Assembly (NCBI GenBank): GCA_030062745.1
Contig: CP099844.1
Span: 22,196,596 to 22,260,595 of the forward strand
Direction: 5' to 3'
Length of the DNA: 64,000 nt
Origin: Capitulum mitella
Lineage: Eukaryota > Arthropoda > Thecostraca > Pollicipedomorpha > Pollicipedidae
Numbering within the stretch: the first letter of the stretch is position 1; each line of letters opens with the position of its first letter. Under the pieces are notes generated by a model. It was not told where the DNA came from, searched no databases, and saw only the letters and a list, made by a program, of their open reading frames with translations. Below, piece after piece: positions 1 to 64,000 of this stretch. Position numbers and translations under genes: made by a program.

Positions 1-847
1 TTAACCCGCGCTCAACCGGCACCCTGAAGTGGGCGGCCGAAGCCCGGGGGTAGGGGACGTTTCGACGTCCCCCTCTATCTTGCGAACGGAACGAAAAATA
101 AAAACTTTAATCACCGGAAGCCCGTTATTAGTATGCTCCAAAGCACTCAAAATTTTTCGATTTTTTTTAATAATGCAACTTTTGGCCTATATATGTAAAC
201 AGCAGAAATTTTTAAGAAAAGCTCTAGTTACCCCCTTAACAATAAGAGAGTAATTCTGAGCATGCCAATGGGAAGCTCATAGAATGTACATTACGGCGAC
301 ATATCATTTATAACATGCATATAATCATGTTGTACAACATGCATATAAGCATACATGTAACCACATCGCATCAGGCGGCCTGATATCATGCCATTTTTGA
401 AAGTCGCTGATTTTTTAAAGTCGCTGGCGAGTTGTTGTCCATGTATGCTTCGAAAACCGTACAAATGACTCGTGCGAACATTTTTTTTTTTAAATGCAGG
501 CAGACTAGAACGCCAATGACCCGACGTGACCTGAACTGATCTTGTGACCTGGTCTAACATTCAACCGTTTTTTTTGCTTTATTTCGAGTTCCGCCGATGA
601 TCAATCAATGCAGACAATGCAGATCAATGCAGACAAAAGGAAAAAGGAATACCTTTGGACTCAAACTCTTTGGATTCCACAATCGTGATCAGTAGGGCGT
701 TATATAAGGTCCGTCATATGCCCTGACCTGACGTAGGATCACGACCTCATTTGAAACACGTTTGGGTTTCATTTTTATGCCTAGATCTGCCACTGACTCA
801 TGCAATAAACCACAGAGATAAAACTGGGCATCTGGATTTGAACTCAG
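1..847. other. Unassigned DNA, no gene seen
   Basis: No open frame here resembles a known protein and no RNA gene is visible. The stretch near 780-845 contains a tRNA B-box-like string on the minus strand, but no A box or cloverleaf goes with it. Confidence 0.6.
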
Positions 848-1408
848 GCTTTATTACGGTGACCTCGCATGACCTCATGTAACCTAACGCCGTTTCACAG
901 CATGGAAACGTCTTGGTGCAACTTCGGACTGCAAAATCGCCTTTAAAGGGCCTATCTTTAACCCAGGGGTCATGACACGGGTTTTAGACTCCTTTTTGCT
1001 AAATATGACTTGATATTATTATAAATATGACCCCAAATATGACTTGACACGATCCCATAACCCTTCATTTGTGTCAACACTATTTGTCGTGTTTAGTGAC
1101 TTCATTAGTCTAGTAACGTATTTCAGGCACCAGGAATGCATTTAAGCCTCTATCACGGTGACCCCGCATGGCCTAACGTGACATTAGGTCATTTCACGGT
1201 TCGGAAGCGTCTTGATGCAATTTTGGACTGCAAAATCAACTTCAGTGCCTATTTTCACCGCGGAGACCACCAAAACGGGGTTTTAGACTCATTTGTGCAA
1301 ATTCGCCTCAAACGCGACGTGACCTGACCTCATCACTCGTCAAGTGGATCAGCACCATTTGTCGTCTGTAGTGGCTTCCTTGGCCAAGAAATGCATTTCA
1401 AGCACCAA
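848..1408. repeat. Diverged direct tandem duplication, two units of about 0.28-0.3 kb
   Basis: Two successive blocks (about 848-1130 and 1147-1408) carry the same ordered landmarks: an ACGGTGACC string, a GACCTxxxGTAACCTAACG-like segment, 'GACTGCAAAATC', 'GGGTTTTAGACTC', and near the end 'ATTTGTCGT' followed by a CATTTCA-type string and 'AGCACCA/GGCACCA'. The copies have many substitutions and small indels, so the duplication is old. No coding capacity is recognised. The TGACCT words in it recur across the window. Confidence 0.65.
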
Positions 1409-2928
1409 AAAAACCGAAGAAAAAGTTCAAAACCGTTAGGAATAGGGAAATAAGGCGGAAATTGAGCTAACATCAGGTCAGTGACTCTGGACCTTGACAG
1501 CACATTCGAGATAGCACAGTTCTTAGGAATGCCCTCGACCACTATCCCCCAAAATTCTAGGTCGATTGATCACGACGTATCACATACATACAACACACCA
1601 CGTTCCGGCACATGCAGATGCATTCGGCGCCGGCCCTGCATTATTAAAATCAGTCGCCCAACAGAGGGAAGAGCAGCGCCGTCCCTCGCTCGACCGGCCG
1701 CCTGTGGCCTGTGGGTAGGGCCGGCACAAAGAGACCGGTTTGCGGCGCGGAAGGGAAGGGCAGTGATTCTTCAAACCGCGCTGATCAGACATGGCTGCGG
1801 TCGCTTGACTCTTGAGTCGTGCGGTGACTCAGACCCGCGCTCGCCTCTCGTTGTCCGTGGGCCGAGTCTGGACTTAAGTCGTGAGTCATGATCGGTTCGG
1901 AATGGCTCATGACGAGGACCTCCGGCGAAGCGCGCTTGACGAAACGACGCTGGTCGAGACGACGCCTAGCCAGCCGAAATGAAATTTGTCGCGCGATCGT
2001 CACTTTCCTGGCATGCACGAAACCGCTATTTTGGGAAGGTGTAACGCTTCTCATTTCACATCACGTAACGCATGTTCGACAATTTTCGTGGACTTGTTCA
2101 GCGTCGACGAAACTGACCAGCCATGAGGATAACGTCGCGGTATTCTCAGGCGACGGCATGACGTTCGTCGATCTCCTGAGCTGATGACGGGCACCGGCGC
2201 GGGCAGAGAGAGAGATGGGACTTCATTACGCTCGAAACTCGTGAGCCATGCAGGCCAGTCGGCGTGGAGACATTACCGGTCCCGGGAAGCGCATCCAAAA
2301 CGGGCTGCTACGGCTTTCAGCAGTCCAGCTTTCTACCAGCCTGGCATACGACTTGACAAGTGTGCGTCAACGAAGCAGAAGCGCTACCATACACGTGTAG
2401 CGACTCACGGTGCTACTAGCACGCGACTGGTACTCTTTTCTTCTTGAGTACCAACTGAAACACAACAATACGCAACAAAACACAAAAAACCCATGCATAG
2501 ATATGGAGGCACAGAGAATGAATCCAACTACGAGAAGCAAAACTGCGTTTTCAGTCCCAGTAAAAATCTGCGCAAGGTCTAATCTCAGAACCTGGCTGCT
2601 GCAGGTACCAGGTTCGCCGCCACTCCGTCAATTCTGTCTGAGTGGCGACGAGAATATAGCAGCCTGAAGCATTCAGACTGCCATGTTCCTAACGTTCGAA
2701 CCCACAAATATCTATCCGCTCCTGGAAACCGTCGCCTCGGGCACAGTCATCACGGAAATCAGTTGTTTCAGAGTCCTGGTGCTCCTCGCCGAAGGCTGGT
2801 TTGACCCACTTCTCCGTGCCTTGCTACACGCCTCTCCGTTATGGTGGCCGTTCGGAGACGCACAGAAAATGCCTGCGTTTGCAGTTTCACCAGGAATCAT
2901 TTTACACTGAACAGCACTGCTGTGCACA
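1409..2928. other. Unassigned DNA, no gene seen
   Basis: Several short open frames overlap on both strands without recognisable motifs. Base composition is moderately GC- and CpG-rich, which by itself produces chance open frames. Confidence 0.5.
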
Positions 2929-3120
2929 ATGGCTGATCGGGGGGGGGAGGGGGCATCGGGACCATGGCCACTTCTTTCATTGGAAAAGCGGAGTCGACAT
3001 GTCTTTTGACCCCTTTTTCGAAGGAAAATTGCATCTTTTTGCTTCCGAAATATAAAAAAGTTATTTTTCGAGAATGTCGAAACAAAGTGCTGAAATCCGG
3101 CGAAATATCAACAATTTGGA
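2929..3120. repeat. Dispersed repeat copy related to 52525-52745
   Basis: A G-run followed by a GGGGGCATCGGG string, then TT(T)CxTTGGAAAAG, a T-rich centre, and a closing GAAACAAAGTG...CGGAATCCG-like segment. The same order of landmarks occurs at 52525-52745. Degenerate transposon-derived repeat of unknown class. Confidence 0.45.
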
Positions 3121-6100
3121 ATAGATTAGGTTAGATGGATGGCGATTAAGCCTCAGTCCTAAGCACATCGTCTGGATCCATCCTTGGCTACCCATACAGT
3201 TCTCATATAATGTCTTCTGAATGGAATCCCCGGTCGCCGGAGGCGTTCCACGTTTTTTTCTTTTTTTTAATATGCACTCTGGTCGTCCCCTGAATACTGT
3301 GAGTCCTGATGGGAGACAGGATTTTCAACACTCTTGACCTTGACTAACCCAATCTAGTTTACCTGTGTTTTAAGTCGCACAAAGTCGTCGGGCTGAGCAA
3401 GCACCAAAGCCCGCCATGATGCAGTTTTACAAATGTGCTTTCAGCACCTGAGCTTGGTTCATCTCGACTGCCTTGACCGTTACTCACACCACACACGTAA
3501 GTTCATCACAAATCCTTCAAGCATATCGGAAAAATCCGACGAACAGACTGCAAAGAAAAGGAGGAAAATCTCATGTTGAACAGCCTCAGATGGCCTGTTC
3601 TAAGTTAACTGTCCCATGAGGATGTAAATTTATTATACACACTAACTCCTAACAAACTCAAGAAGCAGCAGCCGTTCCAAACGCAATGTAGTATCTTCCC
3701 AACAGAGCCTCCGACGACCCAGCACGCCTGCGGCCGCTCGCCGCCGACGCTACATAGATGGTACGACCGTCCGCCGCAGGCAATGAATAAGCCAGGCGGG
3801 GGATCTCCCGACTTAGTCGGACTGTAGGGGACATGGCCACGAACCGATTTTAAAATTTTGCGCGTCCAACATATGACGACATATGACATCCGTTAGACGA
3901 AAGCACGTTATTGTTCTAAACGTACTAGTTTAAGGGATGTGTACATAGAAAATTAGGGGTGGGCAATGCTCGCCCCCCCCCCCACTAATGCGTCTGTTAA
4001 ATATCTTTTACACTTACGAGTAAATTTAAGCAGTGATCCATTAGCGCGTTTGCACTAAATAACGTATCAACCAAACAATATGACATCACGGCAGTAGCTC
4101 AGGCAAAAGAAGTATCTCAGCATAGAGAAATGTTATGGGGTAGGGTTCAAAATGACACGAAATGTGTGGCGAAATTCTGAGAAAACCGCCAAGTGAAAAA
4201 CTCCAGTTTTTATCTAAATCAAGCAGCCATGTCGTTAATGTGCTACAGTTTTGCCGTTTCTTCGCCGCTTAGATGGATCGACGAGGACACCTTAGAAAGG
4301 ACAGTAGGCAGCTTGCACACGACACATTCGTTTGGCGTGTTGAACCGGGCGGCGCGTGCACCGTTTCTGGAGCATAAATGAAGGGGCGTGCATAGAGCGG
4401 GACTGCTCACGTCAATGCACATCCGCAGTCAGGATGCTTCCGAAAACGAATCAGCATTGCAGCAGGCCAACAGACGGATCCCAGCGATAAGCCAGACCAG
4501 CATGAATGAGAAACAAAACTATGCACATGACGCGCCCCGTAGGAGGCGGGGAGAGACACTGCCAGCAGCACATTATCTTGCTCCGTTAGAGACTACGCTC
4601 CAACAGGCATCTTTATACGTACTATCGGACTACAGGCCTTGCCTTTTATCACCTTTTGTGCCACGGCGAAAGTTGTAAGCTTGTAAAATTGTTAAACGGC
4701 ATCGCCATCTGTTTTTCTTCGCGTCGTCTTACCAAACCGTTAGAGATAGCACACTTGGATACGGCTAACGTTATTTCGCTCCATCTGTAACGTTAGCTGT
4801 TTCGGAGGGGAGGGGGGGGGGGGCACGACACAGCGCACCGGCACCGTGCGACATCGCGACTGCATTCCAGATCTTAGCAGCTACTTGGAACGGTTTTGTA
4901 AAAGCCGACTCACACAGTCGGCGGTGCAGCGACACGACATTCCACGGCCGCAGGGCGAGCCCGGCCATCTCCGAGCGGCGGCCACGCCGACCGACACGAT
5001 ACACGGTACACGGCACGCTGCCGGACTAGAGCAGCGAGACAGCGGGTCCGACGCCGCCGAACAGGCCGCCGCAGAAGCAGCAGCGTCGCCGCTGCCGGGC
5101 GGGGCGGCGGCAGGGTCGCGGACAGGCCGCGCGCCAGGCGGGCTGAGAGGCCGGGCCGGAGGCAGGGAGGAGGACCGGGCGTGGCCGCAGTGTCCGGTCC
5201 CCTGGGCAGCCGGACCGTCCCAAGCAGCCACCGGCTTAGAGCTTGCCAGCTGAGAGCTGCCTCGATCCGACGACTCCGGGAAAATGCGGTTCCCAGGAGC
5301 CGCCCTGCAAGTCTCAGCATTTCCGTCGTTTAGTGGAAGCAGTTCCTTAACAAATGCACTGTCGGTGCCATTGCCAGGAAAGGATAGTTTGTCATCATCC
5401 GGGATATGCAAGAGTGCGACTTGAGTCCAGGCATCTAACGAAGGTTTCTTGACAACTGGAGCTTTCGCCAACGGCATTTCTTCCTGCAAGTCGTAAAATT
5501 TTTCGTGGTGATGACTCAAGGATTCTTCCGTCCGTTCGTCATGCGGTTCGCTGGTTCCTCAAATCGCAGTTGCTAAAAAGTCAGTCTTCTCGTCAGCCAA
5601 CCTAGATGACGAAGTCTTGCCTTACAATGACAAGACCGCGTGATTAAGATGGAATGGGATGTGGAGGAGGCTGTTAACATCCTACGTGCTCGACAGTCAT
5701 ACGGGATTTTCTAAACATCACAAATGTCTTCGGCATTCCTCGCCAGTCGTGCAAGCCTTTGTTTCTTAAGATGGAAAATCTGAAGAACAATTTAAAGTCG
5801 GCCTCATCGCGTCATTGCTTTCCTTTTTAGAATCTCACGGGATACATAGGTGTGACAGTTGAAAAAGTAGGCCCGCCAAACAGGTTCGCCAAAACTGCGA
5901 ACATCAATTTTGGCTCCTAGATCTGGTCGGCTAAAACCATCTTCCCTGGTCTTCGCTTCGCTTCTCTCCGGCTCTTTTTGAGCCAAAGCAAGAAATAACA
6001 CTACTCAAGTCGTAACACCTTTTCATTGTTAGACGCTTGCGCTAACACGGGCGCGGTGTTCGATCTGAAGGTGAACGGATGTTCCACGTGCGAGTCAGTA

Positions 6101-7880
6101 AAACATGACACGTACTCGGATCAAAGGCCTCGCAGGCTTCCAAGATCGTGATGTGGCTTCGCGAGCAACCCGAACGGCGCAGGTGAACTTTACCTGAGAA
6201 GCCGTGACATTTCCGGAGTAGGGACAAAGCTGAGACAGGCGACTGCGGAAAACCTGTGCATTGCAGAAACCGCCTGTCGGGAATGACATGAACCCTACAT
6301 GGAACGAGAGACGTGATGCCCGAATACTTTATTTTACTTTTTGCTAGATAGGATCTTTGTGAGAAGGCCAAGGTTTGTCTTTCGCAAGCTGTCGTTGATT
6401 TCGAGGGCATCTGACGTTGCAAATTGGAAGCCTGCGGCAAAACTAAAACGTTCAGGAATCCGCAGAGTCCCAGCTTTGTTTTCCCTTAATCATCAATAAC
6501 ATTTTTTTGTCACATTCGTTGCAACAAAAAACCGTTAGACCTTTAACCCGTTAAAGCCATCATACCTTTCCTGCTGTTTGTGTTGGCCATTAAGTTTAAA
6601 GGTGAAAGCTACCGTGCAGGCTTTCGTGGCATGAAAACAGTCAAATAATGATCCAATAGTAGCTGCCATTAGCATTTATGGTGCCCAATATTATTTTAAA
6701 CCCCCGTCCTAGTTTCTGCTTTACATTATGCTTCACAAGGAAGGAAATCGCACAGGCATATTTTGCGCCTTGGTAAAGGAAATCCATCTACGGTTTCCCG
6801 AATTTTCTGAACATTTCCGAAATCACAAACGGTCGTCTTCCGGGGATGGGGGTGTTATACGGTGCTATCTACAATAAGTTTGTATCGTAGGGATGCTATG
6901 ATAAATAGTTCGGACACGTCGTGTGCGGAACCTGAGCACTTTTTGGCAAATGCTGAGTAACGTCTATAAAGTGGAATAAAAACCGTTAGTACGTTGTCCG
7001 GTGTTCCCACTGTTTATCTTCATCTGGAAGGAAGGCATTTCAGTTCGCCAAACTGTTCCATTCCAATCATAAGTGGAGCACATTTTAACATTTTACGTTG
7101 TGGAAACTACGCACGATTGTAGGAAAAACTCCGTTTTTTTCATTTTTGGCTGTACTGCCACCAACAGCGCGCCCAGAGTTTTCTTTAGGAGGGTGGAGAG
7201 CGGCTCCCGGTAACTGTGACCTCATTAAAAGACCTCGCCGCATTTCGGCCCCTCCATTTTGAGGTGGGGGCAATCAATGTTTTACATGAAAATTGCGGTG
7301 CTACGCATCTTATGGAGCACGTCACTAATTATACCTATCGTGAAAATATGGTTACTTTACACGTCAGAAACAGAAAACCAATGTTCGTTTGAAAAATGAC
7401 AAACGTGCCTCATAAAAATGGTGCACCCCTGAAAAACCTAAACCCTGAAAAATCGGGAACTTTTCCCTCCTTTTCATCAAGAGAAAACACAAAAGCAATT
7501 CCTAAAACTGTTAAGGGAGGGGCTCGCGCTCCTATCCCCCAACCCCGCCGCCTCTTCGGGTGCGCCTATGACTGCAATCGACCGTGCTTCTGGTGATGCC
7601 AATCCTTTCAGAGAGCAGTCCTCAATGTTGAGCGTGACTTTTAAATTAACGGTGCATTCCACGAAATAATTTTTGTCATTTTTCCAAACTACAAGTTTAG
7701 TGTGCACTAGGCCAGGCAGCGCTGAGTCAATTCTCTCGGATTCAAAGCCGCTTACAAGTTTACTCAATGGTCAAGGTATGCCAGCTCTTTTGCTGTGTTA
7801 CCAGAAGAAGTAACGCGATTAGTCACCCTCAGAACGGCTTCCCGGTTTTGCTGAAAGGCAACCCATATCGCTCATGGCAA
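3121..7880. other. Unassigned DNA, one weak candidate exon on the minus strand
   Basis: Nothing is firmly identified. On the minus strand near 5303-5483 there is a protein-like open frame preceded by a reasonable splice acceptor (TTGCAG followed by GAAGAAATG). It has mixed acidic and hydrophobic composition, no domain I recognise, and no canonical splice donor at its far end. 4881-5300 is GC-rich and open in several frames on both strands, which is expected by composition. The rest shows no gene, RNA or clear repeat apart from short G/C runs (3970-3984 and 4806-4822). Confidence 0.4.
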
Positions 7881-7899
7881 TCGGTGACATGTCTCAAAG

Positions 7900-8098
7900 T
7901 CAGACTTGTAAGCCGGCAGATTCAGATTCAGAATCGAATCAGAGCCGATTTCATTCACCAGCTCTTACTGAATTAGGACCAGGTTTCCTTTTCAACAGTT
8001 GTGAGTCGGAATCGGAATCAGGATCACCTTTGGGCTCAAGAGTCAGAATCGAATCGGTTCACAGAGTTCTTGAGAATCGACTCCCCAGTCCTGATTAA
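7900..8098. repeat. Degenerate hexamer array (TCAGAA / GAATCG type)
   Basis: Interrupted repeats of GATTCAGA, GAATCGAATC and GGAATCGGAATCAGGATCA fill the interval. The same word family reappears at 12030-12135, suggesting the simple repeat is part of, or spread with, a dispersed element. Confidence 0.6.
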
Positions 8099-9559
8099 TC
8101 TGAATACATATTTTGTTTACCTCATAAATAGACCATTTAGTCCCAGTATCCATAAAAATAACCACGACGCCTATCGACATGGACAACAGATGGCTAAGTG
8201 AGGACTGGAAATGAAAATTTCCGGTAATAATCCAAAGGAAGGTGAAACATTTCCTTTACTGTTGTAACTGCTTGTCAAGGCCTATTGTCAACAAACCAAC
8301 TGGGGGAAAATCCTCATCAGTGACCGCCAAATCCCCCCCCAGTGCACAGCAAAATCCCCCCAGTGAAATCGTCATTTTGCCAGCAGCCCACGCCCGACCA
8401 GGTCTTTGACACGCTTTGGGAAGACGTTGCCAATAGAATATACCTTTGGTGAGGCATCTATTCGTACAAAAAAGAAGAAAACGGAAAATGGGCGCACAGT
8501 TTTGTAACGTCAGAAAGACTCCAAAGTCCGTCATGTAGAATCCGATTGGCGTAGATCAGTGCAAAAAGCAGGGCAAGGATATCACCAATAAGTACTCTTC
8601 ATGCTTGTGACGATTCTGCTGGATTCCGTTCTGACCAGTTCAGTCTCATGAACTGCTGCGACCGCAAGCGAAATAAACAGATCGCGCAAAAATACATCGA
8701 ACCCGGCTAGCGGGCCCATAGATACAGAAACGCGAGCAAACGGTCTTTGGCCGGGCTGCTCCCAATCATGTAACCCCAAAACGCGACCCAAAAAGGCCCC
8801 GAGTACGTCATAAGGTGCATGCGTTTCTGGGGCGCACCGGTCGCTTTTTTGGCCGCTTGCCACGCCACGTATTTGAAACCCTTTGCGGGACGAATTTTGC
8901 ATTCGAATTAAGTTTTGGCCAAAAAGCTGATCAAATTGACTCCGGGACCGCCTAAAGATCGCATTGCACGCTTCACTGCCAACAAACGACTTCTGTTTGT
9001 TGAACCAAACGTCGGCAGTCTGGTCTCCGAAAAATTCTCACGCCAGCACCCTAGCACCATTCCACAGTCACGCTGCGCACTTCAGCGTGGTTCCTGTTGA
9101 ACGGTAGATCAAGCTGCCCAAAGTACTGTTCCAAAATCTTGCTGCGAGCTCCCACGGAAAGAGACGGTCCTCGGCCGGTAGGTTTGCCCGTGTGTCCTCG
9201 CACTTCGCGCTCGGGCACTCGCTCGCTTTGACCACGGTGAATCACTTGGTCTATTTCGAGTATACACGAACGCAGTGCGCTCCAATCAGAATCTTTTTCA
9301 ACAGCTAAAATTCGCCAATTTCCCTTCATGCAGCCCCCTGAGGTATAAACCAGCCACTGCCATATTCCTGCTCTGTTTTCGCTTTCCCAGGCTCCTGGGT
9401 TGGACTGGTACAAAATGATTCTTTTTTTTACTTATTCCATCCCAGTCAATTTTTACAATCTCAGTCTCTGTGAAGAAAGCTTGCATTCCCCATCCCGTCC
9501 CATTCCCTACATTCAACCCCTGTTTGTGTAACCCTATCCCGTCGGTGTCTGCAAGTCTT
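8099..9559. other. Unassigned DNA, no gene seen
   Basis: Open frames of about 100 codons on the minus strand (8582-8902 and 9051-9413) show no recognisable domain, and their ends have no convincing splice sites. I treat them as chance frames. Confidence 0.5.
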
Positions 9560-9955
9560 CTTCAGTGTCCCTGGACCCCCATCCGTTTCGGTTGGCCTCC
9601 TTCGATCTAGCTCGATCTCCATTAGTCTCTGTTGGTCTTCTTTGGTCTCCGTCAGTCTATCAGTCTTCCAATCTCTCTGAAACTCGTCTGATGTGTGTCG
9701 GTCTCTGTCGGTCTCAACCGATCTTCGTCGGTTTCTTTTGGTCGTTACCGGTCTCCACCGGTCTCCACCGGTCTCTGTCGATCTCCGTCGGTCCGCCGAT
9801 CTGTCAATCTCTATCGGTCTCCTCGGTGTCCCTTAATCTCCCCCATATTCACCCAACCTATCGTTGTTCCTCCACAGTCACTCGTTTCTGTCTGTCTCTG
9901 TCTCTTGTTCTGTCTCCGTCTCATTTCCCGTATCTGTCTCTGTCTACCAATGTCA
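9560..9955. repeat. Pyrimidine-rich degenerate tandem repeat (GGTCTCCGTC-like)
   Basis: About 400 bp with strong strand asymmetry: runs of T/C-rich words such as TCGGTCTC, CCACCGGTCTC (consecutive near-perfect copies around 9750-9780), then TCTGTCTCTGTCTC. The two overlapping plus-strand open frames across it (118 and 197 codons) are repeat translations rich in Ser, Leu and Val, not a protein gene. Such tracts can form triplex or slipped structures. Confidence 0.7.
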
Positions 9956-12029
9956 ATTCATCCCTGTGTAACCCTGTTTGTGTTTGTCTATCTGCTTCTG
10001 TATCTGACCAAACCTTTATGCCTATTACAACGGCATTTTTTGATCATGTAACGAATTCTGGAATCTCGAAATTGGAGACCGTGCCAAGGTCAAACCGGGC
10101 AAGATGGAATGATACAGTTTTTAGTTCAACAACAAGAGAAGCTGGTTTTCGATCGTGACCAACAAAACGCGATACGCGGGCCTTTTTTGTACGCCTTCAT
10201 TTGAATCGACCACGATACATCAGACAGCTTATACTGACGTGCTCACAATTGATTCAGGAACATAGCGGTAGAATTGAAAACCGTATGTTCCCAGTCGTGT
10301 CGCCACGGTCTTCAATCGAACATAAATACCTCGAAATGTATCGATTTTCCGCAAAATCACAACTTGCACCGGTTTACTTGTTGCGTCATAACAGCACAGG
10401 TTATGGGAGTTATTATCATTATTTCAATGCAGCGTCAAAACGATGAAAATCCCCTCGTTCCACTGGCGTTAATTTTGCCGAAAATCTCACCCTCCATGTC
10501 ATCGCATTCACAGTGTAAACGCAAAGGACCCGAAAAACGAAAATGCGCCCAGTTTGAGCGCGTGCCGCGGTTACCCCGTTTGGGCGGACCAGGTCGGCGC
10601 AGTGGAATGATTTGCAGTCGGTACCCTGTGACGTGGGGTTACAGTCACCGAGTCGTCATAGTTAAAGGTTCAGTTTAGTGTTAACCTATTTTGTAAAACT
10701 TGCAAACCGATCTTTTTAGTGTTCATGTGGCTAGCTTACGTCCCGTGCTGGTTCCCGCGAGCGGCGTTTTACATGACTGTTCTCGAACCGATTTTGTGTC
10801 GAACGGACTAGATTTCGTCTCGATGCGACCTGCGGTTGGCGAGATAAGACGCTGGGAAAGACACCGTGTCGGCGGTTGGCAATGGCCTCGAACTCATTTG
10901 AAAATGGGCGAAATCGCCTCCTGCTTCGGTTCATGTAGCGTTGCTACGTCGGAACGGACATGGCACACCTGATCAGTGTCTCGCATCATCGGGCGGCAAA
11001 AGATCGGACTTTCAGTTGGTACCAATGTCGTGTTAGACACTGACACCTTTGCATTCGAGATGCGCGTGTAAACCATGTTGAGCTCGTGCCCTGGCTGGTT
11101 GAGGACTGGCGGATGAGGTCGAGTTCGCTAAATGATTTTCTGCCGGTACCTTGTGATTGGTTATCGTGCCCTCGGCTTCGTATCTTTAACGGTTACCGAG
11201 ATCATAACCCCATTTTGAACCCTTGCAAAACTGGCATTTTTCATGTTCCCACGGCCAGCATGCGCCACGTGCCGGTAGCGGCTCGGCCTTTTCCGTACAA
11301 TGCAAACCCCCAAATTATTCGTTGTCGAGGGCACACAGTTTTGTGTCGGTGTGAACCGCAGTTTCCGAGACTGAACACTCGGAAGGCTCGTGCGTCTAAG
11401 TTTTTCGAAAAGATGTCGGATTTCGCACAAGGAACCCGAAAATCTAACATAATGCATTGTGCCACCAAACTCCTGAGACGGCCAAGTTCCAGCTGCGTGC
11501 GACCGGTAGTCTCGCCACACCAGCCCGTCAAAACCGAACTCCCACGGGGTCAGACAAAACGAGATTGGCGAAACACCTAGATTGTGTTTTTATGTTGCTC
11601 ATGATTCCACTAGCCGAAACCCCGTCAGTGATTTGCTTTTAAAATAGGCCTTGCGTCTTATTAAGCACAGATGTAAGAAACTTTATTTGTGCGTGATCAC
11701 TGTGGAGCATTTTTAACCTCACCAATGACCTTAGACACCAGCGTTTTACATCCTAGATTTTTTTGCGTCTTGACAGTCGATGCCAACTGAACTGGGAAAC
11801 ACGGCTCTTTACTGATACGCACCAATGCCATGCACGTCATGTGCGTATATGGATCAATGCTGCCTGATACTACCCCTTTAATCTGTGGCAGGTCTTAGGA
11901 TACGACAGGATTCAAAATTTGACTACTGCATTGATCAGACAAAATAAATCATCAAGGTTTTTGCTATATCACATGGAACTGAATCGTGAATCAAACCACA
12001 AATCATGAATCGTGAATTGAATCGATTGC
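9956..12029. other. Unassigned DNA, no gene seen
   Basis: Several open frames of 80-160 codons overlap on both strands (for example around 11086-11580) with no recognisable motif. CpG content is ordinary to high here. Confidence 0.5.
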
Positions 12030-12135
12030 TTGCAGTTAAAAATGGCTCTTGAATCAGAATCGAACAAATTCTCTGATTTCCCATGTGAATCGGAATCAGA
12101 ATCAGAATCACCTTCTCGGCTGTTTATCAGAATCG
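12030..12135. repeat. Degenerate hexamer array, sister of 7900-8098
   Basis: Repeats of GAATCAGAATC and GGAATCAGAATCAG, with a following TTTATCAGAATCGAAC segment. It matches the word family and order seen at 7900-8098. Confidence 0.55.
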
Positions 12136-12693
12136 AACAGACTCCTAATGTCGTGAATCGCTTACAAGCCTGCTCAGTCTCAGTCGTTGAAAACTCTTGG
12201 AAGATTCGGTACGACCAAACATTCCAGCGATCACTTGGCCGCCGTATCCGATGAGAATATAAGGTACCGACTGAACTTCATCATGATGCAGAATCAGCGA
12301 AATGTACGAGGAGAAAAGTCGGCTGTTACATTATCCAGTGAATGAGGGCATTCAGTCCGTTTGCGTTCAAGTGACGATTTAAGCAAAACAAAACGTAGGA
12401 TAATACATATGACGATCTTTTGAAATCGAGGAATCTCGATAGTGACTGTTTTAGCGCTTGTCATGACAGATTTCATCCCTTCTAAGCATTCTCTACAATA
12501 AAAAGCGGGAAAGGTCTAATGGGAAGTTTTCATGATGGTCGGTACTACGGTTATGGTACTTGACATATAAACGCATGGCTGAATCGTGGTACTACGTCAT
12601 TCTGCGGCTGCGAAGGCTGACAAGTAGGGATTTAAATACCTCCTTTTCATTGTTTCATTATGACTGTGCAGTACGATATGGCATGATACGGTA

Positions 12694-13970
12694 CGAGGTG
12701 CTACCCAAAAGTTCCGGGAATTTGAATAGCGCCGGCGAACCGGACGCAGTACGGCCTTCCGCCACTAGGTGAAGCGAGCAATGCTCCTTGTTAATCAGTG
12801 TACCAGCGGTCGTCACGCGGAATTCACTTGTTGGTGAGTTACGCTCGTTTCTGCAACGTCTTGTTGAGGTCGTTCGGCGATTTTGCAATGATAGATCTCA
12901 CGGAGCAAAGAACTTGCATCAAGTTTTGCTTCAAGACCAAAAAGACGGGTGCAGAAACCCACCGAATGCTTAAGGAGGTCTTTGGTGATGATGCTATGTC
13001 CCAAAGCAGAACTTGTTGTGTTCAAGGAAGGACGAACGTCCATCGAGGACGATGAGCGTTCTGGACGACCATCGACGAGCAAAACACCAGAAAACGCCGC
13101 AAAAGTGTGCGAGTCTATCCTCGTAGATCGTGGCGAACTATCCATGGTGTTTGTGAGATCGCGGGGCTGTCGTACGGGAGCGTGCAACGCATTTTATCTG
13201 ACTCATCTGACACGAGACCCATTGCTGCAAAATTTGATTCGAGACTGCTGAACGACGACCAGAAAGCACATGGAGTGGCTGTTTGCACGGAGCTCAGAGA
13301 TCAAACCAGAGATGACCCCAACTTTCATCCCCAATGTCATTACTGGTGATGAATCATGGGTTTATGGTTATGGCCCTTTGACAAAGCGGAAGTCGTCGGT
13401 GGAAATCTCCAAATGCCGAGGCCAAAAAAGCGCAACAAGTTCGTGGCAACGTCAAGTCCGTGCTGATCGCGCTTTTCGATATCCAAGGCATTTTCCACGA
13501 GGAATTCCTCCCCCCAGGTCAAACTGTTAACGGAAAATTTTACTGTGAAATTTGAAATCGGCTCAGGGAGAGCATCCGCCGCGAACATCCAGAAAAGTGC
13601 GAGAACAACGACTGGTTTCTCCATCATGACAACGCGCCCGCCCACACATCACTTGTTCGGCAGTTCCTGGTCTACAAAAACACAGCGGTCATTCCCAGCC
13701 ACCCTATTCGCCTGACCTTGCCCCCTGTGACTTTCCTGTTCCCCAGATGAAACTCCGGCTGAAGGGGCGCCGTTTTGACACGAAAGAGGAGATCGAAAAA
13801 GAATCGCAGGAGGTGCTCAACACGGTCACACCTGAAGGCTTCCAAGGATGCATGGAATCGTGGAAAAACGTCGGGACCGCTGCACACACGCCCAAGAGAA
13901 GTTCTTAGCGGTGACGGTGGTGGCTTTTCCTGCAATGATCAAATTCCTGGTTCTTTTGGGTAGCACCTCG
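12694..13970 (+). mobile_element. Mariner (Tc1/mariner) DNA transposon, inactive copy
   Basis: The element is about 1277 bp, the usual mariner size. It is bounded by inverted repeats of about 30 bp: the left end starts CGAGGTGCTACCCAAAAG and the right end closes with CTTTTGGGTAGCACCTCG. A TA dinucleotide lies immediately outside each end (12692-12693 and 13971-13972), the expected target-site duplication. The inside carries a broken transposase on the plus strand. Both ends are well preserved, so the copy could in principle be mobilised by a transposase supplied elsewhere; that is inference. Confidence 0.93.
12888..13905 (+). pseudogene. Mariner transposase pseudogene
   Basis: Transposase relic reading left to right inside the mariner. 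Recognisable pieces are scattered over different frames: an N-terminal helix-turn-helix region from the ATG at 12888, a block with KEGRTSIEDDERSGRPS near 13025-13075, WRTIHGVCEIAGLSYGSVQ near 13128-13185, the first catalytic Asp in TGDESWVYGY near 13343-13372, the second in HHDNAPAHTS near 13622-13652, and the third in YSPDLAPCDF near 13706-13735. The codons for the catalytic D,D34D triad survive, but several frameshifts separate the blocks, so no continuous transposase can be made. This establishes the family and shows that the copy is dead. Confidence 0.9.
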
Positions 13971-14031
13971 TATATCGCAGAATGTCCCCGCTGGGCGACG
14001 ACATTATATAGATATAAAATCAATTCCTTTT

Positions 14032-14072
14032 CTCAGACCAAGTATCCAGTTTGGTTGGATACTTGGTCTGAG
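14032..14072. repeat. Perfect inverted repeat: 17-bp arms, 7-nt loop
   Basis: The arm CTCAGACCAAGTATCCA is followed by a 7-base loop (GTTTGGT) and its exact reverse complement. It lies 62 bp to the right of the mariner end, in a sequence of otherwise ordinary composition. It could be a cruciform, a templated-repair scar or the stem of a small hairpin RNA. The short stem argues against a standard microRNA precursor. Confidence 0.85.
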
Positions 14073-14739
14073 GCGCAGGAGAAAATTCTGAGCAGGACTA
14101 TGAAGGCGATGCAATGGCGAGTCCCTTCCGTAAGCCAGAAGTAATTCATTTATTCCGGACGGTTACTTGTCAGTCCAGTCAACCATGCTTCCAAATGACG
14201 AAAATTACCACTAACACGTCCCTCTGACATTCCAGACATTGCTCCCCCCTTCTAGACATAATTTTGCATTTCTCATGGTTTGAGAGGCCGAAAGGACAAC
14301 AGCTCACTCAACACAGCAATCCGACAGCCGTTTTTTTGTGTGCACATACCTGTTTCTCAGTACATTTCATCACGTATCAAACAAGAATGCTTGGCTAGAT
14401 TGCATTTAACCCAACATGCCAAGACATGCCATTTTCGTAAGCTGTCCTCGACTAAATATTCGCTGTGAAAGGCAATTTCCCCATTTCCCGGGCGATCAGA
14501 ATTCAAGTGACTGGGAAGCACCCGTCTGGCCGGGCGTCACTCATCCCCTCAAACCTGAATTCGTAGCAGCTACAGTCGCCCGTGGAACTAAGAGCAACGC
14601 GCCCTTGAGGGGTTCATCCTCCCCATGGTCTGGTACAGTGAAAAAGCAGCAGCGAGGCGGAGTCAGCCGTACCGGCCGGCTCCGGCTCTCCCGTTCGTAG
14701 GAGGCGTTCAGCAGGCCGGAAATGGCAGAAGGCGCACCA
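14073..14739. other. Unassigned DNA, no gene seen
   Basis: No motif, splice-bounded frame or repeat recognised. Confidence 0.5.
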
Positions 14740-14945
14740 GGACAGACCGGAGGTGTGGTCCGCGCCACCCGACACGGTACGGCAATGGTGGTCCGGACCG
14801 CCCGGCGCGGTCCGCCAGTGGTGGTCCGGACCGTCCGGCATGGCTCGGGCGTGGTTCGGACCGCTGGACGGGGTGTGGTCCCGGCCGCTGGACGAAGGTG
14901 TGGTCCGGGGTGTGGTCCGGACCGCTCGGCGCGGTCCGCGCGCTC
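14740..14945. repeat. GC-rich degenerate minisatellite (GTGGTCCGGACCG)
   Basis: Copies of (T)GGTCCGGACCGxxCGGCGCGG recur about every 30-35 bp across 14750-14940. The core TCCGGA is itself palindromic. Long overlapping open frames on both strands here (up to 161 codons, spanning 14541-15238) are the by-product of stop-poor GC-rich repeats. Confidence 0.7.
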
Positions 14946-16560
14946 GGCGGCCCCCGGCCCGGCGGCGCGGCCGTCCCCGGCGACTGACCGCATCTGACGG
15001 CGATCTGCCGTCTGACAGCCGCGGTCGGCCGCACCTGGCCGGCGATACGGTCGGCGGCCGGCTGCGAACCGGGCGCGGGGTCTCCGGGCGGCCGAGCCGG
15101 CCGACCCGGCCGCCGGCTCATCTGCATCGAACGGCCGCGATCAGATCGCGCGCGCCGCCGCCGCGAACGCTCCCCCACTGGCGCATGTTGCGTTCAGCAC
15201 GGGCCGACCTTCCCGGAAAGCCACCGCCGCCGGTCTGATGACACAGGGTGCACACGTGCGTGCGGCGGCCGCGCCGCGACCAGCGCCGATAAGGACGACT
15301 CCCAGCCGGCTGCACCTCGCCTACGGACCGGCCGTCAGGCGGAGCGTCCGCCGATCCCCGCGCTCTTTAAACGTCCGTCAGCAGATCCAAGACAGACCGT
15401 CGCCGACCGGCCGCCGTTGCGACACGCCAACACAAACAGCGCCGACGGCTGGTCGGAGCGTCCGAGCAGCGCGCGGGCAGGTGGTCGGGCCCGGCTGACG
15501 GGGCCGCGGACAGGACGCGGCATCTGTCCCGCGCGGACCGGGTCATGGGCTTCCAGAATGATGCAAAACAAATTGCGATGTCGACGACGGGCGACTTCGG
15601 GCTGTTTGGAGACGCCGGTCACGCGCGTTCAGAAGTGGGTAACGACGATCCAGGCCATCTCGTGCAGCATCCATCACACAACGTACGGTCCGGGATCGTG
15701 TATTGGTGATCCGCGTAACAGACACGTTCAAATCCAGCCACGGATAAAAGTACATAACCTAGACTTTCAACATGATCTAAATCAGGCACGATCAGCTAAA
15801 ACGAGTCAGCACGGCAGGCAGCGGCCCATCAAAACAGTCGGCGGCTCGCGAAAGAAAAATTTGTACGGATCGCGGAATCTCCGTTCGAGCACTTCGAATC
15901 AAGGACGTCGCAATCGGAGCCTTGAAGCTGGACACAGCTGCTCCACCAGAGGCAGATCAACGCAGCCCAACAAATCAACAGGTGTTAATATCTCGACACA
16001 GACTCTTGCCAAGACCTGGGAGCTCACCTACACGGCGTATAACTGTTCATAACACACATAACCCCATTTGTCAAACTACGACCAAACGTCATCGATCCAC
16101 CACCACACAAACACGAATAAATATACACTCCAGGTGACGTGGAGTAATTTTCAAGCTTCAGCACCCACGTTGATCAGCTGCATGGTGCACAGATTTTCCT
16201 TGCCCAGCTTGCAATAAGAAAGAACACGATTCCAGTAAAACCAAAACCGTGTTCGAAACAGTGTGCACACCGCAAGTCGGAATGGTTCCTATCGCGGCCA
16301 CCAATACACCAATATCCGATTACACAAGCAAATCTTTCTACCTGGAGGCTCTACCGCCGGCGCCGACGGTCAGTTTCCGCGACAGCGAAGAGGGATAACT
16401 TGAAGGGTGTGTCCGTGAACAGGAAGGAGGCGGGGGGGGGGGGCGCAGGTCCGCCCGAAACTCGGACGTCAGTCGGCTCAGCCTGGCGAATGACGCAACA
16501 CGGGCAGCGCTGCACAGTGATATTGTCTGAGGAAATAAACCACCCACTCAGACGACGGGC
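14946..16560. other. GC- and CpG-rich segment followed by unassigned DNA
   Basis: 14950-15560 is extremely CpG-rich and open in nearly all frames; no protein motif is visible. Composition changes to near-neutral around 15560-15700. A 211-codon plus-strand frame (15417-16052) crosses that boundary without any recognisable domain. Confidence 0.5.
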
Positions 16561-16564
16561 GGCC

Positions 16565-16832
16565 ATGTGAGACACCGGACCACCGTCAGAGGGACTGAAC
16601 CGTCGTGTGATACCGCACCGAGATCTCTGAGACACCGGACCACCGTCAGAGGGGATGGACCGACGTCTGAGACACCGGACCACCGTCTGAGACACCGGAC
16701 CGACGTCTGAGACACCGGACCACCGTCTGAGACACCGGACCGACGTCTGAGACACTGGACCGCCGCCTGAGACACCGGACCGACATCTGAGACACCGGAC
16801 CACCGTGTGAGACACCGGACCGACATCTGAGG
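16565..16832. repeat. 20-bp minisatellite with 40-bp higher-order alternation
   Basis: About 13 units of GACACCGGACCxxCGTCTGA. From about 16630 two variants alternate regularly, CACCGT and CGACGT, so the true repeating unit is 40 bp. The first units are diverged; the central ones are nearly identical. Because 20 is not a multiple of 3, the translation repeats every 20 residues in all frames, giving spurious minus-strand open frames of up to 154 codons. No spacer-like variation is present, so this is not a CRISPR array. It ends about 1.1 kb beyond the stop codon of the phosphatase gene. Confidence 0.92.
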
Positions 16833-17940
16833 AGCCTGCAGCGTCGGCCAGCTCCGCCAGGACGCGACTGACGGTCGCGGACGAACGTCAGAATGAGAAA
16901 CAGCGCAGCGGAAACGTCTGCCGCGACGACTCCGACCGCGGCAACAGCGTCCGCTCCCGGGCCGGCACGAGACGCGGCGCCGGGCGGCCGCTGCAGCTTA
17001 GCACAGGGCACGTTTGCACCGTTCCAGTGGTTCACCGAGCCAGAAACCTTTGCAGTCCGGCGGGCGCGAGACACACTGGAGGCTGGTCGGATCTCGTGGT
17101 TCCTGCAGGGACGCCTGGGCGCGCTTGCTTGTCAACGCGGCGAGCACGGCAGATAAATCAGCCACAACCGCCACTGCAATCCCGACAGCCGACAAAACCG
17201 CCAGACCGTACAAAGTGATAAGGCAGATTAGTGCGGCATGAAAATGCTACAGTCGGTTCGTAATAATCGGACTCTACTTTCAAGGCTATCTTGGCCATCG
17301 AGCCACCCAAACAACGTCATTAGCTATTCGTGCATCATGACTAGATTCGCTAAGTTCTCAGGTAAAAAAAACTGCAAGGGCGAAGAGGACACAGCCAAAA
17401 TCACCCACTAAGTACCGGTCATAATTCTCCAGTTCGCTCTGGTAACTGATTCGATCGATCCTAAAGCCCACCAGGGGGCGCTTATCGTCAACAAATGGTT
17501 ACAACCGCCCTCGCACACGCGTCACATGGCCACACGCTCTTGGCGGTACGAGGAAGCCCTGACGACACTGAAACTGCGTGGATTAAGGCACGGAAGCCTG
17601 GCCTCTTGTTAGCATACAAACGACACACGAGCACGACACCCTAGTTGCAAAGAAGAACACCATGCTCTCCACATCGATCACAGAGAGGCTTCGTGTTCTG
17701 CAGCAAGTCACGCCATTTTCCAACTGATGTTAAAGCGGTAGTAAAGACTTTCGCTGTCATACTTCTTAGTGGTACTGGTTCCCACCAAAGGCTTCTTAAA
17801 ATCCGGACAGATGAAGCCATGTTGCGCGAACCAACATTAGCTGCGCTTCGGCCTGCTCGCGAATGGGGCCATAAACGTATGAGCGGTGGCTATCATGATT
17901 ACAAGGGCGAGCAGCATTCTGGGTCCTTCTGAGCCCCGCA
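16833..17940. other. Downstream flank of the phosphatase gene, one weak minus-strand frame
   Basis: A minus-strand open frame (17233 down to 16998) begins after a possible acceptor CTGTAG. It reads a long hydrophobic stretch and then a segment with four Cys (spacing C-x6-C-x11-C-x4-C). It has no ATG, so it could only be an internal exon or a chance frame; I do not recognise it. The remainder has no gene. I could not find an AATAAA or ATTAAA signal for the minus-strand gene within about 700 bp of its stop. Confidence 0.35.
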
Positions 17941-18269
17941 CTAGTTCAGCGGAGAGCGCTCCTCCTGTGAACATTCCGCCCCCGGTAGAGGACGATCTTC
18001 CACTGCATGCGCCCCTCTCGGAGGAGGAAGGCCATCCGGCGACTCCAACGTTTCAAGAACGGCATCTTCCGCCCGGATGTCCGCCGCTTCTACAAGAGGA
18101 TGCTCCTCTCGCGTGCCCTCCGCTTCCAGCAATGGACGACGCTCCTCGACGGCACCCGCGCCGCCGGCGGCGGCCCGCCGCAGCGAGTGGCTGTACTGGA
18201 CCGAAAACGGCTCGCTGACGCCGTACACGCCGCGGCCGTTCCGACCAAAGTACAGCAGCACGTAGGTGC
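17941..18269 (-). CDS. Phosphatase coding exon 10 (SKICH end and tail, stop)
   Basis: 329 bp, aa 397-505, acceptor GTTGCAG. It begins TYVLLYFGRNGRGVYGVSEP, the final SKICH strands (family pattern LxYxS...VxGxSxPF), then runs into an 85-residue tail rich in Glu, Ala and Pro with no recognised domain, and stops at TAG (17941-17943). The tail is longer than in vertebrate INPP5K. Confidence 0.88.
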
Positions 18270-20976
18270 CTGCAACAGTCGGAGACACCGGGACAGTGAA
18301 GAGACTGAACGGCCGGCGAGCCTCGTCCACACCTCGTTCGCCGTTGCCCGCCTGCCCTAGCCAAACCCACGGCACGTGAGGAGAGAATGGTCAGGGCGTA
18401 AGAGTGTCCGCAGGACTCCTCGCCTCGACGTGGATCTCTCCGGAGCACAATAACTCGCGTGATTAGCACTAGAATATTACCGTTACTAAATACGCCGAAC
18501 ACGGTGCAGCCAACCAGTCGCCCACGCACGAATCGGCAGAGGCCGCCTACAGTCCGGAGAAATGGCCGCAGCGTGCAGGCGCACCAGGTTCATCAGAAGC
18601 GAGGGCGGACCAGTGGGGAGAAGGGATCAGCCGCGCGCCGCTGTCGCGCGGCACAGTCCAAATAGGACAAAATACAGATTACACCACGGAATGCCAACAG
18701 AGGAAGGATGAGCAGCGGCGGGCGCCACCACTGAGCGACGTCAGAAGACGGAAGTGAAAGCTCAGCACCCTTCTGCTGGTATTCCGGCAGAAGGCGGTGA
18801 TGAGGGGACAATCGACAAGCGCACCAGGGGACGGTGGTGGAGGGAGGATGGTGAAGGGCGGACCGCCCGCGTCTCGGCCGCTCCCTTGGAGGACGCCAAG
18901 ACCGGCCGTTGTTGCAAAGCTCGTCAGACGTGGAGCCTGACCGGAAAGCGGGAGGGCCGCGGGCGGTCGCCAGAGGCAGAGACCGGCTCGGGGACGGGCA
19001 GGAAGACGGGCAGGAGGACCGGCTGGCGGACGGGCGGGCGGCCAGGCCGCCGGGTCCGCGCTTGGCGTCAGCGGCCGGCCCAATTGGCCAGATCGGACCG
19101 AGCGCCGCCGATCGGCCGGCACGGAACCGCCCAGCACGGCCCGGCCCGCCGACCGCAATCTCCTTACGGCCGGCAGGACCGACCGCGCAACAGGCCGGCG
19201 AGGCCACGGCCGGGCCCGCCGCCGCTCAGCCGGCGCTACAAACTAGCGGCAGCAACAGCGGCAGCAGCGGCCAGTCTGAGAGCCGCAGAAGCCGACCGAC
19301 CAGCGCTGGCTCCAGCGGCGCGTCAACACTCACCACGCTCAGAGGCTGCGTGATGTGATATCACTGTGATGGTCTTGCTATTTCAACACACAGCGCTGCT
19401 AAAATAACAGCAAAATGATGGGAAGCAATCCCAGCACTTCCACTCCGAGAGTATTAACCAACCAACGCAGCTACGTTTTGCGGAAATCGAGCTCGTGGTT
19501 GCCAACCAATGCCTCGCCTTACGACAACCGTTGCTCCTGCCCCATAATCGCAATTTCAAAACAGCTCTTTTTGGCAAAATTCGCGCCAATAAGAGAGTCT
19601 GTCATAAACGGTACCCGAACCGTGATTACCCCGTCCCTCGCTCTGAGAGCTACGGACCAACCGCCCACGCTCGAGGACAGCGCCTCCTCCTCGGCGCGGC
19701 GTCCTCCTCACCTGGCATGGTGACGCTGTCCTCCGGGAAGACAGCCACGTAGTGGTCCGAGTTGGGCGAGGACGTGGTGCGCGGCGCCCAGATGTACGAG
19801 ACGTACTCGTCCAGGCTGGCGAAGTCGGCCTGCGGGGGAGACGCACCGGTCAGCGCCGGCCGGTACGGCACGCCAGAGCTCGCAGTGACGCAGCAGGGAC
19901 GTGGCACGGCCCAGAGCTCGGAGCGGCCAGGCGGGACGGGGCACGTTATATAACGTGTACGTTATATACGTCGCGTTGCTATACGTTATACAAATGCAGT
20001 GCAATGCCATATAAAATATCAATACCGTACCGTGTCCCCGCTCGGAGCCGCGATATTATACCATGTTCGGATGCGGAGCTGCGATACCATACTGGACCCG
20101 GACACGGAGCTATGCATTTGTATTTGTGATTGTGTTACGTTCCTAGGGTTATCCACCGTTGTAATGGCTATGAAGCTCCGTGTCACATGGTCAAGCAAGA
20201 GACTTGGACACAAAGCTGTGATATTATACCAGGTCCACGTATGAAAATGGACACCGCAAATGGTCCGAACATGGGACTGGTACACCTCAACACCACAGCA
20301 GGTCCGCCCACCGGACCGGGACACCATGTCATGTCCAGACACAGCGCTGCAAGGCAATAATGGATCGGGAAACGGCGCTGGGATACCACAAGTCCGGACG
20401 CGCAGGCGGAACAGCATACCGACCCGGATATGTATCTGAGATATCATACCGGGTCCGGACACGGAGCAGGGATACCATACCGGGCCAGAACAAGGTGATG
20501 GGTTCTGGTGTTGGTATAATTCTCACAGATAACAGCCGTACGAGGAAATTTCCCTTCGATCCTGGCGGACGACAATTCGTAACGCTACAAGACAAGAGGA
20601 CAGATCGCTTTCAGATTAAAGCGATGTTGCTATGCATGGACATCATAAACACGTAAAAACACTTTGACATTTCGGCATCGTAAGAGCAAAACCGGGTTTT
20701 TTGCTCCTGCTTTGATGTGAGGTGGCGTTAATTCTCCGAAGGTGAGCAGGTTTCGGCCGACGCCAGGGTGGAACAGCTCGCTTCCCCAGAGTGCAGTCGC
20801 ATTCCTTCCTCCTTCTGCGCTGACCAATACCAGTCGTACCCTATGAACCGGTGGATGCCGCAATGCACACTAATATGCGTCAAAGAATCTGACCGCAGCT
20901 AAGTCTCGCATCAGTCCAAAGCAACCACAGATAGCTCACGGATCACTGCTGTAATCGGGTTTCCCGGTAGTTATCA

Positions 20977-21034
<58 letters not shown>

Positions 21035-21972
21035 CCAGCCTCTTCGCGGCTTCATCTATTTTGATTATTAGGTCATTTTCACCTTTCATTAGGAGGCAAA
21101 TGTTTTCAATATGTTTACAAAACTCACTGCATTATATTTCCTAGGTATGTATATTACTGATGCTCGGGATATCTACGGCCATTTTTAAAGTGACTGGGGT
21201 TTTCCGATATTTCATATATAAAGACTGCATGGGAATGAATTCGTACCATGCGGTCACACATTCCATCACTGTCAGTTGCGTGATGTCTGCTCTTACTCAT
21301 ACGTAGAGCTACACATCACATGAGGTGTAAGTGTTTGTTAAGGGCAGATCTTCAGTCCTGAATTAGGAATGCGTCCTGAGTGTTGTGAATTTTGCGTAAG
21401 TTCGAGAGTATCATTTTGCGATAATGCATTTGCAGGAAGCGCAGGTTGGGTGCTCCTTCCTTCAGACGCATTGTGTGGCGCCTTGAGACGGTAATGGTTG
21501 TCAGGTCATGCCAGTGTAGTCTCCACTGTGACAAAACTGGCAGTCTTCGTATAGACAACTGAACTGGTAGACTACATTGGTATGCTGTAGTGTATGTGGA
21601 CTGCCAGGGGCTGCCATGGAATGTTTACGTTGTGCGACATGTTACCAGGATCAACACACTGACTTTTTCTTTTCGTTCCGTCTCAGTGAGAGAAAGAAAA
21701 CTTTTAATCAGAAGACCCTCAAATCATAGCACATAATTTATTAAGTGTATGTAATTTAAAACTTGAACCGACTGACCTCGCTAAAATGAACATTGTCTGA
21801 AAATGTCTGAAGGTAAACGAAACGGTACATCACGAATGCATTTAAATGAATGCCATTGGTGATTTAATGCGTGCCCTGAACGAGCCTATCAAACGAAATA
21901 TCTGAAGTCAAGAATGAAACCAGATGTTACTTAAGCTATTTATACATACATACTAAAGATGAGGCCATCTTT

Positions 21973-22033
<61 letters not shown>

Positions 22034-25000
22034 AATATAAAACTTTCTAAGCTGGGTTTTAATAACGTCATGAATATATGAGAATACTGTTGAAGCCAGA
22101 AGCAGGGCGCCATCAGGTCTCGGACGTACAAAACCACCGTTGAGGAGTCTCAGGCTTTGGGTGTCTTCCCTGCAATGACATGGGATCCGACGAGAAAACG
22201 CTCTTCTGGCATTCAAACACCAAAAAGGCCAACCCACCAAATATCGACCGCAAGCAAGCCTGGCAAACCAAAAGATGATCCGCTGGCACATTGTCTAACG
22301 AACGAGGAATTTTCGCCGTGGATAATGACGTATGGTGATCACAATGAGCCTCTAAAAGACGACCCTTCAAAATGCGCTATCTGAAAACAACTCTTCTGCT
22401 GCTCTGTGGCAACATGCTGGGGTCACACCAAGCGTGTGGTAAGGATGCTCCCAAGGAGAAGGTGTTGTCTGATCCGAAACAAATGGGTTGCCCAGACCGA
22501 AAGACTGCCATGACTTGGCCTTGACGGCAGAAACAAGATCCCGGATTCCACGATAGCATCCGGTTCGAAGCCTGCCGAAAATTAATCCAGTTCTGGGTTC
22601 ACTTGCGTGGCGGGATCAGGTTCAAAAAACACTGCTCCCTGCGGACCCTGACCCCAAAACCGTCCAGCAGAGCGTCCAGACCAACTCACAAAACGGCGCG
22701 CGGTCTCCGAGCTGGGCGCCCTTCGGGGGCTGCTGACACCACCTGCAGAGAACGTGCCGTCTGATGGCAATCGGCCCCGACTATCGACTTCTTTCCGCTA
22801 ATCCCTGCACCCAGGTGCGGTCCAGCGGGCCAGTCATCACAACACCGCCGACACATTCCCGGCGGCGGGCTATCCCGACCCGGAGACAGGCCAAAACGGC
22901 GCGGTACACAGAACCGCTCCGAACACCTGCAGACGGAGGCATTCCCGGCAATCTCTGCCGGCTCTCTTCTGGTAGCCGGCATATTCTTTTCTGTTCGGTG
23001 TTGCCGGTCTGAAGGCCACTGAAGGCTAACTGTGGCGTACCGTGCATGCTGGACGGGATGCCGTGTTTTCTATGTTGCCGTGCTATCTCTTCAGCCGCCA
23101 CCAGTAATCAGTTGCAACAGGCAATATCTCGGCTTGGCAATAAGGTCATGTTTCCATACCTTTTCATCAGCTTTTGGGAAACTGGCGGCCGGAAAGTACC
23201 TGCAGCACGCGCTCCGCAACAATTAGCTTCCATTGCTATTCATCTTGTACAATGTGGCGATACAACCACAGGCAAAAAGGGAGGTTAATGGTTAAAAACA
23301 TTGCAAAATTTACCCGCAAACGGAAAATCATCACAGTTGATGATGTTTGGAAGACATTCCATACACGTCATAAAGCAGGCAGTCGCATTTCCCGTCCCAT
23401 TTAGCAAGCCTCAGAGTGCGTGTGAGGGGAAAGCCGGATTGCGTTCCTTGTGAGGCATTACATAAAGCGCGTGCATTCAAACGACATTTTTCATTCTTGC
23501 GTCACGCATAAAAAAAGGTTATGATGGAGCGAACACATTCATACACTGACAAAAATGCACCGCACAGCCAGAGACGAAAAGTGGCTCTTCAACGTCGACT
23601 CAGATAGCCGGACGCAGCTATTCTCCAATGCCGAAGGCAAGTCGCCAAAGGCTCGTGCTACGCTGGCGAATGTGGAAACGGTAGTGACAGGGTAGAATGG
23701 CACAGTAACAGGACGATCGGTACACTGCGCGGTATGAGGTTTTTGAGAAATGAAACAAACGGTACATCGTGCGACACCTGGATACGAGATCGATCACAGC
23801 ACCATGGACATGATCCCGCCGCAACTCGGGCGTATAAATGCAAATGTGTCTCAGTACGGGCAACGGATACAGACATGCTAGCACACACCGAACTGGGATG
23901 ACTGATGTGAGAAATCACTAAAGCATTAAGAAATCACTAAAGCACTAAAGCATTGACAAAGACAGGCAACCCATCCCTTTCCATGCACTATCTGGCACGG
24001 TTTAATAGCGGCAATGACATGCAATTCAACTGGCGGTGGCAGGCTGCACACCGAAAATGATCACCTGTGTACTGGAGACATTAAGATTCATCTAATTTTG
24101 AGAAAAACCCGACTGTTAACACTCGCACGGGTGGTCCCGTCAATTATCACGTGCTCGGATGGGGGGCATTTGATCAATTTGACACCCGTAAGATCAAAAG
24201 ACCAACGAGGCTAGAGCGACCAAATTTGCAGGGCTGATGAAGCCCTACACGAACTCTCTTGCAGAAACGTTTGATGCTTCTAGAGCGTGACCTTCAAGGT
24301 CGAGTGATGTCAAAGAGGGTCAAATTCGATGCGACTCGTCAGACTTTTGCTAGTACCGCGAAAACTGTTAGTCACAGCGCTAAAATGGATAAATCCATTT
24401 TTGTAGGGCACAAAAACTACACTGAACGCACATAATTTGGGATGCTTGGCTCAGCACTTGTGCTTTAATTAGTACTTCAGCTTAATATCAGCCATACGGC
24501 TAAAATTTCATGACGTGTCATATGGCTTGTTTTATGTGTCATATGACTTATTTTATAATCTTTCAGGGTAGATTTTAGCGTTGAACTCGAATCTGGCAAC
24601 CACAACTACCTTACAAGTCACATCTCGACCACAAGGTTGCACAAGATTATATGAGGTCAACCTAGGTCGCTGGCCTAAAGTGAATTCAAAAAGCGAAAAT
24701 CACGAAGATGTGCTCCACAGAACCAGTTACCGCCAGCCAGTACAATTCCATCGCTAAATCGAGTATTTAGCACTGGTAAATACAAACTTCATTGAGTCCT
24801 CCAACTTCCTCAGAACAGTACGCGGGCATGTCACGGAATGCTAGAACGTGACATCTACTTTCCACAACAAAATTACCTACGTAATTTTGGGCACTAAATT
24901 CGAAACCAGTGGAAAAAAAAACATGTCAGAACGCAAGGTTTTGCAGAAAAAGGTGTACCAAAGTCAAAAACGTTCATCTTACGCCAGTGACCTTAGATGA

Positions 25001-27196
25001 CCTAGAACAGGCCAAAGGCATAGGAATGTGTGTTTGGTCATTCCCGAAATTGTTTTGCGCCATTTCAGCCTCGAATTCGACACTGAACACGGAACTGGCA
25101 GCGTTTCATTGTGCAGTCTACAGAAAAACGTTACGCGCAGGTATTTTTTGGTCATCTGTCCATGACCTGACTTACTATCGACTTGAAACTTGATATGCTA
25201 GCAGAAGATGACATGTCCTGGTATATATGTCCCGGTTTGTTGGCTGAGATGATTATCACTCAAGTTCTGTGGGAGGAAATAACGTCCGAGTTGTGACCTC
25301 GAGCTGATCTCGTGACCTGCCCTCAGAGCAACTGATCTAGTTTTGTATTTTTTCAGTTGGTTATCTGTGAAGCCGTAACAGTTTTTAAAGTCTGTCTTTA
25401 AAACTGTATTCGTAACAGCAGTTTCAAGCCCTCCCTAAAAATGGCCTTTTGTCAAAACCATGGCCTGACTGGCCCGCTCTACCTGAATGATCCTTAACCC
25501 TATTCCCGGAGGGCTAGACGGTATGGTCGATTCCCGGGGGGGGGGGCGGATTCGGCCCCCCCCCCTGAGATCTCGAGAACTACTTGTCCGATTTCATCGC
25601 AACAAACGGCAATCGATTTGCTGTGACGTGAACTACATTTTTATAAAAAGACATTTTCAAAATTTTGAAATTTGTGGATACAGGGGAGCAAAAATGTCAA
25701 AATGGGGGGTACTTTTGGACTTCTTATAACTCCGTTGTTTATGGACCAATTTCGATGAAACTGGCATGAATCGAGAGGTCATGGATAGGGCTTTTACCAT
25801 GGGTCCGCAAATCTGAAATTTTGAGAAAATTCATGGGCGTTCACAGGGTTTCAAAAATAGGAGGATTAGTTTTCTAACAACTGAATGAACAAAAGAGGCA
25901 AACACCCTTTTTTGGCTTCTGCTAGTCATGTTATACTAAAGAAGTACAAATCGCATTACAATGTTTGTATAATGTTAGCATAGGCGGTGCCAGGGACATG
26001 AAAAAGGGGGAACTGTCATGGTCACACGTTTTTCAGATCAACTTGTGACCTTTGACCTTAAATGACTTCCAGTGACCTTGGGGTCACTTGGAATGATCTC
26101 GTGTGCATTTAATATTATTTCCAATCGTTTTCAATCATTTTAATTCACGCTATTTCCAAAAAAGTTATTTTATGACTATTGCGATATAGGGTACGCGCAC
26201 TGACATTTTAGCTCATAGCTCCGTGACCCGACCTGATATCAAGCTGAAACTTGGTACAGAAGTAGAAGGCACTATTCTACGTCATATATATTCCGGGCTT
26301 GTCATTTGAAAAAACGGCGTCGAAATTATTGCGAAAAAACAAATTTTGACTTTTGACCTTGACCTGACCTTGTAAAATGACCTCAGATAAACAAAAATAC
26401 ATCTGCACATTGCCCAACTATTTAGCTATACATCCATATAAAGTTTTAAGTTCTAGCTTTAAAACTCTGTTTTTGGCAGACATTTTCATTTTACCCTCAA
26501 TATGGCCAAAAATGGCATGAGGTGCCTCGCAAAAACGTTGCCTGGCTCCGCCCCTGAGCAAAATAGAATTTTGAAATTCTGTCACAGCACGTAGAAAGAA
26601 TAGCTAGGAAAAGTCACCAAGTTTCGTGAAGCTGTGCTAAAAAGCCTGGAATTGGCAAGCAAAAAACCCGAGGGGGGCGGATTCCGCCCCCCCCTGCCGG
26701 GAATAGGGTTAAAGATCTTGGACAATTTTTTAAGCTAAATGATTCGCTTTTCAATCCTGTATAGCTGTTCCAAATTTGGTGCGGCTGTGCCGCACCGTTC
26801 TGGACGTATTACAGAAAAACCCGGGTGGTTTGGGAGTTAAAGTGACCCACCTGAGCAAATGTCAAGTGTTCAAGGCCTCCTTCACAAGTTTTATGAATGC
26901 TATGATGTCCGGTTGTATTTGGAGATGAGAAGTTGAGTGTCGCCAGCGGACTGTGTAACGCTAATGTTACCGTTAATAGAGCCTTACTGTAGGTGTCAAA
27001 CAATGCATTCCCTTATTTTTCGGGACAATTTCAACAAGCCCCGTTTCACGCTGAAAAGATTTCGCCTATAGCCATGTCCGCTTAAGCGTCAATGCCTGGA
27101 AAATGGTCTGAGGCTATGCGGGAATCCAGCCGGTCATCCTACGACGGATGTCGGAATGTCGGAGAAGCAAATGCTGGGGAGAGTATCGTGAGTATT

Positions 27197-27250
<54 letters not shown>

Positions 27251-27749
27251 GAGGTAGACCATTTCCATTTTGACATGTTCCGTTACACGAGACGGCTGTT
27301 TTGGTTTTCATCGGTTTCTTCATTTTTTCGACGGTTCGGGCTGTAACTTTCCATGTCGTTGGAAGTTTCGATATTAGGTTTACAAAGTCACTCGTATATT
27401 ATAGAAGGTGCACTGATATTTCGCAAAATAATTTTTAGTCTCCAGAATGAGTCTTTATCGGGGCGGTATAGCAAGGGTGTGATACACTGAAATCTGAAAG
27501 TATCACACGTGTCATAATTGCTTAGGCACTAGATTTCTTGTTGCAATTATAATCTAGACTTTGTGTGGTAGCAGTATATCTATATCGATATTAATAAACA
27601 GTATTAATGTGTAATAAATAAATATTAATTGTACTGTTATTACTACATAACTAAATAAACCAACAGATAGTAATAAATAAGTAAAAATAGGATTTATACT
27701 TATTTATACTTAAGGATCTTTATATATTATTAAGGACTATATATATAAC

Positions 27750-27809
<60 letters not shown>

Positions 27810-28672
27810 TATATAACTGTTAATCCGTTTGGTGGATCAACTTGAGTATTTCACAGTCGATATACAGAGTATATATCACAGTCTGCACAAGTGATATATA
27901 TCATAGCTCAGGAAATCGCTGCGAAAATCCGGGTGACGAACGACAATGCAGAGCGCGTTGTAACTCCCGTCAAGGCGTACAACGGCGAGATCACGCATGA
28001 CCAGGAACAGCTCCAGTTCCTGCTGCAAGATATTGCTGAACATCGTTCGAGATTTCCTGATTCAAAGAAGACGACCCTCACTCGAACTAAGAAGGCGCTG
28101 AAGTCTGCGCGCCAGGTATAGCGAACTGGCTTCGTGTTGCTTCTGTTGAACACAATGAAAAGTTGGTATCGGAAGAGACTTTTTTGAGAATTTCGGGTGT
28201 GACAAGATGCCAATATTTGCTGTATATCATGTACAAATCTGCTACATAGAAATATATAAGCATGTATTATTATTAAGTCTACTGGTAACCTGTTCTGACG
28301 ATCAATCTCAAAACTGCACAGGTAAAATCTTTGGCCCCAACTACCCACGACCCGTCAGAATTGATTTCACAAAGCATTCGAAGGTACTCATTTCCGATCA
28401 GAGGTCGTTTTCGACCGTCCGCCGGCCGTCGCCTGGTGTTGGCTGCGGCGGCCGACGCCGAGCAGCCTACGGAGACCCCAACGCCGGGCAACATATTTAA
28501 GGAATATATTCCTTGACACCGCTGGTAAACGCAGCTCAACTGACAGGCTGCGCGCAACCCCTAAACAAAGAGCTATTGACCCCAAAATCTTGTAGTGGCA
28601 TTTTCTTGGAGCACACAACAGGAAAAAGGCCTGGGACCAGTAATATCCCACTATTTATTTTTAAGAATGATC

Positions 28673-28741
<69 letters not shown>

Positions 28742-31700
28742 TACTGACTCCTTTAGAGCACGAGATACACAATGTGCACTCCGATCAGCGCGTACGTGAG
28801 TTTTTGATTAAACTCGTCCTTCGTTTGTTGTCAGCGTCCCAGAGTGCTGATGGCCACAGTTCGTCGTCCCGTGTTCTCAGAAATAGTGACCATGTCACGG
28901 CCGTCCGAGAGCTCCTGTAGCTACGTACTCAATGTCAACAGTAACGTGACCGAACGTCATGTTTACAGCACGCTACACATAAGAAGTTTCAGACTGTTAA
29001 TACCCTTCGATAAGGATCAGCATGTTTTGGCCTCCCACGACGTGTGGTGCCCGCATTAGCAGCATGTCATGTAAACTCATGCACACTCAGGATTTCGTTA
29101 AAAGACAAAACATCTGGTCGGATCCGCGAGATTGTCGTCGGAATTTCGCGAGATGGAATGCGCGAGTCCAATCAAATCGTACAATACAACTTTGATGAGC
29201 ACTGCCTTTGCGTCTTCGTTGAACAAACATCTGCCTGATAATGCGGTAACAAGAAGCTATCCCAAAACCATAACATCAAAACGTTCGTTGCATTTATGTT
29301 CTAACAGTGGCGCAGCCAGGATTTTCTTAAGGGGTGGGGGGGGGGGGGGAGCGAAACTCACAGTGACCTGAAATCATACGAAAATCGCCGTTGGGAAGAC
29401 GATACGAAATGGTTTTCACACAATGCGGGCCTAAGGGGGGCCCGGGACCCCTTTGGTTGCACCGGTGTGTTCCTATCTCATCAATACCCACAATCACCAG
29501 CATTAGCACGTCGACGAACGCCTGCGAATGAGCACGAGGGCTAAGAAACGGGCCGGCGGTACGGGCAATATGAGTGTGATATTGCTGCAGCGCTGTTTGG
29601 ACGATGTAGAAGCTAAATTTCTATGAATACTGTAGCGATACTGTGGCGCAACGTCGCCACAACGTCATCACAACTTAACCATCGCCAGTACGAGGGGTAG
29701 TGCACAAACCTTGGGTTTTTCGCAGATTACCCCGCAACGACTGCTCTGATCGCTGTGAAATTCCCATAGCTGGGTTTTCAGCCTTTCCACATACGCCGCA
29801 AAACATTCTAAGTAAACCGCTTGAAATGCCACTGACCTATGACCTCCTTCTCGAGAGTACCACGAAGACGTAACGGTACGGCGACGGTCTTCATCAGGCA
29901 ACACATGTTTTAGGGGCTCTGCTGTACTCAGTCTTACTAACCCTACACAAGAGCGTCACCCATTTTATCAGTGACTTCCGCACTGTAGTCTCCACTTGGA
30001 TCACGGTCACCTTAAACTAAAACTACAAACTCCGATCTTTTTTGACCCTTTACTCACCTCACAGGAGTCATGAAGTAATCAAAAACACTGATTTGGATAG
30101 CAACAGTTGTCTGAGTCCTTCTTGATCGTCGCAAGTCGCTTTGGGCCTCGTAAAAGCGTGACAAAGGTTAAGTTCCAAAGGACCCAATGAAAACCGCAGC
30201 CCATTTACATGCCCTCCTTTCAGGTCGCCTGAAAGGTCATTCTGTGGCCTAAACAGCCCAGACGGGACACGACGGTATAGCTTACAGAACAACCTACATG
30301 ATCGTTTTTGTTTCGTTGCTCAACCGAGTTAGATTTGGAAATGGCTTTGGTTTGGGCAGTACCAGCAACTCTCCTGCACTGTCGAAAGTGGCTAAACAGC
30401 GAATACTGGCAAGGGTTAACAAATCAATGTTTTACCAGAATTGTTGCAAAATGCTGCGTCCTCCAATATTTCGACATATCTACAGCAGTGCATCGATGTT
30501 CATGTGCAACTAGACCTGTGAACTTTTCAACCAATGGCAGCATAGGCGTAGCCGGGGGGGGGAGGCCTGAGCCCCCTTAGGCCCGCGTTTTTTGTGAACC
30601 ATTGCACGTAGTCTTCCCGGCAAGCGGTTTTCGTATGGTTTCAGTTCTCACTGAACTCCAGCCCCCTCCCCTTAAGGAAAATCCTGGCTGCGTCCCTGGA
30701 TGGCACAATATCTCTGAACACGAAACAACTGTGGTCAAGACCATACCACGTGTATTAATGTGTGAGTTTTTTCACTGGACACTGATACAAACAATCTCAA
30801 CTAATCCAAACAATCTCAAATTGTTACACGACGCACAGAGGAAAACAAGCGTAAACCTCGCCGGAGGTGAGGATTTCCACTTACGATGCCCACGAGAAAG
30901 GTGGCCACCATCGCCCGCTTCGCTCCTAATTCAGACCGTGGGACGCAGCAAACATGGCGCGCAGCACACAGCAATATTTTTTCAAATTCAAATTCCAATC
31001 CTCTGATTGGAATACTATCTGATGAACGTTCCAGGTCACGCGGTGACCTCTCCGGTCACAGTGAATGAGAGCGTTACGCCGTTTACAGTCTCCACTGGCA
31101 TCACAGAAGTTTTATGGGAAAACAGCCTGCAAACCACACACTTATAGCGACTTGGTTTTAAAACTGGCCAGCTAGCGCGGTCCTGCCGCGAACCCGTTGC
31201 ATGCTTCGAAGGGCCGCGTTGGTCTGTTTGAAAAAAAAAGAATTCTGGAAACCCGCCAGTTAACAGCAGATACAAACATAAAAAGCAAACATATGCTGGA
31301 AAGGAGTCCTTCGTGGCTTGGTGAAGTCACACGGTTGCCATATCATTTGGCAGCCTCCATCATGAGGCTGTTCTTGTTCTTTCGCGTAAAGGTCGGGTCA
31401 GCGAGAGGCCAAACATCATTATTATCATTTACCATGCTGCTACGCCATTACCTATACTTCGCCGAGAATACAGTTACGATCATCGAGACGGGTAACAACA
31501 CTTGTTATGACCAAGGGCGAACAGGAGGGGGGGAGGGTTGGCAGAGAGGGCAGCTGCACCCGCTCCCCAAATTTGGGCTACACTGAACATTAACCCTATG
31601 GCGGTGCATGAAAAGAAACGAGGTAAAAATCACGGCTACCCCCCCCCCCCCACTTCACACAGGTTCCATCGCTGCTGGTCTTTAATGAAATTATCAGCGC

Positions 31701-34700
31701 CGGAAATTACCTTAATTATGATTGGTTTAGGAGATCGATCGATAGACTTGAGCGTAGAAAGGCCACTGACCTTCCACCGCCTCAATGGTTGTCAAGCATA
31801 CACAGAAACAGTCCTGCATAAAAAACCTCACATTGACCAAATTCCTGAGGAAGAAGCATGGGCGCAGCCTTAAGGGGTGAGCCCGGAGCTCAGTGTGACC
31901 TGAGATCATACGAAAACCACCGCTGGGAGGACGATACGCAAGCTTTCACAAAAATGCAGGCCTACGGGGGCCCCCCTTTCGCTTCGCCGATGGAAAGAAG
32001 GCACAACAAAGCTCATATTCAGACTATAGGTATATAAACCGTTCATATTTACGAAATGGGGCTAAAGATAAGTTTCTGCCTGACGAAATCGCAAACAGCC
32101 GTTTGTATAATTGCCATCAATGTAAAGAATGTATCATCGTGTTTCTAACCATACTTTCCACTACTTGATTTTCTAAAAAATAACAACAAAATCGTAAACG
32201 ATAACGTACCATACAGTAATACCATACTGCAGTCGATTGGCGGAGAACAACATTATTCCGCGGCGGAAAATGTAGTGCTGCCAAAGTTAAGGTTATTGAC
32301 ATCAAGGATGTGTAGACCCTGCGTGCATCTTCAAGCGATTAATGACGTCATACATATGAAAATTCTATTCTGTTGCCTCTGTTGCCACAAACTGAACTTG
32401 GAGGAACTGCTGAATTATTACGCCGTTATATTGTTGTATTAGATAATTGTTGGGATATCTGATATCAGTATTATTACATTATGGCATTTAATACTCGTTA
32501 GATTACATTAGGTTGCTAGGTTGGGTTGTGCTGGGCCAGGTTAGATAAAATTAGGTTAGGTTAGGTTAGGTTAGGTTAGGTTAGGTTAGGTTAGGTTAGG
32601 TTAGGCTAGGCTAGGCTAGGCTAGGCTAGGCTAGGCTAGGCTAGGTTAGGTTAGGTTAGGTTAATGTTAATTTTTTATTTATTGTTTTATTTCACTTCCT
32701 AATATTTTCCAGTTTTGTTCCGTGATTTCTTTTCCAGATATTTTATTTCACTGCTTTTTATTTTTGGTATTTTTCAAATTGCAACTTCACTTTCATTTTT
32801 ACTTTTTTATTATTATTGTTGTTTGTTGTTATTATTGCTATTTTATTATTATTTTATTATTATTATTACTACTATTATTTTCATTATTATTGTTATTATT
32901 GATACAATGACTAACTTTTTTATTTTAAAGATAATTTATATCGCATTAGTTATTTCCCCAACCTTTTTTATTACTCTTGATTACACCTTGAGTCCGAGCG
33001 ACGACCAATCAGCGTCGAGATCTCACGTAAACAAACTATTTAACGCAGAAACGTCAAAAATCCCTACGCGAGGGTCTAGCGGTTAGCACACTAGAGACGA
33101 CGCAATCTGTTTCGGGGGGAATAATGTGTGTTTCGGGTTTTTCCGGCTGAAATCGTAAGTAGTATTTATCAATATTGCATTTGAAGCGCCATGCAACCGC
33201 TACTACGATTATTTTCTCTCGAAGTAAGTGCTCTTTCAAAATCTTACTGTTGACCCGAAATCGGCTTGAAAGCCCTCGTGAATAACGTCAAAACCTGTTG
33301 ACATGACCTGGCAATCATTATTTAACGCGAAAGGAATGCAAGGTCAGCCAATACAAATTCCAGATTCTTGACACCAGCCGCTCGCTGGCAATAAAAAAGA
33401 TCAGGAATGGGAACACTCATCAAACTACTTTACACATGGATTAATTGAACATGGATCACTCTGCGCAATTATACGCAGTATTTAAGCACCTCCCGCATGG
33501 TCTAGTGGCTAGGATACACGGCTCTCACCCGTGAGGCCCGGGTTCGATTCCCGGTGCGGGAACGCTTTTTCGCATTTCGGTTGGGTTGCGCTAATTTTTA
33601 TGATTATAATACCCATGCCCCAACGTTACTGGTTCTCACCCTTGAAGCCTACTATGCTATATAATGAAAATGCCTTTTCGGCATTTTTGGGGTGTTACAT
33701 ACACGCTTCAAAACAACGCACGCCAAGGACTCCTGAAGAATAAGTTATCACGAGGTATATATTTAAGTATATATTTTCTGTTTATTACGAGGACCACTAG
33801 AACACGTATCAGCTCGTGCATAACAAATAAAAAGAACATAACAAAAAAAAGGCTTCCAGTGGTCCAAAACTCACATAAAACATCAACAACGTGGAGCACG
33901 GGTGTAACAGATGTCAGGCCAGCTGGGGCCTTACCAATTACGGTATGAATCACCGTTTTTATGTGCATGAGATATCTGGCGATGCATGAAAAAAACAAAA
34001 TCACTCTGACCTGGCCCCTTCCTCTTCCCACACCACAGACCAAGCCATCATGTTTTGAGAGTTCTCAAAAGCTTGGAGAACTTAGCCCCTCATACTGCTA
34101 GGATGCACATGCTAGTGTACATCAGGCATCCATACCACTACCGACATCTAGCGTTAGGCATATCAAACCTTAGTTCATAGAATTACTTCATCTGGCTGAA
34201 AGACGCCTCAATGGAGATAAATCGAATTGTTTTGGGACTGAGCAAAGGCGCGGGAAGCGGGGGTGGGGTGGGGGTGGGGGCGCAAGGGGCAGCGCCCCCG
34301 AACTTTTTTAAAATTTAAGACTCCCCTATGATCAATGACTGGAAAAAATTGACATTAAATGCTTCTTTGCCGTCGCCCCCCTCAACTGTGGAGTTCCCGC
34401 GCCCCTGGAACTCTGTATCATCTCAGCACATTTTCAGCTTGTTATAAAGGTGCATAACGTAAATATATGTAATTTAGGTCTTAATGACATACGATCTGAT
34501 TACTTCTCCACTTCTTGGCGCAAATCAGTGCTGCTAGGTCAGCAACGTTAGCCCTGGTCGTACAGTTCTTCGGATGTGTGGTTTTAAAATCAATGTCCGC
34601 AGCTGCCATGGGACCATAGAAACAAAGACCATTAGGTCTCTCGACCAAAGATTAACAACCACGCTGATAACACCCATTTTCAGGCTTAAACGCTGTGGAA

Positions 34701-37700
34701 AAACAAACGGGACAATAAACAATGCGCACAAAGTACTGCGTACAGCATCCCGCCCCTTACTGATGCAAACAAAATCCCGGTCACATTTTAACGCAGAAAC
34801 ACTTGATTTCAGTAAAGAAAATCGTGCAAAGACACGTCCACCACCAGAAGTCATTTAACGTCCGCCTCCAAGTCTGAAAATGGCCCCTGCAACGCTGGTG
34901 GATCAGACAATGAATCCATATTGTACCAGAAATGGGCCCGGTTTGATGTGAACGGCGGGGACGGTGGAGAGCCGTTCCAGCCGTCCTGGTCAACGTCCGC
35001 TTAACGCTGACTACTGTAGCGCACACGTTACAAATGCCTTCCCCTACGATGAATACCGAACAGACAAGGACACGCGCGCACTAATTAACGTGTCAGTCTG
35101 TTACACGTAACACCAGATCCTCCCCACGAACGCAGGGACCGCACTTGACACAGTGTCAAGACAGACACTTGACGGGTCGCGTGGATTGCAATTAATGTCA
35201 GCAAGAAAATCTCTGGAGAGGGCCTTACTACGACTGCTCGTTATGACGATATCAGCACTATGCAACACAACGGAGCGTATGAGGGGAACGGCGCCAACAA
35301 ATGTCACAGAGAACGAAGACAAGGAGTCGAGCTCGGATGTACGTCCGTGTAACTGTGGTCCGCTCCGGAGAACACTGGCTGAGCCCAGCGGCAGCGCGCG
35401 GCAGCTGACAAAGGCTCGAAAATATCGCTCAAGACCGCCCATAACGCCTTGCTCATTTTTCACTGAAACTGTGGCATATTTTATATTTTTTATATATTTT
35501 ATTATTTTTATTATTATATTTATATATTTCAAATATTATATTAATTATTATTATATTAGATATTATTCATTATATATTTAGTATTATTATCATATTATTA
35601 TATTCTCCACCCTCGAATATTTAGCAACTTGGAATAAACAGAAAGCAGGAATGATGTCCACCAACCGTCCACGAAACGACTTCCATCAAATGACCCTTAA
35701 CTCGACGGGAATCTACCGGCGCCTTTCTCTGCGCAACGTCAACCTCGTAAAACAAGGTCGGACTGAACGCTCCAGCCGAACCTCGGTTGCGCCGCGGGCC
35801 CGGGGCCACGCCCGCCAGAGGCCAGCGCTTCCGACCGATGTCGCGGCAGCTTACCCGGAACAGGGCGATCCAGTCCCAGCCGGAGATGTCGAGCGCGTGG
35901 TCCCGCCGGTACTTGGCCACGCAGTCAGCGCCCACCAGCCACTGGGAGATGGGAAGGAACTCCACACAGGGCAGTGGCCGGTCGGAGAACACCTGCAAAC
36001 GGCAGCCACACGGTCTAAATGGTAGCGGGGGACAGGAGCTCTACACAAGGCAGGAGCCGATCGGACAGCCCCTGAAACAGCAGCCGGTCGGTCTACATAC
36101 TAGTCAGAGGCAGGGACTCCATGCATAACGCTCGACGTCCTGTGGTCCAATCTGATTGAAATCCCACAGGTCGCGACAAAGTAAGACGGCTCAGACACAC
36201 GCAAAAAGCCGTTTTAAATGCATGACAACTTTTATTTTGTAAGTTCACAGAAGAAAAATGGGTGTCCACGAGGCTCCTTACGTCCCACCATGATGTCCAA
36301 AGTAGACAACTGGACGCCGGGACAGAACGATGACCTCTCCGTACGTACACCCACCATACATCGCACCCCACGGCCGGCTCAATCTCGCGGAAATTCCCGG
36401 TGGCCGACCTTGATGTTGAACTCGGCCGACACGGGCTGGTGGTCGGACAGGCTGTACTCTGGGTGGCTCTGGTAGCTGAGCGGCTCGATCGACAGCTGCG
36501 CCTCCTCGTACACGTCCGGGTTGACCTTGTACAAGATCCGGTCCGTCCACGCCGGCCGGCGGCTGTCCAACAGGCCTCGGGACGTCACTCACGAGCAGGC
36601 CTATTGGCCGGGACAGGCGGCTCCCGCGCACGAGACGGAACTGATCACGGACGTGTCGCCTTTAAAAGACACCTCGGCCTTGTATCGGCGCTGTCGTCGA
36701 TCGTGTATCGGCAGCCGGCGACACAACACACTCGGTCGGCGGCTGTCCAACAGGCCAGGTCCGTTCACCGAGACATTCACCTCCCGCGCGCGAGAAAGGA
36801 TTGCCCATGAAGCGCTTCAGGAGACGCACCAGCAGTGCGTCAGCGCTGTCGTCGGCAGCCGGTGGCGGAAGACGCTCGGCCGGCGGCCGGACGCGGCTCA
36901 CGGCCGGAGGCAGCTCACGGCCGGACGCGGCTCACGGCCGGCCGGACGCGGCTCACGGCTAGACGTGGCTCACGGCTAGACGCGGCTCACGGCCGGACGC
37001 GGCTCACCTTTCGGCGTACTCGCTCCGCCGGCCCGGCACCAGCTTATAGGTCGGCTTGAACGTGATGGTGGGCTCGGCCAGCTCGGAGAAGGCCTGGCCG
37101 GTGGCGCGCGCCCAGCGCAGCTGGTCCAGTTCCAGCAGCGGCGTCAGGTCGTGCTCGGCCGCCATGCGGCGCACGGCCTCGTCCTCAGGCGCGCCGCTCT
37201 CGCCGCCCGCCAGGCGGAAGTTCAGGTCGCCCAGCCAGATCAGGTAGCTGGCGAAGGGACGGGTCCGCCGCGTGAACAGCGGACACGGAGACACACGCGG
37301 TCCTGACCAGCGGAAACAGGGCCGGACAGACCAGGTAACCGCCGGCGGCAGACGTCCACCGAGTGAGCAGCGCACGCAGGGGACACACGCGGTCCAGAAC
37401 AGCAGATACAACGGACACGTGCGGTCCTGGACAGCAGACACGGCGGACAAATGCAGTTCCAGCCAAACCAGGTAGATGTCCGCAGGGCGAGAGTAGGTGT
37501 GAGCAGCGGCAGCAGGACATAGGCGGTGGACCTGAACGGCCACGCTGAATGATTTTGCAGGAAACAAAGCAGACTGATCCGACTCAAGCACAGAGCACCC
37601 CAGTATGAGACAAGAACATTAGATAGCGGACCTACAACGCAGTGGCGCTTTCCCCCATCACCAAGCAAAAGTTCTTCACGTAGCCACGCGACCGGCAGAA

Positions 37701-39808
37701 CCCTAACTCCCCGCAGCCACTCACTCGTGGTAGAAGAGCTTGCGCGTGGCCGGGTCCTGGAAGTTGGTCTGGTCGACGATGTCGCAGTAGTTGCGCAGCC
37801 GCTCCGGCAGCAGATGGTCGTGCGCGGTCAGGTGGCAGTTGACCAGGCACAGACTGACGCCCATCAGCGACAGCCGCAGCGCCACCGCGCCCTTGTTACC
37901 CTGTCGCCGCACGGATGACGCTCAGACGGGGTGACAGGGACGGTCACCCGTTGGCAGCAGGAGGCAGGGATGGTCACCCGTCAGCAGAAGGAGACAGGGA
38001 CGGTCACTCGCCAGCAGGAGACAGGGACGGTCACCCGTCAGCAGGAGACAGGGACGGTCACCCGCCAGCAGAAGGACGGAGCACAGTGCGATGGGGGTGA
38101 CAGGATGGAAGCGTAATTAAACAGACTGGTGTTGCTGATGCAAATCATGCTGAAGGATAACATGCTAAAAGCCAGGCCACCATGCGAATCTGGCGAGAAA
38201 TACCATGATGATATCAAACGCTGGTACCAAGGTCCTAAATGGCCAAAAAAGCCACCACACGTTACCAATGCGTTCATATTCATAACTGTCCGACATTCCT
38301 AACACGACAACACCTCGCGCCGTATGCAGGATATTTATCCCACAGTCCAACACAACTGTCGCCGCCGCTAGGGCCGGACACTCACCCACATGCCGCCCAG
38401 TCCGAGCCGGATGTACTTGTCCTCGACCTCCCTGACGCGGACCACGTGAGGCCGCAGCACGTAGACGGAGAGCACGATGCCCTGCAGGCGGACGGCCCGC
38501 AGTCGGACGTAGCCGCGAGGCGCCAGCGTCCGCCTACGGCCGCGGAGAAGCTCCAGTGGTCACGGTCCGGTCACGCACTCAAGTTTGGCGCAACGATCAA
38601 TAGATGGCACTGCGGCTGGCGAGGGAGACGAACGTGCGCCGGAAGAGGACGAGCATTCACACACTATTGATTTATGACCAAAACAGAATGTACGTAAGAC
38701 AAGACCAGAAGGACAGATATCAAAGTCTGTGAAGACAATATCAATAATAATGTGGCGATAATCATGATGATAAAAATAGCAGAACTCCAGCTAATACTTC
38801 TACATGCATTTTGTTACAAGTTTCTAATCATTTTGTTTAAAACAAGAGATTAATGCTTTTCAATGTAGAGGCCTTAACAATGAAATAAAAGGATAGAGCA
38901 AAATGCTTACCTTCAAAAACATATCAAACCATGCATATGCTTACTTGAACAAGGCTGCCCATGGATCATCGAAGAAGGAGTCGTAAACATAGTTTTGCGG
39001 TTGTGATTTCACCTCTTGACATCTGGAAAGCAACCGTGGGCACAAATCTTTTGTGGAAAAGGACTTATCCAGTATCCAAATTTTGCTGAATAAAGCTTTA
39101 TAGCTGCCACAACAAAACATCAAAAATTATTTCAAAAAACTCCAGTTACTGAGTGCAAGCATGCCAAGCAACTGTAAGAGCATATACCTCATTGCTATTT
39201 CACCTACCCAATGACATAAACATCTGGCTGGGTAGTTTCCTCTGTTCTGTTGTCAAATCCAAGAAGACGTCTAAGATTAATTCTTAGATCGGGAAAAACT
39301 GTGGCCACATTGTAAGTGACCACATATATCCTGCAAGAAGTCTCAGGTGAATTGGCATGATGACAGACACACAGCATCTGACATTGGCCTGGCCAGAGAT
39401 GGAACTGGATGCCAAGTTACCTATGACAAATGCTAATAAAGATATTGGTCTGAACAATAATGATGCAGTTTACAATAATGCTTGTAGCAATCACTGCACA
39501 CAAATCCAGTTCCTTTTCACAGAACACATTTTGATTGTCTGGTTCCATTTACATTGGGCAAAATGCAACATATACAAAGCTTAACACCATCATACAAGAC
39601 ATGCTTGTCACTTGTATGCAATTTGGTACACACCAAGCACTGTAATTAGCATTAAAAGCCCAAACAGGAAGCTTCATATTAAGAATTGCAGATAACAAGC
39701 CCTGGAAACTTGATTAACAATATTTTTTTAGGGATCTATGCAGTTGAACATAGCAGAGCATTTACTTTGTCTCAAACTACATTTAGGTACTTACTTCAGG
39801 TTTTCCAT
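17941..39808 (-). CDS. Inositol polyphosphate 5-phosphatase with SKICH domain (INPP5K/SKIP-like), 10 coding exons
   Basis: Predicted enzyme removing the 5-phosphate from phosphoinositides and soluble inositol phosphates; the vertebrate relative acts at the ER and plasma membrane in insulin/PI3K signalling. Exons joined on the minus strand: 39808-39795, 39330-39208, 39022-38945, 38533-38386, 37900-37725, 37247-37008, 36562-36409, 35992-35855, 19829-19712, 18269-17941. Every junction keeps phase and the total is 1518 bp (505 aa plus TAG; human INPP5K is about 448 aa). Catalytic domain about 5-311: TYNV (10-13), QEV with metal-binding Glu49, NCHL (142-145), signature WLGDLNFR (184-191), RRPAWTDRIL (261-270), SDHQPV (299-304). 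SKICH about 315-421, including DWIALFR and DEYVSYIW. A Glu/Pro-rich tail of about 85 residues follows. No long N-terminal extension, so INPP5K rather than INPP5J. The start is the first ATG of the exon-1 frame. Exon 7 uses a weak GTCGGC donor. An upstream 5'UTR exon is likely but not located. Confidence 0.9.
18270..19711 (-). other. Phosphatase intron 9, GC-rich
   Basis: Bounded by GTGAGG and GTTGCAG. 18560-19340 is strongly GC- and CpG-rich and open in opposing frames of about 200 codons (18754-19353 plus, 18593-19207 minus). These frames are dominated by Arg, Pro, Gly and Ala and carry no domain, so I regard them as compositional. Confidence 0.75.
19712..19829 (-). CDS. Phosphatase coding exon 9 (SKICH, middle)
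   Basis: 118 bp, aa 358-397, acceptor CCCGCAG, donor GTGAGG. It opens ADFASLDEYVSYIWAP, equivalent to the D(Y/E)YVSYxW segment of SKICH, exactly where exon 8 leaves off, and ends EDSVTMPG. It is 16 kb from exon 8, but the domain match and phase (0 in, 1 out) are exact. Confidence 0.9.
20030..20500. repeat. Degenerate minisatellite, about 30-45 bp units (GATACCATACCGGG...GGACACGGAGC)
   Basis: The words GATA(C/T)CATACCGGG, TCCGGACACGGAGC and GATATTATACCAxG recur about eight times in the same order with substitutions and missing pieces. Preceded at 19940-19990 by short palindromes around ACGTTATATAACGT. Confidence 0.65.
20979..21028. repeat. (TA)n microsatellite, about 50 bp
   Basis: Uninterrupted alternating AT. 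Confidence 0.97.
21977..22030. repeat. (TA)n microsatellite, about 54 bp
   Basis: Uninterrupted alternating AT. Confidence 0.97.
25498..26708. mobile_element. TTAA-flanked non-autonomous DNA transposon, family 1 copy A (piggyBac-type)
   Basis: A 1211-bp element between two TTAA tetranucleotides (25494-25497 and 26709-26712). Terminal inverted repeats: left CCCTATTCCCGGAGGG, right CCCTGCCGGGAATAGGG. Near each end is a GC hairpin-like string, GGGGGCGGATTCxGCCCCC. No open reading frame of note, so it depends on a transposase made elsewhere. TTAA target duplication with CCC-starting termini is typical of piggyBac. A second copy (44463-45667) matches end to end. A related repeat at about 41930-42240 lacks the insertion and aligns across the joined flanks. 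The interior carries a perfect DR1-like TGACCT-T-TGACCT (26046-26058) and an overlapping run of TGACCTTGACCTGACCTTG (26354-26372). Confidence 0.88.
27200..27245. repeat. (TA)n microsatellite, about 46 bp
   Basis: Uninterrupted alternating AT. Confidence 0.97.
27754..27805. repeat. (TA)n microsatellite, about 52 bp, in an AT-rich tract
   Basis: Alternating AT preceded by about 200 bp of TTAATAAA-rich DNA (27570-27750). Confidence 0.95.
27891..28121 (+). pseudogene. Fragment of a repetitive, probably transposon-derived arthropod protein
   Basis: An open frame of about 76 codons ending at a stop, with a possible acceptor (CATAG) near its start and no ATG. It contains NDNAERVV, HDQEQLQFLLQDIAEHR and FPDSKKTTL. 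From memory, the pattern ND-x-AER-x-V ... EEQ-x-QFLLQ-VV-x-x-HR ... PD recurs at the C-terminus of high-copy uncharacterised proteins in aphids and other arthropods, probably encoded by transposons. Only this C-terminal part is seen here. Family identity is tentative. Confidence 0.4.
28676..28735. repeat. (TA)n microsatellite, about 60 bp
   Basis: Uninterrupted alternating AT. Confidence 0.97.
29303..29475 (+). mobile_element. hAT-like MITE copy
   Basis: Starts CAGTGGCGCAGCCAGGATTT, a hAT-type terminus. It shares TTAAGGGG, a G-run, GTGACCTGAAATCATACGAAAA, GGGAAGAC and GCGGGCCTAAGGGGG with the copies at 30541-30698 (inverted) and 31862-31985. The right end is diverged. Confidence 0.65.
30541..30698 (-). 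mobile_element. hAT-like MITE copy, full length, inverted
   Basis: About 158 bp with inverted ends CATAGGCGTAGCC (left) and GGCTGCGTCCCTG (right). The reverse complement runs collinear with the copy at 29303-29475. The CAGNGGCGTAGC-type end is typical of invertebrate hAT families. It has no coding capacity. Confidence 0.7.
31862..31985 (+). mobile_element. hAT-like MITE copy, truncated
   Basis: GCGCAGCCTTAAGGGGTGAG, then TGACCTGAGATCATACGAAAA, GGGAGGACGATACG and GCAGGCCTACGGGGGCCC, collinear with 29303-29475. The left terminus is eroded. Confidence 0.6.
32551..32660. repeat. Interstitial arthropod-type telomeric array (TTAGG)11-(CTAGG)8-(TTAGG)3
   Basis: Twenty-two perfect pentamers in one frame: eleven TTAGG (32551-32605), eight CTAGG (32606-32645), three TTAGG (32646-32660). 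Degenerate GGTTAG-like words precede it from 32505. TTAGG is the ancestral arthropod telomere repeat. The site is inside intron 8 of a gene, so this is an interstitial telomeric sequence, not a chromosome end. Confidence 0.93.
32800..32905. repeat. (TTA)n/(TTG)n-rich microsatellite tract
   Basis: Interrupted TTATTATTATTGTTG runs in a T-rich stretch that begins just after the telomere-type array. Long plus-strand open frames here are repeat translation. Confidence 0.85.
33491..33562 (+). tRNA. tRNA-Glu (anticodon CTC)
   Basis: A 72-nt cloverleaf. Acceptor TCCCGCA pairs with TGCGGGA, discriminator A33562. The anticodon stem CACGG/CCGTG closes a 7-nt loop CTCTCAC with anticodon CTC at 33524-33526. 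The T arm CCGGG/CCCGG encloses TTCGATT. Box A is TGGTCTAGTGG and box B GGTTCGATTCC, both consensus. A T5 pol III terminator follows at about 33566-33570. There is no intron and no encoded CCA, as usual in eukaryotes. All stems pair, so it is probably functional. It lies in intron 8 of the phosphatase gene on the opposite strand. Confidence 0.97.
34240..34408. mobile_element. hAT-like MITE (GGCGCGGGAA ends)
   Basis: Left end AAGGCGCGGGAAGCGGGGG and right end GAGTTCCCGCGCCCCTGG form inverted repeats about 165 bp apart. The interior (CCCCCGAACTTTTTT...AATGCTTCTTTGCC) matches 41255-41412 in order, and 47648-47700 looks like a fragment of the same family. Confidence 0.6.
35470..35610. repeat. AT-rich low-complexity tract
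   Basis: ATT/TTA/ATA-rich, nearly free of G and C for about 140 bp, within intron 8 and about 250 bp from exon 8. Confidence 0.85.
35855..35992 (-). CDS. Phosphatase coding exon 8 (start of SKICH)
   Basis: 138 bp, 46 codons, aa 312-357, phase 0 at both ends, acceptor TTTGCAG, donor GTAAGC. It encodes the first half of the SKICH domain, ending SGWDWIALFR; the W-D-W-I-x-L-(Y/F) core is diagnostic for SKICH in INPP5K, INPP5J and CALCOCO/TAX1BP1 proteins. Confidence 0.9.
35993..36408 (-). other. Phosphatase intron 7
   Basis: Bounded by GTCGGC and TTTGCAG. No feature recognised inside. Confidence 0.8.
36409..36562 (-). CDS. Phosphatase coding exon 7 (catalytic signature 2)
   Basis: 154 bp, aa 260-311, acceptor GGACAG. 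It contains RRPAWTDRILYK, the second signature (xPxWxDRxL) with the catalytic Asp, and SDHQPVSAEF with the conserved SDH. The donor is AAG/GTCGGC, a weak site. If unspliced, translation continues eight codons and stops at TGA, giving a phosphatase without SKICH. Confidence 0.92.
36557..36756. repeat. Exon-7 acceptor duplicated 180 bp upstream
   Basis: The 20-bp string starting CGGCGGCTGTCC is present at 36557-36576, where it spans the intron/exon-7 border, and again at 36737-36756 inside intron 6. The copy brings along the acceptor TTGGACAG and the first six exon bases, creating a decoy acceptor. Flanking segments (CTCCCGCGCxCGAGA) are also shared, so the duplicated block is larger than 20 bp but diverged. 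Confidence 0.8.
36890..37007. repeat. Intron-6 tandem repeat of about 17 bp that repeats the splice donor
   Basis: Six units of GCGGCTCACGGCCGGAC (plus strand) abut exon 6. On the transcribed minus strand each unit carries GTGAGC (GTGAGCTG in one), the same hexamer as the real exon-6 donor at 37002-37007. The real site differs by its AAAG context on the exon side; the decoys are preceded by GCC. Confidence 0.88.
37008..37247 (-). CDS. Phosphatase coding exon 6 (catalytic signature 1)
   Basis: 240 bp, aa 180-260, acceptor CGCCAG, donor GTGAGC. It contains IWLGDLNFRL, the first 5-phosphatase signature with the metal-coordinating Asp and Asn, and ends PTITFKPTYKL...SEYAE, the conserved F.PTYK segment. 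Its donor is the first unit of a tandem repeat that extends into the intron (36890-37007). Confidence 0.95.
37270..37460. repeat. Degenerate intron-5 repeat (GACACACGCGGTCC)
   Basis: Words such as GGACACxCGCGGTCC and CGGACACGTGCGGTCC recur at irregular spacing of about 30-65 bp between exons 5 and 6. An old, decayed minisatellite. Confidence 0.5.
37725..37900 (-). CDS. Phosphatase coding exon 5
   Basis: 176 bp, aa 122-180, acceptor GACAG, donor GTGAGT. It begins GNKGAVALRL, the invariant GNKGxV motif, and includes LVNCHLTAHD, whose His is a catalytic residue of the fold. The last codon (Asp180) is split with exon 6. Confidence 0.95.
37901..38385 (-). other. Phosphatase intron 4 with minisatellite
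   Basis: Bounded by GTGAGT and ACAG. Most of it is the 27-30-bp minisatellite listed separately; the remainder has no feature. Confidence 0.85.
37934..38080. repeat. Intronic minisatellite, about five 27-30-bp units
   Basis: Units read ACAGGGACGGTCACCCG followed by xxCAGCAGxAGG. The five copies differ mainly by 1-3-bp indels and single substitutions. It starts about 34 bp from the exon-5 boundary. Confidence 0.9.
38386..38533 (-). CDS. Phosphatase coding exon 4
   Basis: 148 bp, aa 72-121, acceptor CCGTAG, donor GTGAGT. It encodes GYVRLRAVRLQGIVLSVYV, the conserved RxQG(I/M)xLLVF strand, and ends GLGGMW directly before GNKGAV. Codon use switches sharply to GC-rich here relative to exons 1-3. 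Confidence 0.93.
38945..39022 (-). CDS. Phosphatase coding exon 3
   Basis: 78 bp, aa 46-72, acceptor TTCCAG, donor GTAAGC. It contains CQEVKSQ, where the Glu is the expected Mg-binding residue, and ends FFDDPWAALFK, matching the conserved (F)DDPW/DSW segment of the family. The residue before QE is Cys rather than the common Leu/Phe/Met. Confidence 0.92.
39208..39330 (-). CDS. Phosphatase coding exon 2
   Basis: 123 bp, aa 5-46, acceptor TTGCAG, donor GTAGGT. It opens with IYVVTYNV, the conserved N-terminal strand of 5-phosphatases (usually TWNV; here Trp is replaced by Tyr), and ends with PDVYVIG just before the QEV motif. Codon choice is AT-rich, unlike exons 4-10. Confidence 0.9.
39795..39808 (-). 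CDS. Phosphatase coding exon 1 (initiator Met)
   Basis: Encodes Met-Glu-Asn-Leu and two bases of Lys5. The donor is a consensus GTAAGT. The frame stays open upstream of the ATG to a possible acceptor (CTTTAG, about 24 bp further up), so the ATG probably sits in an exon that also carries 5'UTR. The exon lies in the CpG-free block. Support is the phase match with exon 2 and a start position close to that of vertebrate INPP5K. Confidence 0.72.
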
Positions 39809-40694
39809 GTGAATGTAAGATGAATGTTTCTGATCTAAAGCAGGTAGACAGCCCTAATACACCTGGTGGAAGCTTAAATCATTATAAGGCACAAACATCA
39901 ACAAACACCAGCAATGGACAGCCTCTGAGCATTACTTGCAGTGGGTGGGAAACAGAAAATCCCTTGCATTATATAGCTAGAAACACAAAATTTTCAGGAT
40001 AGGTGACATCTATACTTAAATCTGTTACATCATTATTAAATGCTGCTGAAATGCTGCACTGCCATTACCATTACCATTAGGTTGCATCTAGATTTTGACA
40101 CTCTAGGCTAATACCTTTTGAGTCAAATAAGGAAAGATTCCTAAATTTGGTGAATTTGACAGCTCTGTTTTTGGACCTGTCATCTTGACCATGACAAGGT
40201 AGAGAAAATCAGGCTGGATTTTTTTGTCTGGATGTGACAGTTTGGATCAATTTGGAAATGACTAGATCACATCAAACAAACCACACATATCTAGGCCATG
40301 TAGGTACCATAAAGCTACAGTCAAATCAGCTAAAGGTACATTTCTGCCTGACAAAATCCCAAACAATCCTTTGTATGATTGCCACTAATTTGCATAATTC
40401 AGTTAGGTTACCATACCTGCTTCTCACTGAATGAAGACAGTCATATGCTTACAGTTAGGAATTTGTGAACATGGTAATAATGCAGATTTTGATGGAGGTG
40501 CAGGACCAGAGTTTGGGAATATAAAATGCATTTAGGAGACAGATTATTGGCATTCCTGAAGACCAGAAAACAATGCCTTTTCCAACCCTGCCCCTCAGCC
40601 AAGAAGTTTACACCAGACATTTGGCAGTTTTGCAGAAGACAGAAATGATCATGCATATATATGCTACAAATAAGAAATGTACATTTTTCCTGGC

Positions 40695-40830
40695 ATTTAA
40701 TATGAGGCCAGTTACATGACAATGCTGCCTTTTCTTGTAAATTTTGTCATATGCCAGTGGCATGTTACAAATTTGATATTTGGACCTCCTCCCTTCCTGA
40801 GGAAAATGCTGACTTTGAGTCTCATGTTAA
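40695..40830. repeat. Dispersed repeat copy with decayed CpGs
   Basis: Matches 42378-42495 in order: ATATGAGGxCAGTTAC, TGCxGCCTTTTCTT, TTxxCATxTGCCAxTGGCAT, GACAAA/TACAAA, CCTCCC. Where the other copy has CCGCC and TTCGCC, this one has CTGCC and TTTGTC, that is CpG to TpG changes. Confidence 0.7.
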
Positions 40831-40849
40831 GCCTTTGCTGAACATTTCG

Positions 40850-41250
40850 GCCTGGAAAATTATAGTCTGAGGTTTTCAAACAGCAGCAACTCCCTCCCAG
40901 CACTCTCAAGGAATGCAAGTTAATCCCGCCCATTCCATCAACTGCTTTGAACCGATGAATGCATCGAGGTCTGATAGCTCTACAACAGGAAGATACATTT
41001 CACGACATTTATTCACCGGACAGTAAGCTTTAAATTGTTTACGAGTGTAGGAAATCAGGCAACTATTCCACTTAAAATTATATGGGTGCTCAGTACCCTC
41101 TGCCCAGGCTTTTCACGCAAGCGTACGGCCCTATCCGCATTCGTTGTGCCGCTCTGAGGAAGGTTTCCAAGTTGTTGTGCGCCAAAAATGCAATTTATGC
41201 GTCAATAATTGACCCTGTAGTGACGGAGCAAAGCATAGTAAAGCTCCAGC
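40850..41250. other. Probable upstream flank of the phosphatase gene
   Basis: CpG returns from 40848 onward. No TATA box or recognisable initiator stands out on the minus strand. No other gene seen. Confidence 0.4.
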
Positions 41251-41254
41251 AAGA

Positions 41255-41412
41255 ACGCGGGAAGCGGAGGGATGGGGAGAAAGGAGGGGGACGCGGGCCC
41301 CAACTTTTCTGGAATTTGGCACTTATCTCTTGGGCGTTGATGGAAAGAATTGACCCAGAATGTTTCTTTGCCCCCCACTCCATCAGCTGTGTAGAGTTCC
41401 AGTGCCCCTGAG
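41255..41412. mobile_element. hAT-like MITE, copy related to 34240-34408
   Basis: GCGGGAAGCGGAGGGATGG, GGGCCCCAACTTTTxTGGAATTT, GAATGTTTCTTTGCCCCCC and AGAGTTCCAGTGCCCCTGA follow the order of the 34.3-kb copy. Confidence 0.55.
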
Positions 41413-41499
41413 CCCCAAAATCCGACGCTGATAATGTCCAAGCAGTCCAGATGTCGTCATACCAAAACGGAAATGACCAATCATATGTTGATAAGTTCA

Positions 41500-41855
41500 C
41501 AGACAGGGGTGTTGATTTGTATTCTTTTGAGAGGGCCCTGGCCCACCCAATGTTGATTTGGGCCCATCCAATGTTGGTTTGGGCCCAACCAATATTTTCT
41601 GTCATTTTTAAAGGTAAATGAATAATGATAACAAAAAGAACAGCCGCAATGGATAAGAGATGGAAAGAAAGTAAACAATAAAATCCAAAGCGATGTATCT
41701 ATCTATATTTCTGTCTTCTATCTATATATATCTACATACATGGGGGTAAACGCAATTTTTACTCCATAAATGGTAGCAAAAAAAACTGTAAATTTTCGCT
41801 GGTCAAAATAGAGTAGGCTAAGTCCATTGAGAAACCCACTTTTGGGGGAGGTTGG
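41500..41855 (+). repeat. Dispersed repeat family, copy 1
   Basis: About 355 bp beginning GGGGTGTTGATTTGTATTCTTTTGAG and ending GAGAAACCCACTTTTGGGGGAGG. Collinear with 43845-44205, with a diverged third relative at 61245-61520. It includes GGGCCCTGGCCCACCCAAT, AACAGCCGCAATGGATAAxAGAT, and a short (TATC)n stretch. Confidence 0.75.
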
Positions 41856-41929
41856 GTAGTCGGGCCCTCGGCTCGGTACCCCAGTCATTTACAGAAATCG
41901 ACGCTTCTGCTCACAGATATCATGCAAAG

Positions 41930-42240
41930 CGCATTTTTTGTCGTTTGACCTCGATATCACCTTGTGACCTGACCTCAGATCAATCAAACCATTTTCTACA
42001 TTTTTTAGTTGGTTATCTATGCACCCATAAAAAGTTTGAAAGTCTGTCCTTACAACAATATTCATGGTAGCAGTTTGAAGTTTACGCTAAAACTACCATT
42101 TCTGAAAACCATGAGCTTACTTTAACCCGTTCCAGCTTGGTGATCCTGAAAGACCTTGATATTTTTTAACATCAAAAGATTTGTTATTGAATCTAATACA
42201 GCTGTGCCAAAGCTGGTGCGGCTGCGCCCGGAGACGTAAC
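41930..42240 (+). repeat. Copy of the repeat that hosts TTAA element 1A (empty site)
   Basis: Aligns to the sequence on both sides of the 25498-26708 element: left part TTTAGTTGGTTATCTxTGxA...AAAGTCTGTC, then TGATCCTGAAAGACCTTGA, where the filled copy has TGATCC-TTAA-element-TTAA-AGATCTTGGA, then CAGCTGTxCCAAAxxTGGTGCGGCTG. The insertion point corresponds to 42147-42150 (TGAA, a one-base change from TTAA). Confidence 0.75.
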
Positions 42241-42499
42241 CAAGGGAGGCCATGGAGTCATGCCCCCCCCGAGCCAAACGGTCTGCACTAAATATATAGC
42301 GATTTCGCGTGAATACGTAATAGAGATCATATAGGTATATGTTGCAAATCCAAACACCATATCTATTCCAGCTGATTAAATATGAGGTCAGTTACCTCAA
42401 TTTGCCGCCTTTTCTTATGAATTTCGCCATTTGCCAATGGCATATGACAAAATTGGACATTTGCCCCCCTCCCCCAAGGCAGTCCTGGCTACGTGCCTG

Positions 42500-43844
42500 G
42501 CTGCGCCGTACCATTTGGAACCTTTTCGGGAAGACCTAAAGGGGTCAAATTGAGCCTCCCACCTAGGCGCGTGTTAAAGGTCCTTTTGCGCCGTCTGTAA
42601 GGCGTTTGTGTAAGTTACGCTAGAGCGTATGAATCAATCAATGACGGAGCGGAGAGTGTTGTGTTCCTTTAGGAGAGAACAGTGAATGCAGATGCATGTA
42701 CTGTGGACTCCTGCGCCGCTACGCACGGGGCCAATATGAGTTATCACGTTGGAGGCCACAAATGGCGCAACTTATACGAGTGTTTTTCATGCTTCTCTTG
42801 TTTCGCGAATACATTGCAAAGACCGCACCTGTCACCAGTCCCCACCAGGGGCACACGGTTACATCCTTCGAGAGGGCATAACTCTCCTGCCCCGTGTCCA
42901 CTCTGAGGACGTCCCGCAGCGGAACATGGCGATACTATGCAGTATAGTACGTTCGTATATATGTATGTATGTAGTACGTTCGCACACCATTGACGCTGCA
43001 CACCAGACCACGAGTGAGTCCGCGCTAACATCGCCATGCGCGTCAATACGATTTCAGGCGGATTTTGCTCTTTTTCGAGTCACTCAGGATGCCCTTTTCG
43101 CTGGAACAGTGTCAGGGATGGAGCCAGACATGTTTTAAGGGAGGGGTGATTGGAGCCTCCTTTGAGAGCCGAAGAGCTCTTTCTGCAGGCCCTTTGTTTT
43201 CTTTTCCTTTCTTCCCATGATTTGCGGGACTAAATTTTATGTTCACTTGCATCGGAAGTGCTTTGAACACTCGGAGAAAGGGTCAATGGCCCCTTAACTG
43301 TCGCCAGGTGTGGGTCCAAGGGGAGGCGATGGGGGCGATCGCCCCCCCCCCCCACGAGGCCTGTGAGGGGGTCCACGAGAGGTGCCCCGAAGGGGCCTCT
43401 CTAGGGCCGGCCACGGAGGGGCCCTCTGAGAATCACACGGGGCCCCGTGTGAGCTTCACTGTGAAAATGTGACGGATTCTCCACGCAGTCAGGGGGCCTC
43501 TGAGAGGGTTAGATGACCCCTGAGACGCATAAAAGGGCCCCTGAAGCTCCCAAAGCGCCCCTGAGACCATAACAGAGGCCTAACACGGCAGGTAGCCCTT
43601 GAGAAGAGTCACAGGACCCCTCAGACGGCCAAGATAAGGACTTGGTCTCCAGGACGGCACAAGGACTCCTGGAAGTAGGGGCCCCGAATGAGTTCCACTG
43701 ACCTGTGTGAAAAGCTGTAGGTGTTTGATATAGTCAGACCTAGCTAACACGTCACGTCGTTATAACGTTGTGACAAGGTTGTATTTTGGTAATCGAAAAT
43801 CTTACGTTGCCAAAACGTCGTGACAACGTTGTGAACGATGTTAT
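42500..43844. other. Unassigned intergenic DNA with transposon remnants
   Basis: Degenerate hAT-like ends (CAGGGATGGAGCCAGACAT near 43116) and G/C-run-rich debris (43330-43480). A short ATGTATGTATGTA-type repeat lies at 42960-42975. No gene seen. Confidence 0.5.
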
Positions 43845-44205
43845 CAGGGATGTCGGTCTGTATTCTTTCGAGGGGGCCCTGGCCCACCCAGTGTTGATTT
43901 GGGCCCCTCCAATGTTAGTTTGGTCCCCTCCAATACTTTCTGCTACTTTTAAAGGGCATTGGCAAAAATGACGAAAGAAACGGCCGCAGTCGATAAAAGA
44001 TAGCCGGAAAGTATAGAATAAGGCATAAAGTGATGTATCTATCTATTTTCTGTGTTATACATATGTACATGTATATCTATATACATGGGATACATGGGAT
44101 TTATATGCGATTTTTTGCTTAAAAAGTAGTAACAAATAACTCAAAAATTTCCACTGATCACAATACAGTGGACATCCATTGAGAAACCCACATCTGGGGG
44201 AGGTT
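43845..44205 (+). repeat. Dispersed repeat family, copy 2
   Basis: Collinear with 41500-41855: GTCGGTCTGTATTCTTTCGAG, GGGCCCTGGCCCACCCAGT, ACGGCCGCAGTCGATAAAAG, ATGTATCTATCTATTTTCTGTG, GAGAAACCCACATCTGGGGGAGG. Confidence 0.75.
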
Positions 44206-44252
44206 AGGTCTCGAGAACTACACTCGAGATTTCGAGATCTCGAGATCGAGAT

Positions 44253-44462
44253 CTAATTTGCCAAAGAGGAGTCCAGACAAACCAAAACCTCCTCAAAATC
44301 GAAAAGTCCTGGAATCTCGGCCACTTTATTCCCGAGTTGCAGATTATTTTTGCTTTCGTTTTTTGGTCCATAAAAAGTAAAATATTTAGTCCAAGGGGAA
44401 AGGAGCATGGCCTCTTTGCCACCGCTTGGCTACGCCTCTGATGTGAAGTGGTATTTGTTTAA
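44253..44462. repeat. Fragment of a hAT-like element, almost identical to 61803-62012
   Basis: About 208 bp with only two differences I can see from the copy at 61803-62012. The right terminus GGCTACGCCTCTG is intact; the left one is replaced by a CTCGAGATCTCGAG-type simple sequence. The shared block runs on to TTTGTTTAA, where TTAA element 1B begins in this copy. Confidence 0.85.
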
Positions 44463-45667
44463 CCCTATTCCCGGAGGGCGGTATGGTCGATTTCCGGCAG
44501 AGGGGGGGGGCGGATTCCGCCCCCCCCCCTGAGATCTCGAGAACTACACATCCGATTTTATCGCAACAAACGGCAATCGATTTGCCATGATGTGAACTAC
44601 ATTTAAAAAAGAAATTTTCAAAATTTTGAAAGGGGTGGATACAATGGGGCAAAAATATCGAAATGGGGGGTGCTTTTGGGCTTCTTATAACTCCGTTGTT
44701 TATGGTCCGATTTCAATGAAATTAACATGAATCGAGAGATTTTGGATAGGACTTTTACTATTGATACACACATTTGAAATTTTGAGAAAATTCATGGGCG
44801 TTCACAGGGTTTTTAAAAATAGGAGGATTAGTTTTCTAAAAACTGAATGAAGCAAAGAGGTAAAAACACTTTTTTTGGCTTCTGCTAGTCATGTCATGCT
44901 AAACAAGCACAAATCGTATTACAATGTTCGCATAATGTGAACATGGGCGGTGCCAGGGACATGAAAAAGGGTGAACAGTTATGGTCATATGCTCTTGAGA
45001 TCAACTAGTAACCTTTGACCTTAAATGATTTCCAGTGACCTTGGGGTCACTTGGAATGATTTCGTGTGCATTTAATGTTGTCTGTAAACGTTTTCAATCA
45101 TTTGAATTCACGCTATTTCAAAAATTCCATTTTATCGCTACTGTGACATAGGGCACGCGCACTGACATTTTAGGCCATGGCTCCGTGATCCGACCTGATA
45201 TCAAGCTGAAACTTCATACACAAGTAGAGGGCACCATTCTACGTCATATCTATTCCGGGGTTGGCAATTCAAAAAATATCGCCGAAGTTATTACTATGAA
45301 ACCAAATTTTGACTTTTGTCCTTGACCTGACCTTGTAAAGCGGCCTCAGACGAACAAAATTGTATTTGCATGTTGCCCAACTGTTAAGCCATACATCCAT
45401 ATAAGTTTTAAGTTTCATCTTAAAAACGCTATTTTTGACAGTCATTTTCCTTTTATCCTCAACAAGGCCAAAATTGGCCTGAGGTGCCTCCCAAAAACGT
45501 CCTCTGGCTCCGCCCCTGAGCAAAACAGAATTTCGAAATTTTGTCACAGTACGTAGAAAGAATAGCTGGGAAAAGTCACCAAGTTCCGTGAAGCTGCGTC
45601 AAAAACCCTGGAATTAGCAAGCAAAAAACCCGAGGGGGGTGGATTCAGCCCCCTGCCGGGAATAGGG
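44463..45667. mobile_element. TTAA-flanked non-autonomous DNA transposon, family 1 copy B
   Basis: A 1205-bp element between TTAA 44459-44462 and TTAA 45668-45671. Left end CCCTATTCCCGGAGGG; right end CCCCTGCCGGGAATAGGG. It aligns along its whole length with copy A (25498-26708), with substitutions every few tens of bases and small indels. The DR1-like motif of copy A is degraded here (TAACCT-T-TGACCT). Confidence 0.88.
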
Positions 45668-45671
45668 TTAA

Positions 45672-45985
45672 AACCATGGTCTGGTGCATCACTGTCACGG
45701 AATCCAGTCTACGTACACAAAAGGTATCCTGCTGACCATGCAGGCATCCAAAATTTCAGGATTTGTTTCATTTTATACATCCTCAGTCTATCAAGGCATG
45801 ACACTATGGTAATACTTAAAAAGGGAATCCTAAAAAGTACTTTGATTCCCTAACATTCTGGGACATTCCTGTGCCCCTGTGCCTCATTCGCAATATACCC
45901 ATGACCTGGACAGTGAATATAATTTGCCTTGCTTAAAGGAAGGAACTAAGTGCGTAAGTACAATAAAATGCAATGTGAAGATTTG
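45672..45985. other. Unassigned DNA, no gene seen
   Basis: No motif recognised. Confidence 0.5.
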
Positions 45986-46182
45986 CGTACATGAAGAAAT
46001 GAGATACAAAGATTTGCGTCTACGAAGAAATGCGATACGAAGAAATGCGTATACGAAGATCTGCGTGTACGAAGTTATCGCAATACGAAGATCTGCATAC
46101 GAAGAAATGCGATACGAAGATATGCGATACGAAGATTTGCGTACGAAGTTTTGCGTACAAAGAAATGCGATACGAAGTTCTG
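45986..46182. repeat. Tandem array of about 14-18 bp (GATACGAAGAAATGCG type)
   Basis: Units combine TACGAAGAAATGCG, TACGAAGATxTGCG and TACGAAGTTxTGCG in varying order, about 12 copies. The array begins in TACATGAAGAAATGAG and decays outward. Open frames on both strands (130 plus, 100 minus) are repeat translations with Arg/Tyr/Glu patterns. Confidence 0.88.
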
Positions 46183-46189
46183 TCATGGA

Positions 46190-48025
46190 ACGCTACTTAA
46201 GGGGCTTCTTAGACGGCAAAAAATCCGCAGGGACGACAGGAGGAACCCCGAGATGGCTTAAATGTCCCTGAAACTGCCATATGGGAACGTGAAGCTGCCC
46301 GAGGTGCTCCTGACTTTGTCAAAGGAGCGCCTGAGACGTCCCGAGGGACACGTGAAACTGTAAAACGAACCTATGGATATTAGAGGGTCTTGACACGGCA
46401 GACAACCCGAGACCACCAAAGGTACCCCAGTAAAAGCAAAAGGAAACCTAAAATATACTGGCAAAAACGTCTCCAGAAACTGTGAGGGGTCGGGGGGGAT
46501 TTAAGTCCCACCGTTGTTGTCACGTTTCGGCCACTTTGTAGGGAAACAAAACGTGGGATTTTCTCAAATAAGGCTATGCGCTTGAATTTTTCGGTTTATG
46601 TGATGAAAGCGAAATGTTTTGTTAGATATTTTCCCCTAAAGCCTGAGAGGATCAGCTTTTTCGCATTTCAGAAGCAAAAAAGGGGGCTTGCCGGGAGGGG
46701 GGCCCCGTGCTGACCCCTCCCCCTTGGCGAAATCCTGGTCTCGCTCCCGTCTTCGCTCTAGGTCGAGTCCTGAGCATGAGTCCACCAAGAACTGCAATGC
46801 TTCCCTTATCGCATTCATCGTGCCACTTTTGTAAATATTTGGAAACGACCAGCCTCATGCTCGATCAAGTTTATAAACAGTCTTATCATCCTGGATCGGA
46901 CGATTTTAAAGGTCTTGGATTACGCCAATTTTCAGCACCAGATTTCACGATGCCTCAGTAACTGCGTTTTATGTCCATTAGTAGAGGTTTTAACACAGCT
47001 GGTTCAATAACCTCGGATCATCAGCTTCTCTGCAGTTTTTATCAGATGTTTCGGGTGATTCTGAGTGTCTGACCTGACCCAAGGCCACGCATTTTATGCG
47101 TGCTGATTCCCGCACACGCCAGTTGGTAAAGGTAAGGCAACGATTGCCGTAGGCTCCGAGAGGCGTGGCCGGCGGCAGTCGGCCCCGGCTGCCGTCAGGA
47201 GATCCCGCCAGGACGGAAAACAACCGCCGGCTGCCAGCGGGACGCCGGAGGTCAGGCGCCACCTCTCATGTTCGCGACGTGGCGGAACATCGTCGGCGAG
47301 CCTGACGTGGAATTCGTTAAGACGCTGCAGGTCACCGAGGTGGAAATGACGGCGCCTGGAAACGGCAAAACGCGCATGCAAAGCTCTTTCTTTGCTTCGC
47401 GTTTGGTGGCGCGCATACAAGTGACTTTTTGCGGCTATTGTTCGTTAGCTAGTCATGCCCGTGCCCCTGGCCCGGTTAACCGTCTCGGTTTTTCCCCTCT
47501 GTCGAATGAAGAGGTAAAGCAATCTGTGACGTGGAAAGGGTGAAGATTTTGTGCGAGCGGGGGCGTGGCACACTATGAAAATTTTCCTGGTTTGGGCCTG
47601 GTAGTCCGTAGTCTTTTATGTACATTAAGCTTAGTTTAGTTAGCTAGCAGTGGCGGCGGAAGCGGGGGAGGGGGCAACGGGGGCAAAGTGCCTCCCATCC
47701 AAAGACATGGGAGCAAACGTATCTTTCTGCTCCCGCACAAATGGCTACTTGCCAGGCACAATTTTTTTTGGCAGCCGAGTCTCCGAATAGGAACTGGTTA
47801 TGGCGTTACGCGGTTTCAAACTTTAATTGCTTCTGCTGCTGTACCACTAAGTTCCTAGATCAAATCTGTACACGTCTGTGAAAATTGTTGGTCACGTTTC
47901 CTGGAGTCTGATTCAAATGGAACCGTAGAAAGAGCTTACATGTCGCGTTTTGTGTGGTTTGCCGACCGCAATCCAAGCCACCTAATTTTATTTATCACCG
48001 AAAATGACATTGTTCGATGGTGTTG
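46190..48025. other. Unassigned intergenic DNA
   Basis: Transposon-like G/C-run debris (46490-46740, 47648-47700) and a GC-rich patch (47100-47430) with open frames on both strands that match nothing I know. Confidence 0.45.
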
Positions 48026-48029
48026 GTTT

Positions 48030-51000
48030 TAAAGCACTCTCCAATTTCAAGGACAGATTCTGGACCAGAACGAACGCAGATCAAGATGGTTTCGTTAATG
48101 GCTACAAGTACCCCAATGCTTCCCTGTACACAAGTAGCTTGGACCAGAAGCGTGGCCAAAAAGGTCTAGGGGTTCCAGGACCCCATTAATTCTTGTGACA
48201 CATGAAGGTGCCCACTGGCATTTGCCTAAACAGTCTCCCCTGTCTGGGGAAGGCAAACTCACTCCTCCGCAAAGGGCCCCTAACGGGATGCCCCTTGACC
48301 GGGAAAGGTGAGCCCCCCGACATGAAAGATTCTCCTGCCATAGGATGGTGTCAGCATGTCTGGAAGGGAACCCAGTGACGTAACCTAGGCCAAGTTTCCT
48401 AGTGGTCTTATCATCCTCATCCAGACTTAAGAAATTCCCAATCCTCAACCAACCAAATTCTCAACCAAGCACAAATACCGAAAAAGACATTTTGAACATT
48501 CCTTGAAATATGTGTGAATACGGATGCGCGCGAGGGGAATTTTTCGATGAGAGGAGGGCACTTGTCTGTGACTGCAGTCTCACCCACACGACAAGTTCTC
48601 AAAACGTGAACAGGGTAGTAGTACGTCTGCTGCACTCCCCAGCTACTTGCCGCGGAACGGTACAACCACACTATAAATGTCGCCGTAATGCCGGTACGCT
48701 GCAACGCCACTGTGTCCTGCATCTCCACCATGGCACGAAGAGCCAGCAGCTAAGCCGACATTTTGCACCACAACCCGGGCTTAGGCGTCGGTACGTCCTG
48801 GACTGGGAATATGTATGAGAAAGAGGGCTTTATTTTCAAGATATTCACAACATCTTTTACGGTGTGGAAAACCGGATCAAGCCGATGTCTCGGCGAAGTG
48901 TGGTAAACCAATTGTAAGAGAAGTTCCCCCTGGTCGTTCTTTACACGCAGTTTCTGCTTTGAGACAATTATTCACGTGTCCCAATCGGTGACGGCTGTTA
49001 CGTACTTTTGAACCATATCTATCGTCACGTCCCCTACAATGTACATTGTCCAGAGCAAATCCTTGGACAGCGTCGTTAAATTTGGTCGTAGCGCCATAAA
49101 ACTCAAATAATTTGAATAGTGTTGATCGTATAATTCACCTCTACAATTTTCAAAGTCCTAGAGATGCGGGATGCATCCGTGGATAAAATAGGAAACGGTC
49201 CGAAACCTCACTCATCATGGACCAAAAGTCATACGTATGGAAATTTTTATATGTTTTAGTGCTGTCGGTGTCGGCCACATTCATCCTCAATGACAATGGA
49301 AAATAGGTGCCGTGTATCCCTGGTGTCCCGAACAGCCAAAGAGGCCTCGCAGTTTTCAAAGCGTCACCTCATTGTTGGGGCCTCATCACTTTCTTGGACC
49401 CCCTCTCCCCCAAAAAAAAGACCTTCGCTACGCCACTGGCTTTAGCCGTCTTGACTGATGTGCTGAAGAGCCTTTTGAAGCCTTTCTTTTTATCAAAGTA
49501 TTTGCTCTGTGACCAGCATGCATGAGAGCCCGATTAAGTCGTTTGAAACGTTCGCTTGCAGATTGCAGTCTCAGTCCTTCCAGCATATTAACACGGCACC
49601 GCCTAGGGGTGTCAAATAAGGCGCCCTCCTGGGTTTTTCTTGATAACTTCTAAACCTTGAGAGCCAGCCCAACCAAATTCTCAGTACCTGTTCAACAATC
49701 AATTTTACATATCTTCAGCATTAGTATCATTTCCATGCTAGATCAGGTCATGGAGATATGACGTCATAAATGAACCCTTGACGTGAATGTTTTCGCCTCT
49801 TCGGTCGTTGGAACGAACATGCTTCGTTTTTTTGACAATATTCGCAAATGTAACGCATGAATTCCTTGGAATTTACATAGGACGCGGTTCCAAAAAGGGT
49901 ATGCAACCGTCACACGGCAACATTAAAGGTCATGCTAGGCCACATGCATGATGACAACTGGACTGATATGCATGTTGTGTCATAGAAATGGTTGCCGCTG
50001 ACCTTCCCTGTCGTTCAAGCCAGGCAACCAAATCTATATGCGTCTTTTAGTAAGGTTCACCAAAAGCAAGCACTTTGGTTGCTAAGGTGTTTACTAAGGT
50101 CATGTAAGGTCACATCATCACAAGATTTCAAAACGAAATGGAATACAACATTGTCTGTGGGAGATCGTTCAGTAGCAGCAAAGAGGCATTAGTCTTCCCA
50201 GCCAGAAAAAGGAAAATGACTATCTGCCATGACCTGGCATGACCTTAACCCGATAAAGAGCAAACAGCGCAGATTTTGTTTTGAGATATCATTTCAGTTC
50301 TACACTTGGTTCACTTAAGAATCTCAGCGATAAATTATTGCTCTTTGTCAGGAAAAATAATGCAATCTTATCTGCCCTGACCTAGACTGACCTTGACTAG
50401 ATGAAAATCAGGTAATGCAAAACTGATCATAAGAAGGTTTTACTTCAGTCCTTTTTGTAACGTGGGTCAAAACGGTCTGCGAGTAAGTATCGATGTCTGA
50501 CATGTAAATTAAGAGCAATATTTCGCCTGACCTAGGTTGACCTTGACCCCACATTTTTTTTAAATTTTGGCGTCCTTCTGATGCAAAAAATTGCGACCTT
50601 CCCTTTGATATCCATTTGGAGGCTGTAAGAACAGTATTGCCGATGAAATGATGAACAAACCGATGCCAGTTTTTCCGATGTTGAGTTATGCGTTTTACGT
50701 GACCTGTGACGCCATCAGTCATGTGACCAGGGCTGACGTCATATTTTCTGAATCGATACACCCAGGGCTATCGACTGGTGGTAGACCGGTTCAAATCTGA
50801 CGGTTAGATCCCGAGACAGCAGGGAGGTGCCTTTTTTGACAACCCCAGGCGGTCGCGGATGCAAAAACACGCCAGACGGTGCCGAGTTAATCCAGATGAA
50901 GTGTTCCCGCAACAATACGAAATTGGGCAAAAAAGGACGCTGATAACATTATTGTTTATGTGGTACGTTTCGCGTCTTCGGCGCGCCAGACCAAACCACC

Positions 51001-51255
51001 TCTATCAGATGAAGCGATATATCTTTGCATACGTCTGGTATAGTTGTAAAGCGTGAAGTAACTAATAAGGCCTCATTACAAACTTAAAATACTGCACCGG
51101 AGGACAATATTTTTATGTGTTATGCAGTAAGTAGTCCGATGAATGTTTGACCATCATCACCGTAATCCCGTCGCATTTCTTGTCATATCTAGTCTGGAAC
51201 CGAAACAAAGTAACCCAAATCCGAGAGAGAAATAAAAAATAATTTCCGCCGCCCT
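48030..51255 (+). repeat. Left arm of a long inverted duplication (interrupted by a TTAA element)
   Basis: Excluding 49588-50887, about 1.93 kb of this arm is homologous, in reverse orientation, to 56490-58495. Matching landmarks run throughout: CAAGATGGTTTCGTTA, the CACTATAAATGTCG/CATTACGGTGACATTCG block, CGGGATGCATC, CTACGCCACTGG/CCAGTGGTGTA, CAGCATATTAA, ACATTATTGTTTA, CAGACCAAACCACCTC, and TTTCTTGTCAT. Divergence is substantial, so these are probably two old copies of one long transposon inserted head-on, or an old segmental inversion-duplication. Confidence 0.82.
49592..50886. mobile_element. TTAA-flanked non-autonomous DNA transposon, family 2
   Basis: A 1295-bp block between TTAA 49588-49591 and TTAA 50887-50890. 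Ends are inverted: left CACGGCACCGCCTAGGGGTGT, reverse complement of right CTCGGCACCGTCTGGCGTGT. The other arm of the inverted duplication has a single TTAA (56865-56868) at the same point, with the flanks joined, so it shows the pre-insertion site. No transposase frame inside. Ends are unrelated to family 1. The interior is rich in TGACCT words. Confidence 0.85.
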
Positions 51256-53400
51256 TGTGAGCCATTCCACTCTCCTAGCTGCTGCGAAGTGGTTGTAAAA
51301 CAGTCAAATTTCCCCAAACGTCAGATGACTCATATGCGCATCGCGAAAACTGGGCATCGCGCAGTGTCAGACGGTCGGGCGAGCACCCACCGATTGCCGA
51401 TCCGTCACGTTAGCCAACAGTCGACCGGGTTGAATGTACTTCTCGCTTCCTCCGCCCTACGCCCACGGGCGAGCGAGCGCTGCGCCTCATGCACAACTCT
51501 CCGCTTCGGGCGCCTTCCAGCGCTTGCACCACGTGCCGTGCGAGCTTATCGCCGGCCCTGACGCCTCAAGTCCTCCGGGATGGCGGTTCGGTTCGGATCG
51601 CATAAGGCGTTGCTCGAATGGGCGTACCTCGTCCGTATGTGAAAGCGACTCGCGGCCCAGGTCAAGGAGCGTTGCGGCCGAGGCAATGCGTGAATCACAA
51701 TTAAATCTCAAGGACTGGCGATAATCTCGTTAGCCGGTTTATGCCACGGACGAAAGACAAAGACAGCAGAAGCGTGGTTAAAACTGATGGGAGCTGTTGT
51801 CCCATTGTTTAGAAAGTATGGGCATTAACCTGTTTGACGTTGCATGGCAAGACACGACTAAAAAACTGGATTTACCTCCAAGTTCAGTTATGGAAACGTC
51901 CCTGTGTTGATGGTAAGGAGATTGCACATGACAACGCGTGGTTTCAATCCCTTTAATCGGTAAACACCTGTACGGTCTAAGCTGTAAAGAAATTTATGGT
52001 TTAAATGCCTATGCAATGAGTGTTTTACATCATGGTATCTTAGCTCTCACTGGCTCTGAATACTCCGCTTTTCATGCTTTCTTCAGGTAATATTGCTGGG
52101 CTGAGTACATTTCTTGGCCTTTTATATCGACATAGATGAGGCGGCGGCATTTCAAATGCATTTTCCTTGCACTGTGTTCTCAATAGCTGCAAAAGGATAT
52201 TTTTGTTGCGGGGCGTCTTTTTAGGAGTCGGCTAGGAAACGTCGAATGTCAGCAGAAAGGCCAGGTTTACGGTAACCAAGCGGAAACAAACATAAAAAGA
52301 CTTGTGAGAACCTCGTAAGACTCCTCCAACGGCACACAGAACATCCAATACCTGGTCGTTACGCGCCATGATATGAGCCACTTTGTCAAAACACCCCATC
52401 GCAAGTGCGCCCGTTTATCATCTTATCTCTGCAATCTGCAGTTACGAAAACTTTGCGTCAGAGTGTAGCCTGTCACTGCGGTCGAGGTCATAAGGATCTG
52501 CTAATTTCGGTGTTGCGACCGGTAGATCTGGGGAGGGGGAGGGGCATCGGGGCCCATCCTTTTCGTTGGAAAAGAATGCCAGTATGTCATGAAAAGAAAA
52601 AATGAATGCCAGCTCCCTTCCTCTTCAGATGGAAAAAGTTTTTTTTTCTTGTTTTCTTAACACGTTTTTTTGATGCATGTTCTTTTTCAAAAGTGGTGAA
52701 ACAAAGTGACCGGAATCCGAGGAATTTTGCCCGTAGGATCTAGAGTTACACACTTGGACATTTGGCCCCGCCCCTCCCCGAATGAAATGGCTTTTTTGGA
52801 TCTGTCAAAAGGACGTCTTTTTGTTGCCACTTTTCTGTTTTTACAACGCACTAGCTGTAAAAACCTGGAAGCAAAATTTCGTTTTCATGCACAAGGTTTG
52901 AGGTACACACGCTGTTGTTGGATTTATTTTATTAAGGACCTGCAATGCAAAGCAAACGGATGCGTGTAAAAAAATGAACGGCATATGACTACTGTAATTT
53001 CAAGACACGGAGCGCAAAACCACAAAATCATTCCACTAAAATCACCTTGCTGGCCGCTTCTACACATTAATCTCAGAATGCTAAAACAGACATAATAGCT
53101 TCCCTAGCAATAAATCTCCTGTCGTATCCGATGAAGCTGTAGCTCCGATTGGCGCATGGCGATGTGACAATGATTGGGCCGGGCTCCAGCTGCCAGAACT
53201 GGATCCCTCAAGTACCCCGCTTTGGGCGCAAGGATGGATACAGCTGGGCCTTTTGTGGTCACTTGAAACACGCGAAGGTTGCGAACTTCATCCCCTTACT
53301 CGTTGTCAGAGGGCGGCAGCAGGTTTCGAGATCACGCTTTGAGGCAGACATGTCTGCATATTAATAAGGCCGCCACGTTGCCTGGCAGGCCGCTTGATTT
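51256..53400. other. Spacer of the inverted duplication, first part; no gene seen
   Basis: 51290-51730 is moderately GC-rich and open in several frames. 52525-52745 carries the repeat shared with 2929-3120. Nothing else recognised. Confidence 0.45.
52525..52745. repeat. Dispersed repeat copy related to 2929-3120
   Basis: GGGGAGGGGGAGGGGCATCGGG, TTTTCGTTGGAAAAG, T-rich centre, GAAACAAAGTGACCGGAATCCG. Confidence 0.45.
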
Positions 53401-55330
53401 CATCCACCGAACGGCCGGCGTTGCACGCACTGAGCCGCAACAGTCTGCGCCTCGAAACAACCTTCATTTAAACTAGTGCAAGAAGCTCATTTCGGCCGTG
53501 GTCGGCGCGTCGGGCGCAGTGCGGCCTCGAGCGATGCTTAACCCTTCTCACAAAGCGGGACGCACCTCCGCCTGAACAGCTCAGTGGCCGTCTCAGCCTC
53601 ACGCAACCGACCCGCACTCTAACCTCGGCGCGCCTCGCCATCTGCCCTGACCCGAGGGGGGTCTGTACGATCGCCTTGGCGGTCATCAGCGCGGGGAACC
53701 CCTCCCCGCCCCTTCCCCCCAGCACCGTCCCAAGGCTGAGAACGCGCCACGGGGAGGCTCCGCCCGCTCCGACGGCCGTACGCCTGGAACGGCACCGGTT
53801 TCGCAACTGTTTCTTGCCACCTGCTATAGCGCGGCCGTGGCCCGGTCGGGCCGCGGGCGTAGGGGCGACGGAGACGTGGGCGGCGGGAGTGGCTGTGCTA
53901 ATCAGGAACATGGGAAAATTTGTCGTTAGCCCGCCGGTGTTGCATGGCGAAAAGCAACAAAAGTCACTCCGTCGTGAGGTTTTGTTCCCGTACCGTGGAA
54001 ACTTCGCGGCCAGCGGTCGCCGGGTGACCCCATTAAATAACAGATTGTTAAGACTTACTGTTGATCACACTATCCACCCTGCCGCCCAAGGTTTTGGCGG
54101 GTAAGCGGATTCCCCTGAACCCTGCGGGCAGGCCACGGAAGTAGAGCCGCTCCTGCGTGACCCTGTTCCGGCTTCAGTGTTGCTCGACGCTGCAGCGGCT
54201 CCGACAGTGCCTCGGCCGCGCGATCTTATCCGAATGCCGGACCATCGGACCGGAGCACAGAGAGCTCGGTTATCACCGAGGCAAGGCACCACAGATCCGC
54301 GAAGGTCTTTAATTGCTTTGGATTCCCATGCATTATTCAAGCGGTCAATTTCCACTGCGACTTCAGGTCCCGATCCCGGTCAGTACATTGGACGGTCGGT
54401 TTCCCGGCGTGAGGCGAAGCGGACCTCAGGAGCAGAGAACGGGGGCGCCGGGGCGTGTCTGACAGCGGCCGTATTTGCGTACCCTTCTTAATATGGATCG
54501 CGATTGCAGAACATGAAGCACAGCTGGCGCGTAGGGCTACCGCTCGTTTATCTCCGAACCGTCGCCGTGCAAAGGCTAATAACCGTTGCTCAACTTTGCC
54601 CGCTCATGCCGCAGAGGAGGGCTCCCTAAGGCAGTTAAAATTATCGCTGGAAAGGGCACTGGCGCAACAAGCGTCGAATTCCCTTGCAACATCGTCTGGG
54701 CGCCAGACGAAACACCCACTGGAGGCCTCACCCGAGGTCCTGGCATCCTTGCCCAGGCCAGCGCGGCTGTCGGACTCCGTGCCTGGAGGAGCATTGGTTC
54801 TGCAAAGGTTGCGCAGGGGCCTCTCCACAGTAAATCAGAGAGGGTCAGGCGAGCCCTCGCTCAGCACGCGGCGAATGCGTGCCCGGTGGCTAAACTTGTT
54901 TCACGCGAATCTGACTTCGATCCTCCGTTTGGCGAAGATTAACAACAGTCACAAGTCCCTGCGCAAAGATTCACGTGGCACATTCACGTCGTGCGTGTGG
55001 GTGGGTTGCAGGTGGGGAGGGGGAGGGGAAATCAGATAGCAACAGAGGTGGCGAGCCACCGCTGGCAGCCGCGGGCGCAGGCGGAGGTCAGGACGGCAAA
55101 AACGTCTCGCTGTCGACCGGGACATGGTGGGAAAACGCCCTGTCGAACGCCACCTGTCGGCTAGCGGGCGCTGTGGCTCATCCGACGGTCAGACGACTGC
55201 TCTGCCGAAGACCGCCTCGGCCGGCTAGTGCCTGAGGCGATCGGGCGGGACGCTCGTGTGCGACTTCACCTCTCTCACGCCCCATCCAGAGGACTGCCGC
55301 GCCAGGCTTCAGTCACATCGCCGCCGTAAC
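53401..55330. other. GC- and CpG-rich segment of unknown nature
   Basis: About 1.9 kb with composition clearly different from both flanks. Open frames of 100-194 codons overlap on both strands (for example 54455-55039 and 54586-54942 plus; 53468-53911 minus). None shows a domain, signal peptide or good splice pair that I recognise. It could be exons of an unrecognised gene, an old transposon, or an unmethylated CpG island. Confidence 0.4.
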
Positions 55331-56489
55331 CGTGCCAACTAGCCAATTAGCGACGGGGTTTGCTATGGCCATGAAAATACCGGCAATAAATGTTTCGCAG
55401 CAGACATAAAAACTGGCGCTTGTACGGAGCATGGAGGGCGATCCGGGAGGTCCGCCCCCAGTATTCAGGGATATTTTAGCGTTAAGCCTATGGCATTGAC
55501 TGGGAAGAAACGGTCTGAATTCCTATGTGGACCCCACTCCCCCAATAATTTTCGGAAATCTCCAGTGAGCCTCGCCCAGCCTCTTAATCAGTAGGTCTGA
55601 CTTTCTGCCTCCGGCTCACTTCACAGGTCTTGAGCATTGGTAAACCCTCATTGGAACACGGCGCTGTTCATGTTTAATAATGCGTTTATGATGTGTTTCG
55701 TTTATAATGACTCTTTTCATAAGACGACGCGTCCTGTAATTGAGGCACGCATAAACTTATGTTTTTTTTTAAATGATAAGTTCCCAAGATGGGTCTCCCC
55801 TTAGATACAGAGAGAACACACGCTCATGCGTGGCATGCTAAAAAGTAGGCTGTTGAAAGCATCTAGGTATCCCGCGTCAAAATTATGTGACAGGAAGTAA
55901 AACAAAACATATCGCGGTTCCAGGTGTCTTCCTGAATATCGTTCATGACCTGTTATACTGCAGCAGCTACCTTTCAGGGCCACCCGGACGTCCCCCTGTT
56001 TGCAGCCATGGCTGGACGCTGCAGAGTCAAGGCCAGACCTGACTAGACCTTGAGGTATAGGAGCGATGGTAGGCTGATAAAGGGGAGCAAACCGACTTCC
56101 GGGAGCAAACTCCCGGTGGCCAACGGCATGCAGCCTTCAGATACACTTTTTTAGTATCTTCGGTGGAGAGGACTCATCGAGATGGCTATGGCCGAGCTCA
56201 TCGACAGTTTGTATGAGTCGGCTGAGTTTTCCGACAGCCCTCCCGAGTCTGCGACTTCTCTTTGGATCAATGTGGTTTGGTAAATGGGTTCTTCAACGCA
56301 CATAGAAATGATGATGCGGTATCCGTGAGTATCGGTTCAGAAGAACAAAGGAGCCCAAAATGGACTGCGCTGAAAACACAACGTTCTTATTTTGTCTGAA
56401 TGAAACCTACATTTTTGCGTCGTACAAGTTATTTTCAGGGGCAGCGGAACGTTTTTCGGGATGGGTGGACCTTTCGCGGATCCAGCGAT
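55331..56489. other. Unassigned DNA, no gene seen
   Basis: No motif or repeat recognised. Confidence 0.5.
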
Positions 56490-58495
56490 TGCTTTCGGCG
56501 GAGCCTAATGTGCCCATAACTTCTAATTTCCCTTCGGATTTCGGCCAATTTGTTTTATGTCCAGAGCAGACATGACAAGAAACAATAATGATGAAATTAC
56601 GGTGGTAATGATAAAAGAATCATTTGATTTCCCACTGTCTTTCGGTAAAGTATGTTTAAGTTGTAATGAGCTCTTATTAATTTACCACATACTTTACACA
56701 TAAACCAAACCATCGCAGATATATCGCCTCATTTGATGGAGGTGGTTTGGTCTGGAGCGCCGTGGGCGCGAAACGTGCTACGTAAACAATAATGTTGACC
56801 ATGCTTTTCTTTTTTACCCAATTTCTTGTCATTTACGTCAGTATTTCATCTGGTTTAATATGCTGGAAAAACTGGGATCGCAGTCTGCAAGTGAACATTT
56901 CAAATGACTGTCGGGCCCGCATGCTGTAGGACACAGCGCAAATACTCTGACGAAAAACGAGGCTTAAAAAAGATATCTTGAACATAAGTCAAGACGGTTC
57001 AAGTCAGTGGTGTATCCTGGACTTTTTTAGGGGGGATCCAGAGAGTGAGGGGGCCCAACACTGAGGGGGTCCCTTGAGAACTACGGGTGCCTCCATGACT
57101 AGTACACTAGGGGTAATTGGTACTTATTTTTCAGTGTCATTAAGAACGAATGTGCCCCACTGCAGCAAAACATATGGGATTCCAAGTGTACGACTTCTAG
57201 CCTGCGCTGTGCGAGGTTTCGAATCGTCTTTATGTTTCCACCGGTGCATCCCGCATCTCAAAGGCTCTTTAAGACTGTAGGACTGATAATACGCTCAGCG
57301 CTATTCAAGTTACTTGTGTTTTACGGCGCTACAACCAAACCTGATTATGTTGTCCAGGGATTTGCACAGAACCATACACCCTGTCCGTAGACCTGACCCG
57401 CAGGTAGGTATTTTTTCAGTGGTTCATAATAACTGCCATGTGTTGGTAAATGCGAATAATTAGTGTAGAAATAGCACATAAATAACGATCAGGCCGAAAT
57501 TGCTTTACGCTTAGTTTAGCACTTTTCGTCAAAAAATAACGCCCTCTTCCTTACCCATTCCCAGTCCGGGACGTACCCACGTCCGAGCCCGGTTTGTGGT
57601 GGGAAATATCGGCACAGCTGCTGACTCCCGCGCCGTGACGATAACTAGCAGAGCTACAGGACACGGTGACGGTGCAGTGTACCGGCATTACGGTGACATT
57701 CGTAACGTGGCTGTATCATTCCACGGCAAGAAGCTGGGGAGTGCAGGGGCGTCCTATTACCCTGTTGAGGCTTCGAGGACCTGTCGTCGTGTGGGTATGA
57801 CAACAATCAGACGCAAGTGCCTTATCATGGAGAAATTCTTCTTACGTGCATCTATATATACGCCTATATATAGGGACGTTCGAAATATCTTTGCATTTTG
57901 TGCATTTGAAGTGTTAATGCATTTTAGTGCGTTTTAAGTGTTATTGACTGGGATTTGGTTGTTTGAGAACTGAAGATTTCCGAAGAAAAAAATGAAGCTG
58001 GGATGATAAGAGCCTTAGGACCCTCGGCTTAGATAACGTCACTGGGTCCCTTTCCCGCCACGCCGACACTATCCGATGGCAGGAGGATCTTTCCTGGCTG
58101 GCGGCTCGTTTGCAGAGGAGCATTATTCCCGGGCATTGCGTATGACTTTTGGTAGACATTAACACGCCGGGGAGCCCACTTACCTTTCCCGGTCAGGAGG
58201 CACCCTACTCCTTGCCAGAGGGGTCTTTGCCTGGGGACTCGGGGCCCTTTGCGGAGGAGTGGGTTTACCTTTTCCAGCCAGGAGAGCCCCGTTTAACAAA
58301 TGCCACGGGCCCCTTCGTGTGCCACAAAAATTCAGGAGGGTCCCAGGACCCCTGGGGCCCTCCCTGACCATTCTACTGGTTCAAGTACTTGTACACAGAG
58401 AGGAATACGGGTACTTAGAGTCACTAACGAAACCATCTTGTTCTGTTTCTGTTCTGGTCCAGAGCCTGTCTTCCAGTGTTTGCCTTACTTCATCT
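56490..58495 (-). repeat. Right arm of the long inverted duplication (empty TTAA site)
   Basis: The reverse complement is collinear with 48030-51255 minus its TTAA element. The empty site CATATTAAACCAGATG (minus strand) lies at 56865-56868. A degenerate hAT-like end, CAGTGGTGTATCCTGG, at 57005 corresponds to CTACGCCACTGG at 49428-49439 of the other arm. Confidence 0.82.
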
Positions 58496-61244
58496 GTAAG
58501 TAAGGCAGACCATCTCTGTCTAGGCACAGTTTCTTATGACTTTTTTGAAATCCCGAAATCGGAGGGCGCCTCAAACACCCCCAGCACCATAAAACAATTT
58601 CATTTTCAATTATAAACAAAATGGGATGTTTTAGTTCGCTACTGGCAAAAAACACAAAAAATGGTTTAAGCATTTAAACAACGCGAAAACATATTAAACA
58701 TCTCTATTTCAATCAACCATAAAAAACGCGACCATTATTTTTAAAGACGTGTACAGAATTGATCAAGGAACTTAGTGGTAGAAGCGATGAAATTTTAAAA
58801 CTGCCTAACGTCATAACCAAGTTCTGCTTCAAGGCTCAGCTGCCAAAACCTTGGTACGTGGCCATTTTGCAGGGGCAAAAAGATATGCTTGTCCCCCATG
58901 TCTTTGGATTGGGGCACTTTGTCCCCATTTCCCCGCGCTTCCGCCGCGACTGGTTGTTTTCACCTTATCAGTGATTCTTAATGCGTGTTCCTGCCGTTGT
59001 GGTGTACTGAACCCAGAAAACAAGGACATCGGGGCCTCAAGAAGGGCCTCAACAGTTAGTTATTGATATCACCTACGCAATCGAAACTCAAAAAAGAAAT
59101 AACGATGGCGTGGACAGATCAATCCCTGTTGCTAGGTGTCTGCTTCAACGCTAGTTTTCAATCACTCGCAAGACCTTCGCCTTCCCTTCGTCAGCGTGCA
59201 GAAGGCCAAACTTTTTCATTGCCATGCCAATTGGATCCGCCATTAAGACGAGATGTCAGATATCGTGGTGAATCGAAGGGTGGATCACCATTTTCATTGC
59301 ATGCTTGGCCTTCCACATGACCGTGACCCATCTCCACATCCGGTATTACGTTGAACTTCGCAATTACGGTCTCAGAGTCCCCGGAATCAATGAACCCATT
59401 CCCTTCGAACATTAACTCGTTTTTGTTGCACTGCTGTCTTGACTTGTGCCGGATGCGGTGAACCGAGGGCTTTTTTGCAAGTCACGTGTGGAGATGTCCA
59501 GAGAACGGATGAAAGTGTTACTGGAACCCCCATCATCTCTTGCAATTGTGACTTATTACGTCATTTAAGGCTGAGAGGGATTGCATGATGCATCGGAGCG
59601 GGCGATTATGTTAAACAGCTTGCACGTAATTACTGTATGACATGTACCATTGGCCAAACTACCAAAACGTAACTACTTTCCCAGTGACTCAATTGAACAG
59701 CGGTAACTCAGCACACTATTGTAAACCAAACCCTAAAATTCCATCATGCGTGCAGCCGAGCACGGAACAGTTTTGATGAGTGGCTAATTGCAGTCTCGGA
59801 GTCGTATTGTAGTCTTTTTTGCTCACGCGCAGTCGAGTTGCAGGGGGCGGTGAGTCGAAGTACTGCGTAAGTAAGTAGGCAAGTACTGCGGACAGAGCCA
59901 TTTTACCGCCACATGTGTCGTGTCACGTGCATGCGGCCACACGAAGGTCCTGCACACTAGCGGGAATGGCTATGGGTCACACACTTTTACAGATGTCGAA
60001 CAGCTGCTTCATGCGTCTCAGAATTTATTCAGCCAGTAGCAGGACAAAGCATACACCTTTCATGTGTCCAGTAGGTGGTAACAAGGGTCAATTGGCTGTA
60101 GTTAGCTGACTTTTTCGTTGTTTTCAAGTGATGTGTTTCCAGCGACAGATATGGTGTTTGATCCATTCAACACATTTCCAGAACTTTCGAAACCCTTTGG
60201 AAATGACGCTGCGCTTCAGCTGCGGATCTTTGATCCCTGGGAGACGCTTATCTGGGGGGCGCGGGGGGAAAAACGGGCCCTTGTGGGGTCTCAGCCGCTC
60301 CATCATGCTAGGATTTTTTAACGCTGAACTCATACGTTGGCCCCAGGAATCCCTTTTAAGCACGGATTTCCCTCGTCTTCCGTTCCTTAGAAAACCCTGG
60401 CTACTCTGATTTTGATTTATAGTTCTGCATTGCGCAGTGATGCATGCAATTATCATTCTGGGAAGCGCACTTAAATCTTAGTAAATTTGCGAGTTTGGCG
60501 TGCGTCGTTTGAGGTCCAAGGGTGCCTGGGATTACCACCTGGGCCGCAGACACGTCTGGGCACAGTCCACCGCGAAACTGCGTCTGCTGTCTACAAGGAT
60601 CCAGGCCATGTCCTAATTGAACGGTTATGTTAGGTTGAGCGGAATGAATCTCATACTGGTCAACCTAACCTACTCCCACACGCTGATATCTTCCCAGATT
60701 TGGGACATTTTGTCTCGGGCTTTTCGAAATCAACGTGTGTTTAAAAAATCCAAGAAATGTACTTTTCCGTTCTTAAGGGCTTCCCATTTGACACAAACGA
60801 CATGTTGCCCCTTTCCAAAGAAAGAGGGGCCGTGGCCCCGTCCAGCGACCCTCGGATCCACCAGTGCTTAGCATGTTTGTTGATGCGTGTGAGCATGATT
60901 ATGCGTATATTTACATGCACTAAGAATGCGTTAAGTTGTAAAACGTGAAGGCATCTTTCGTGCACCAAAAACGTATGCAAATTGAGAGCTCTGCTTTCTT
61001 AAACCAGTCAGCTGATCATAAAGGAATTTAAATCGGCCACGTGTTCCACGAGTGAAGCTGTCCGCAACTCAGAACGCATGGCGGTCAACAGCGAAACGTT
61101 GGTGGGCTCTTACATGCTTGCAAGCCGAGTTCACGGTATTCACAGATTAAAGCAGAAACTAGGCTCACGAGCACACGCACTGGATACCTTCTACTCCCGC
61201 GCCCTGGCTCATTAGGCGGATCCATTCGCCTGGTGCGGTCTAGC
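58496..61244. other. Unassigned intergenic DNA
   Basis: Scattered G/C-run transposon debris (58850-58940, 60245-60300, 60800-60845). No RNA gene or recognisable protein. Confidence 0.45.
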
Positions 61245-61408
61245 AGGGCTGTCGATTTATTTTCATTTGCCTAGGCTATGCCCCTCCCAATGTGGATCTT
61301 GACCCCTCCAAAGCTAATTTTGCTCCCTCGTTTTTTATCACTATTGACAAGGTATATGGGTAATAATTGCCAAAATAAAGACTGCAATAGACAGACAAAA
61401 AGCATGCA

Positions 61409-61469
<61 letters not shown>

Positions 61470-61520
61470 CAGTCAAAACCAAGTGGGCTAAATGTATTGA
61501 GAAAATCTTACCTGTGGCCT
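61245..61520 (+). repeat. Dispersed repeat family, diverged copy 3
   Basis: GGGCTGTCGATTTATTTTCATT, CCCCTCCAAAGCTAATTTTG, GCAATAGACAGACAAAAAG, and TGTATTGAGAAAATCTTACC follow the order of 41500-41855, with a (TA)n expansion where the other copies have TATC/TATA simple repeats. Confidence 0.5.
61415..61464. repeat. (TA)n microsatellite, about 50 bp
   Basis: Uninterrupted alternating AT inside the diverged repeat copy 3. Confidence 0.97.
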
Positions 61521-61786
61521 GATTGTGTTGTCGGGCCCGGTTTGGCTCCCGCAATCGTTTGCAGAAAACGAACACCCTGTGGTTTAGTATCAGTGATTTT
61601 CTCGTCGACCGAGACTGCTGTTTGTCGGAACTGCGGACAAGGATTACACCTTGAGTGAATTTTATTGATTCGTCAGGGAAAAAAACGCACAATACGCAAC
61701 CAAAACAACTGGGCAGTTCTAGCTTAGAGCCATTTGCAGTTGAGGCCGTGCCGGCCCACTGAACGTACAAAACGGATGGTGTGATG

Positions 61787-62012
61787 CAGAGGCGTGGCTA
61801 GGAATTTGCCAAAGAGGAGTCCAGACAAACCAAAACCTCCTCAAAATCGAAAAGTCCTGGAATCTCGGCCACTTTATTCCCGAGTTGCGGATTATTTTTG
61901 CTTTCGTTTTTTGGTCCATAAAAAGGAAAATATTTAGTCCAAGGGGAAAGGAGCATGGCCTCTTTGCCACCGCTTGGCTACGCCTCTGATGTGAAGTGGT
62001 ATTTGTTTAACA
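61787..62012. mobile_element. hAT-like MITE with both ends, near-identical to 44253-44462
   Basis: Inverted ends CAGAGGCGTGGCTAGG (left, 61787-61802) and TTGGCTACGCCTCTG (right, about 61975-61989) with subterminal TTTGCCAAAGAGG / CCTCTTTGCC. About 200 bp long, no coding capacity. Flanks GTGTGATG and ATGTGAAG could be an imperfect 8-bp target duplication, as expected for hAT. Identity to the 44.3-kb copy continues 23 bp past the right end, to TTTAA, so a longer segment was duplicated. Confidence 0.75.
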
Positions 62013-62218
62013 TGCAGAGGAATGTGAGATCAACATGGATTTCGGCAACCTTTCAGCACAAGGCCAAACTCAGTGTTGCCGGGCAACAGGTAACCGCCCA
62101 CCGCCGCCGGCTGTCCTGACCGCACCTCAGCCCCTCCCCCCTCCCGCGGACCCTGCCGTCTGCTTCCGCAGCCTGCGGCCGGTCCGCCGCCGCCGCCGCC
62201 GCTCGCTGTGCCGTGCCG

Positions 62219-62251
62219 TATAAAGGCGCCGCCTGGCGACCGGCCGGCAGT
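62219..62251 (+). promoter_or_regulatory. Core promoter of the secreted-peptide gene: TATA box and initiator
   Basis: TATAAA at 62219-62224 is followed 30 bp later by GCAGTA (62247-62252), close to the arthropod initiator TCAGT, with the expected start at A62249. Upstream DNA (62095-62215) is GC-rich with CCGCCG runs. This gives a 5'UTR of about 70 nt before the ATG. Confidence 0.75.
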
Positions 62252-62318
62252 AACCATTCACCGCCCGCTCTCTGCGTCTCAGTGATCACCCAGGGTCTCC
62301 CCGCTCACCGCTGCAGAT

Positions 62319-62979
62319 ATGATCAAGGTGGGTGCGTGGCTCACTCTGACAGTCCGTGGTGGGGTGCGGGATTCGCTCCGACCGTCCGTGGTGGGGTGTG
62401 GGACTCCCTCCGACCGGCCGTGACGGGCCCGTACGTTACGCTGTTTGATGGACAGAATGACGTCTGGCTCCTATTGGTTGCTGGCATTGCGTGGGGGGAA
62501 ATGTGTTTTAATCTGTGCCAGGAATATTTCTTTTCGACACTTTACTGTGTTAGAAGGATGCAAATTTGGCCCTGAAGCCTGAGCAGATGCTTGTCTTCGT
62601 CACTGCATTGCTTTTGAAGTATTCGAAGTTGCAGCGCAATGCAGCCGGCTAGTCCACAACACCACGATTGTCCCTCAGTTTATAGGTCTCATGCTGATTG
62701 TTTTTTTTTTCGTTCTAATGAGCGGTGCTTTTGCTGCAGGCGCTGATCTTTCTGGCCGTGCTGGCTGCGGCGAACGCCTTCTTCTTCGGAAGCTTCGGCC
62801 TTGGAAAGCGAGGTTACGGCCACCGCGGCCACGGGCACGGTCACGGACATGGCCACGGGTACGGCCATGGATACGGCCACGGCTATGGTTACGGCAGCGA
62901 CTACGGCTACGGATACCAGCCTGTCAGCTACGACTACGCCGATTACGACTACGGCTACGGAGGATACGGCTACCACTGA
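62319..62979 (+). CDS. Secreted Gly/Tyr/His-rich peptide, two exons
   Basis: Exons 62319-62327 (Met-Ile-Lys, donor GTGGGT) and 62740-62979 (acceptor CTGCAG, stop TGA 62977-62979), phase 0, 82 residues. Residues 1-16 (MIKALIFLAVLAAANA) form a clear signal peptide with an Ala-x-Ala site. The mature part begins FFFGSFGLGKR, a possible dibasic cleavage site, followed by alternating Gly-His and Gly-Tyr dipeptides and a DYxDYDYGYGGYGYH end. Such G/Y/H-rich secreted proteins occur as cuticle or structural peptides and as antimicrobial peptides in arthropods and nematodes. His-Gly repeats could also bind metal ions, so the function is open. The one-codon-block first exon with the signal peptide split at residue 3 is typical of arthropod cuticle-protein genes. 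A TATA box supports strong, regulated expression. Confidence 0.88.
62350..62424. repeat. Intronic 32-bp tandem repeat, about 2.5 units
   Basis: TCCGTGGTGGGGTGCGGGATTC... repeated with a few changes inside the intron of the secreted-peptide gene, starting about 22 bp after the donor. The donor GTGGGTG resembles part of the unit (GTGGGGTG). Confidence 0.8.
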
Positions 62980-64000
62980 TTCCCGCCAAGAGCGCCGGAG
63001 ATGAGTGACTGCCGCTGAAGTCGCAGGGCACTGGCCCCCGTAGCGAGGGCTGCGTCCGACCGGACGGAGGCTGTCGTCCCGTCCACGTTAGCGAACTGTT
63101 GCCGTCGTTGTGATTATTGCTGCAACAACACTTCGCTCAGCGTGCTGGCTTACACACCAGCATGTCTAGGAAAATGCAGCATCGCACATCGACCGTACTG
63201 GCAGAGTTGCGTGCGTCACAAGTCAGCCATTGGTTCAATGCTACGCGCGGAGCATACGGGATGTTCAGGCTTCTATGCCACTTCACGTCTCACGACACAT
63301 CCTGCTTAATCATCGGCGGTGCTCAGCTAACACGAATCGTGTGCTTTCTGTGTCGATGTGCGATGCGTGCTTCATACCTCAGCGTCTTGTGTTGCACCGA
63401 CATTTGTGTGCCTTTGATGTCAGCTCAGTATTTATTCGCATGATGAATATACAAGATATGTTTGTAATTCTGATGTGAATGGCTTCGTTGGTTTGTATCA
63501 TGATTTTAACAGCTTCAGAAAGCGTGTGAATAGCATTGCCATCAATGTGTATGCAATAGTGAAAATGTTTGGCTCGTTCAGTAGGTCGGTGGATATAGAC
63601 AGGCAGAGCTAATGCGATCGAATACCCGCAGTTTTCTCGGTGGCCGAGAGCAGTTCAAAACGACAAATTTAGGCCCAACGACACCCATTTTCCTCAACTC
63701 TCGTAAACAGATCAGGTAACTTTGGACGTCGCAAAAGGAACAAAGCCCTAGGGTCGAAGCCAATGGATTCCTAGGAAATGCCCTCTTGTGGTCGAAATTT
63801 AACGTTTTCTACGCACGAAAAACGAAAATATATAAAAACTTCCAGACCCCTCAAAAATGGAGTGGCCAAAACCCGATGAAATTTCGATTCTGAAAGGGTA
63901 AGGTTCGTCTCGACCTCCTCCATGGGGAAATCTTGCCCATGTCCCTGCAATGCCCTCAAGTCTATTCGAAGTTGCGCAAGCCTTTTTCTGCATGGCCGTG
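62980..64000. other. Downstream flank of the secreted-peptide gene
   Basis: No second gene is recognised. I see no canonical AATAAA on the plus strand close to the stop, so the polyadenylation site is unplaced. Confidence 0.5.

What the first reader, a model, noticed from the sequence alone, without database searches (positions are those of the whole stretch)
39292..40847. A 1.56-kb stretch without a single CpG at the 5' end of the phosphatase gene
Seen directly: no CG dinucleotide between 39292 and 40847, against a CpG-rich background in most of the window. TG and CA are plentiful, as expected from deamination of methylated CpG. The block covers coding exon 1, intron 1 and the upstream side, and depletion fades through intron 2 and exon 3. 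In arthropods, germline methylation is concentrated in the 5' part of housekeeping genes. The simplest reading is a long-lived methylated domain whose upper edge (40848-40925) marks the transcription start area.
Basis: partly seen in the sequence, partly recalled or inferred. Interest (0 to 1): 0.75.

Follow-up and report, generated by a model that had tools for sequence, protein, structure and literature searches.

The report
CpG-free methylation scar at gene start
In what looks like a barnacle genome, the first two kilobases or so of a lipid-phosphatase gene have lost almost every CG letter pair, the scar expected from long-standing DNA methylation in the germ line, and similar scars lie at the starts of at least two other genes read there.

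Summary
In detail: no CpG between 39290 and 40848 (56 expected; next longest gap in the window 240 bp; window o/e 1.00). TG and CA excess is symmetric and closes the CpG budget. The whole CpG-poor domain is 38694-40927 (8 CpG, 80 expected). It covers coding exons 1-3 and 1.1 kb upstream of an INPP5K-type phosphatase gene, probably of a barnacle; coding exon 1 is a 14-nt exon at 39795-39808. It ends sharply inside intron 3; exons 4-8 have normal CpG.

New evidence: a repeat copy in the block keeps 0 of 6 family CpG sites, 11 copies elsewhere keep 56 of 65. Of 20 systematic 10-kb genome samples 3 hold a similar domain: at the 5' end of DDRGK1, between SLC66A2 and eEF1-delta, and at an unidentified gene. 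A proteasome gene chosen beforehand has one; a cuticle gene does not. The genome encodes DNMT1.

Unlike the insect pattern, introns and old repeats are erased as fully as exons. Methylation itself and the transcription start are untested.

The parts
39292..40847 (.). CpG-free block (1556 bp)
   Evidence: 0 CpG, 56.3 expected; TG 1.55, CA 1.56
38694..40927 (.). Whole CpG-poor domain, maximum-likelihood segment (2234 bp, 8 CpG against 80 expected)
   Evidence: score 57.4, next best segment in window 9.0; composition
39795..39808 (-). Coding exon 1 (ATG, 14 nt, MENL) of the INPP5K-type phosphatase; an acceptor candidate at 39834 would make it a 40-nt exon with 5' UTR
   Evidence: phase-matched donor GTAAGT; start aligns with residue 1 of a stick-insect orthologue; acceptor
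39208..39330 (-). Coding exon 2
38945..39022 (-). Coding exon 3
38386..38533 (-). Coding exon 4, CpG o/e 1.13
37725..37900 (-). Coding exon 5, CpG o/e 1.02
37008..37247 (-). Coding exon 6, CpG o/e 1.04
36409..36562 (-). Coding exon 7, CpG o/e 1.05; weak donor (GTCGGC)
35855..35992 (-). Coding exon 8, CpG o/e 0.77; the gene goes on further, not modelled
38534..38693 (.). Sharp lower border inside intron 3: CpG back to o/e 1.22
40848..41300 (.). CpG-normal upstream side (o/e 0.79), candidate promoter or transcription-start area, inferred
40586..40814 (.). Old copy of repeat family B inside the block; 0 of 6 family CpG sites kept
40395..40597 (.). Copy of repeat family A inside the block (no clear consensus CpG in the six copies seen, so not informative)
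40329..40384 (.). Third repeat fragment inside the block; its relative at 32061-32116 has three CpGs, which read CA, CC, CC in the block
42375..42473 (.). Repeat family B copy outside the domain; its two CpGs both read TG in the block

Best explanation
This is the mutational footprint of a stable germline-methylated domain over the 5' part of a transcribed gene, here an INPP5K-type inositol polyphosphate 5-phosphatase. [quoted passage not shown] 5-methylcytosine deaminated to T on both strands, so CpGs became TpG and CpA until almost none were left, in introns, 5' flank and old repeat copies alike; a few CpGs in coding exons 2 and 3 remain, probably held by selection on the protein. The domain begins near the start of transcription and stops in intron 3, so the rest of the gene and the surrounding window keep normal CpG. 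Shown: the depletion, its borders, the TG/CA balance, site-by-site CpG loss in an inserted repeat, the gene model, recurrence in an unbiased sample, a DNMT1 gene. Inferred: methylation itself, germline timing, transcription start, broad expression of this gene.
For: CpG 0 of 56 expected, TG and CA about equally enriched. Budget: excess TG+CA over the window baseline is 83 in the block; restoring them gives GC 43.4% and an expectation of 73 CpG. Repeat family B: 6 CpG sites kept in 56 of 65 cases in 11 outside copies, 0 of 6 in the block copy, where 3 read TG or CA, one AA, one AG (CA if a gap is moved by one base), one gapped. The most diverged outside copy (19.4% at non-CpG sites) keeps 5 of 6; the block copy stands at 23.3%. 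Arg codons: exons 1-3 use AGA 3, CGT 1; exons 4-8 use CGN 26, AGG 1. Recurrence: 3 of 20 systematic 10-kb samples. L014: domain 2315-4617 (3 of 73 CpG) begins 35 bp after the ATG of a DDRGK1 gene and fills the front of its long first intron, while later exons have normal CpG (exon 1 assigned by eye). A proteasome-alpha (PSMA1-like) gene has o/e 0.12, 0.00, 0.00, 0.22 in the 1 kb on the 5' side of its first recognised exon. DNMT1 exons found (E 1e-33 to solved DNMT1).
Against: No methylation or transcript data could be reached. The transcription start was not located and no good donor site lies in 39790-41300. In the sample on C8 one CpG-poor segment covers the 3' half of an intronless eEF1-delta ORF, not its start. 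The gene of the third sample domain is unidentified. Exon-biased methylation, the rule in insects, is not what is seen. The six repeat family A copies seen have o/e 0.13-0.41, four of them with flanks at 0.76 or more, so about 200 bp of the block may have arrived CpG-poor. On the + strand of the block TC (0.71) and GT (0.72) are low while their complements GA (1.01) and AC (1.05) are not, a strand asymmetry that CpG methylation does not explain. The DNMT3 question did not complete.
Confidence: 0.86

Rival explanations
1. Methylation aimed at repeats: the block is about 31% repeat-derived, and repeat silencing rather than gene methylation erased the CpGs, spreading into the gene.
For: 476 of 1556 bp are repeat family A, B or the third fragment; another sample domain (L016) also holds a family A copy.
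Against: Eleven family B copies elsewhere keep 56 of 65 CpG sites, with flanks at o/e 0.64-1.21, so this repeat does not attract loss by itself. The part of the block without a listed repeat match (39292-40328; one search scored 40 of 2993 candidates) is equally empty. The crayfish methylome paper reports that repeats inside genes are more methylated than repeats outside (PMC6172769, passages).
Confidence: 0.05
2. An unmethylated but CpG-avoiding sequence: base composition, selection against CpG, or a CpG-poor insertion.
For: The block is AT-richer than the window; the family A copies seen are CpG-poor.
Against: Matched-GC windows have o/e 0.97; TG and CA excess matches the missing CpG; the block holds coding exon 1 and part of exon 2, joining in frame to the rest; CpGs of an inserted repeat are lost site by site.
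Confidence: 0.03
3. Cytosine deamination without methylation, coupled to transcription or to an enzyme that edits single strands.
For: The domain sits at the start of a gene, where R-loops can form (general knowledge). TC and GT are low on the + strand only.
Against: The CpG loss is close to strand-symmetric (TG excess 46, CA excess 55), and C is not short before A, C or T in the block (CA 1.56, CC 1.07, CT 0.97).
Confidence: 0.03
4. Promoter methylation of a silenced or tissue-restricted gene, rather than transcribed-region methylation of an active one.
For: The domain reaches 1.1 kb upstream of the ATG and the transcription start is unknown. Lewis et al. 2020 report promoter methylation in Strigamia and Planococcus (PMC7343188, passages).
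Against: In the DDRGK1 locus the domain starts 35 bp inside the coding region and runs downstream. DDRGK1 and proteasome genes are, from general knowledge, broadly expressed; the one cuticle gene read has o/e 1.06.
Confidence: 0.06

Closest known systems
5'-biased gene-body CpG methylation of Hymenoptera and Daphnia
   Same: Confined to the 5' part of a subset of genes. [quoted passage not shown] in Daphnia methylation peaks at exons 2-4 (PMC6097596, passages).
   Different: In those species exons are methylated and introns much less; here intron 1 and the upper part of intron 3 are emptied as fully as any exon (o/e 0.00 and 0.16), and most of the residue sits in exons.
Gene methylation of other crustaceans (marbled crayfish, Parhyale, Armadillidium)
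   Same: Little exon-intron difference was reported for Parhyale and Armadillidium (PMC7343188, passages); in crayfish repeats inside genes are more methylated than those outside (PMC6172769, passages).
   Different: The same passages report that genes of the two crustaceans studied by Lewis et al. have lost targeted methylation; here there are short domains (0.9-2.3 kb), nearly CpG-free, in a genome whose background o/e is 1.03 in the 17 domain-free samples.
Historical CpG depletion in the copepod Eurytemora
   Same: Depletion read as past gene-body methylation (PMC11706791, passages).
   Different: There whole gene bodies are low (unimodal, mean 0.5); here depletion is local and almost complete.
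CpG depletion in the stick insect Medauroidea
   Same: CpG loss with TG and CA gain taken as a signature of germline methylation (PMC2747282, passages).
   Different: There repeats are methylated too; here family B copies outside the domain keep most of their CpGs.

Membership tests
Invertebrate gene-body (5'-biased) CpG methylation, germline footprint | CpG depletion with matching, strand-symmetric TpG and CpA excess | tested here: met
Invertebrate gene-body (5'-biased) CpG methylation, germline footprint | Confined to the 5' part of a transcription unit, not the whole gene or genome | tested here: met
   coding exons 1-3 low, exons 4-8 at o/e 0.77-1.13, window 1.00; the transcription start itself was not located
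Invertebrate gene-body (5'-biased) CpG methylation, germline footprint | CpGs were present and were lost by C-to-T change | tested here: met
   repeat family B, 0 of 6 sites in block against 56 of 65 outside; 3 of the 6 read clear TG or CA, the others AA, AG and a gap
Invertebrate gene-body (5'-biased) CpG methylation, germline footprint | Recurs at other, preferably broadly expressed, genes and is absent from tissue-specific ones | tested here: inconclusive
Invertebrate gene-body (5'-biased) CpG methylation, germline footprint | Maintenance methyltransferase DNMT1 in the genome | tested here: met
Invertebrate gene-body (5'-biased) CpG methylation, germline footprint | De novo methyltransferase DNMT3 in the genome (not universal in arthropods) | tested here: inconclusive
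   PF00145 search listed four exon matches at two loci, DNMT1- and DNMT2-like; the direct query did not complete
Invertebrate gene-body (5'-biased) CpG methylation, germline footprint | 5-methylcytosine present at the locus in germ-line DNA | not testable with these tools
   no methylation data
Insect-type exon methylation | Exons methylated, introns much less | tested here: not met
   intron 1 o/e 0.00, intron 2 0.16, upper intron 3 0.16, exon 2 0.41, exon 3 0.82
Repeat-directed methylation | Repeat copies depleted wherever they lie | tested here: not met
   family B copies outside keep 56 of 65 CpG sites; family A uninformative or slightly the other way

The most novel reading that the evidence does not exclude
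In this lineage methylation is laid down by distance from the transcription start, as a domain of fairly fixed length (about 2.2-2.3 kb) blind to exons, introns and repeats: three of the five domains measured end to end are 2234, 2303 and 2294 bp, and at one locus two domains flank a CpG-normal gap between what look like divergent genes. The other two domains (1494 and 910 bp) do not fit a single length.
Probability: 0.15. Interest if true: 0.68.

Novelty: new member of a known kind. Interest (0 to 1): 0.5.

Why it matters
None of the papers listed by my searches of the held library is a barnacle methylome (searches listed all their 6, 4 and 2 papers; some searches listed 12 of 36, 10 of 928 and 12 of 158,617), and the main text of PMC8821070, a survey of 138 Ecdysozoa, has no hit for barnacle, Amphibalanus, Thecostraca, Hexanauplia or Pollicipes. 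The locus suggests that barnacles keep a strong, sharply bounded germline methylation system at gene starts. Because the background is near o/e 1 and the domains near 0.04-0.10, CpG counts alone might map methylated gene starts genome-wide here. Old repeats caught in the domains act as natural clocks. The uniform loss in introns would help separate the idea that methylation follows exons or nucleosomes from the idea that it follows transcription near the start.

Tried and rejected
Rejected as causes: low GC, CpG-poor foreign insertion (in-frame gene model), strand-biased deamination (though TC and GT asymmetry stays unexplained), repeat-directed loss.

Led nowhere: Pfam scans of 140 other window ORFs found no second gene to serve as a control inside the window. 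The donor search for a 5' UTR exon found none. The six family A copies have no consensus CpG and cannot test deamination. Pfam did not identify the gene beside the third sample domain (weak TAF4, E 0.0037). Only one proteasome gene and one cuticle gene could be read, out of about 13 proteasome genes among 25 exon matches and 150 listed cuticle matches. The chaperonin family (PF00118) and DNMT3 queries did not complete. No structure prediction was run.

Dropped or chosen rows: L010, L014, L016 were left out of the 17-locus background because they hold domains; the rule for calling a domain (score 25 or more) was written down, where the three scored 26.6, 65.2 and 69.3 and nothing else above 14.5. 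Family B copies used are the 11 outside loci handed out of 42 listed matches, the ones most like the block, which works against seeing kept CpGs. The L014, L022 and window 42375 copies were compared apart. ORF lists for Pfam were filtered by length, entropy or composition, and I gave 140 of the 150 refs listed, 96 of the 150 (20 ORFs of those loci went). Names DDRGK1, SLC66A2, PSMA1, Tob and exon 1 of DDRGK1 rest partly on my reading by eye.

Full report
Observation. CpGs stand at 39290 and 40848 with none between. From the block's own composition 56.3 are expected; 2000 shuffles gave at least 37. The next longest gap in the window is 240 bp. The 95% upper bound on o/e is 0.05; at o/e 0.2 a run of this length would have a chance of about 1e-5. 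A likelihood segmentation puts the low-CpG domain at 38694-40927 (score 57.4, next 9.0).

Signature. TG and CA are at 1.55 and 1.56, excess 46 and 55. Counted above the window's baseline, 83 extra TG+CA are present; putting them back gives GC 43.4% and 73 expected CpG. This is what C-to-T change at CpG on both strands predicts. Most of the low GC follows from it rather than causes it: windows of equal GC have o/e 0.97. One feature is not explained: on the + strand TC (0.71) and GT (0.72) are low, GA (1.01) and AC (1.05) are not.

The gene. A minus-strand INPP5K-type 5-phosphatase was modelled over eight coding exons with matching phases; Pfam Exo_endo_phos2 E 2e-62, closest solved chain an INPP5K (22mj). 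Exon 1 is 14 nt (39795-39808), giving MENLKIYVVTYNVAT, which aligns from residue 1 with a stick-insect orthologue's MDNLRFYMVTYNVAT. The best hit is Amphibalanus amphitrite, 75% over exons 4-8; the other 119 listed of 1293 hits are at 42-50%. The window is therefore probably from another barnacle (inference). The Amphibalanus record begins with the part coded by exon 4, so about 70 residues coded by exons 1-3 appear to be missing from it.

Borders. Upstream of exon 1 (39809-40847) 0 of 37.7 expected; intron 1 0 of 16.4; exon 2 2 of 4.9; intron 2 1 of 6.4; exon 3 3 of 3.7; upper intron 3 1 of 6.2; lower intron 3 15 of 12.3; exons 4-8 o/e 0.77-1.13. The few CpGs left sit in coding exons more than chance allows (5 of 7, p 0.0004), as expected if selection keeps them.

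Direct test of loss. Search of the own genome (477 Mb, 16 contigs) showed that at least 476 bp of the block belong to repeats. For family B, 11 outside copies share six CpG sites, kept in 10, 10, 10, 10 of 11, 7 of 11 and 9 of 10; the block copy keeps none and reads AA, CA, TG, AG, TG, gap. The AG becomes CA if one gap is moved. The block copy is the oldest by non-CpG change (23.3% against 3.6-19.4%), and the next oldest keeps 5 of 6. Flanks of the outside copies have o/e 0.64-1.21. Two earlier pairs in the window agree: of five CpGs in outside copies none is kept, three read TG or CA, two CC. Six family A copies are all CpG-poor (0.13-0.41), four of them in flanks of 0.76 or more, and say nothing, or speak slightly against.

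Genome control. Of 20 systematic 10-kb stretches, 3 hold a long CpG-poor domain (scores 26.6, 65.2, 69.3; nothing else above 14.5); in all 20, of 13741 CpG gaps 4 exceed 500 bp and 1 exceeds 1000. Three in 0.2 Mb would mean some thousands in the genome (95% interval of the count 0.6-8.8). L014: DDRGK1, + strand; a DDRGK match among the scanned ORFs, exons at 5815-7356 by tblastn with a recalled human sequence, exon 1 with ATG at 2280 by eye; domain 2315-4617 with 3 of 73 CpG, later exons with normal CpG. C8 sample: domains 7785-10078 and 11782-12691 with a CpG-normal gap; SLC66A2 lies to the left on the minus strand, its first recognised coding exon 1.4 kb or more from the domain, an intronless eEF1-delta ORF to the right on the plus strand; a shared promoter in the gap would fit, but the second domain covers the 3' half of the eEF1-delta ORF, so this locus is only partly in favour. 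C2 sample: domain 8879-10372, then an unidentified plus-strand ORF. All five domains measured show o/e 0.04-0.10, TG 1.38-1.74, CA 1.32-1.68; the 17 domain-free samples 1.03, 1.10, 1.09. A cuticle gene has 1.06 over 2.1 kb. A Tob-like gene lies in a domain-free sample.

Machinery. PF00145 found two loci: DNMT1 (exon matches solved DNMT1, E 1e-33; further exons read by eye) and DNMT2 (E 2e-20). DNMT3 is open.

Mechanism and literature. Established knowledge: 5-methylcytosine deaminates to T, so regions methylated in the germ line lose CpG. Nasonia methylation is concentrated in the first 1 kb of coding sequence and falls away beyond 2 kb (PMC3794928, passages); Daphnia peaks at exons 2-4 with introns near zero (PMC6097596, passages); two crustaceans show little exon-intron difference, and there gene methylation is described as lost (PMC7343188, passages); crayfish repeats follow their gene (PMC6172769, passages). 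In the centipede Strigamia the low gene-body peak is at 0.62 (PMC4244043, passages), far above the values here, though whole gene bodies and domains are not the same measure. The locus fits the 5'-biased pattern in place, and is blind to introns and repeats.

Verdict. Observation confirmed and sharpened; the methylation reading is supported by independent tests; it is a strong and clean case of a known kind in a group for which the papers listed by my library searches include no methylome (three of these lists were capped). What is not shown: methylation itself, the transcription start, and how many and which genes carry such domains.

Noticed in passing
window 32551-32663: A (TTAGG)n array of about 22 units, the arthropod telomere repeat, in the interior of a chromosome-size contig.
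   Followed up: no
window 33491-33562: tRNA gene or tRNA-derived sequence by Rfam (63.5 bits).
   Followed up: no
P0001 (Amphibalanus amphitrite protein): The public barnacle phosphatase record starts with the part coded by exon 4; about 70 residues coded by the CpG-poor exons 1-3 appear to be missing from that annotation.
   Followed up: partly
L029:1463-2263: Intronless eEF1-delta ORF whose 3' half and flank are CpG-poor; a single-exon gene or an intact retrocopy.
   Followed up: partly
L032:2001-2500: The DNMT2 gene has a short CpG-poor stretch (2 of 17.6) next to an early exon, possibly a further 5' domain.
   Followed up: no
window 44459-45672 and 25494-26713: Two 1.2-kb repeat copies, 86% identical.
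   Followed up: no
C10 20.95-21.07 Mb, C10 28.58-28.75 Mb, C11 9.35-9.42 Mb, C13 17.71-17.86 Mb, C9 23.43-23.58 Mb of the own genome: Large tandem clusters of cuticle-protein (Chitin_bind_4) genes.
   Followed up: no
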